Part shown: positions 1-29,234 of the stretch, in pieces
Numbering within the stretch: position 1 is the stretch's first letter
Layout: each line of letters begins with the position of its first letter
IMG/VR virus record: IMGVR_UViG_3300010396_000086
Span: 1 to 29,234 of that record
Direction: 5' to 3' (one strand)
Source: a virus
DNA length: 29,234 nt
Notes under the pieces: model-generated
Database searches by the model: none
The model's input: the letters and a program-made list of their open reading frames with translations, nothing else
What the model was told of the DNA's origin: nothing
Program-made: the position numbers and the translations under genes

Positions 1-2
1 AG

Positions 3-926
3 GAGCAAACATGCTACGATAGCTTAAATGCTATTACACCTACAAATCCTAATGGCTGGACTATTAATCATATATCCATACATGACAACCGGATAATAAA
101 AACAAACCAGGAGGGAATGTATTTAGGTTCAACGGATCCGAACGGCGCAAGAGGGGTAAGGTGTAGTATTAAAATAAATGGAAAAGATACAATGGTTACA
201 CAATATCCTATTGCCGAGCGACTATCAGATATACAAGTATATAATAACTGGATCGACAGCACCAACCGTTCAGGAATACAATTATCAGGCGGTACGGGTA
301 CAGGTAACAGGATTTATAACAACCACGTCACTCATTGCGGTTTTGAGGACAACACGGCGCAGGGAGCAGGTATTTGGTTCGGCGGGTTTACTAACGGTAA
401 GATTGACCATAATTTCATTAGCAGTACGTTTCTAAGTGGTATATTCCTACTCGGTGCAGGCTGGCAGTACGTCGACAGCAATACAATTGATAGTAGCGGA
501 ATGTTAGGCTCATTGCGTGCTAATGGGATGGCTGGGATAGCTGCCGATACCCGAAGGACAGGCAACCCAGTAGATAGTGCCTACGTTTCGATTGTGGGCA
601 ACATAATACATCGAAATACAGATACTACAATACATGTTATGGATACCTACTGCTGTTATTGTAAGGGGAATGTGATATGTGGAAATTATGGAGTAAATCC
701 CGCTAATTTCAATATTATTCCTACGCTACCTAAGATTGACGCTACCAATGTAACGTTGGATAAAAACAATGTGCCGTTTACTTTTACGAGTGCGTGTAAT
801 GCTGTTGTGCCGCCTCCTGTTATTGTTCCTATATGGGACACTACAAATTTAGGCGCTATGAATGTGAAATCAGTTCTCAAGATTGATAGCAACGGAGTAA
901 CAAAAAGCTACATTTTTAAATTGTAA
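3..926 (+). CDS. Right-handed parallel beta-helix protein, 3' part only
   Basis: The reading frame is open from the window edge (base 3) to TAA at 924-926, so the 5' end lies outside; the first in-frame ATG is at 117. The protein shows the short, irregular, Asn/Gly/Ile-rich repeats of a right-handed beta-helix (NosD/pectate-lyase-like folds), for example 'YNNWIDSTNRSGIQL', 'IYNNHVTHCG' and 'IDHNFIS', each turn about 22-25 residues. A cysteine-rich patch (CCYC) follows, then a proline hinge (VVPPPVIVP) and a short C-terminal tail. Such folds occur in phage tailspikes and in secreted polysaccharide-active enzymes. No catalytic residues can be assigned, and without the N-terminus I cannot say whether it is a virion protein or a secreted enzyme. 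Confidence 0.75.
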   Translation, partial: EQTCYDSLNAITPTNPNGWTINHISIHDNRIIKTNQEGMYLGSTDPNGARGVRCSIKINGKDTMVTQYPIAERLSDIQVYNNWIDSTNRSGIQLSGGTGTGNRIYNNHVTHCGFEDNTAQGAGIWFGGFTNGKIDHNFISSTFLSGIFLLGAGWQYVDSNTIDSSGMLGSLRANGMAGIAADTRRTGNPVDSAYVSIVGNIIHRNTDTTIHVMDTYCCYCKGNVICGNYGVNPANFNIIPTLPKIDATNVTLDKNNVPFTFTSACNAVVPPPVIVPIWDTTNLGAMNVKSVLKIDSNGVTKSYIFKL

Positions 927-929
927 AAG

Positions 930-1135
930 ATGACTATAGAAGATATTAAACAAGGCTTAAGCTGGAAGTCTAAAAATGGTCTTTTCTATTCAATTTTAGA
1001 AGTAGGAAATTCATCCCAATTATTGAATACTATTCAGAACAAATGCCATATTCATTTCAAAAAACAATGAAAAATATTGATATTATTTGTGGTTTTGAAA
1101 TAGGTATTTTCAAGAGAATAGGTGTAACAGATTAA
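930..1135 (+). pseudogene. Small unknown gene, apparently frameshifted
   Basis: An ATG at 930, four bases after the beta-helix stop, opens a frame that reads 46 residues (starting MTIEDIKQGLSWKSKNG) to TGA at 1068-1070. From about 1010 the -1 frame becomes the more protein-like one (PIIEYYSEQMPYSF, then IDIICGFEIGIFKRIGVTD) and runs to TAA at 1133-1135. One base gained or lost near 1005-1015 would join both into one protein of about 68 residues. I see no slippery heptamer there, so a mutation or sequencing error is likelier than programmed shifting. The function is not recognised. Confidence 0.4.
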
Positions 1136-1175
1136 CCCCCAACAAAAACAATTATTAATATAAAATAGAAAAAGT

Positions 1176-1481
1176 ATGAAACTAACTGCGCATCAAAGGG
1201 AATATTTCTTATCTCATTTCAATAAATGTATTCGAGTATTAGACGAAAGACTTTGTTGGTATAGGGATTGTTTATTAGAAACAATGGAAAAACATGACTT
1301 TAATCGTAAATACGGAGATTCTTTTTTTCAAGAAGTATCATTGCAAGCATTTTTTAGGTATATACAGGTGTTTCACGATGATTTCATCGAATTGGTTAAA
1401 AACAGTCAAGAAGCAAATTTAATTATCAACGATGTTAATGAAGGAAATTATGATAATGGCGAAGATTTAGTATTGGTATAA
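1176..1481 (+). CDS. Hypothetical protein (101 aa)
   Basis: The frame starts at ATG 1176 after an A-rich leader (AATATAAAATAGAAAAAGT), typical of Bacteroidota initiation without a Shine-Dalgarno site. The protein is predicted to be mostly helical and rich in aromatic residues (WYRDCLLE, AFFRYIQVFHDDF), with an acidic C-terminus (NEGNYDNGEDLVLV). It has no signal peptide or membrane segment, so it should be cytoplasmic. I do not recognise a family. It is the first intact gene of a plus-strand run of small genes reaching 2646, the kind of accessory cluster often found at phage module borders. Confidence 0.6.
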   Translation: MKLTAHQREYFLSHFNKCIRVLDERLCWYRDCLLETMEKHDFNRKYGDSFFQEVSLQAFFRYIQVFHDDFIELVKNSQEANLIINDVNEGNYDNGEDLVLV

Positions 1482-1532
1482 CTAACCTATCCGCATTCCT
1501 TGCTCCCGTTGGTAGTCTGTGTAAATTCGTGT

Positions 1533-1697
1533 ATGGACTACAAGATGCCGCCGGGTTACGAGCTAAAGGAAAAGGTTATTAACGGGAATAAAGCCTATGA
1601 GATATGGAAGGACGGGGTGATTATATACAATACAAAGGTGTGGAGAGATTTTAACGGGAAGATTGTAAAAATATTAAAACATGGCAGAAATAAATAA
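1533..1697 (+). CDS. Hypothetical protein (54 aa)
   Basis: I chose ATG 1533 (MDYKMPPGYELKEK). The frame is open further upstream to a TTG at 1500, but those residues look unlike the rest; ATG 1545 is another option. The protein is small, basic and probably beta-rich (AYEIWKDGVIIYNTKVW, then FNGKIVKIL), with no signal peptide or membrane helix. Its last 17 bases overlap the next gene, which suggests translational coupling. Function unknown. Confidence 0.5.
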   Translation: MDYKMPPGYELKEKVINGNKAYEIWKDGVIIYNTKVWRDFNGKIVKILKHGRNK

Positions 1698-1932
1698 ACC
1701 AGAAAGAAAGTACGTTCTAAGTTTAGAATTGGGAGCAGATAGTATAGATGATATTTACAATGAATTAAATCATATTATCTATACATTGCAAACTCATCCT
1801 AATGAAGAAAGACATATAGCCTCTGGTGGATATCATTCTGGGTTTGATCTAAAGCTAAGGCACAATGAAGGCCAAACACATGATAATTATATCGATCAAT
1901 TAAATCAATACATAAAAGATAAAAAGCTATGA
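1681..1932 (+). CDS. Hypothetical protein (83 aa)
   Basis: ATG 1681 lies inside the 3' end of the preceding gene, with the A-rich stretch GTAAAAATATTAAAAC in front. The sequence begins with a strand (KYVLSLELGADS), then a helix (IDDIYNELNHIIYTLQT), then a His/Gly-rich loop (HIASGGYHSGFDLKLRHNEGQTH) and a C-terminal helix. The layout resembles small cytoplasmic phage proteins of unknown function; no family is recognised. Its end overlaps the next start by four bases (ATGA), which supports both genes being real. Confidence 0.6.
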   Translation: MAEINKPERKYVLSLELGADSIDDIYNELNHIIYTLQTHPNEERHIASGGYHSGFDLKLRHNEGQTHDNYIDQLNQYIKDKKL

Positions 1933-2198
1933 CATATTCCGAAAACTTACAAGCGAGAGCCGAAGAAATGGCGAAGACTTTTTATGAAGGTAGTTGGGAT
2001 GATATTGGGGAACATCAAGACGATGCAATAGAAGCAGCCTTACCACTTGCCGCCATGTGCCTTCAAAAAGAAGCAGAAGCATATGAAGTAGGATTTAAAG
2101 ACGGTTGTGAAAATGTGTTTATTGACGACCAAGATTACGACTATACTGGAGACAAGAAAGAATTTATGCAACGCCTCGGCTTGATCGAAAAAGAGTAA
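1929..2198 (+). CDS. Hypothetical acidic protein (89 aa)
   Basis: The start ATG 1929 overlaps the preceding stop in an ATGA arrangement. The protein is strongly acidic and helical (ARAEEMAKTFYEGSWDDIGE, then LPLAAMCLQKEAEAYEVGF), followed by an Asp/Tyr-rich loop (FIDDQDYDYTGDKKEF). There is no signal peptide or membrane helix. It is not recognised as a known family; very acidic small phage proteins sometimes act as inhibitors or nucleic acid mimics, but nothing here shows that. Confidence 0.6.
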   Translation: MTYSENLQARAEEMAKTFYEGSWDDIGEHQDDAIEAALPLAAMCLQKEAEAYEVGFKDGCENVFIDDQDYDYTGDKKEFMQRLGLIEKE

Positions 2199-2208
2199 AT
2201 TTGATGGT

Positions 2209-2301
2209 ATGTTAGATATAATAGAAATAATATTTTTATCTATGATAATTGTCGGAATATTAATGATGCTCGTTGGTATATCTGGAAATCGTAGAAAATA
2301 A
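2209..2301 (+). CDS. Single-pass membrane microprotein (30 aa)
   Basis: ATG 2209 to TAA 2299-2301 encodes 30 residues: a short acidic head (MLDIIE), one hydrophobic helix of about 20 residues (IIFLSMIIVGILMMLVGI) and a basic tail (SGNRRK). Spacing fits the run: 10 bases after the previous stop and 9 bases before the next start. The topology would place the basic tail in the cytoplasm. Function unknown; small inner-membrane peptides of this kind occur among phage accessory genes. Confidence 0.45.
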   Translation: MLDIIEIIFLSMIIVGILMMLVGISGNRRK

Positions 2302-2310
2302 TAATAACTT

Positions 2311-2646
2311 ATGAAACACACTTTAACATTAATCATGCTTTTTGTAGTAGTAGGAAGCTGGGGGCAGAATGCCGATACAATAAAGAAAGGATGGATACAA
2401 ATAAATGATAAAACTTGGATTCATAGTGAGCCTGAAATTACAATTACCCCAGAAAAGAACCCTAACCCAGTAGCCTATTTAACGTCCTATGGAAGGACAA
2501 TAATTGCAATTAATAGGAAATACATAATTGTATTTAATGACAGTGGAAATATTATAGGAAAAATAGCCTATAAAGGACAACTTGAAATGGGTAGTAGATA
2601 CGATTCATTTAAAACATTTACTCCTATAAACTTGGATAGCCTTTAA
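2311..2646 (+). CDS. Secreted hypothetical protein (111 aa)
   Basis: The N-terminus is a signal peptide: basic MKH, a hydrophobic core (TLTLIMLFVVVG) and a likely cleavage after SWGQ, a form common in Bacteroidota. The mature part of about 90 residues is probably beta-rich (GWIQINDKTWIHSEPEITI, then KYIIVFNDSGNIIGKIAYKG) and should lie in the periplasm or outside. No catalytic motif is seen. The gene ends tail-to-tail with the endolysin gene, the two stops overlapping by four bases, so this marks the border between the plus-strand cluster and the minus-strand late block. Confidence 0.6.
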   Translation: MKHTLTLIMLFVVVGSWGQNADTIKKGWIQINDKTWIHSEPEITITPEKNPNPVAYLTSYGRTIIAINRKYIIVFNDSGNIIGKIAYKGQLEMGSRYDSFKTFTPINLDSL

Positions 2647-3140
2647 TTAAACCCATCCACTCTTTTCAGCCATCCTTTAATAAACGTCGGCTGATTCAGT
2701 GATAAGTAATACTGCCGTCTTGCTTCTTTGTATTGATCGAATAAAGTATCTGGAGCGTTGTTTACAGCCTGCAAAGTGAGATTGCCGAATATCCCGTCCT
2801 CTGTTAGATTAAGCAGGTATTGCAGTATTTTAATAGCCTGTCCGCTTGTTACATGAAAGTCGAAAATAAGGTCGGCCAACCTCTGGCTATCTATATAATC
2901 ACCCTTTATCGCATCCCAATAATACCTCTTGTACCATTGCTTTACATCGGCCTCGAGATCGGGGATTATCTCACCATCCTGTAATGGCATATACCCTTTC
3001 AATTTCTCCCATATCGGGCATTTAGGATCATACTTTTGAGTGAGCCCTCTATAAGTAATACCTCCTTTGTCAGCGCGGTTATTGCTATACCCACCTTCAA
3101 AGGAGGCTGTTATTGGATATGAGTGTAGGAAGTCAGCCAT
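2643..3140 (-). CDS. Endolysin, glycoside hydrolase family 108 lysozyme
   Basis: This is the phage cell-wall hydrolase that cuts glycan strands of peptidoglycan at lysis. The N-terminus carries the GH108 signature FEGGYSNNRADKGGITYRG; the Glu at residue 15 is the expected catalytic acid. Residues about 85-165 (IKILQYLLNL..DGIFGNLTLQAVN) match the peptidoglycan-binding domain usually fused to this family. Total length (165 aa) fits family members. There is no signal peptide, so it needs a holin; candidates lie upstream at 4222-5000. It is the last gene of the late block, converging with the secreted protein at 2311-2646. Confidence 0.9.
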   Translation of the reverse strand: MADFLHSYPITASFEGGYSNNRADKGGITYRGLTQKYDPKCPIWEKLKGYMPLQDGEIIPDLEADVKQWYKRYYWDAIKGDYIDSQRLADLIFDFHVTSGQAIKILQYLLNLTEDGIFGNLTLQAVNNAPDTLFDQYKEARRQYYLSLNQPTFIKGWLKRVDGFN

Positions 3141-3178
3141 TTATCAAGGTGTGCTCATACTGGATCAAGTGGGCCATC

Positions 3179-3628
3179 TTACGCAGTTTGAGGTGTTTTT
3201 TGATAATCTGCAAATTCAGCCTCAGCCAATTGTCTTGCTTGATTCACACTAAGTTTATTGCCACTCATGGCACGAATGATAAGCGCCGCAAGATTACCCA
3301 CCCATAAATGCTTCGATAGTAAATTATACTTTTTAATATCGTTTGCGAATTCAAGTAATTTTCCTTCTATAGTGGTTTGGGTTATTACATCATTTGCAAT
3401 GTAGCCGCCTTCTATTAAATCCGTAAGAGCAATATCTGCGGCATTTTTGATTTCTTCTTCAACTGCGCCGCCAGTAAAAGTTGCTATTATTGCATCAATA
3501 GTTGCATTGTCGATTATCCCTTTAAACTTTTCCATTACAGCTATTACTGTAGGTAACTTTGGTTTCAACCCTACTACGAGAACTTCAATTTTCTCTAATT
3601 CTGCATGAATAAACTCTTTAATACTCAT
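3179..3628 (-). CDS. Hypothetical helical protein (149 aa)
   Basis: ATG 3628 follows an A-rich leader (TAAAACCAAAAACA). The protein is helical throughout, with repeated Ile/Ala-rich segments (PTVIAVMEKFKGIIDNATIDAIIA, then IKNAADIALTDLI) and an Ala/Glu-rich tail. The hydrophobic stretch LWVGNLAALIIRAMSG (about 108-123) is short for a membrane helix and has an Arg in it. No family is recognised. It sits between the spanin-like pair and the endolysin, 38 bases before the latter, so a role in lysis or in the late particle is possible but unproven. Confidence 0.6.
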   Translation of the reverse strand: MSIKEFIHAELEKIEVLVVGLKPKLPTVIAVMEKFKGIIDNATIDAIIATFTGGAVEEEIKNAADIALTDLIEGGYIANDVITQTTIEGKLLEFANDIKKYNLLSKHLWVGNLAALIIRAMSGNKLSVNQARQLAEAEFADYQKTPQTA

Positions 3629-3678
3629 TGTTTTTGGTTTTATTTGTTAAAAATTATACTTTTATAAAAACTTAATAC

Positions 3679-3861
3679 ATGCCTACTCCCAATCCTGAAA
3701 TTTGCACTACTACTGATTATGCAGATTATAGTTCTGCCTGTTCTGCAGCCGCATCTACAACAGCACCAACAGGATATAAACTGCTTACGGCTATCATACA
3801 ATGGTGCAAGGATACTCTACGGTACATACTAACGGTTATTTTCGTCTATCTTGGTAACTAA
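3679..3861 (+). CDS. Small antisense membrane protein (60 aa)
   Basis: A plus-strand frame lies in the gap between two minus-strand lysis-region genes. It has a Thr/Ala/Ser-rich N-terminal half (ICTTTDYADYSSACSAAAS) and a hydrophobic C-terminal helix (LRYILTVIFVYLGN). The leader is A/T-rich (ACTTTTATAAAAACTTAATAC). Its last 33 bases overlap the 3' end of the opposing gene. Codon use looks coding, and no minus-strand frame fills this gap, but the gene is short and in the wrong orientation for the late block, so I hold it as probable only. Function unknown. Confidence 0.45.
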   Translation: MPTPNPEICTTTDYADYSSACSAAASTTAPTGYKLLTAIIQWCKDTLRYILTVIFVYLGN

Positions 3862-4107
3862 TTTTATCACTCTATAGTGAAATAAGTCTTTTGCTATCTT
3901 GGTTTGCTCCTTATAATAATCAAGATCAGATAACGTGTCTTTACTGCCGCTTCTTGTCGTTACCGGAGATAACAATAGTATCATGAATAATATTAGGAAT
4001 CCTCTGCCCGATAAGAATTGCGTCCCTTTCGGTTCTTGCATCTGATTCGCGCCAAAAGTCCCTGTCTTGCCTGGTAGTTTCATACCGTTCATCACGTAGT
4101 TTAACAT
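3829..4107 (-). CDS. Possible outer spanin-like secreted protein, overlapping
   Basis: This frame overlaps the gene at 3941-4210 out of frame and continues 112 bases beyond it. The unique C-terminal part (KDTLSDLDYYKEQTKIAKD, then RVIKLVTKIDENNR) is clearly protein-like, so a gene ends here. A hydrophobic stretch (FLILFMILLLSP, residues 37-48) precedes it. The arrangement, a secreted small protein nested in an inner-membrane coiled-coil gene next to the endolysin, is that of Rz/Rz1 spanins. However, there is no lipobox cysteine, so it is not a standard Rz1. The start is uncertain: ATG 4107, 4041 and 3984 are all in frame. Confidence 0.5.
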   Translation of the reverse strand: MLNYVMNGMKLPGKTGTFGANQMQEPKGTQFLSGRGFLILFMILLLSPVTTRSGSKDTLSDLDYYKEQTKIAKDLFHYRVIKLVTKIDENNR

Positions 4108-4210
4108 TATCCTGGTATAACTCTATTACAGCCCATGCCAACCCTAAGATTATTATCTCCTTCGTGTACTTCTGTAATGCTTCTAAGTTTTCCTTGTCCC
4201 ATATAGCCAC
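3941..4210 (-). CDS. Possible inner-membrane spanin-like protein (89 aa)
   Basis: The protein has a short cytoplasmic head (MAIWDKENLEALQKYTK), one membrane helix (EIIILGLAWAVIELY, residues 18-32) and then a highly charged helix (NVKLRDERYETTRQDRDFW, continuing to about residue 65) likely to form a coiled coil in the periplasm. This is the layout of Rz-type inner spanins, which disrupt the outer membrane at the end of lysis. Position between a holin candidate and the endolysin, with another secreted frame nested in its 3' end, supports this. There is no sequence signature that proves it. Confidence 0.5.
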   Translation of the reverse strand: MAIWDKENLEALQKYTKEIIILGLAWAVIELYQDNVKLRDERYETTRQDRDFWRESDARTERDAILIGQRIPNIIHDTIVISGNDKKRQ

Positions 4211-4221
4211 CTCTTATCATT

Positions 4222-4737
4222 TTAGTTTTTTTCTATTTTTTCAACCCTTTTCAATAGCTCTACATATTTACTTTCCAGTTGGTCATATTCTTCTTTTGTC
4301 TTCATGCCTCTTACCTGGTTCATCGCTATAATAAATGAGATCATAACGACAACACTAACCATTGCGCATATAGCCTCAACGGCTGCGCCGAGCCAATAAA
4401 ATGCGACATATAGGTTTATTACCGCCATTAAGTGAGTAAGGCCACATAAGAAGATAAACACACCATACATCCACACAAAAGCTTTCCAGTTTCCGAACTT
4501 GTCTTTTATGTCCCTGTACACGTAAAACATCCCCATTGATATTACCATATACGATACGAATATCATTGCGTCAGATATGCTGTATAAGGCAATTAACCTG
4601 CTGTTCCCCCTCATGCAAAACGAATGAGGCATAAACTTTTCAAAAAGCTCATTGGTTGGTATATACCACGTAAGAATAGCCAGAAACCCGAGTATCAGGC
4701 TTGAATTTAGAAACCATATGGCCTTATTCCTGTTCAT
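4222..4737 (-). CDS. Ethylene-receptor-like (ETR1-type) membrane domain protein, no kinase
   Basis: 171 residues with four predicted membrane helices (about 8-26, 48-74, 86-108, 113-138) and a charged C-terminal helix (KTKEEYDQLESKYVELLKRV). Helices 2-4 match the sensor domain of plant ETR1 and related bacterial histidine kinases: ISD at 54-56 equals ETR1 Asp25, Tyr63 equals Tyr32, Ile66 equals Ile35, and FLCGLTH at 96-102 gives Cys98 and His102, equal to the copper ligands Cys65/His69. The stretch MPHSFCMRGN before helix 2 and FYWLGAAVEA before helix 4 also resemble the bacterial kinases. ETR1 Pro36 is Ser67 here. There is no kinase or GAF part; the gene stops after the coiled coil. It overlaps the holin candidate by ATGA and precedes the spanin-like pair, so it may tune lysis or act as a holin or antiholin. 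Homology is my recognition; the role is inference. Confidence 0.8.
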   Translation of the reverse strand: MNRNKAIWFLNSSLILGFLAILTWYIPTNELFEKFMPHSFCMRGNSRLIALYSISDAMIFVSYMVISMGMFYVYRDIKDKFGNWKAFVWMYGVFIFLCGLTHLMAVINLYVAFYWLGAAVEAICAMVSVVVMISFIIAMNQVRGMKTKEEYDQLESKYVELLKRVEKIEKN

Positions 4738-5000
4738 CAGTTATCTTTAAAATCCCATCCAAAGAATTTCGTACTAAAGTGTACAAGTGTATTTCCTATA
4801 AGTAGCCATTTGTCTATATGCTCTACTTGTATATTTGTTAACGGAAGTTGTGTGCTTATTAAAGCAAATAGGCCAGAGGTGTATAATATTGCTCTGAATA
4901 TCCAGTTTATCCAGTTTGGGGTAGGGTGGTTTAATTGTGCTAAACCTACTTTTATCACCTTTCCTGCATCTGCCTGTTGTGAATCTGTTAATTGTGCCAT
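4737..5000 (-). CDS. Putative holin (87 aa)
   Basis: A small protein with a hydrophilic head and two hydrophobic segments: WIFRAILYTSGLFALIST (about 33-50) and a weaker one, WLLIGNTLVHFSTKFFGW (about 65-82), ending in a charged tail (DFKDN). Size, topology and position at the head of the lysis cassette suit a holin, which permeabilises the inner membrane so the signal-less endolysin can reach the wall. Its stop overlaps the start of the ethylene-receptor-like gene (ATGA), so the two are likely co-translated. No holin family is certain, and the neighbour could share or take over this role. Confidence 0.5.
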   Translation of the reverse strand: MAQLTDSQQADAGKVIKVGLAQLNHPTPNWINWIFRAILYTSGLFALISTQLPLTNIQVEHIDKWLLIGNTLVHFSTKFFGWDFKDN

Positions 5001-5010
5001 AGTTTACTTT

Positions 5011-7560
5011 TTATTGTATATACCAATGTGTTCCGTCTGCATAAGCATTATATCTCTTAGGTACGCCAATGGTAAATGTAAATGCGCTCCCATCGGTATT
5101 TACTGGCGCATTTGTTGTGGGTAGCCAGTTAAACGAGCCGCTTGTATTTTGATAAAGTATTATCATTTGTGCCCCTGCAGTAGCTGTCGGCCAAACAAGG
5201 TTTCTATTTGCGGTAACAACGGGTAACTCTACGATCTGGTTTACAACTGTTATCGTAGTATTAGCATCTGTAGCAACCTGTACAGGGAATAATAATACCT
5301 GTGTAAGCGTAGCAGTCTGTAAGTTGCTATTGCCGTCATTTGATACTAAAAAATGGTTTGCGCTACCACCCGGCATTGCTGCAACCCCTGTATAAACTAT
5401 AGGCTTAGCTATTGTTGTATTATTAGTAGTCCATGTTTGTGGTGTATTTGCTCCGATAGTCATAAGCACAGAGGCTACAGCTGTACCCGCACCTGTATTG
5501 GTACCTGTGAATGTAACAGTAGCACCATTCTCTAATATTTGGAATTTGCTTGAATTGGTTATGTCCTGTGCGTTAAAAAGGTTTAAAGAAGATTGCGTTC
5601 CTGTTCCTGATGGGGAAAAGTTATTAATGCCATTAAGGTTTGTTCCTGTTTCAGGTCTAAATAAATGATTCGCTGTTTTCGAAAGTAAACTATCAGTTGT
5701 AAAAGCAAGCGCAGTGTCATGGTTATTTACATCGTTATGACCTAATGCCAATAGTGTTAATGGCGTAGGTGTCCATTTACCTGTCGTCTGATTGTAGACA
5801 AATCCCATGTTATTTACTAAACTGACGGTAGTATCTATCCATATATGATTTAATGCCTGTATAGGGCGTGAAGAAGGATAAGTATTAGTACCGACTTTAG
5901 TCCATACTATTGATTCTCCAAATGCTGGATTTCCATGAAACAGAGGCATCCAATGACCCATACTGTCATAATATCCTATTTCACCGGGAGCATCACCAAA
6001 ATTAGGTGTCAAAGTATGTGCATCGTAAGCCCTCGCCACATTATATATTTCTCTGGTGCTTTTATTATAAACAGACCCGGGTCTCAAAGCGTCTATATCG
6101 GTACCGCCTGATCTGTTATTAGCTACATTATGTCCTCTTATTATAGAAGATATATTACCTGTCCTGTTACTTGTAAAGCCAAGTTCGAATTTGTACAGTT
6201 GGCATTGCTGGATATTAGCACCTGCACCAGAGAATGATACAGTTCCATAAGGAAGCACACCACCACTTACCAATCCTGCCCATTTGTAATCATTTACACG
6301 CGCAAGTGTGGGATATGCCCTATTAATAAGGTCACCTTTAGGTACAGGTATTTGCAATGCGCACGATTGCTGCCATAAAGCAGGGTTTGCCATAACCACA
6401 GATGGCCTGCCAGTCAATATTTTTACACTATCGTCTTTAGCACCTGAGCATGTAGTACAGTTTACTATATTCCTGCCCGAAGCAACAATTGCCACAACAT
6501 CGAAAGGTTTGCAATAACGTATATCGGGGCTTACATATTTAACGATAAATGGGTCACTATGCATGTTAACTGGTCCATTGTATGTCCATGCCTGGTTAAT
6601 ATTTGCATTCGTGATAGAATATTGCATATAAGGCATCTGAAAAGTGCTGCTATCATTGCGTAGTATCATTATAAAACGGTTGCTACCACAATAAGCCACA
6701 CTTGGCTCCGTACCATTTAAAGCAGTTCCACCCACTTCGTTTGTGCCTTGCAGGGTATAAGTAAGGTCTGTTTTGATCTTTATTGATTGGACATTGCCCG
6801 TAGCATAAAAGAAAATATAAGTATTACTATCATCATAGTTTATTACACTATGACTGAACGGTACCATACAGCTATTGGCAAATGATAGTCCCAAACTTGT
6901 AGGCGCTGTAAACGTTTTCCCGTGATCAGAACTTGTCATATACATTTGCTGGCAACCGCCTGATATAACGTTCCAGTTTCTAAAGCAGATGAATATTTTA
7001 CCATTTGCAATTTGCCCACCACCTACATTAACTATAGCGCTTGTATCTGTAGTATATAATAACTTAGCTGAGGTATAACTATTGCCGCTATCATAGCTAT
7101 ATTTTATATACAGGCCATTTACTATACTATACTCATGGTTAGTGGTATCTATTGGGCCAATCCATACCAATGTATCGCCACCACTATTTACAGGAAATAA
7201 CACACCTTCCGCCGTATTATAGTTCTTTGTGGGAACTCCGTTCAGCGTATCTTTATCCTGCACAGGCGCAAAACCATTTAAAAATACATAATGGGTGCTG
7301 TCACCGTTCTTTAACGTAGCTGCGTTAAGTGAATTTGTTGATAAAATTGGCGTTAACGACATATTGCCACTTGCATCAAAAACAGCTGCCTTAGTTCCAT
7401 CGCTTGAATAGAATGGTAATCTTAAGGTATTATCTATGCGTAGGCTACCTCTTGAATAGGCTGTATCAGTTGTGCGATTTGATGCAAACGGTATTATCTG
7501 CTGCGCAAAACACGTTGCAGTATATAAAATAAGCGAGAGTATTAATGCTATCCTTTTCAT
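5011..7560 (-). CDS. Tail fibre or receptor-binding protein with sialidase-type propeller and signal peptide
   Basis: 849 residues, the largest gene here. It opens with a textbook signal peptide (MKRIALILSLILYTATCFAQ, cleavage after about residue 20), odd for a virion protein. Residues about 120-480 look like a BNR/sialidase beta-propeller: an Asp-box SSDHGKTF at 210-217, a weaker one SYDSGNSY at 155-162, and blades such as YSIVNGLYIKYSYDSG. The second half is Thr/Asn/Gly-rich and fibre-like, ending in a small beta domain (MIILYQNTSGSFNWLP, then FTFTIGVPKRYNAYADGTHW). It follows the connector genes and precedes the holin, the usual place for host-recognition genes. Binding or cleaving cell-surface glycans is the likely task. 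It could also be a phage-encoded secreted protein. Confidence 0.65.
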   Translation of the reverse strand: MKRIALILSLILYTATCFAQQIIPFASNRTTDTAYSRGSLRIDNTLRLPFYSSDGTKAAVFDASGNMSLTPILSTNSLNAATLKNGDSTHYVFLNGFAPVQDKDTLNGVPTKNYNTAEGVLFPVNSGGDTLVWIGPIDTTNHEYSIVNGLYIKYSYDSGNSYTSAKLLYTTDTSAIVNVGGGQIANGKIFICFRNWNVISGGCQQMYMTSSDHGKTFTAPTSLGLSFANSCMVPFSHSVINYDDSNTYIFFYATGNVQSIKIKTDLTYTLQGTNEVGGTALNGTEPSVAYCGSNRFIMILRNDSSTFQMPYMQYSITNANINQAWTYNGPVNMHSDPFIVKYVSPDIRYCKPFDVVAIVASGRNIVNCTTCSGAKDDSVKILTGRPSVVMANPALWQQSCALQIPVPKGDLINRAYPTLARVNDYKWAGLVSGGVLPYGTVSFSGAGANIQQCQLYKFELGFTSNRTGNISSIIRGHNVANNRSGGTDIDALRPGSVYNKSTREIYNVARAYDAHTLTPNFGDAPGEIGYYDSMGHWMPLFHGNPAFGESIVWTKVGTNTYPSSRPIQALNHIWIDTTVSLVNNMGFVYNQTTGKWTPTPLTLLALGHNDVNNHDTALAFTTDSLLSKTANHLFRPETGTNLNGINNFSPSGTGTQSSLNLFNAQDITNSSKFQILENGATVTFTGTNTGAGTAVASVLMTIGANTPQTWTTNNTTIAKPIVYTGVAAMPGGSANHFLVSNDGNSNLQTATLTQVLLFPVQVATDANTTITVVNQIVELPVVTANRNLVWPTATAGAQMIILYQNTSGSFNWLPTTNAPVNTDGSAFTFTIGVPKRYNAYADGTHWYIQ

Positions 7561-7886
7561 TATATTTTAGCTATTATTTTTTGACCTGAAACGAATGATA
7601 TAGTAATGCCTGTTATCACATTGCCTGCTTGGGAAAAATCAACTGTTGCTATATATGATTGATTATTCATAACAATCTCAGATAGGGTATTTGAGAAGAA
7701 TGAGTCAGTTAATGTTGATCCGGTTGATGCTACTGTTATAGTCTTTTTTAACTGGCTTGTCAGTTGTGTAGCAGTATATTTATAGTTGCTAAACGTTCCA
7801 TCACCGTTATCTCTAACGCCAACGAAATAATCCATTGATGTTATGCTCGGCTGTATCGTGAATGCGCTTAGTTTAATATTTGCCAT
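7560..7886 (-). CDS. Hypothetical structural protein, fibre-associated (108 aa)
   Basis: The protein starts MANIKLSAFTIQPS and is beta-rich with many Thr, Ser and Asn residues (MDYFVGVRDNGDGTFSNYKY, then NVITGITISFVSGQKIIAKI). The N-terminal part, a parameter-like segment naming 'FVGVRDNGDGTF', resembles short repeats seen in fibre proteins of Bacteroidota phages. Its TAA overlaps the fibre ATG (TAATG), implying coupled expression in a fixed ratio. It may be a fibre adaptor or chaperone. No family is recognised with certainty. Confidence 0.55.
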   Translation of the reverse strand: MANIKLSAFTIQPSITSMDYFVGVRDNGDGTFSNYKYTATQLTSQLKKTITVASTGSTLTDSFFSNTLSEIVMNNQSYIATVDFSQAGNVITGITISFVSGQKIIAKI

Positions 7887-7892
7887 TTTATT

Positions 7893-8567
7893 TTAATTTT
7901 CAGTAACGAAAGTGTTTTGTCCATCTTCTGTTGTTATGTCATCGGCAATTTCATCCGTCAGTAAAGCATCATTTAGCCCCCATTGATACCCCTTTTCAGT
8001 ATTGTATAGTTTTACTACTGTCCTATAAGCAGATATCAAAGGCGGTGTTATCAACGCGGTATATTCAGGTATCCTTACAACAAATTCAATCCTGCCTTGC
8101 GCCGAATGCGTTGCATCAGGCGTATTTTGAGCATCCAATATTGCTATCGATGAAATGTAAACGGAGCAATTAAAAGGAGGTGTATAGCCTAATGTTCTGT
8201 AACCCGGGTTTTCAAGTATAGCGCGACACATACCGAGTATCTTATGAAGTGTTATTATTGATTGAGTGTCGCCTTGTTCGCCTGCAGTATCTTTTGCAGA
8301 AGTATAACAGTCTATGATATATACATAAGTACCATCCGCTTGTCTTGCGTCTTTATTGTCATATTCTCCTTTTAATAGAGAGACATTTATGGCCGGATAT
8401 TCTGTTTTGTCAAATGCTACAAATCGCTCTATAAATATTGTTGGATTTATATCAGGATTGCCACTTAAAGTAAATTGGTTTGCAAATTCATCGGCTAATA
8501 TTTCCCCTATCCTATCTCGGATTATCTCAAAGTTTTGAGCAGGTATTATGCCGGTTAATATTGCCAT
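7893..8567 (-). CDS. Probable tail terminator/completion protein (224 aa)
   Basis: The beginning (FEIIRDRIGEILADEFANQF), followed by a strand with FPAINVSL-like sequence (EYPAINVSLLKGEYDN) and the segment TYVYIIDCYTSA, is the usual pattern of tail-terminator proteins (lambda gpU/SPP1 gp17 type), which cap the tail tube at the head side. A beta-rich C-terminal part (GRIEFVVRIPEYTAL) fits. It lies directly after the head-tail connector gene (stop of that gene abuts this ATG) as in many phages. Assignment rests on gene order and general pattern, not on a diagnostic motif. Confidence 0.55.
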   Translation of the reverse strand: MAILTGIIPAQNFEIIRDRIGEILADEFANQFTLSGNPDINPTIFIERFVAFDKTEYPAINVSLLKGEYDNKDARQADGTYVYIIDCYTSAKDTAGEQGDTQSIITLHKILGMCRAILENPGYRTLGYTPPFNCSVYISSIAILDAQNTPDATHSAQGRIEFVVRIPEYTALITPPLISAYRTVVKLYNTEKGYQWGLNDALLTDEIADDITTEDGQNTFVTEN

Positions 8568-8939
8568 TTATTTAAAATCTCCAAGTATGCAAACGATATA
8601 TCCTATAACCTCATCTGGGTACCATTGGCGTATCATATAAGTGCGAGGTGTGCTGGTGCTATCAGTCCATGTCACTTTAACATTTTTAAGGTTCACTTCG
8701 CCACTCGCGTCTCTTACTGGGAACGATAATGTTGTTAATGCCTGCTCACTTACTGATATGCTCGCATTTTTGGCATTTGTAGCGTTCCCATCCCGATCTA
8801 TACTCAAATGATGCTTATTAGCTCTACCATTAACAGTGACGGATACAGTACCATTATCAAATGTTATGGGCTGTCCATATTCATCAGTATTAGTAGTTAT
8901 CTGTAATACATCTGCACGTATCTGGTCTAATAAACTCAT
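8568..8939 (-). CDS. Probable head-tail connector/stopper (123 aa)
   Basis: A small protein with an N-terminal helix (LLDQIRADVLQITTNTDEYG) then beta strands (GTVSVTVNGRANKHHLSID, TLSFPVRDASGEVNL, KVTWTDS) and a final segment (YMIRQWYPDEVIGYIVCILG). This matches the shape of head-closure proteins (lambda gpFII / HK97 gp7 type), which are short beta-barrels positioned between head completion and tail terminator genes. It overlaps the preceding gene by ATGA. The role is inferred from order and size. Confidence 0.5.
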   Translation of the reverse strand: MSLLDQIRADVLQITTNTDEYGQPITFDNGTVSVTVNGRANKHHLSIDRDGNATNAKNASISVSEQALTTLSFPVRDASGEVNLKNVKVTWTDSTSTPRTYMIRQWYPDEVIGYIVCILGDFK

Positions 8940-9259
8940 TGCTTTTTATTACGCTTTTTTGCTTCTTCTTTTAGTTCTTCCTGTTCTTCTTCCGGTGTTA
9001 ATGTTTTGTCTGCAGGCAGTTCTATAACTTCGCCAAGCTCTACACCTTCATCTACCAATTCTGGGTTATTATCCAGGTCTTGTTGTGTTATGGTATGCTT
9101 TACGATCTGGTCTTCTGTTATAGGCGCTATAAAACCATCCTTAACCAATATTGGCGCGTGTCCATCAGGAAAGCAGCTATCATCTACTATATCCTGCGAA
9201 TTGTAAATGCGGTTATTAAGCCCGCTTACAGAAAGTGCTATTACCTTGTATTTTGCCAT
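8936..9259 (-). CDS. Hypothetical protein in head-tail joining block (107 aa)
   Basis: The protein begins with a beta-rich N-terminal part (YKVIALSVSGLNNRIYNSQD) and ends in a strongly charged helix (TPEEEQEELKEEAKKRNKK) that is probably unstructured or coiled. It lies just after the terminator behind the major capsid gene and overlaps the connector gene by ATGA. In comparable phages this slot holds a head-completion or adaptor protein; no motif here proves that. Confidence 0.5.
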   Translation of the reverse strand: MAKYKVIALSVSGLNNRIYNSQDIVDDSCFPDGHAPILVKDGFIAPITEDQIVKHTITQQDLDNNPELVDEGVELGEVIELPADKTLTPEEEQEELKEEAKKRNKKQ

Positions 9260-9270
9260 GATTTGCTTAT

Positions 9271-9308
9271 TTTAAAAAAGGCTTGCCGCATTTAATCAGC
9301 AAGCCTTT
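9271..9308 (-). terminator. Intrinsic terminator after the major capsid gene
   Basis: Read on the minus strand, a perfect 10-bp stem AAAGGCTTGC/GCAAGCCTTT (arms 9299-9308 and 9277-9286, 12-nt loop) is followed by a run of T residues. It lies 21 bases after the capsid stop and 12-18 bases before the next start. It should reduce transcription past the capsid gene, giving more capsid than connector protein. Confidence 0.85.
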
Positions 9309-9329
9309 CTACGTTAATTAAAAACTATT

Positions 9330-10409
9330 TTATGCTACAACTTTCAATGTGTATATCTGGTCTACTGCTGTCGGTATTGGTATACCTGCAGACTTGATAT
9401 CCATAATGTGTGCTGTATTTCTCTGATCTATATAATCGCCAACTATATAAGGTGATGCTACAAGATTGTTCAGTTCCATATCTTCAGTTGTACCTGTGCC
9501 TGCTCTGAGCAATTGTGGTACTGCAGCAAATCCAAGTTTGAAACGTGGCGCTTCTGGAATGAATATTACCTTCTTTGTATCAAGGTATGGAGTAGAAGTG
9601 CCGCTCAGGTCGTAATATTCAGGATAAGACCAAAGGTTAACAAGGTATGGGCCTGCTGTCAGTGTGCCGTGGAAAGTCCCGCCAATAGCTTCACGCTGTG
9701 GCTGTCTTACAAGATCAATAGTATTTGAAAGAGTGCTGAATACGCGGCCTTTGAATATGGTGTTATTGAAAAGATCATTCATTGCCTGTGCACCGAGGAT
9801 AGCGTTAAACACCTGTCCTGCAGACTTACCTGTCTGGCGTAAGAAAGTACAAGCAGCCTGCATATCGGCAAATGGATCAACAGTGCCTGTAGCCCAATAG
9901 TTACCTGCTCCCTTATCTACCAATGAGCCTGATTTACGGCCAAAGTCAATATTTGTAGAGTTTGTAAGCGTAACGACACCTGTTTCCAATACGTTTGCGC
10001 ATTGTAACTCATAAGCGCGTTCTATTTTAGCCCTCAACTCCTGCAATTTTAAAGAAACCGCATTAATAAGCTGACTATATACACCTGCATCAATAGCAGT
10101 ACTACCGAACAAGCGGTCATACAGGTCTATCTCAGTCATATCGAAGAACTCACGATAATATGGAGGGTCAATAACCTTTTCTGTGCTTTTATAGAAGTTG
10201 TTACGGTTACCTTCAGTGCCACGAATAACATCTACTGCGACATTTTCGTAATTACGCTGTACCTGGATAGATAGATATCTTACGTAAGACTGTGAGTTAG
10301 GGAAGAACGAGCGTAAGAATGATTTAGGCATTAACACGTCAGTAAACACATCGATACAATCAGATGTAAACTGCGCCCTTGCCTGTGATGCTGGTATTGA
10401 AGTTGCCAT
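9330..10409 (-). CDS. Major capsid protein, lambda gpE family
   Basis: 359 residues forming the icosahedral shell. The N-terminal extended part (LMPKSFLRSFFPNSQSY), the segment REFFDMTEIDLYDR, the long helix (YSQLINAVSLKLQELRAKIER) and the C-terminal segment with VIFIPEAPRFKLGFAAVPQL are characteristic of the phage major capsid E family (HK97 fold). There is no clear N-terminal prodomain; scaffold function is likely supplied by the C-terminus of the upstream protease gene. It follows the decoration protein, matching lambda order C-D-E, and is followed by a strong terminator, in keeping with high expression. Confidence 0.9.
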   Translation of the reverse strand: MATSIPASQARAQFTSDCIDVFTDVLMPKSFLRSFFPNSQSYVRYLSIQVQRNYENVAVDVIRGTEGNRNNFYKSTEKVIDPPYYREFFDMTEIDLYDRLFGSTAIDAGVYSQLINAVSLKLQELRAKIERAYELQCANVLETGVVTLTNSTNIDFGRKSGSLVDKGAGNYWATGTVDPFADMQAACTFLRQTGKSAGQVFNAILGAQAMNDLFNNTIFKGRVFSTLSNTIDLVRQPQREAIGGTFHGTLTAGPYLVNLWSYPEYYDLSGTSTPYLDTKKVIFIPEAPRFKLGFAAVPQLLRAGTGTTEDMELNNLVASPYIVGDYIDQRNTAHIMDIKSAGIPIPTAVDQIYTLKVVA

Positions 10410-10443
10410 TATTTTATAATTAAGCTGTTATTTACTTTTGTTT

Positions 10444-10896
10444 TTAAGCGTTGTCAGCAAGTGTATTATCAGTTGTAGCAACTGTTATGATACCGCTTCT
10501 GATAAGTATGTCTTCTATAGTTCCTATTTTCACAGTATTAGTTGCGCTATCCGTAAGTGTTATTACAGTAGCAAGCGTATCGGTACCGTTATAGAATATC
10601 AATCCTTCGCGAGCTACATCGCCGGCTACACAGTAAGAAACTATTACAGAAGCATTGTTTGCGATATTGTCATATTCCTGCTGCAATACACCCATTGGGA
10701 TCTGGCTACCATCAGTAGCTGTTGAAAGTGCAGGCGTAACTTTATTTGAAGTCATTATCCTGCCCATTACAGTCCCTTTTAGCAGCGATACTGTACTACC
10801 GGTAGTGTTTGTATAAGTTGCAGTTCTAAACCTGGGGTTCCAGATAAAGAGTTTCGAATAATCAAACTGCGTCACTAATAAACCTGAACTTGCCAT
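10444..10896 (-). CDS. Head decoration protein, lambda gpD-like
   Basis: 150 residues, beta-rich, with the arrangement of the phage head decoration family: an opening strand (FRTATYTNTTGSTVSLLKGT), then VMGRIMTSNKVTPALSTATDG, then GVLQQEYDNIANNASVIVSY and GDVAREGLIFYNG. The motifs '(L)KGTVMGRI' and 'PMGVL.Q' with a hydrophobic 'V.VA..GDV' core are typical of gpD-like proteins that trimerise on the expanded capsid and stabilise it. Position between protease and major capsid genes agrees with lambda. Confidence 0.8.
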   Translation of the reverse strand: MASSGLLVTQFDYSKLFIWNPRFRTATYTNTTGSTVSLLKGTVMGRIMTSNKVTPALSTATDGSQIPMGVLQQEYDNIANNASVIVSYCVAGDVAREGLIFYNGTDTLATVITLTDSATNTVKIGTIEDILIRSGIITVATTDNTLADNA

Positions 10897-10925
10897 TGTA
10901 TATGGTATTTAAAATATTTTAATAA

Positions 10926-11276
10926 TTAGTTTTTGATAGCCTGAAGGCTTTTCTTTACTTCCGCGTTAAATGCAGCAATATTTTTTTCATCTTCTGTTGG
11001 GTCTTTTTTGTCTTCTGTTTTAGCAGGAACAACCCCTTTTGGGCTTTTTGCTTCTATTTCAGCCAAAGCCTGTTTTGAAAATGCCTTACGGTTAAATTCT
11101 GCCATTGCCGTTTGTGTAAGTGTTTCACCTTCTTTTATGCCTTTGGCCACAGCTTCGGGATCAACATCTACATAAGCCATATAAGCACCAACCCTGTCGC
11201 GTTCCTGCATTACGCCAATTTTCACTGCTTCAATGAACAAATCGTGGTGTTGAGCCTTTAATTCTGCAAGTGTCAT
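10926..11276 (-). CDS. Possible separate scaffold protein from an internal in-frame start
   Basis: Met212 of the protease gene (ATG 11276) is preceded by an A-rich leader (ACACAAAACAATAACAAA), the type of initiation signal used in Bacteroidota. Starting there would give a 116-residue scaffold alone, as lambda Nu3 starts inside gene C. The preceding residues TTQNNN look like a flexible linker. This is inferred from the position and leader only. Confidence 0.4.
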   Translation of the reverse strand: MTLAELKAQHHDLFIEAVKIGVMQERDRVGAYMAYVDVDPEAVAKGIKEGETLTQTAMAEFNRKAFSKQALAEIEAKSPKGVVPAKTEDKKDPTEDEKNIAAFNAEVKKSLQAIKN

Positions 11277-11909
11277 TTTGTTATTGTTTTGTGTGGTTAA
11301 TTTTATTTCAGGTTCCGGTATATCGGCGTGAGCAGCTATACGGTATTGTATCTCCTTTATTTCTGCTGTTTTCTCAGGAGTTATCGGAATTATTGATTTT
11401 ACAAGTCCAATTTCTTTAGCCTCTTTAGCATTCAGGGTGACGTCTATGCGGCTGTCAAGTGAAAAAATGTCGTCCATCTTCACTTTTTTAAGCTTTTCGA
11501 ACTTCTTAACATCAACTTTTGCTTCCCATGCGGCGCGTAGGAAACTATTGATATTGTTTAGCTCGGTTTTACGTGCATCGTTGAATAATTCGGGATCAGC
11601 CTCGAACCATTGACCATAAGAAGCGCGGTGTATAACGAAAGTGCTTACATCAAGACATTCGATGTTGCCATTAGCATAACATAGCATAAAAGCATACATT
11701 GAATGAGCCTTGCTGTCTACCTTAATATTTGTCGTTACGTTAGTGCGTTCTTTAAGCTTTGCTATCATCCCCCAGCCGTATTCTGGATCACCACCATTCG
11801 CGTTTATCCTTAGTACTACATCGTTACCTTTATTATCCTCCAACTGGCTGATAAAATCGGCTGCCGTAAACGAGTAGATTGGCTGATATAAGAGTATTTC
11901 ACTCGGCAT
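10926..11909 (-). CDS. ClpP-type head maturation protease with fused scaffold domain
   Basis: 327 residues. The N-terminal 180 residues have the ClpP/S49 fold: LRINANGGD (33-41) forms the oxyanion region, Ser70 in KAHSMYAFM is the likely nucleophile, His94 in FVIHRAS the base, and Asp152 or Asp156 (SLDSRIDV) the third member. Spacing Ser-His (24) fits ClpP. The C-terminal part from about 212 is helical and charged (LAELKAQHHDLFIEAV, then AMAEFNRKAFSKQ) with a Lys/Glu/Pro-rich stretch, as in scaffold domains. Role: build and then mature the prohead by cleaving scaffold. The order portal-protease-decoration-capsid follows lambda B-C-D-E, apart from the inserted antisense gene. Confidence 0.85.
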   Translation of the reverse strand: MPSEILLYQPIYSFTAADFISQLEDNKGNDVVLRINANGGDPEYGWGMIAKLKERTNVTTNIKVDSKAHSMYAFMLCYANGNIECLDVSTFVIHRASYGQWFEADPELFNDARKTELNNINSFLRAAWEAKVDVKKFEKLKKVKMDDIFSLDSRIDVTLNAKEAKEIGLVKSIIPITPEKTAEIKEIQYRIAAHADIPEPEIKLTTQNNNKMTLAELKAQHHDLFIEAVKIGVMQERDRVGAYMAYVDVDPEAVAKGIKEGETLTQTAMAEFNRKAFSKQALAEIEAKSPKGVVPAKTEDKKDPTEDEKNIAAFNAEVKKSLQAIKN

Positions 11910-11911
11910 AA

Positions 11912-11923
11912 TGTAATATTACA
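11912..11923. promoter_or_regulatory. Perfect 12-bp palindrome before the protease gene
   Basis: TGTAATATTACA lies three bases upstream of the protease ATG, in the leader. Its place suggests an operator or a leader structure controlling capsid expression, but AT-rich palindromes of this size can arise by chance. Confidence 0.3.
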
Positions 11924-11949
11924 CTTGCCGATATTGTGTGTAAAAAATG

Positions 11950-11967
11950 TTCCCCTCGGCGGGGAAT
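11950..11967. repeat. GC-rich palindrome, copy 1 of an 18-bp repeat
   Basis: TTCCCCTCGGCGGGGAAT forms a 6-bp stem (TTCCCC/GGGGAA) with a 5-nt loop and is identical, in inverted orientation, to 25162-25179. On the minus strand it is followed by CATTTTTT, so it could act as an intrinsic terminator between portal and protease. On the plus strand it lies just upstream of the promoter of the ribbon-helix-helix gene, where it could be an operator. It stands out in an AT-rich surrounding. Confidence 0.7.
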
Positions 11968-11983
11968 GAATCTTTTTAAATAT

Positions 11984-11991
11984 TAAATTTG
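11984..11991 (+). promoter_or_regulatory. Promoter -7 element for the ribbon-helix-helix gene
   Basis: TAAATTTG matches the Bacteroidota -7 consensus TAnnTTTG exactly and ends 16 bases before ATG 12008. No TTG is seen at the ideal -33 place; that position is occupied by the end of the GC-rich palindrome, which would let a bound protein block the promoter. Confidence 0.5.
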
Positions 11992-12007
11992 CTAAACACA
12001 CAATGCT

Positions 12008-12211
12008 ATGGAGAAGCAGCAGGAAACAGAAATTAAAAACTTACCTGAAAGAGAATTAAGAGTTAAAGGAGTTCCACGCCATTTAAAAAAAGAAATAAAA
12101 AGTCTGGCAGATTACGAAGGAACTGATATGTCTAAGTTCGTCAAGAAAATTCTCATAGAAAAAGTAAGCACATATCCTGAATACATGCGCAAATTCATAA
12201 AACAGGCATAA
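12008..12211 (+). CDS. Ribbon-helix-helix (Arc/CopG-like) DNA-binding protein, antisense in the late block
   Basis: 67 residues. A strand RELRVKGVP (about 15-23) is followed by helix HLKKEIKSLADYEG and then helix MSKFVKKILIEKVSTY, the beta-alpha-alpha order of ribbon-helix-helix repressors, which bind palindromic DNA as dimers. The protein is basic. It is encoded on the plus strand, opposite to all surrounding head genes, and its stop abuts the portal stop (12211/12212). It has its own likely promoter. This makes it an independently transcribed insertion; an autoregulatory role on the adjacent GC-rich palindrome is plausible but inferred. Confidence 0.7.
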   Translation: MEKQQETEIKNLPERELRVKGVPRHLKKEIKSLADYEGTDMSKFVKKILIEKVSTYPEYMRKFIKQA

Positions 12212-13861
12212 CTATTTTGCGTTGTCCTGTTTGTTATAATCCTGTTGAGCGTTCTGGTCTGCGGGTATACCCTCGTCACTTGACGTTTTTAATTCTTTAG
12301 CTGCTTGTTTGATATTTGACATAGAATCTCCACCATTCAATACTTCTGTTGCCGCTTCAACAGTTGTTAGTGGCACGCTTTCAAAAGCTGATCCCAATTT
12401 CAACCTTTCTGCCTGCACTTCTTTTAGCGGGTCAATATGCGGTACTGGGGCGCCTACAAATCTTGCGTTTCTATAAGCATCAACTACCATATAATTTTTA
12501 GTAGATAATGCTGTTAAATATCCCGGCGCTTCTACTTTATTTGTAAGTACCTGCACATCAAGCCACAGGTTATAAATATTCTGATAAAATTGATCTGCGA
12601 ATTTTTTACGCTCTACATGAAGCGAATGCTCCCAATCTTTTATTGCTGCGCGGCTTGCGCTGTAATTACTGTCGTATTTACTCATTGCCACTTCGGGCGG
12701 TATTCCCACAGTAGCACATACCAACTCAATATTTACTTCATAGAACTCTTTAAAATGTAATTCATTTTCACTTTCAAGGCTTTCAAGCTTTGCGCCTATT
12801 GGCATATTTATAACAGTCTTATCGGTAGATGCCGCAACCCTATCAGCGAGTTTTTGATTATTTATATCGCGTGGTATATCATCAGCAGGATTACGGAAAC
12901 CGCTTGCCATTGCCAGGCGTTCAGTTAATGGATTTTCACCCGTGCTTGTTGCATCGTGATTTATTGCATAAGGTATCTTTTGCCGTTCTTCTGCGCTTCC
13001 TATAGTTGCCTCTTTATATCGCTCCATCTTCTTTGCAGTCTCCATTATAGCAGATATAAGAGGAATGCCACGTATAGTATCGAGCCTGTAACCTAAACCG
13101 TAAACAAGAAATGCGGCAACATTGTCATTAGCGCCTCGAGCCGGTATGCGTTCATAATCTGTGCCTGATAAACCACTACGGACATAATAAGCGACATGCT
13201 GCTCCCTGTCGTCGATCTCAACGCCTAAGCGAACCCTATTACCATTAGCGGCAACATAATCCACACCACGAAAATTTAAATTCATCGGAGTAGCAATATG
13301 CACACCGTCTATAAGCTGCACAGTAACATATCCATTTTCATAACGTTGGATAACAAGGCAGTCCCCTCCTATAACGGCATTTAAAAATGCTTCCTCCGCT
13401 TTTTTGTGTAGGTTTTTATTGTTTGAATAGTCTGAACGTGTTGAATTGGAATAAATCTTAAACCGGCTTTCTGTTATTTTATTAAAATCCTCTGTATTTA
13501 ATTTTATCTTTTCAGACGCTAATAAGTCGTCCTGCGGCTCACATTGAAGTTTTAAGCCTGAGCCAATAACCCACCGTGTATATCTTTTAACGACCGTCTG
13601 GCATATCTCGCTTTCAAGATATAACTGCCAGCTACGAAGACGTAAAGCGTTATGGTCTATTATATACTTTCTTATAGGCCCTATCTCACCTAAATTCTTT
13701 TCGCCATTATAGCCAACAAGGTAAATGTTATTATACCGTATATCATTCTCTAATATAGCGTTGGATGCTACTTTCGGAGCATCATTATTTATTTTCGGAT
13801 CACTGAAATTAAAAATGTCTTTTATCTCAGCTTTTATTTTTTGATAATTAATTAATCGCAT
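12212..13861 (-). CDS. Portal protein, lambda gpB family
   Basis: 549 residues forming the dodecameric ring through which DNA enters the head. Recognisable parts: the N-terminal region with ARSRDLVRNN-type sequence here reading HNALRLRSWQLYLES, then VVKRYTRWVIGSGLKLQ, the segment EAFLNAVIGGDCLVI, the stem region (RGIPLISAIMETAKKMERYK) and NYSASRAAIKDWEH near the wing/clip border, all as in lambda-type portals. The C-terminus is a Gln/Asn/Lys-rich tail. It overlaps the gpW-like gene by 10 bases, as gpW and gpB are neighbours in lambda. Its stop faces the antisense regulator gene. Confidence 0.9.
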   Translation of the reverse strand: MRLINYQKIKAEIKDIFNFSDPKINNDAPKVASNAILENDIRYNNIYLVGYNGEKNLGEIGPIRKYIIDHNALRLRSWQLYLESEICQTVVKRYTRWVIGSGLKLQCEPQDDLLASEKIKLNTEDFNKITESRFKIYSNSTRSDYSNNKNLHKKAEEAFLNAVIGGDCLVIQRYENGYVTVQLIDGVHIATPMNLNFRGVDYVAANGNRVRLGVEIDDREQHVAYYVRSGLSGTDYERIPARGANDNVAAFLVYGLGYRLDTIRGIPLISAIMETAKKMERYKEATIGSAEERQKIPYAINHDATSTGENPLTERLAMASGFRNPADDIPRDINNQKLADRVAASTDKTVINMPIGAKLESLESENELHFKEFYEVNIELVCATVGIPPEVAMSKYDSNYSASRAAIKDWEHSLHVERKKFADQFYQNIYNLWLDVQVLTNKVEAPGYLTALSTKNYMVVDAYRNARFVGAPVPHIDPLKEVQAERLKLGSAFESVPLTTVEAATEVLNGGDSMSNIKQAAKELKTSSDEGIPADQNAQQDYNKQDNAK

Positions 13862-14163
13862 CCTGTAAAGTTTTTGCCGTCAACCATCCGTATCATACGA
13901 CCGTTGAGTCTGTTAACATACATTTGTTTTAATCTCTCAAATGCGTTTATTGCCTGAAATATGTCCGCAACGTCCCGATACCTTGTTTGTATTTTTGTCT
14001 GCCCGTCATCAAGGTAATACTCGTTGAAATTAGCAGTACCGGCAGCCTTGGTAGCAGTAACTATCAATGCATCTATTATAGCCTGTATAGCTGTTATCTT
14101 ATCCTGTAATGTCTGGCAGGAATCAATGTATATATCTGCACTATTGTATATTACTGGCCCCAT
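13852..14163 (-). CDS. gpW-like head-tail joining or portal-adjacent protein (103 aa)
   Basis: A short helical protein with an N-terminal helix (SCQTLQDKITAIQAIIDALI), a middle hairpin (YYLDDGQTKIQTRYRDVAD) and a C-terminal helix (IFQAINAFERLKQMYVNRLN). The centre 'DGQTKIQTRYRDVADI..AI..FE' follows the pattern of lambda gpW, a small alpha-beta head-completion protein, and the gene directly precedes the portal gene just as W precedes B. It is longer than gpW (68 aa). Assignment is moderate. Confidence 0.55.
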   Translation of the reverse strand: MGPVIYNSADIYIDSCQTLQDKITAIQAIIDALIVTATKAAGTANFNEYYLDDGQTKIQTRYRDVADIFQAINAFERLKQMYVNRLNGRMIRMVDGKNFTGCD

Positions 14164-14164
14164 G

Positions 14165-14698
14165 TTATAATGTTTTTATCTTATTATTTTTTGCTGGTGT
14201 TATATCTGCGCTACTATCTGTTCCTAATGTTGTGGTAACTGCAGATGAACCGCCACCTGTTTGCACACCCGGATGAACATGAGAATTAAATATGGTTACA
14301 AAATTGTTAAAATCATTTTTCAACTGATTGAATGCTGTTTCCAGTTTGCTATATAGGACAGCATTGTCTGTTGTTCCGCCTAATTCTATTTGTCCATCGC
14401 CTGCTGCGTTATGCAGCCATATGTACGTTATCAAATTTCCATCATTATCAGTAGAATACAATCTAAATTCCCCTGGTTGTGCTAATTGTTGCTTATTTAA
14501 GTAGCCAATAATAACCGGTTCACCTTTTGTTACAGTATCACTAAACACAGCGATCATGTCTTTAACGGCTGAACTATCCAAACCATAAGGTGTTGCTTCG
14601 TCCGCTGTCTGCACATCGCTTTTGCCAAATCGCAATACTTTCATCACGCGATAACCGCCATCTAGCACACTATTTATCACAGACGTTAATATGCTCAT
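14165..14698 (-). CDS. Baseplate spike, Mu gp45-like
   Basis: 177 residues. The N-terminal part includes an OB-fold-like stretch (KVLRFGKSDVQTADEATPYG, EPVIIGYLNKQQLAQPGEFRLY), followed by a helix and a C-terminal tip with NSHVHPGVQTGGGSS. His140-x-His142 corresponds to the metal-binding tip motif of phage membrane-piercing spikes such as P2 gpV and Mu gp45, where trimer histidines hold an iron ion. It overlaps the hub gene by ATGA, and hub plus spike adjacency matches Mu gp44-gp45. Confidence 0.8.
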   Translation of the reverse strand: MSILTSVINSVLDGGYRVMKVLRFGKSDVQTADEATPYGLDSSAVKDMIAVFSDTVTKGEPVIIGYLNKQQLAQPGEFRLYSTDNDGNLITYIWLHNAAGDGQIELGGTTDNAVLYSKLETAFNQLKNDFNNFVTIFNSHVHPGVQTGGGSSAVTTTLGTDSSADITPAKNNKIKTL

Positions 14699-15726
14699 AG
14701 AAATATATTTTTAGGCGTTGTAGACGAATATACTTCCGGCAATGTGCATGTAAGCGTTGCCACCTGTGCGTTATTATCTCCTTTCAGTTCCACGCTTGTA
14801 ATAAAAAACTTTGTTTTCTTATAGATATACAGATCAGGGTTTGTAACTGTAATAATATTGTTCGGCCTAATGACTTTATTGTTTAGTGTCCACCTGTCAA
14901 GGTCTATAGTTAATGTAAGTCCTTTTAATTCCTCACTCAGCATATTCCTTGCACACAATGCAGTATCTACATCTGTTCCCGATGTCTGCCGTGTAACATG
15001 TGGCCTGAATGTACTGGTAACATAAGGATTAGAAAATGAAGATTGCCCGGCATTCCCTTTCCCTGTTTTTGTAGCTTGCTTTTGTAGTGTTATGCTACTG
15101 TGCATTCTTTGCCCGTCAAAATTCAACTCCATAGCAACATTAGGCATACCGTTAGTAAAATCAAATATAGGTTGCTGTGTTATTTTTGCTTGTGTCAATA
15201 ACAGGTTACCCATTTCGTCATGCGATAACATTACATGCTTTTGCCCTGCTAATTCACACAAATATGATTTTACAGTTTGTTTATCATCTGCGGTAGTGCT
15301 TTTATATACGCTATTTACATTACTTGATACCGAAGGATCAATAACAAGGTTCAACCCGAAAGGCTTTATTATTCTTTGTGCTATATTACCAAGAGACAAT
15401 CCTATCGCTTGTAATGGGTATGATGATGTAGGTATTTCGCAATCTTCAAGTACTCCCGTTTTTGAATAGCCTGATATTGTTACGCCACGTCTTACAGAAT
15501 CACTTTTGAATTTTGGGCTAAGTAATATACCTGTTATTAACCGTTCACCGTTATGATCTATGGTAACAGGCGAATATGAACCGGGTAAAAACATGGCTTT
15601 ATGGTCAGCATTGTTTGGGTCAAAATAGAAATCAAAAGAAAATGCGGATGCCACACTATCATAATGAAGCGCAACAGATACGTTATTGTATAAGTCTAAT
15701 TTTCTCGTTCCTATTTTCAATTCCAT
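14695..15726 (-). CDS. Baseplate hub protein, Mu gp44 (P)/P2 gpD-like
   Basis: 343 residues. The opening (LKIGTRKLDLYNNVSVALHYDS), the segment DHNGERLITGILLSPKFKSD, then SKTGVLEDCEIPTSSYPLQ and IAQRIIKPFGLNLVID match the T4 gp27/Mu gp44 hub family, trimers at the tail end on which the spike sits. A later part (GNLLLTQAKITQQPIFDFTNG and PNNIITVTNPDLYIYKKTKF) agrees. Positioned between the circularisation-domain gene and the spike, as in Mu. Confidence 0.85.
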   Translation of the reverse strand: MELKIGTRKLDLYNNVSVALHYDSVASAFSFDFYFDPNNADHKAMFLPGSYSPVTIDHNGERLITGILLSPKFKSDSVRRGVTISGYSKTGVLEDCEIPTSSYPLQAIGLSLGNIAQRIIKPFGLNLVIDPSVSSNVNSVYKSTTADDKQTVKSYLCELAGQKHVMLSHDEMGNLLLTQAKITQQPIFDFTNGMPNVAMELNFDGQRMHSSITLQKQATKTGKGNAGQSSFSNPYVTSTFRPHVTRQTSGTDVDTALCARNMLSEELKGLTLTIDLDRWTLNNKVIRPNNIITVTNPDLYIYKKTKFFITSVELKGDNNAQVATLTCTLPEVYSSTTPKNIFL

Positions 15727-16956
15727 TTAAACGTAGTATATAATTTGCCTGCCTTTTCTTAATAAAAGTTTCTCATTCAGTCCTATACCATTGTCGTTAA
15801 CAATCTTATCTATTGTGCTGTCGTCAGGTAATAACCCATATATAGAATTAGCCACTAAAATCACATTAGTGTCATTATCTAAATATGTTATCCTTTGTTG
15901 CTTTGAACTGGCCGCTATATCCAGTAATGCACTTACAGTATAACTAAGTAACTGGCTTAGAGCATTCAGCGCATCAGGATCAGGTATATAGCTATCGGGG
16001 CTACCACCATTAACTGTTTGTAATCCATCAAGACTTGTAACATAAGTATTATAATAGCCAACCAATGAATCAATAACAGATATAACCTGTGTAGTATTGG
16101 CGTAGTCATCAGTAATATTTGTAACTGATGCCATTAATAGCGTCGTTATGATTGTACCTGCGTTATTTTCATACAATTTTTTTGACGATGGGGACGAAAC
16201 ATTTACTATAGTAGAGCCGATAAAGTTTAATAAGTTGCCAAGCATCTGCACTCTGTTTACAACACTATCCACAAATGTTGCAGGTAATGATATTAAAGCC
16301 TGCATAACAGCAACAGCATTTAGCACGTTATCCGTTGCATCATCTATTGCAGCCAATGCGCTGTTATAAGCATTAAAGTATGTCGCAAAATCGTCTGAGC
16401 TTATAATAGATGATTTTATAGTATTAAAAAAGCCATTAACATTATTTGTCATGCTATTTATGTCGCCGGCTTTAGGATTGGGTACATCTGTAGCGAAAGT
16501 ATTTGCAAATAGAGTGTCACAATTAGCTTTATCATTAGTTATTTTATCCGGTGCTGATATGGTAACTATGTTGCCATCACTTAATAGCGTTTCAATAACA
16601 TTTGCAATAATTTTTGTAACATTATATTCAGCATTGTCATAAGTCATTGACACCGGCTGAACATACAACTGCCCATAATAAGGGTGTGATATTGTCCACG
16701 GTGCAGGATTAGCAGCCGATACTTCAAAAGATGATGACACGTCTAAATGATCGTCTCCCTGAAAATATATCTCTAACACATATTTCGTACCTCTTGGCGT
16801 ACCTCTGTAAACCAACGTCCCTGCAAGCTCCTTAAATTCAAAAGTCGCAATATTATATTCTATTCCTTTGGACGCATTAAGCCAGCTAACAGTATAGCTT
16901 GTGCCATCGCCGCATGTTATAGTGTAATCCTGCTGTACTTTATCTAACCAACTCAT
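15727..16956 (-). CDS. DNA-circularisation N-terminal domain protein, Mu gp43 (N)-like
   Basis: 409 residues. The first 110 residues (CGDGTSYTVSWLNASKGIEY, FKELAGTLVYRGTPRGTKYV, APWTISHPYYGQLYVQPVSM) resemble the 'DNA circularisation protein N-terminus' domain of Mu gene N, in fact a baseplate/tail component in current structural understanding. The rest is helical and Asp/Asn/Ser-rich with repeated ITT/VIS segments. It overlaps the Z-like gene by four bases and directly precedes the hub, as in Mu (N-P-45). Confidence 0.7.
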   Translation of the reverse strand: MSWLDKVQQDYTITCGDGTSYTVSWLNASKGIEYNIATFEFKELAGTLVYRGTPRGTKYVLEIYFQGDDHLDVSSSFEVSAANPAPWTISHPYYGQLYVQPVSMTYDNAEYNVTKIIANVIETLLSDGNIVTISAPDKITNDKANCDTLFANTFATDVPNPKAGDINSMTNNVNGFFNTIKSSIISSDDFATYFNAYNSALAAIDDATDNVLNAVAVMQALISLPATFVDSVVNRVQMLGNLLNFIGSTIVNVSSPSSKKLYENNAGTIITTLLMASVTNITDDYANTTQVISVIDSLVGYYNTYVTSLDGLQTVNGGSPDSYIPDPDALNALSQLLSYTVSALLDIAASSKQQRITYLDNDTNVILVANSIYGLLPDDSTIDKIVNDNGIGLNEKLLLRKGRQIIYYV

Positions 16957-17684
16957 TTTAATATTCTTTTCTTTGCTTCCTCAACAAAATATTGCTGTAG
17001 TTTGTTGCCGCTCGTTAAAGCTGCCTTTTCCATGAACGCTGTAGCTTTTGTCCTTACTTTGCGCCCTTGTTTTACTGCGAACATGGGCACAGACTTTACT
17101 ATAGTGTTTTTACCTTTCCTTACCACGCTACGGATCTGAAATAGTATTTTATTACCTTTGCTATTGCGCCTATTGCCAATCACCCAGCCGCCCTTACCAG
17201 CATGAACTGCGCTTTTGATAAACTTCTCTTTATCATTTTTACCTTGCGCCTTTTTACTATCTACTATCTTGCTTTTCACATCTGCTATACGTGCCTTTGC
17301 TTTAACATTTCGGTTCCAGCTTGTACCCGAACGAGCCTGCTTTAATGGTATAAATGACCTGCCTCCAATAACCCCTCCTTTTTCCTGCTCCTGCAGGTCT
17401 TCTATTGCATTCCCTTTACTTCTTAATGGCACAAAACCAACCTTTGACTGCATGGAATTAATATCAAATCCTAAAGCTGGCACAACTTTTGAATTAGCTT
17501 TGAAAAATGTAGGTTTTCGTTCTATGAAAGATTTTTTAGCGCTTGCAGGCATTGTATTGGTCTTTACGTCAAAAGCTGCCTTATTTAATGCAGTACGTAC
17601 AGATACAGGCAATGCCGACTTGTTTATCTTTTCAAGTTTGTTGGCAAAACCTACCAAAGCTTCCGTATCTATATTTATCTGCAT
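16953..17684 (-). CDS. Lambda gpZ-like minor tail/tail completion protein
   Basis: 243 residues, very basic (runs such as KKSFIERKPTFFK, VVRKGKNTIVKS, KQGRKVRTKA). The start (VGFANKLEKINKSALPVSVR, then TALNKAAFDVKTNT) and the end (KLQQYFVEEAKKRI) follow the gpZ/gpS-type tail completion pattern, in which a helix with paired LN..A residues is followed by an Arg/Lys-rich part that may contact DNA at the tail end. Here it is placed between a fibre-like gene and the baseplate genes rather than beside the connectors. Identification is moderate. Confidence 0.5.
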   Translation of the reverse strand: MQINIDTEALVGFANKLEKINKSALPVSVRTALNKAAFDVKTNTMPASAKKSFIERKPTFFKANSKVVPALGFDINSMQSKVGFVPLRSKGNAIEDLQEQEKGGVIGGRSFIPLKQARSGTSWNRNVKAKARIADVKSKIVDSKKAQGKNDKEKFIKSAVHAGKGGWVIGNRRNSKGNKILFQIRSVVRKGKNTIVKSVPMFAVKQGRKVRTKATAFMEKAALTSGNKLQQYFVEEAKKRILK

Positions 17685-18310
17685 TATATCTGCCTATAAC
17701 TTAATCCATCTAAATAAACTGTGCACGCTGCTGTTGATGTAACATTCAATGTTAATAATCCAGTAGTATCCATTGTCAACGTCACAGGCGTTAATGTACC
17801 TCCTATAGAAGCCATTGCTCCCATCTGCACTTTTTTAGATACAGGTGCTATCAATGTTGCCTGAAAAATTGGCGAAGTGCCACTTCCGCCCAATGCCGAT
17901 ATATGTACTTGTCCACAAAGATTAACAACGCTTGCAGGCGCTAATGAAAACAATCCACCAGGTGCTGATAATATTTGAAATGCTGCATTATTAAATGAAC
18001 CAGCCACATTAGCCCATGTATTAGAAATATCTGTTTGAAATACTAATCCTAAACTTTCAAAAGGGGGGAAAATAATATTCATTAAAGATTTTAGATATTG
18101 AAACCCATTACCTTCATCTTCTGGCAAATTATTTGGCGAAGTGCTTGTAAGTCGTAATATCTTAGCGAAAAATTGATGTATATCTCCTATAGTGCTTTCT
18201 TTTAAAGGAGTGCCCACAACCCCTGCCGGATCATCTTTTATCCTTCCATTAGGGAAGTTTGTAGGATCTGTCGTGTCTATGTTTGGATAATTTTGAATAC
18301 CTATTGCCAT
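17684..18310 (-). CDS. Probable short tail fibre or baseplate-associated protein (208 aa)
   Basis: The N-terminal 75 residues (NFPNGRIKDDPAGVVGTPLK, then IGDIHQFFAKILRLTS and NLPEDEGNGFQYLKSL) form a segment common in fibre-like proteins of Bacteroidota phages, probably the attachment part. The rest is beta-rich with many Thr/Ser/Gly residues (GTLTPVTLTMDTTGLLTLNV), ending YLDGLSYRQI. It comes directly after the gp48-like gene, the position of the fibre gene S in Mu. Receptor binding is inferred, not shown. Confidence 0.55.
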   Translation of the reverse strand: MAIGIQNYPNIDTTDPTNFPNGRIKDDPAGVVGTPLKESTIGDIHQFFAKILRLTSTSPNNLPEDEGNGFQYLKSLMNIIFPPFESLGLVFQTDISNTWANVAGSFNNAAFQILSAPGGLFSLAPASVVNLCGQVHISALGGSGTSPIFQATLIAPVSKKVQMGAMASIGGTLTPVTLTMDTTGLLTLNVTSTAACTVYLDGLSYRQI

Positions 18311-18311
18311 A

Positions 18312-19109
18312 TTATATGTAGTTTATGAATAAAAATCCTATTGTTTGTTGTGGTTTGATCTGTAATATTAATTGCCTGAACTCATCATGCCTACCTGCCA
18401 CAACCGTAGCAAATGTGCTAATAGTATTACCGGCTATAAAAAACGTACTTCTGTAATTACTTCCGAAATTGAACGGCTGATCTTTTGTTTCGTCAATATT
18501 ATTTGCAATTATTGTAATGTTATTTGCAGATGTTTGACCTGATTGTATCTGTCCTGATTGACAAAAATCTGATTCGGCCTTTAAATTTCCAGTTCCAACC
18601 ACTGAGCTTGGCGCTACTGCCATAAAGCCACCATGTCCATCGCTAAATATATTTTCATAAACAAATACATTAAATCCAGCGGCTTGTAATTGATCTTGCA
18701 GGTAATCATGAGCTTGTCGTGGTGCTACAGTGCCTGGGTATGCCATTTTTTGTGAAATGGCAGCTTTCATATCTGATAAAGTCACAAAGCCTGAATTAAA
18801 AATGCCTAATCTCCTATACCAATCGTTAGCATCGTCTATGGTGAAGTTGTTATTGTCAGGTAGTATATCATTTAAAACGCTTAAAGCATCCTGAAAAGCC
18901 TGATCTTCACTTAATGCCAAAGCTGCGTGTAATCTTGCCAGGTTTCCATTTAATGTGCTATCTATAATACTTGTTGTGCCATCCTCCGTTACTATATCTT
19001 CTACGCCATCTTCATCTATAAGCAATTTCGCATTGCCTACAGGCATTTTAAATGCTCTGCCTTTAGGGTAAAGTATACTCGATAGCCATAATAAAGTGTC
19101 GTTATACAT
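18312..19109 (-). CDS. Baseplate protein, Mu gp48 / DUF2313-like
   Basis: 265 residues. The N-terminus LLWLSSILYPKGRAFKMP is the typical 'L.LLPPGRAW' start of this family. The sequence then has ARLHAALALSEDQAFQ, and the wedge-like segment DDANDWYRRLGIFNSGFVTL, KAAISQKMAYPGTVAPRQ and YLQDQLQAAGFNVFVYEN. In Mu, gp48 works with gp47 to form the wedge of the baseplate. Here it overlaps the J-like gene by 8 bases. A beta-rich C-terminal extension (FRQLILQIKPQQTIGFLF) follows. Confidence 0.75.
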   Translation of the reverse strand: MYNDTLLWLSSILYPKGRAFKMPVGNAKLLIDEDGVEDIVTEDGTTSIIDSTLNGNLARLHAALALSEDQAFQDALSVLNDILPDNNNFTIDDANDWYRRLGIFNSGFVTLSDMKAAISQKMAYPGTVAPRQAHDYLQDQLQAAGFNVFVYENIFSDGHGGFMAVAPSSVVGTGNLKAESDFCQSGQIQSGQTSANNITIIANNIDETKDQPFNFGSNYRSTFFIAGNTISTFATVVAGRHDEFRQLILQIKPQQTIGFLFINYI

Positions 19110-20265
19110 AACTTACAGAATGCAGGTAAGGAATATTGCCAAGATCAAATACATAAGAAGTTTCAGGAGTAGAATTTATGTCAAGTGTTACGCTACTGAA
19201 AATAAGCCCTGGTATAGTATTTAATATGACGTTTATTATATTATTTGTACTTAAAATGTCATTTTTAGCAGTAATGGCATCAGCACCAGGTATAAAAGGC
19301 CGGATCGTTGATATAGCTTGTGTCAAGGCAGCTGTTATCAATGCCTGCTGTGCTGTTGTTATAGTTCCTCCGCTATTTATTGTTATGTCCACATTGTTTA
19401 TGATGATAGCGGCGACGTTAACTGCTAATACTCCTAATGGCTTACGGCCTTTGCCGGTTATTGGATCAGTTGCAATATCATTTGATACTGCTGTTAATAT
19501 TGTTGAAGTAGGTGTTCCTTTGCCGTCTGTGCTATCAGCAAGTATAGCCTCTACAAATACATTGATCTCATTTGGCAGGCCGCTTGCAGTATATGGATAT
19601 ATTTGCTGTACACCTGCAGCATCTGAACCCCATAACCGGTAATCTGCTGATGATCCACCCTCCGGATTAAGCCTGTAAGCCTGTAATGCTTTAGCCCTGT
19701 ATTGCTCTGTTGTTTCCGCATCTATTGGAGAAACAGCAACGCTTCCAACTACAGCGCCTGAATTTACATTTATTATTGGAGCAGTAGCCGTTAGTGTATC
19801 GCTTATATTCAAAGAAGATATCGTACCGCCAGTTAATGCCCTTAGTATTATTGTGCCAGTACCTGATGGCATTGTATATGCGGTATCGAGTATAAATAAA
19901 TAACCGGGATTTAAGCTGCTATCATCACTTTTAAATAAGGTCTGCGCGGGTATAACCGCACCCATTGCGCCAGTAACTGTGCAATTATATTGTGCCTGCG
20001 TTGCTGTGAATGGGTTTCTTCCAAGTTTTATAAGCCCAAACCTTTCAAGTGTGCCGCCTTGCGATGCAGGATCTGCAGTATCGACGAATATGTTTTTTTG
20101 CAAGTCTCCTATAGCGAGATAAAACAGCTTTAACTTAGCTGCCTGTACTGCTGCTTGTGCGCGTAAGAATGATTTACCGAAAGGTGAAACAGTGGCATTA
20201 AACTCGGTTTGAAGGTCTGCGAGAATATCATTATATAATTGCGATATAGTAGGAATATTTATCAT
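19102..20265 (-). CDS. Baseplate J-like protein, Mu gp47/P2 gpJ
   Basis: I start at ATG 20265, where the preceding TAA overlaps it as TAATG, giving 387 residues; 13 further residues are open upstream. Family features: IPTISQLYNDILADLQTEF at the start, ATQAQYNCTVTGAMGAVIPAQTLFK (in two parts) for the middle strand region, the segment SPIDAETTEQYRAKALQAYR, then SSADYRLWGSDAAGVQQIYP, and INVFVEA. These are diagnostic of baseplate J proteins that form the wedge dimers in contractile tails. The position after gp46 and before gp48 agrees with Mu. Confidence 0.9.
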   Translation of the reverse strand: MINIPTISQLYNDILADLQTEFNATVSPFGKSFLRAQAAVQAAKLKLFYLAIGDLQKNIFVDTADPASQGGTLERFGLIKLGRNPFTATQAQYNCTVTGAMGAVIPAQTLFKSDDSSLNPGYLFILDTAYTMPSGTGTIILRALTGGTISSLNISDTLTATAPIINVNSGAVVGSVAVSPIDAETTEQYRAKALQAYRLNPEGGSSADYRLWGSDAAGVQQIYPYTASGLPNEINVFVEAILADSTDGKGTPTSTILTAVSNDIATDPITGKGRKPLGVLAVNVAAIIINNVDITINSGGTITTAQQALITAALTQAISTIRPFIPGADAITAKNDILSTNNIINVILNTIPGLIFSSVTLDINSTPETSYVFDLGNIPYLHSVSYV

Positions 20266-20681
20266 TATACCTGATAATTTAAAAATGCTGTAGACGGGTT
20301 CCACTGCATGTAAAAAGTATTGCCATTTATTGTTATTTCTATATCAAGCCTGTCAGGATTAACGACAGAAGTAGTAACATCTACTGTAGTGCCGGAAATG
20401 TTTGACTTTAAAAAAGCAAGATCATTTTTTATTGCAGTTTCTATCTTTATCCTCCCGGCACTATTAAGTGTTACTTCACGCATAACCCTTTCAGTCTGAG
20501 AAGAAAAAAATACGCTGCTATCGTTGTTGGAAAATAATAGGTTATTGCCCCACCAATCACCATCACCACTGAACATTGCCAGGTATGGCATATTTTCAAA
20601 CCCTTCAACAATAGCCATATCATTGCCTTGTTGTAATAGGTCACCACCGTTCCCTGTTTCTATAATAAGTGCGTCTATCAT
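20265..20681 (-). CDS. Baseplate wedge protein, Mu gp46/T4 gp25-like
   Basis: 138 residues. The pattern DALIIETGNGGDLLQQGNDMAIVEG... with SGDGDWWGNNLLF and then TERVMREVTLNSAGRIKIET is typical of the GP46/gpW-gp25 family, whose lysozyme-like small subunit primes sheath polymerisation on the baseplate. The C-terminal strands (VVNPDRLDIEITINGNTFYM) agree. It overlaps the tape measure gene by four bases (ATGA) and the J-like gene by TAATG. Confidence 0.85.
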   Translation of the reverse strand: MIDALIIETGNGGDLLQQGNDMAIVEGFENMPYLAMFSGDGDWWGNNLLFSNNDSSVFFSSQTERVMREVTLNSAGRIKIETAIKNDLAFLKSNISGTTVDVTTSVVNPDRLDIEITINGNTFYMQWNPSTAFLNYQV

Positions 20682-22600
20682 TGGAATTGCCCTACTGTTG
20701 GTGTTAATTTAATTGGTATGCCACTATTTTTAGTTACCGCTGCATGAGTCCCGTTTGTTGCCTTTACTGTTATTTCCGCAGTGTGATTTGTATTATTCTG
20801 CGTTCCGCTTGTTTTCTGATAATGCTCGATCAGTTTGGGATCAACAGAGCTATTGGCCGACTTGTCCTGCTCTTTATTATCTTCTGTTTTTGATTGCTCA
20901 TTATCCCATTGCAGTTTCCATGCAGGTACTTTAATATCGCCAGCGGCATTAGCCGCTGCTATAGCAGTTGCCTTAATATTATCAACCGGCATTTTCATTT
21001 CTTGTTTTATCCGTGCTTTATCTTTCTCATACTGAGCGTCAGATAGATTGCCTATCATATTCTGCCCCCATTTCCATGCTAATACCATTGCATCAACCAT
21101 TGTAAGGAATGTATTTTTGAGTACAAGCCATTCCAGTTGCAAACCGAGGCTTACTGCTTTCCATACAGCACCCATCCAATGCGTTATCTCATCCCATTGC
21201 GCACCCCAGCCTTTAACATGCTTTACCAATATCACTATACCGGCCACTAAAGCTGCTATACCGAGTATAAGTAAACCTATAGGGTTGGCATCAAGGGCAA
21301 TATTTAATACCCATTGCGCTGCCTGCCATAACCATGTAGCTTTTGTTACTATTCCGATAATACCCGATACTGTTGCTATACCTAACAGCAAGCTACCTAT
21401 AGCAGCAGTAGAAACAACAATAACTGTAGCAAGCTTTTCGTGAGTATGTATCCATTCGGTAAAATGCTGTATTATAGGAACAACCCTATCTATCAGCTTA
21501 TCAACTATTGGCAATAATTTTTCACCTATAGTAATAGACAATGCTTCAAGATTATTTTTTGCAAGCTGGCTATGCGCTTTGCTTGTTTCCATCTGCTTAT
21601 TAAATGCCTCATCTACCTTGTTGATGCCATTGGACATATCTTCAAGGTTTTTAACATAGGCATTATTCTGCGAACCATTTAACAGTGTAACTGCCGTGAA
21701 CGCTTCTTTACGTCCCCATGCTTTTGCAAGATTTATACCCGCTTTTGTGCCGGCGGTTTCCACCGCTTTGAATGCTCCACCTAAGCCATGCATTTTATCA
21801 ATAAGTTCTTTACCGGTTTTCACATGCAATTCATGGAATATCTTTTGCATTTCACCAGTAGGCTTTAAAAGTGAAACAACTGATCCCATTATCTCATGCT
21901 GTGCCTCTGATGCTTGCAAGCCAGTGAGTGTTAATGCAGCGGTTGCGGCCTGAAAGTCTTTAAATTTTACACCTGCAGCGTTTACTATAGGCGCCGTCGA
22001 ACCAAACGCCTCATTAAGCTGTGACATGGTAGTTTTCCCCGCAGCAACTGTTTTAAAGAATATATCAGCTATCTCATTGGCGCTAAGATTTTCATTTTTA
22101 AATACGTTTAATGCAGATGTCATTGCGTTTGTGGCCTCTGTTGCAGTAGACAAACCGGCTACTGATAACCTTGCTGATTGCTCCAACACTTCCATTGCTT
22201 TAGCGGCAGGTATGCCTGCAGACCGTATCTGATAAAGTGCCTGTGTGAGATCATCGATAGCAACAGGTGTACGTTGTGCTATTTTCAGCACCTCGTCACC
22301 CATAGCAACCATACTTTCTTTCGAAGTATCTACCAATGTTGCCACATTGCTCATTTTAACCTGGAAATCTTCTGCAGCCTTTGTAGCTAATACCAAGGGC
22401 GCGAGTATTGCAGCACCTGCTATAGCTGTTTTTTCTGCTATGTTCATAGCCGCGTCGTGTACCCTGCGCAAACTGCGTTCCATCCTTGCGGCATCTGCAT
22501 GTGCCCTGTCTGCAAGGCTATCTATAGATTTCCCCATTCCGGCAATTGGCGCCGAAAATTTATCTACAGCTTTAAATATGGCAGGCAGTACAAATTCCAT
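20678..22600 (-). CDS. Tail tape measure protein, TP901 type
   Basis: 640 residues, the ruler that sets tail length. The N-terminus is helical with Ala-rich heptads (ADRAHADAARMERSLRRVHD); the core (AEDFQVKMSNVATLVDTSKE, then RTPVAIDDLTQALYQIRSAG and FKTVAAGKTTMSQLNEAFG) is the TP901 tape measure domain; a hydrophobic zone lies at about 390-465 (AAIGSLLLGIATVSGIIGIV, then GLLILGIAALVAGIVILV). The C-terminus is charged and Thr/Asn-rich. The ATG overlaps the stop of the frameshifted chaperone (TAATG), as usual for this gene pair. Confidence 0.9.
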   Translation of the reverse strand: MEFVLPAIFKAVDKFSAPIAGMGKSIDSLADRAHADAARMERSLRRVHDAAMNIAEKTAIAGAAILAPLVLATKAAEDFQVKMSNVATLVDTSKESMVAMGDEVLKIAQRTPVAIDDLTQALYQIRSAGIPAAKAMEVLEQSARLSVAGLSTATEATNAMTSALNVFKNENLSANEIADIFFKTVAAGKTTMSQLNEAFGSTAPIVNAAGVKFKDFQAATAALTLTGLQASEAQHEIMGSVVSLLKPTGEMQKIFHELHVKTGKELIDKMHGLGGAFKAVETAGTKAGINLAKAWGRKEAFTAVTLLNGSQNNAYVKNLEDMSNGINKVDEAFNKQMETSKAHSQLAKNNLEALSITIGEKLLPIVDKLIDRVVPIIQHFTEWIHTHEKLATVIVVSTAAIGSLLLGIATVSGIIGIVTKATWLWQAAQWVLNIALDANPIGLLILGIAALVAGIVILVKHVKGWGAQWDEITHWMGAVWKAVSLGLQLEWLVLKNTFLTMVDAMVLAWKWGQNMIGNLSDAQYEKDKARIKQEMKMPVDNIKATAIAAANAAGDIKVPAWKLQWDNEQSKTEDNKEQDKSANSSVDPKLIEHYQKTSGTQNNTNHTAEITVKATNGTHAAVTKNSGIPIKLTPTVGQFQ

Positions 22601-23162
22601 TACTTTAGCTTACTTATAAAGTCCAGTGTATCTTCATACCAATATTCCAAACCTTGATGATCTACATTATCTAAAAAGAGCCTGTCTATTACAACAGGCT
22701 CCCAATGATGATCGCGTATGATTGTTTTTATCATTCTGTTTAAGTCTCCATCTACAGAAAAAAAACCGCTATAGATTGACAAATAGTATTATCCTCTGTA
22801 TCCAGTTTCGCTAACATGCCTGCTGATTGTCCTGTCAATGCAGATACATATGCCATTATACGGCCGTCTGAATCACCTGCTTTAACAATCTTCATACGTG
22901 TTTGCAATTCACCAACGCTTATACGTGGTTTATATTCAAGCGTAGTAAGCGCATCATTACCTGAACTGTCCTTTACAGGGAATATCAGTGTATGAATTAT
23001 CTTATTGTTTTCGTCAATAGATATAACACCATTGGTCATTACATCTATAAGCGTATCAATAGCATCCTTATAGGTATCACGCTTTTTGTCTGATACTTTT
23101 TTGTAATCCAGCCATCCGTCAATTTCAAGCTTAGCCTGATCGTATGATACTTTCGGTTCCAT
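22600..23162 (-). CDS. Tail assembly chaperone, long form made by -1 frameshift
   Basis: Ribosomes that slip back one base on the T8 run (minus-strand GTTTTTTTTC, 22757-22766) leave the short chaperone frame just before its stop and read on in the frame ending at 22600. The fusion is about 187 residues; its extension contains VDGDLNRMIKTIIRDHHWEP and ends YWYEDTLDFISKLK. A short and a long chaperone from one gene pair, just before the tape measure gene, is conserved in tailed phages (lambda G/GT, Mu gp41/42-type); the two forms coat the tape measure during tube assembly. An independent start at ATG 22782 is possible but the frame arrangement favours slippage. Confidence 0.75.
22752..23162 (-). 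CDS. Tail assembly chaperone, short form
   Basis: 136 residues ending in TAG at 22752-22754. It starts EPKVSYDQAKLEIDGWLDYK, continues with TLIDVMTNGVISIDENNKII and the beta segment HTLIFPVKDSSGNDALTTLE, and ends with helix VSALTGQSAGMLAKLDTEDN and IAVFFL over the slippery run. The size, position between tube and tape measure, and the shift site identify it. Its start ATG directly follows the tube stop (TAAATG). Confidence 0.75.
   Translation of the reverse strand: MEPKVSYDQAKLEIDGWLDYKKVSDKKRDTYKDAIDTLIDVMTNGVISIDENNKIIHTLIFPVKDSSGNDALTTLEYKPRISVGELQTRMKIVKAGDSDGRIMAYVSALTGQSAGMLAKLDTEDNTICQSIAVFFL
22757..22766 (-). other. Programmed -1 ribosomal frameshift site
   Basis: On the minus strand the message reads GCG GTT TTT TTT CTG TAG. 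The run of eight T residues allows both P- and A-site tRNAs (Phe) to re-pair after slipping back one base, entering the frame TTT TCT GTA GAT. The zero-frame stop follows four bases after the run. No strong stimulatory hairpin is obvious downstream. Confidence 0.75.
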
Positions 23163-23567
23163 TTATATTTGTTTTAATATTCCTCCGCCTGATAATTTAA
23201 GAGCGAACGTTGCGTTATTACCATTACCCGACATATCACCGACCGGTTTGCCTATTGCACCGTACACTGTACCGTTAATGTGTGTAAATGTCCAGTTTGC
23301 AGCCACAGGGTCAGAAGCTAAAGCGACTAATGCCTCCAATTCTTCACGTACATTCATATCCCAGGCAATAGTAGTTTCAAAACTCCATCGTACACGGGTC
23401 ATTTTATCTATCATTGTCCCACTGCCATCTACACCTTTGTTATCATCTTCACTGCGCATGCCGCCCAAATCATACTTGCTTTCCTCGCTTGCTTTAGGAT
23501 AGATGATACCACTGCCTATTGTCGGGTGATTGTATGTTATCTCAATTATATCGCCGCCTACAGCCAT
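23163..23567 (-). CDS. Tail tube protein
   Basis: 134 residues, beta-rich, placed between sheath and tail chaperone, the fixed position of the tube gene in contractile phages (Mu M). Sequence parts such as DIIEITYNHPTIGSGIIYPK, RWSFETTIAWDMNVREELEA and WTFTHINGTVYGAIGKPVGD fit a small beta-barrel that stacks in hexamers. The family cannot be named from motifs alone, but order and size make the role likely. Confidence 0.7.
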   Translation of the reverse strand: MAVGGDIIEITYNHPTIGSGIIYPKASEESKYDLGGMRSEDDNKGVDGSGTMIDKMTRVRWSFETTIAWDMNVREELEALVALASDPVAANWTFTHINGTVYGAIGKPVGDMSGNGNNATFALKLSGGGILKQI

Positions 23568-23589
23568 TGTATAATTATTTTATAGTTTA

Positions 23590-25110
23590 TTAATTACCGA
23601 AATTGAAGCCAGCCTCAGCAGTTGTCGAAGCAATACGTAAATATCCAGTCCTCTTATACCTAAAGAATGTTTCCAGTCTGTCAGGATTTGTCGTGCTTAT
23701 ATTTACCTCTGTGCTTGACTGCATGAATGATGCATCTGCTATTAGTGCACGTTTCGCAAGGTCATTAGCATAGTTTGCTATGATCTGTGTCCACTGCTTT
23801 GGCTTAATAACATTTGTAGCTGTTACAACATCCCCATCATTTGCTATTGCATGGTCAACAACATTTGCCAATTCCAAAAGATAATAGCCATATCTAATGT
23901 TAAAGTCTAACATTAGATTGCGGCAATATCTGAACTGAGGGGGTATTTCACCTGATGGCGCATAGGTTGTTACAAAGTCCTGAACCTGGTAAGCCCCTGC
24001 AACTATATCCACAGTAGAGCAGCCTAATTGTACATAAGCATCTCTATTGTTATAATCCTGCATTGCTATTGTTGTTCCGGCGACAGGTAGAGGCATATCG
24101 GGATAACTTTGCCCTGAAACATCAAGATGTGGACTGTTCTGCGCTGCATTACTGAACAATACAGCCATATTTGCTGCAGCTTCATAAGGCATACCTTGTG
24201 AAAGTGGAGCAGGGCATATTGCTATAGTAACATTTGACGGCCTTACACCGGCACTTGTTATAGATGTTGGATTATCAAGCGTGCTACCTGTTAGCGCAAT
24301 AAATGGTTTGAATATTGTTCCCGTATATCTTCCTGATGGAGTATTAGGATCCGGTATGCCGTTAAACGCTTCATATTCAGCCATTGTAGCAGATACTGCA
24401 CCATAACCGTTGATAACGATAGTGTTCCAGTCTGAACCGAACAATTGTAATGAAGATGTAACCGTTGGCGTGCCGGTACCAGCAACAGTTTGAGCTACTG
24501 CGTAAGTAACGCCTATAGAAGTATTATTTGAATCTACAGTTATCGAAATATCCTGTGATGTTAACCCTGTCCACTCTGCGGTACACGTTACAACACCTGC
24601 AGTGTTTGCTGCAGATACAGGACATGATAAAACATTGTTTATTGCGGTAACTATTTTACCGGCTATAACAGTAGGCGTATCTCCATTAACAATATTTACA
24701 GCATAAGCGCTACCATCTATGATCTCACGGCCATTAATATTTATATAATGAGTGCCATTTGCAGTAGCTGTTCCCGTAACTGTTATAGTCATAGCCTTAG
24801 CTGCTGAACCGCCTGCAGCCAATTGTGCAAAAGCAATTACGGGAACTGTTACACCGCCTCCGTTTACCGGAAATAATATACGCATGATAGCATACATAGG
24901 GCTTGAAAACCCATATAGTTTGCCAGCCTGCGCCGCTGATGTAATTTGAACAGGAGAGGTTGATAACCCTGATTGGTTTGCCGTACTTGCTTCTGCTAAT
25001 ACCGCTATACGTTGAGGAAGATTTGGAGAGGAAGTATTGAAAGTCCCTTTTGTCAGTTGATATCCTACAATACGTGATATTCTGTTCAAGGCTACCGCGG
25101 TGCTACTCAT
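23590..25110 (-). CDS. Tail sheath protein, Mu gpL-like
   Basis: 506 residues, the contractile outer layer of the tail. The N-terminal arm has PNLPQRIAVLAEASTANQSG and the strand-rich outer domains include TITVTGTATANGTHYINING. The C-terminal core (VVTATNVIKPKQWTQIIANY, ending with RLETFFRYKRTGYLRIASTT) matches the sheath C-terminal domain, in which the two terminal arms weave neighbouring subunits together. The order sheath-tube-chaperone-tape measure matches Mu L-M-Y-41/42. The gene begins 75 bases after the terminase stop; the gap holds copy 2 of the GC-rich palindrome. Confidence 0.9.
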   Translation of the reverse strand: MSSTAVALNRISRIVGYQLTKGTFNTSSPNLPQRIAVLAEASTANQSGLSTSPVQITSAAQAGKLYGFSSPMYAIMRILFPVNGGGVTVPVIAFAQLAAGGSAAKAMTITVTGTATANGTHYININGREIIDGSAYAVNIVNGDTPTVIAGKIVTAINNVLSCPVSAANTAGVVTCTAEWTGLTSQDISITVDSNNTSIGVTYAVAQTVAGTGTPTVTSSLQLFGSDWNTIVINGYGAVSATMAEYEAFNGIPDPNTPSGRYTGTIFKPFIALTGSTLDNPTSITSAGVRPSNVTIAICPAPLSQGMPYEAAANMAVLFSNAAQNSPHLDVSGQSYPDMPLPVAGTTIAMQDYNNRDAYVQLGCSTVDIVAGAYQVQDFVTTYAPSGEIPPQFRYCRNLMLDFNIRYGYYLLELANVVDHAIANDGDVVTATNVIKPKQWTQIIANYANDLAKRALIADASFMQSSTEVNISTTNPDRLETFFRYKRTGYLRIASTTAEAGFNFGN

Positions 25111-25161
25111 TGTGTACTCTTTGGCGCAATTTAGCAGCGTTAAAGCAGCACTATATTTTTA

Positions 25162-25179
25162 TTCCCCGCCGAGGGGAAT
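25162..25179. repeat. GC-rich palindrome, copy 2 of an 18-bp repeat
   Basis: The minus strand reads TTCCCCTCGGCGGGGAAT... within a longer conserved block: A6, two bases, then the palindrome, then a purine and A, exactly as at 11944-11969 on the plus strand. It lies between terminase stop (25185) and sheath ATG (25110). On the plus strand it is followed by GTTTTTT, so the terminator-like side faces antisense transcription, not the late operon. Operator or RNA-processing use is possible. Confidence 0.7.
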
Positions 25180-25184
25180 GTTTT

Positions 25185-27185
25185 TTAAGCAGCTTCGCCT
25201 GTTACAATTTCTACATATTCTTTCCACGTGAAATTTTTAATTTTAAGCTCCTTGCCGATAAGGCTCACGACTATCTCACGCAATGCTATATTATACACCC
25301 TGCAGTCCCACATGTGGTTTTGGACATTGCTGCTTTTCTTTATCCATCGTGCCGCTATGCCTGCACCTTCAGTATTGGTATCTATAACACGATGCTCACT
25401 TTCGAAGTGCTCAAAATAATTGGTAAAGCCATAAAGCCCATTGCTCGGTTGTGGGAAGTTCATAAAATAATTTGGCTGGCTGTCGTCGTTCTCGCTCCAT
25501 TTCAATGCCATATAATCACTAAGATCGTCTTTTATCAGCCCCACTTCAAGTATATAAAGCTTTGAACGTTCACGCGCTGGTTTGAATAATGGTACATCTA
25601 TACCAAACTTTATATATTTATCTGCCTCTTTACCCTTCAATCCTATAACATGGCTATTTGTTGCATCTATATAAGCATATGCGAAGTTGCTATAATGCCC
25701 GCAATCTAAACCGGAAACGAATATTTGCATATTTCGTCCGGTATCTGTTTTGTATTGTTGGCTTATCAATAGATCAAATTCTTTCCATACGCTATTTGGG
25801 CTATTCCTTTCATAGGACCAATGCTCGCGATCTACTTTGTGCTTACGCGTATTCTCACGTGGTATAAATGTTCCTATACTACCATGCTGTACACTATAAC
25901 TTGCCCCTGTTTCAGTCCATGCAACTATCTCATAATCTAAACGCGCATCATCTACCAGACCATTCATATCTGCAGCACATGTAAGCAAAACTATTTTGCC
26001 ATTACCATCATTGATACTTAATTTTTCCGGTAAGGTGCCAATATCATATGGCCTGATATTCTTTTGTATAGAGTTTGCCTTTGGCGCTTCTGCTGAGCTT
26101 TCATATGCTTCACCTAAACAGGTATTTACAAATACCTGGTATTGCGTTTCTATACGTGGTTGATTAGGAGGATTACATGCTATAAGGTTTTTTACATACT
26201 TAGCCCAATCAAACATACCGATAGGAGCGTAAAGGCTTGGTATGTGATAACTGTAATATCCCTCCTCGCTGGGCGTGGCTGTTGGTTTCCACATGCCTCC
26301 ATTAAGCAGATTATATTTATCCTTGTCATTAAAAAAACCTGCGCATTGTTGACAAACATAACCCACAGAACTTTCTATCAATTGTCCCTGGCTATTTAAT
26401 TCCCAGGTCATACCACCACCTTCGGGTACACTCCATTTTAAAACTATAGGCTCATGGCAACAAGGGCACTCTACAAAGAAGTTACGCTGATCCCCCGCTA
26501 AATATGCCGGCTCAATAAGCGATGTTGTTTTAACAAGAGGTGTGCTGATTAAGAACATCTTATAAATGTCTTTATAAGCCGCTGCACGTTGTTCAATGAG
26601 TTTTATAAGGCTACCTGATTCCTTAGATTGCCCTCGCATAGCATCCAAGTCATCCAAAAAAATGTATTGCAGATCTACCTGGGCTATTGCCTTATGGTTG
26701 TTTGCACTGCCTATAGACACATACCCGCCTGAAAAGTCCTTTTTAAAGTTAGTATCTCCCGATTTATTAGCCCTGTTTCGTTGTACCTGCGGCTTTATAT
26801 ACGACCTTAAACCAGCGCCGTCTATCATAAGGTCAAGCTTTTCTACAGCTTTTGGGATAAGATCAGGAGCGCCAACCATGAAATAACAGTTGCCAGGGTT
26901 GTTTTTTATCATCCAGCCGATACCTGGGATTATTATACCTGAGCTAAAGCCGATTTGTGCACCTTTCATCACAGCAACCTTACGAGCCGGATGGTCAGGA
27001 GCTAAGCAATCTATAATTTCTCTTGCATATGGTGTGTAGTTGTACCTGAATGGTCCGGGGCGAGGCTTGCCCATCACTACGTTTTGTTCAGTCCATTCAG
27101 AAGGCTTTATCGTGGATATTTGCGCAATCCCAGAAGTGATAATATCCTTTAATTGTGAAGTATATAAGTTACTATCGTTGAACAC
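25185..27185 (-). CDS. Terminase large subunit, lambda GpA family
   Basis: 666 residues; the motor and nuclease that package DNA. GTG 27185 is the only plausible start, as a stop lies five codons upstream. ATPase: Walker A-like KGAQIGFSSG (74-83) and Walker B IFLDDLDA (175-182). A zinc-ribbon follows (CPCC at 240-243 and CQQC at 278-281), as known for GpA. Nuclease: Asp407 in LTCAADMNGLVDD and the segment LDYEIVAWTETG, then YSVQHGSIGTF and later QIFVSGLDCGHYS. GpA-type terminases usually cut at specific cos sites. The stop is followed by the GC-rich palindrome. Confidence 0.9.
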   Translation of the reverse strand: MFNDSNLYTSQLKDIITSGIAQISTIKPSEWTEQNVVMGKPRPGPFRYNYTPYAREIIDCLAPDHPARKVAVMKGAQIGFSSGIIIPGIGWMIKNNPGNCYFMVGAPDLIPKAVEKLDLMIDGAGLRSYIKPQVQRNRANKSGDTNFKKDFSGGYVSIGSANNHKAIAQVDLQYIFLDDLDAMRGQSKESGSLIKLIEQRAAAYKDIYKMFLISTPLVKTTSLIEPAYLAGDQRNFFVECPCCHEPIVLKWSVPEGGGMTWELNSQGQLIESSVGYVCQQCAGFFNDKDKYNLLNGGMWKPTATPSEEGYYSYHIPSLYAPIGMFDWAKYVKNLIACNPPNQPRIETQYQVFVNTCLGEAYESSAEAPKANSIQKNIRPYDIGTLPEKLSINDGNGKIVLLTCAADMNGLVDDARLDYEIVAWTETGASYSVQHGSIGTFIPRENTRKHKVDREHWSYERNSPNSVWKEFDLLISQQYKTDTGRNMQIFVSGLDCGHYSNFAYAYIDATNSHVIGLKGKEADKYIKFGIDVPLFKPARERSKLYILEVGLIKDDLSDYMALKWSENDDSQPNYFMNFPQPSNGLYGFTNYFEHFESEHRVIDTNTEGAGIAARWIKKSSNVQNHMWDCRVYNIALREIVVSLIGKELKIKNFTWKEYVEIVTGEAA

Positions 27186-27270
27186 GGATAAATCTAATTA
27201 TTTTGATAGCTACATAAATCACAAGTATTAATAAAACAAAAATGAAATAATACTTATCTATATTAGGCAT
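27172..27270 (-). CDS. Membrane microprotein between terminase subunits (32 aa)
   Basis: ATG 27270 to TAG 27172-27174 gives 32 residues: a polar head (MPNIDKYY), one hydrophobic helix (FIFVLLILVIYVAIKII) and a basic tail (RFIRVQR). It starts 9 bases after the small-terminase stop and overlaps the GTG start of the large subunit by 14 bases, which may couple its translation. It fills the otherwise empty 94-base gap. Function unknown. Confidence 0.5.
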   Translation of the reverse strand: MPNIDKYYFIFVLLILVIYVAIKIIRFIRVQR

Positions 27271-27279
27271 AATAAATCT

Positions 27280-27927
27280 TTAAACCCTTTCCCCAACACC
27301 TCGTTTATCTGAAAAATCCCTTACTATATTCTCCACAGCCTTAGCGCTACTCTCTGCTGCTTTCTGTACGGCTGCGTTCCTACGCTTCACATACTCCCCC
27401 CGCATAAATGCAATATCTTCAAGGCTCATACTATATTTATGTGCATACATAGTTAATATTTCCTCGTCCGCATTCTTTTGCTCCATAAGAATATATTGAT
27501 TATGCTGCAGAAACACAGGCTTAATAAGGTCAGATGGTATAACTATACCCCTTATCTTATCCTCTTTTATCTTCAAAAGCGATATTTCACGCTCTCTTTT
27601 CTTTGTATCAAGGTGTTTTAGCAGCTTTTCAGATACATATAATGCCGGCACTTCGCTATCTTCATCGTCCTCGTTTAGCACATCATCATCAAAATCATCG
27701 ATATTTACCTGGTGTTTTACCGTTGGCGCAATGGTAGGAATATCTTTTATTAGCTCTTTCTCACGCTTTTTGCCTTTATTTTTCTCTATAAATGCCTTGT
27801 TGCGGTCGTTATTGGTATCAAGATGCTCATTTACAACGACTACCTTCCCTCTTTGTATGTAAACAGACAATGCTTTAGTTTGTATCCCGCACTGTTCGGC
27901 AAATTCGTTTTTTGTTAATAATGCCAT
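27280..27927 (-). CDS. Terminase small subunit-like DNA-binding protein, Nu1-like
   Basis: I chose ATG 27927 (MALLTKNEFAEQCGIQTKAL), 215 residues; the 30 residues open upstream look non-coding and cover the promoter. The N-terminus is a helix-turn-helix (KNEFAEQCGIQTKALSVYIQ) with a basic follow-on (DRNKAFIEKNKGKKREKE), an acidic linker (DDFDDDVLNEDDEDSE) and a helical C-terminal part (KLLKHLDTKKREREISLLKI) as in Nu1-type subunits that recognise the packaging site and recruit GpA. It directly precedes the large subunit. Confidence 0.7.
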   Translation of the reverse strand: MALLTKNEFAEQCGIQTKALSVYIQRGKVVVVNEHLDTNNDRNKAFIEKNKGKKREKELIKDIPTIAPTVKHQVNIDDFDDDVLNEDDEDSEVPALYVSEKLLKHLDTKKREREISLLKIKEDKIRGIVIPSDLIKPVFLQHNQYILMEQKNADEEILTMYAHKYSMSLEDIAFMRGEYVKRRNAAVQKAAESSAKAVENIVRDFSDKRGVGERV

Positions 27928-27973
27928 GTTTGTTGTCAGGCTAAAACTATTGTTGCAACTGTGTTTTTCCTGC

Positions 27974-28018
27974 TTTGTTGTCAAAATTAAGGGAATTGTC
28001 CAACATATTGACAACAAA
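27974..28018 (-). promoter_or_regulatory. Promoter and inverted-repeat operator for the terminase genes
   Basis: A perfect 11-bp inverted repeat, TTTGTTGTCAA (27974-27984) and TTGACAACAAA (28008-28018), brackets a minus-strand TAATTTTG (27982-27989), an exact match to the Bacteroidota -7 element. One arm overlaps the -7 element, the other lies in the -33 region. A third copy, TTTGTTGTCA (27929-27938), sits next to the ATG. This is how repressor or activator sites are usually arranged. Confidence 0.5.
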
Positions 28019-28114
28019 ATGTGAAAAAACGTGATGCATGTGTTGAAAAGCGAATTCCCATATATTGCGCTGTGATGTACCCTTTGCCCAGTACCTTGAC
28101 ATTATAAGTAAAAT

Positions 28115-28369
28115 TTATATCGTAATAGTTGTGCCATATGCTTCTGCTTTACTTGCAATTATTCCGAGAATATTCGATAAAGGCATAGTGGCGATAACCC
28201 CATCCTTGTCTTGCAATAATATATAGTTATCCATATTGCCATGATAATATGATTCGCATTCTATGACATTAGTTGTTAGCCCATTCCCAAGCATTACGGG
28301 CTGCTTTAGCGTTACGATGAAGTTTTTACCAATAAGCGGGTACGGGATTTCTATCTTTCTATTATCCAT
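28115..28369 (-). CDS. Hypothetical protein (84 aa)
   Basis: ATG 28369 follows an A-rich leader (AAAATTAAATAATC). The protein is beta-rich: KIEIPYPLIGKNFIVTLK, then NVIECESYYHGNMDNYILLQ, and then TMPLSNILGIIASKAE. The strand order around 'ESYYHG..DNYILLQDKDG...MPLSNI' recalls small LSm-like barrels, but this is only a resemblance. It is the last gene before the 97-base gap (28018-28114; no gene seen there) in front of the terminase promoter region. Confidence 0.55.
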   Translation of the reverse strand: MDNRKIEIPYPLIGKNFIVTLKQPVMLGNGLTTNVIECESYYHGNMDNYILLQDKDGVIATMPLSNILGIIASKAEAYGTTITI

Positions 28370-28418
28370 GATTATTTAATTTTATTCGCCATCTAATTCA
28401 TCAAGTGTAACAGGATGT

Positions 28419-28574
28419 CTATCTCTTAATTGGGACAAATAGACCGTGATGATTATGGCCAATAGTTTTCTTACCCGATTTCACATCTTCATATTCTTGG
28501 TCACTTAATTCTATTACTTGCCTTACAGCTTTAATAGGTTGAGATTTGCTTTTGCCAAATTTTATATCGTTCAT
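28419..28574 (-). CDS. Hypothetical protein (51 aa)
   Basis: ATG 28574 overlaps the previous stop as ATGA. The protein (IKFGKSKSQPIKAVRQVIEL, then DQEYEDVKSGKKTIGHNHHG) is basic and ends at TAG 28419-28421. In the +1 frame the sequence continues as a plausible tail, SQLRDRHPVTLDELDGE, to TAA at 28382-28384, so the gene may be shifted or may really end here. Function unknown. Confidence 0.5.
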   Translation of the reverse strand: MNDIKFGKSKSQPIKAVRQVIELSDQEYEDVKSGKKTIGHNHHGLFVPIKR

Positions 28575-28744
28575 TCAGGATTATATTTAAACAACCAATT
28601 AATAAAAAGTAAAGATAAGAATGCTGAAGATGTGCCGACGAATATGTATTGCCCCTCAAAAGCATTAATAAACGCACAGAAAATAGACAATCCTAAAGAG
28701 ATCGCAAACAATAGCCGTATTATCCAAACTACTTCTTTATTCAT
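28571..28744 (-). CDS. Small two-helix membrane protein (57 aa)
   Basis: The frame runs between ATGA overlaps with both neighbours. Two hydrophobic helices are separated by a short loop: VVWIIRLLFAISLGLSIFCA (5-24) and FVGTSSAFLSLLFINWLF (34-51). It could be a holin-like or superinfection-related membrane protein, but it lies at the start of the late block, away from the lysis cassette. Not a recognised family. Confidence 0.6.
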   Translation of the reverse strand: MNKEVVWIIRLLFAISLGLSIFCAFINAFEGQYIFVGTSSAFLSLLFINWLFKYNPE

Positions 28745-29004
28745 CTTCTATACATTGATGCATTTGCAGGGCTATAACTTTGTGTATAAACCCATTCGTT
28801 TGCTTTGTATTTATGCATATGCGAACCAACTTTTGTCAATTTAGTAATTTCTTTATATTTATAAACTTTGATATAATATTCAAGCCAAACTACATTTTTA
28901 GGTTGATCACAATCTTTTAGCTTAATAGGCAACCAAGCGAATGTCTTTTTGTATTGCGTATCTCCTAAATTCGGTTTATTTATGCTTTTTGACTTCCACC
29001 TCAT
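28741..29004 (-). CDS. Hypothetical protein, first gene of the late block (87 aa)
   Basis: ATG 29004 lies 18 bases after the -7 element at 29023-29030. The protein is basic with many Lys and Tyr residues (MRWKSKSINKPNLGDTQYKK, then VVWLEYYIKVYKYKEITKLT), beta-rich, without signal peptide or membrane helix. The segment MHKYKANEWVYTQSYSPANA is odd but in frame. Function unknown; by place it would be the first late product. Confidence 0.6.
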   Translation of the reverse strand: MRWKSKSINKPNLGDTQYKKTFAWLPIKLKDCDQPKNVVWLEYYIKVYKYKEITKLTKVGSHMHKYKANEWVYTQSYSPANASMYRR

Positions 29005-29022
29005 AAGTCAATTTCTTTAAAA

Positions 29023-29030
29023 CAAATATA
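29023..29030 (-). promoter_or_regulatory. Promoter -7 element of the late block
   Basis: Minus-strand TATATTTG matches TAnnTTTG exactly, 18 bases before ATG 29004. No TTG stands at the ideal -33 distance. The parS-like site begins 31 bases further upstream, so a bound protein would sit just above the promoter. Confidence 0.6.
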
Positions 29031-29061
29031 AGCAGTTTAACAATAGTTTAGCATTTATTTT

Positions 29062-29077
29062 TGTTCCACGTGAAACT
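29062..29077. promoter_or_regulatory. parS-like centromere site (ParB binding)
   Basis: TGTTCCACGTGAAACT differs from the bacterial parS consensus TGTTNCACGTGAAACA only at the last base. This 16-bp palindromic site is bound by ParB-family CTPases and is very rare by chance. No parA or parB is visible in the window. It could belong to the host chromosome or serve the phage. Confidence 0.7.
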
Positions 29078-29128
29078 ATTATGTAGAGCTTATCTTGTAA
29101 AATAGTTGTGTTCCAATCCGGATCACTT

Positions 29129-29155
29129 AATAGGGTAACAGTAAGTTACCCTATT
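29129..29155. terminator. Perfect 11-bp hairpin, possible terminator or operator
   Basis: AATAGGGTAAC and GTTACCCTATT (arms 29129-29139 and 29145-29155) surround a 5-nt loop. A mixed TTTCATTT tail follows on the plus strand. It may insulate the late promoter from transcription entering from the right, or be a protein site near the parS-like element. The rest of 29005-29234 shows no gene. Confidence 0.4.
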
Positions 29156-29234
29156 TCATTTAAATGCACTATAAACAATGCTTTTCAGCACTTTATCTTA
29201 TTTGCAATAGTTACTTATGATTACTTAAAGTGTA

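Follow-up and report, generated by a model that had tools for sequence, protein, structure and literature searches.

Stand-alone ethylene-receptor sensor domains beside phage endolysins: candidate lysis membrane proteins

Plants, cyanobacteria and other bacteria, as well as some fungi, have receptors whose front end is the ethylene-binding domain. In ETR1 of Arabidopsis, SynEtr1 of Synechocystis and AzoEtr1 of Azospirillum it is built of three transmembrane (TM) helices and carries a Cys-x3-His pair, which provides the Cu(I) ligands. Ethylene binding by ETR1 depends on a set of seven essential residues (PMC11819568), among which I35, P36, I62, C65 and H69 have been named (PMC6586836), and Lys91, the partner of Asp25, is linked to the receptor output (PMC11819568; PMC13012798). 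The receptor domains of this family function in dimeric form (PMC6586836).

The window analysed here (the whole stretch of 29,234 bases, a virus record of IMG/VR) contains genes of a GpA-type terminase, a lambda-family portal, capsid protein E, minor-tail proteins and baseplate protein J, which rules out bacterial contamination. Its positions 4,222-4,737 had been described, from the sequence alone, as a kinase-free ethylene-receptor domain inside a phage lysis cassette, and these coordinates proved correct, with the gene encoded by the minus strand (stops abound on the other one). On that strand the order is a tail gene, the gene of an 87-aa protein, the sensor-domain gene, the gene of an 89-aa protein (overlapped by a 92-aa frame), that of a 149-aa protein and an endolysin gene:

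4,737-5,000, minus strand: 87-aa protein with a weak single TM segment, putative holin role, 91% identical in the sister phage L002
4,222-4,737, minus strand: stand-alone ETR1_N (ethylene-receptor sensor) protein of 171 aa (Pfam PF25487, AF2 model)
4,234-4,287, minus strand: coiled-coil heptads Y151-I168 of this protein (AF2 helix 148-170 and a/d positions)
3,941-4,210, minus strand: short helical 89-aa protein, possibly membrane-anchored, spanin-like by eye only, 80% identical in L002
3,829-4,107, minus strand: 92-aa ORF in an overlapping frame, one TM segment, 65% identical in L002
3,179-3,628, minus strand: 149-aa protein between the spanin-like gene and the endolysin, no family match in Pfam or PHROG
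2,643-3,140, minus strand: endolysin, glycosyl hydrolase 108 (GH108) with PG_binding_3 (PF05838, E 7.3e-16; phrog_315 endolysin, E 5.1e-29)

The 171-aa protein matches the Pfam family PF25487 ETR1_N ("Ethylene receptor 1-like, N-terminal domain") with an E value of 8.9e-20 and 71.2 bits against a cut-off of 27, over residues 48-142 and profile positions 2-94 of 97, which places it in the family; the similarity to ethylene receptors that had been read from the sequence is thus borne out by a strong profile match, and the same score rules out a random ORF or a wrong frame as explanations for the gene. Four TM segments are predicted, three of the ETR1_N domain and an extra N-terminal one. In the AF2 model, built from 36 window and locus sequences (mean pLDDT 86), helices occupy residues 3-24, 46-76, 84-110, 114-143 and 148-170; the domain forms a three-helix bundle with Cys98 and His102 in its second helix (84-110), and the C-terminal helix 148-170 has block pLDDT values of 94-98 and perfect a/d heptads (Y151, L154, Y158, L161, V165 and I168). 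From the modelled helices and the clean heptads we conclude that the domain is complete, that it is preceded by one additional TM segment and that the protein ends after a short coiled coil. It is indeed kinase-free: only this 23-residue helix follows the domain, without a kinase or GAF part, and an output domain (kinase, GGDEF) is absent both from the protein and from its cassette. A sequence search of solved structures gave no match, nor did Foldseek against the PDB, a set apparently without an ETR1 membrane-domain structure; against viral models Foldseek returned one significant match (E 4.8e-5) to a protein of 289 aa, the same length as gp65 of Maribacter phage Molly discussed below.

The placement in a lysis cassette stands as well, the GH108 endolysin being located 1.1 kb downstream of the sensor-domain gene, and the proposed translational coupling to the 87-aa gene is plausible in view of the TGATG overlap of the two genes. 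As for the neighbours, the labels "holin candidate" for the 87-aa protein and "spanin-like" for the 89-aa protein find no profile support, neither protein having a family match in Pfam or PHROG. The 89-aa gene shows a third-codon-position bias in comparison with L002, and the overlapping 92-aa ORF is possibly its nested partner. On the opposite strand of the lysis region lies a 60-aa ORF (3,679-3,861, plus strand; 87% identical in L002), whose differences are biased to third codon positions, so that it is probably a real small gene. The sensor-domain protein itself has no holin-family match in Pfam, PHROG or NCBIfam, holin families being numerous and not all of them modelled. As would be expected of a holin or antiholin, it is a small membrane protein encoded in a lysis cassette with an endolysin, a position recurrent in its relatives, and, apart from a doubtful antisense ORF at 2,040-2,336, the window encodes no other clear small protein with several TM segments.

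The functional residues of the domain are encoded as follows:

4,570-4,572, minus strand: codon of Asp56 (ETR1 Asp25), kept in 10 of 19 phage copies and 55 of 59 fused cellular proteins
4,537-4,539, minus strand: codon of Ser67 (position of ETR1 Pro36, one of the seven residues essential for ethylene binding, PMC6586836), placed by alignment
4,444-4,446, minus strand: codon of Cys98 (ETR1 Cys65, Cu(I) ligand), Cys in 19/19 phage copies and 59/59 fused proteins
4,432-4,434, minus strand: codon of His102 (ETR1 His69, Cu(I) ligand), His in 19/19 phage copies and 59/59 fused proteins
4,375-4,377, minus strand: codon of Glu121 (position of ETR1 Lys91, receptor output, PMC11819568), placed by alignment

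When compared with real bacterial receptors and ETR1, Asp56, Tyr63, Ile66, Cys98 and His102 are found at the positions previously claimed and align with the receptor columns; the PHSFC and FLCGLTH patterns of bacterial receptors are likewise real in the alignment. Two differences had not been mentioned before, i.e. the replacement of Pro36 by Ser67 and of Lys91 by Glu121. The numbering of the ETR1 sequence used agrees with the literature. Among the seven essential residues (D25, Y32, I35, P36, I62, C65 and H69, where we take D25 and Y32 to complete the set) six are present, and ethylene is an unlikely ligand, since Pro36, essential in ETR1, is a serine in the window protein.

The comparison of 19 phage copies with 59 fused cellular proteins separates these residues into two groups. 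Besides the two invariant Cu(I) ligands, Tyr32 and Ile35 are kept in all phage copies and each in 58 of the fused proteins, and Ile62 is kept in 19/19 phage copies. Pro36, in contrast, is retained in 6 of the phage copies versus 58 of the fused proteins (Fisher p 2e-9), Lys91 in one versus 54 (p 3e-12) and Asp25 in the proportions listed above (p 2e-4), all three p values being uncorrected for kinship. It follows that the phage proteins have retained the metal site and lost the output residues. The conservation of Cys65, and partly that of His69, is to some extent built in, because the scan patterns fixed Cys65 and one scan also fixed His69; both residues are also kept in the copies found without such bias (Molly by tblastn, a set reached through other motifs, and L132 and L133 by the family profile). 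The 19 phage copies, and likewise L132 and L133, have the Cys-x3-His pair expected of a Cu(I) protein, and no phage homologue without these two residues came to light.

A search for stand-alone domains beside phage endolysins, which the sequence-only reading had proposed, revealed recurrent copies next to endolysins of several types. Scans of viral contigs guided by profiles, and tblastn searches among cultured phages, yielded, by several routes, about 20 further stand-alone copies in phages or prophages, mostly of 120-160 aa, without an output domain and with ETR1_N confirmed where scanned; three contigs (L031, L040, L123) were excluded as bacterial-looking or carrying fused proteins. There is one copy per record in 12 of the 12 phage records checked. 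Tblastn of INPHARED with the window protein gave no match, the cultured-phage relatives being reached only via L036 and L038, and scanning viral contigs with a single protein, be it that of the window or Molly gp65, brought no new relatives, which were found by profile scans. Gp65 of Maribacter phage Molly (Molly_1; L070, 6,962-7,831) is a 289-aa protein with an ETR1_N match of E 1.5e-16, encoded between a gene for a one-TM coiled-coil protein and an Amidase_3 endolysin gene, 3 nt before the latter; the ~150 residues that follow its sensor domain have no family match. In the isolation paper this amidase is the sole lysis gene listed, and ethylene is unmentioned (PMC8776804).

In eight phages or prophages of the alphaproteobacterial type (L027-L030, L032, L039, L041 and L057) the sensor-domain gene is directly preceded by a gene for what we call the SCPG protein, and is mostly accompanied by that of a coiled-coil protein, which together form a conserved module. 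The SCPG protein has one TM segment, a periplasmic Ig-like domain and an invariant SCPG...CP pattern, and has no family match; the idea that it is a copper protein was abandoned, its model being Ig-like, not clearly cupredoxin-like, with weak structural matches. The gene order is GH108 endolysin, Rz-like spanin, SCPG protein, sensor domain and coiled-coil protein in L027-L030 and L032. In L041 a GH19 endolysin precedes the same trio, and in L039 the trio is followed by a Phage_lysozyme2 endolysin, an additional holin-like protein of this contig being below the cut-off. The prophage-like L057 of Chelatococcus has an N-acetylmuramidase, the SCPG protein and the sensor domain. The GH108 endolysin of L029 (6,282-7,142) and the GH19 endolysin of L041 (5,972-7,264) end, by eye, in a hydrophobic TM-like segment. 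Outside this module, an N-acetylmuramidase lies 1.9 kb upstream of the sensor domain in L038, and GH108 directly follows it in L033. L034 has the sensor domain, a TM protein, a coiled-coil protein, two PAS proteins and a GH25 endolysin; the two PAS-domain genes (8,108-9,212; Pfam PAS E 2e-12 and 1.3e-15) are stand-alone. In the gammaproteobacterial prophage L133 tail genes are followed by the sensor domain, a coiled-coil protein, a TM protein and an integrase-like gene (by eye). The gene of L115 is situated between the terminase and the portal, and no endolysin was recognised near the sensor-domain gene in L115, L119 and L036/L037. The separate coiled-coil partner has basic residues after its TM segment in 7 of 8 cases, and the phage copies without the extra N-terminal TM segment follow the plan of class I holins (3 TM segments, basic C-terminus).

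A recognised endolysin is located within 2.5 kb of the sensor-domain gene in 8 of the 13 lineages versus 3.15 expected (p 0.002; p 0.006 without the window) under a rough null model of uniform placement, with contigs treated as whole genomes and only recognised endolysins counted. A Fisher test limited to lineages having an endolysin (p 8e-5) was dropped as biased and replaced by this test of all 13 lineages. The neighbouring endolysins belong to unrelated types: GH108, GH19, Phage_lysozyme2, N-acetylmuramidase, GH25 and Amidase_3.

The best single argument for a lysis membrane job of the sensor-domain protein is provided by L002, the nearest relative of the cassette. Its DNA homology to the window covers 5,012-4,734, up to the start codon of the sensor-domain gene, and resumes at the last bases of this gene, over 4,230-3,623; between these blocks L002 carries genes of unrelated small TM proteins of 96 and 92 aa, i.e. 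exactly the sensor-domain gene is replaced. L002 has no ETR1_N match, its endolysin is a different one (M15 peptidase), and the replacement looks like an ordinary exchange of lysis genes. Since the 96- and 92-aa proteins have no family match, it does not prove a holin slot.

As to the cellular copies, a phage-type profile was run on 398 genomes from the order that includes Chelatococcus; the copies found lie in frames of 378-982 aa, the sole exceptions being the Chelatococcus ones, and wider genome samples contain a few short cellular copies. The SCPG partner occurs in one of 385 alphaproteobacterial genomes, that of Chelatococcus, beside the sensor domain; this genome (G016) has two pairs of SCPG and sensor-domain genes (C5:415,210-416,054 and C7:60,993-61,385), the second being broken by stops. 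Four of the short copies examined (L061, L134, L135 and L137) are directly followed by a histidine kinase gene and are hence split receptors; response regulators accompany them (L061, 907-3,438; L134, 5,693-8,156; L135, 5,391-7,528; L137, 5,651-8,152). Unlike most short cellular copies examined, the phage copies are not beside a kinase gene. On the Acaryochloris plasmids L019 and L026, ETR1_N reading frames were found where the PLSDB table lists no gene. A tree of 84 domains groups the phage copies (3 label changes versus 17.4 in shuffles), and a single phage clade is not rejected (AU p 0.48), the deeper order being unsure owing to long branches. Among close copies dN/dS is 0.06-0.25, which indicates that they are maintained under purifying selection. 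The earlier term "captured" needs some correction, the phage copies looking like an old phage lineage rather than a recent acquisition.

We consider it fairly probable that the protein is a lysis-cassette membrane protein on the ethylene-receptor sensor fold, most likely of the holin or antiholin type. Between the two options suggested by the sequence-only reading, a sensor that times lysis and a domain reused as a holin or antiholin, the balance is in favour of a lysis membrane protein, on account of the exchange with small membrane proteins and the loss of signal residues while Cys and His are kept. A true sensor without holin activity, reading copper, redox, oxygen or a small gas and signalling to a coiled-coil partner so as to time lysis or the lysis-lysogeny decision, would agree with the retention of Cys/His, Tyr32, Ile35 and Ile62 throughout the 19 copies, with the coiled-coil partner genes with cytoplasmic tails that adjoin in most phages, and with the L034 locus, which resembles receptor parts taken apart. 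We nevertheless regard it as rather unlikely, given that Asp25 is lost in 9, Pro36 in 13 and Lys91 in 18 of the 19 copies, all of them residues tied to ligand affinity and output (PMC13012798), and that the cassettes are without a kinase, a response regulator or a DNA-binding output.

Less probable still is a moron gene unrelated to lysis (serving superinfection exclusion, membrane protection or host takeover) and only riding beside lysis genes. Lysis regions often border cargo genes, the L115 and L119 genes are outside an obvious lysis cassette, and capsid relatives of the window phage among the records examined do not have the gene; against this, the gene recurs beside several unrelated endolysin types beyond chance, in the window it is inside the cassette rather than at its edge and is joined to its neighbour by TGATG, and its slot is exactly exchanged with other small membrane proteins. 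That the protein acts as a decoy, pairing with host ethylene-receptor-type kinases or diguanylate cyclases and blocking their signalling, seems very improbable: mixed dimers are possible, as the receptor domains are dimeric, but such receptors are rare in possible hosts (among the genomes searched, 28 of 385 alphaproteobacterial and 10 of 274 gammaproteobacterial ones score above the cut-off), and the phage copies, which share about 20-30% identity with cellular ones, are divergent and accompany lysis genes. Equally hard to accept is a strict ethylene receptor by which the phage senses ethylene, for, in spite of the six binding residues present, not only is Pro36 a serine here, but most phage relatives change Pro36 and half of them change Asp25.

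If the protein is a holin or antiholin, it would be made late in infection together with the 87-aa protein and form a helical bundle inserted in the inner membrane, the fold being one that dimerises in receptors. It would help to set the moment of membrane opening, which lets the GH108 endolysin act. The kept Cys-x3-His pair leads us to infer a bound metal, probably Cu(I), which could stabilise an oligomer or gate it through the metal or redox state. The mechanical partner replacing the receptor kinase may be the C-terminal coiled coil in the window protein, a role that in most other phages may fall to the separate coiled-coil protein with one TM segment. A more speculative, rather doubtful extension is that the sensor domain has an old branch specific to phages, common to those of Bacteroidota and of Proteobacteria, which serves as a metal-gated lysis clock: the state of a Cu(I) site within the lysis protein would set the opening of the membrane, and a coiled-coil partner would take the place of a kinase.

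Our search of open-licence papers found no published report of ethylene-binding domains or receptors in phages, in agreement with the earlier statement that no phage system of such type is known to have been described. Neither the domain nor the cassette is of a new kind; what appears to be new is that the two are combined in a phage family that recurs. ETR1_N recurs without its signalling part beside several unrelated endolysin types, in phages of different host phyla. Should it act as a holin or antiholin, there would be a family of holins whose descent from receptors can be recognised and whose metal site is defined, offering a handle on the open question of holin triggering; should it act as a sensor, the time of lysis would depend on a signal from a metal or a gas. 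As Molly is a cultured phage whose gene adjoins its only known lysis gene, a role in lysis is directly testable.

Among known systems, the phage protein has in common with ETR1, SynEtr1 and AzoEtr1 the three-helix sensor domain with its ligand pair, the equivalents of Tyr32, Ile35, Ile62 and Ser98 and the bacterial PHxxC motif before TM1, but it has no GAF, PAS, kinase or GGDEF domain, Pro36 and Lys91 are replaced, and its gene is in a phage lysis cassette. The split bacterial receptors likewise have a stand-alone ETR1_N protein of similar size; they differ in adjoining kinase and response regulator genes, in having Pro at the Pro36 position and in being away from lysis genes. Gp65 of the Maribacter phages Molly and Colly resembles it in lying beside the endolysin of a bacteroidote phage, in keeping Cys and His and in having Ser in place of Pro36, and is distinguished by its 289 aa with an extra C-terminal part, by Asn in place of Asp25 and by its annotation as hypothetical. 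Finally, class I holins of the lambda S type are also small inner-membrane proteins of lysis cassettes, and their three-TM plan and basic tail are shared by the three-TM phage copies, whereas the window protein, with no holin-family match, combines a conserved metal-ligand pair with four TM segments and a coiled coil.

Follow-up and report, generated by a model that had tools for sequence, protein, structure and literature searches.

Gene content of the window and its identical palindromes

The window, that is, the whole stretch of DNA analysed here, is a virus record of 29,234 bases (GC = 38.5%) that is recognized by its PHROG matches as a contractile-tailed phage. Flavobacterium and Cellulophaga phages are among its relatives (terminase, 36%), as are contigs filed under Bacteroidota genomes. 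Two identical copies of an 18-bp palindrome, TTCCCCTCGGCGGGGAAT, lie at 11950-11967 (plus strand) and, inverted, at 25161-25178. Their symmetric core is 17 bp long, TTCCCC-TCGGC-GGGGAA, and consists of a 6-bp arm, a 5-bp spacer and a second 6-bp arm. A pair of 30-bp inverted repeats (11941-11970 and 25158-25187, 90% complementary) encloses these dyads. The genes and dyads concerned are the following:

10926-11909, minus strand: head maturation protease, at the start of the head operon (PHROG 94)
11950-11966, plus strand: putative operator dyad 1, centred on 11958, with the protease on one side and the RHH gene on the other
12008-12211, plus strand: putative RHH regulator gene, 67 aa, divergent from the protease, with the strand ...RELRVKGV...
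12212-13861, minus strand: portal, last gene ahead of the RHH gene (PHROG 21)
23590-25110, minus strand: tail sheath, at the start of the tail operon (PHROG 165)
25162-25178, minus strand: putative operator dyad 2, an identical inverted copy of dyad 1 ahead of the sheath gene, centred on 25170
25185-27185, minus strand: terminase large subunit, upstream of dyad 2 (PHROG 15)

The first copy is flanked by the protease start (11909, minus strand) and the small plus-strand gene at 12008-12211, and the second by the end of the terminase gene (25185) and the beginning of the sheath gene (25110). When up to 3 mismatches to the 17-mer were allowed, a scan of the window returned these two places only, and the mean in 100 shuffles was 0.00; the two palindromes reported by the first-pass annotation are thus real. 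They also occupy the gaps in which it had placed them, but the block between them is not simply the tail module that it had described, since the portal gene lies inside as well. Across IMG/VR, the exact 17-mer was found outside the window in 3 stretches only, which look unrelated by eye. The longest hairpin detected in the window is located elsewhere, close to the contig end: a perfect 11-bp stem, AATAGGGTAAC / GTTACCCTATT, with a 5-base loop (29129-29155).

Gene order in related phages

The portal was used to collect 22 related loci, and in 20 of them the protease comes after it in the same orientation; the two departures are a rearranged locus (L024) and one that ends (L027). The tail genes are mostly found ahead of the portal, as far as the contigs reach, and the larger related records display the order terminase, sheath and tail genes, portal, protease and capsid. 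In two of them (G004 and G012), several kilobases separate the terminase from the sheath site and the site remains with the sheath gene, which links the second site to the sheath and not to the border of a module. More generally, the dyads of the relatives keep to the two promoters even when other genes stand in between. The best cultured matches in the INPHARED collection are FL-1 and FCL-2 (wedge protein, 38-41%), in which, judging from coordinates and annotation, the head genes apparently come before the tail genes on one strand.

Paired elements private to each phage

To study the paired sites of the relatives, the portal-protease gap of each record was set against the roughly 400 bp that precede its sheath gene, and the best shared ungapped element was retained. 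Two gaps were compared because operators with unpaired inner arm bases, such as those of L078, L095, L075 and L020, escape a blind search for palindromes that is restricted to the RHH-protease gap. The analysis comprised 35 distinct related records having both regions; records lacking one of them were left out, as were copies that agreed fully over 150 bp on each of the two sides. In 25 of the 35 records, the pairing of a phage with itself scored higher than all 34 cross-phage pairings, and 27 exceeded the 99th percentile of the 1190 cross pairs. The sister phages L160 and L190 fall short solely against one another. A smaller earlier set of 27 records, from which L133 had been dropped as a near-copy of L068, gave a similar picture: 20 own pairs scored above all 26 cross pairings, and all of these but one (L080) also surpassed each of the random 300-bp windows drawn from the same record. 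Convincing pairs are missing from two of the 35 records despite the presence of an RHH gene (L175 and L218), and the pairs are weak in L080 and L220; the dyads of L082 and L125 are visible, but their pair scores are low.

A clean dyad of the 6-5-6 type was found in 19 records: 21 of the 35 passed the rule, three were removed since the chosen 17-mer was not dyad-like (L086, L134 and L167), and L117, with an AT-rich perfect dyad, was added by hand. The arms differ between phages, as in TTCCGTTATCAACGGAA (L068), TTCCTT-N5-AAGGAA (L042), GTCCCCTCTTTGGGGAC (L136) and CTGTAG-N5-CTACAG (L211), and in these 19 records the two best sites in the DNA examined are generally those of the protease and sheath gaps. 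In many relatives, both copies have the same orientation. The first-pass annotation had held that relatives with the same gene order and no such palindromes would speak against its reading: the exact sequence is indeed absent from them, but most carry a pair of their own.

In six records (L084, L134, L211, L063, L071 and L075), the stretch shared by the sheath and protease sides extends over 46-88 bases, which gives the impression of a recent transfer of entire promoters from one operon to the other, perhaps through gene conversion. The protease promoters of L063 and L065, as well as the sheath promoter of L063, carry a further dyad about 23 bp downstream of the first, with the sequence GTCTAA-N5-TTAGAC or one very similar.

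The putative RHH regulator

Using an iterated profile, an RHH-like reading frame on the opposite strand was found in 49 of 55 distinct portal-protease gaps; when distant records are included, such a frame is present in 61 of 80 distinct protease upstream regions. The model of the window protein has helices at residues 24-37 and 41-55 (pLDDT 77.6), the strand being unassigned in the monomer. Most of its structure matches are RHH proteins, such as Arc, CopG, AmrZ and antitoxins (Z up to 5.8), with Foldseek probabilities up to 0.91 and weak E-values; misses in the structure search were not counted as absence. Against Pfam RHH_5, the window protein scores 13.3 bits and its best-scoring relative (the L071 protein) 17.5 bits, for a cut-off of 26. 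Because we judge these scores to reflect a limit of profile sensitivity, we claim the fold and not the Pfam family, and the product of 12008-12211 is accordingly described as a predicted RHH-like protein. The INPHARED collection contained no match to an RHH relative.

Ten of the 49 gap proteins have two RHH domains in one chain (L017, L083, L109, L112, L122, L125, L160, L165, L168 and L190). For some two-domain regulators (L086/L017, L160, L190 and L168), the shared element lacks clear symmetry.

The paired element occurs in 24 of the 32 records with an RHH gene and in 1 of the 3 without, a difference that is not significant (p = 0.19). No RHH gene was found elsewhere in the short-gap records (0 of 6), and both positive controls were recovered. 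Two of these gene-less gaps, of 61 bases, have no convincing pair (L089 and L119), and three distant records without an adjacent RHH gene (L139, L142 and L145, absent from the 35-record set) have no shared element. L167 has a 72-base gap and a 35-base element that is shared before the protease and the sheath gene at an equal distance to the -7 box, although its 39-kb record contains no RHH gene; in this phage, the factor could be encoded elsewhere.

Covariation of a strand residue with a base of the putative operators

The residue designated x is the position that follows the strand motif in E-[IL]-R-[IV]-x and corresponds to Lys20 in the window protein. The strict test was made on the 16 single-domain records among the 19 with a clean dyad; L109, L122 and L125 encode two-domain proteins and were left out. 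Lys or Arg at x is accompanied by C at arm base 5 in 7 of 7 cases, and any other residue by a base other than C in 9 of 9 (Fisher p = 8.7e-5, a value that is not fully independent because the rule was first spotted by eye on part of the same data). A better guide is a blind scan of 140 residue-base column pairs on the same records, in which x and arm base 5 come first (z = 4.7; the next pair has 2.7). When seven records with a protease-side site only were added, admitted if the dyad was 44-57 bp from the protease ATG, the two-by-two table read 7 and 1 in its first row and 1 and 14 in its second. Two records without an aligned strand residue (L008 and L202) were counted there as 'other'; by eye, the residue of L008 is Met and its base C, which makes it an exception. 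Outside the strict set, the exceptions to the rule are L008, L024 and the two-domain L125.

The Lys/Arg state changed at least 5 times on the portal tree, close to the mean of 5.5 for shuffled labels, so common descent alone is an unlikely cause of the covariation. A test on tree pairs cannot reach significance since only 2 independent pairs stand on well-supported branches. According to the alignment ranges of the structural matches, residues 16, 18 and 20 of the window protein correspond to positions 9, 11 and 13 of Arc, its base-contacting residues. The outward-facing strand residue would seem to go with an operator base, as is expected of RHH proteins.

Geometry of the predicted promoters

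With the 19 clean-dyad records aligned by the centres of their dyads, the -7 box was scored as TAnnTTTG, one mismatch being allowed. It starts at +37 or +38 in 13 of 19 sheath promoters and 14 of 19 protease promoters, and the mean box score peaks at +37 with 4.32 and 4.74 of 6 (overall means 1.96 and 2.12). On the RHH side, the offsets are scattered (10-47, mostly 15-28). Eight of the 16 other records show an equal distance between shared element and box at both promoters (L080, L086, L160, L167, L168, L185, L190 and L220, with L160 and L190 being sisters). In 20 of 21 records, 48-55 bp separate the dyad centre from the protease ATG; since the corresponding distance to the sheath ATG ranges from 59 to 99 bp, the dyad is anchored to the promoter and not to the gene. 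The corresponding boxes in the window are:

11914-11921, minus strand: TAATATTA, -7-box-like (4/6 to TAnnTTTG), starting exactly 37 bp away on the protease side of the dyad 1 centre
11984-11991, plus strand: TAAATTTG, -7 box of the RHH gene, matching TAnnTTTG in full and located 26 bp from the dyad 1 centre
25126-25133, minus strand: TAAATTGC, -7-box-like (4/6 to TAnnTTTG), starting exactly 37 bp away on the sheath side of the dyad 2 centre

The predicted protease -7 box is overlapped by a 12-bp palindrome, TGTAATATTACA (11912-11923).

Bacteroidota promoters have a -33 element, so named from its position, and a T-run occupies this position in the stack of late promoters. The promoters appear to fit the -7 box type of the Bacteroidota sigma-A, with starts that are predicted. 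As the TAnnTTTG box of F. psychrophilum spans -12 to -5 (excerpts of PMC9723704), the dyad centre would be near -49 at the predicted late promoters. Dyad 1 would also overlap the -33 region of the RHH gene, because the -7 box of this gene is only 26 bp from the dyad centre.

Proposed mechanism and alternative explanations

We consider it probable, with good confidence, that the two dyads are twin operators of one phage RHH regulator, the product of 12008-12211, which activates the head and tail operons and represses itself. That the palindromes might be operators of a single regulator encoded by this gene was among the suggestions of the first-pass annotation, and the relatives support it strongly. 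Two RHH dimers would occupy each site, one on each 6-bp arm, and the third outward residue of the strand (Lys20 in the window) would read the fifth arm base. At the protease and sheath promoters, the protein would sit around -49, just upstream of the -33 region, where it would most likely aid the RNA polymerase, and both late operons would be turned on together. At its own promoter, where the site overlaps the -33 region, it would repress its gene. The comparison of sequences provides the paired phage-private sites, their linkage to the RHH gene, the residue-base covariation and the fixed spacing, from which we infer binding by the RHH protein, activation over repression and the timing. A fixed spacing upstream of -33, together with the overlap at its own promoter, is the usual geometry of a self-repressing activator; the spacing favours activation without proving it.

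Several other scenarios may be envisaged. One possibility, which we hold to be rather unlikely but deserving of attention, is that the same RHH protein, at the same sites, acts as a repressor in the manner of P22 Arc: it would silence both late operons and its own gene early in infection, and late expression would begin once the protein is diluted or removed. Most characterised RHH proteins are indeed repressors (excerpts of PMC3325190), and the dyad overlaps the likely -33 region of the RHH gene. Nevertheless, a near-fixed site-to-box spacing of 37-38 bp, upstream of -33, would be needless for repression, and the plain T-run that stands in place of a -33 TTTG at the late promoters also speaks against it.

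The dyads could also be terminators, one of the options of the first-pass annotation; these would be intrinsic, perhaps bidirectional, and would insulate the tail block. In the window, a terminator scan lists both as terminator-like, six T flank each of them on one side, and the T-run of the first copy faces the portal-to-protease direction, which would be compatible with an additional terminator role there. Yet the side of the T-tract is not conserved, as the T-rich flank of the 19 sheath sites points toward the gene in 8, away from it in 9 and to neither side in 7 (some count for both). Moreover, the arms are AT-rich in several phages, some with just 1-2 GC pairs, the sites stand upstream of predicted starts at a fixed spacing, and the sharing of arms within but not between phages would be needless for a terminator. 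We thus find this explanation very unlikely.

It seems more improbable still that a host regulator, and not the phage RHH protein, uses the sites. The pair of L167, in which no RHH gene was detected, would speak for it, but the arm sequence follows the strand residue of the adjacent phage protein and the other gene-less gaps (L089 and L119) lack a convincing pair. Finally, the dyads can hardly be inverted repeats that arose from, or served for, insertion or inversion of the tail module. Traces of insertion or recombination were the third option of the first-pass annotation, and the mutually inverted window copies on either side of the block would speak for them, but this reading is not supported: the tail-portal-protease order is common to the relatives, whose copies often have the same orientation and stay at the promoters, including the sheath site of G004 and G012.

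Implications

On a broader scale, we lean slightly towards the view that a large group of uncultured Bacteroidota myophages uses an RHH activator of its head and tail operons, with a role like that of Ogr and a different fold, and that the paired operators of this activator evolve rapidly and keep pace with the protein. If this is true, such drift would make the group a natural record of the RHH recognition code (Lys/Arg with C, Thr/Pro with A, Tyr with G, and so on), and the naturally matched pairs of protein and operator would render this code testable by simple swaps. The record would also include fused chains of two RHH domains in some members, several with less symmetric operators. The same view would offer a mechanism for the timing of late genes in Bacteroidota phages, a possible activating role for a fold known mainly from repressors, and a rule for recognizing late promoters in uncultured phages, namely a private, repeated dyad 37 bp upstream of two -7 boxes. 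Searches of the open-access PMC literature returned no description of an RHH late activator of phage structural genes, and none of late promoters or a late activator in Bacteroidota phages.

Comparison with known systems

P22 Arc resembles the proposed regulator in being a phage RHH protein and is among the best-aligned structures (Z 5.5-5.6). It is a repressor, however, whereas the window sites occupy fixed upstream positions at two late promoters. AmrZ and AvtR share with the proposed regulator the RHH fold and the combination of self-repression with activation elsewhere. According to excerpts of PMC3325190, AmrZ represses its own gene and activates another, binds two half-sites that are 5 bp apart and contacts guanine through the third strand residue, Arg22. 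AvtR, a viral protein with tandem RHH domains in a single chain, likewise represses its own gene and activates another (PMC5569661, in excerpt). Nevertheless, neither is known to serve phage structural operons as a late activator. AmrZ exerts its effect on algD from -282, and AvtR comes from an archaeal virus.

The remaining comparison is with Ogr of P2 and delta of P4, which are likewise small phage proteins; in a myophage, they activate several late operons, for the head as well as for the tail, from a short dyad ahead of each late promoter. The four late promoters of P2 have TGT-N12-ACA dyads for Ogr (excerpts of PMC3931495). In contrast, the window dyad is of the 6-5-6 type, private to the phage and seen at two sites only, and Ogr is a C4 zinc finger, whereas the window protein has no cysteine and a predicted RHH-like fold. 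Since it lacks the zinc finger, the window protein is not a member of the Ogr family, but Ogr provides the closest working parallel to the regulator proposed here.
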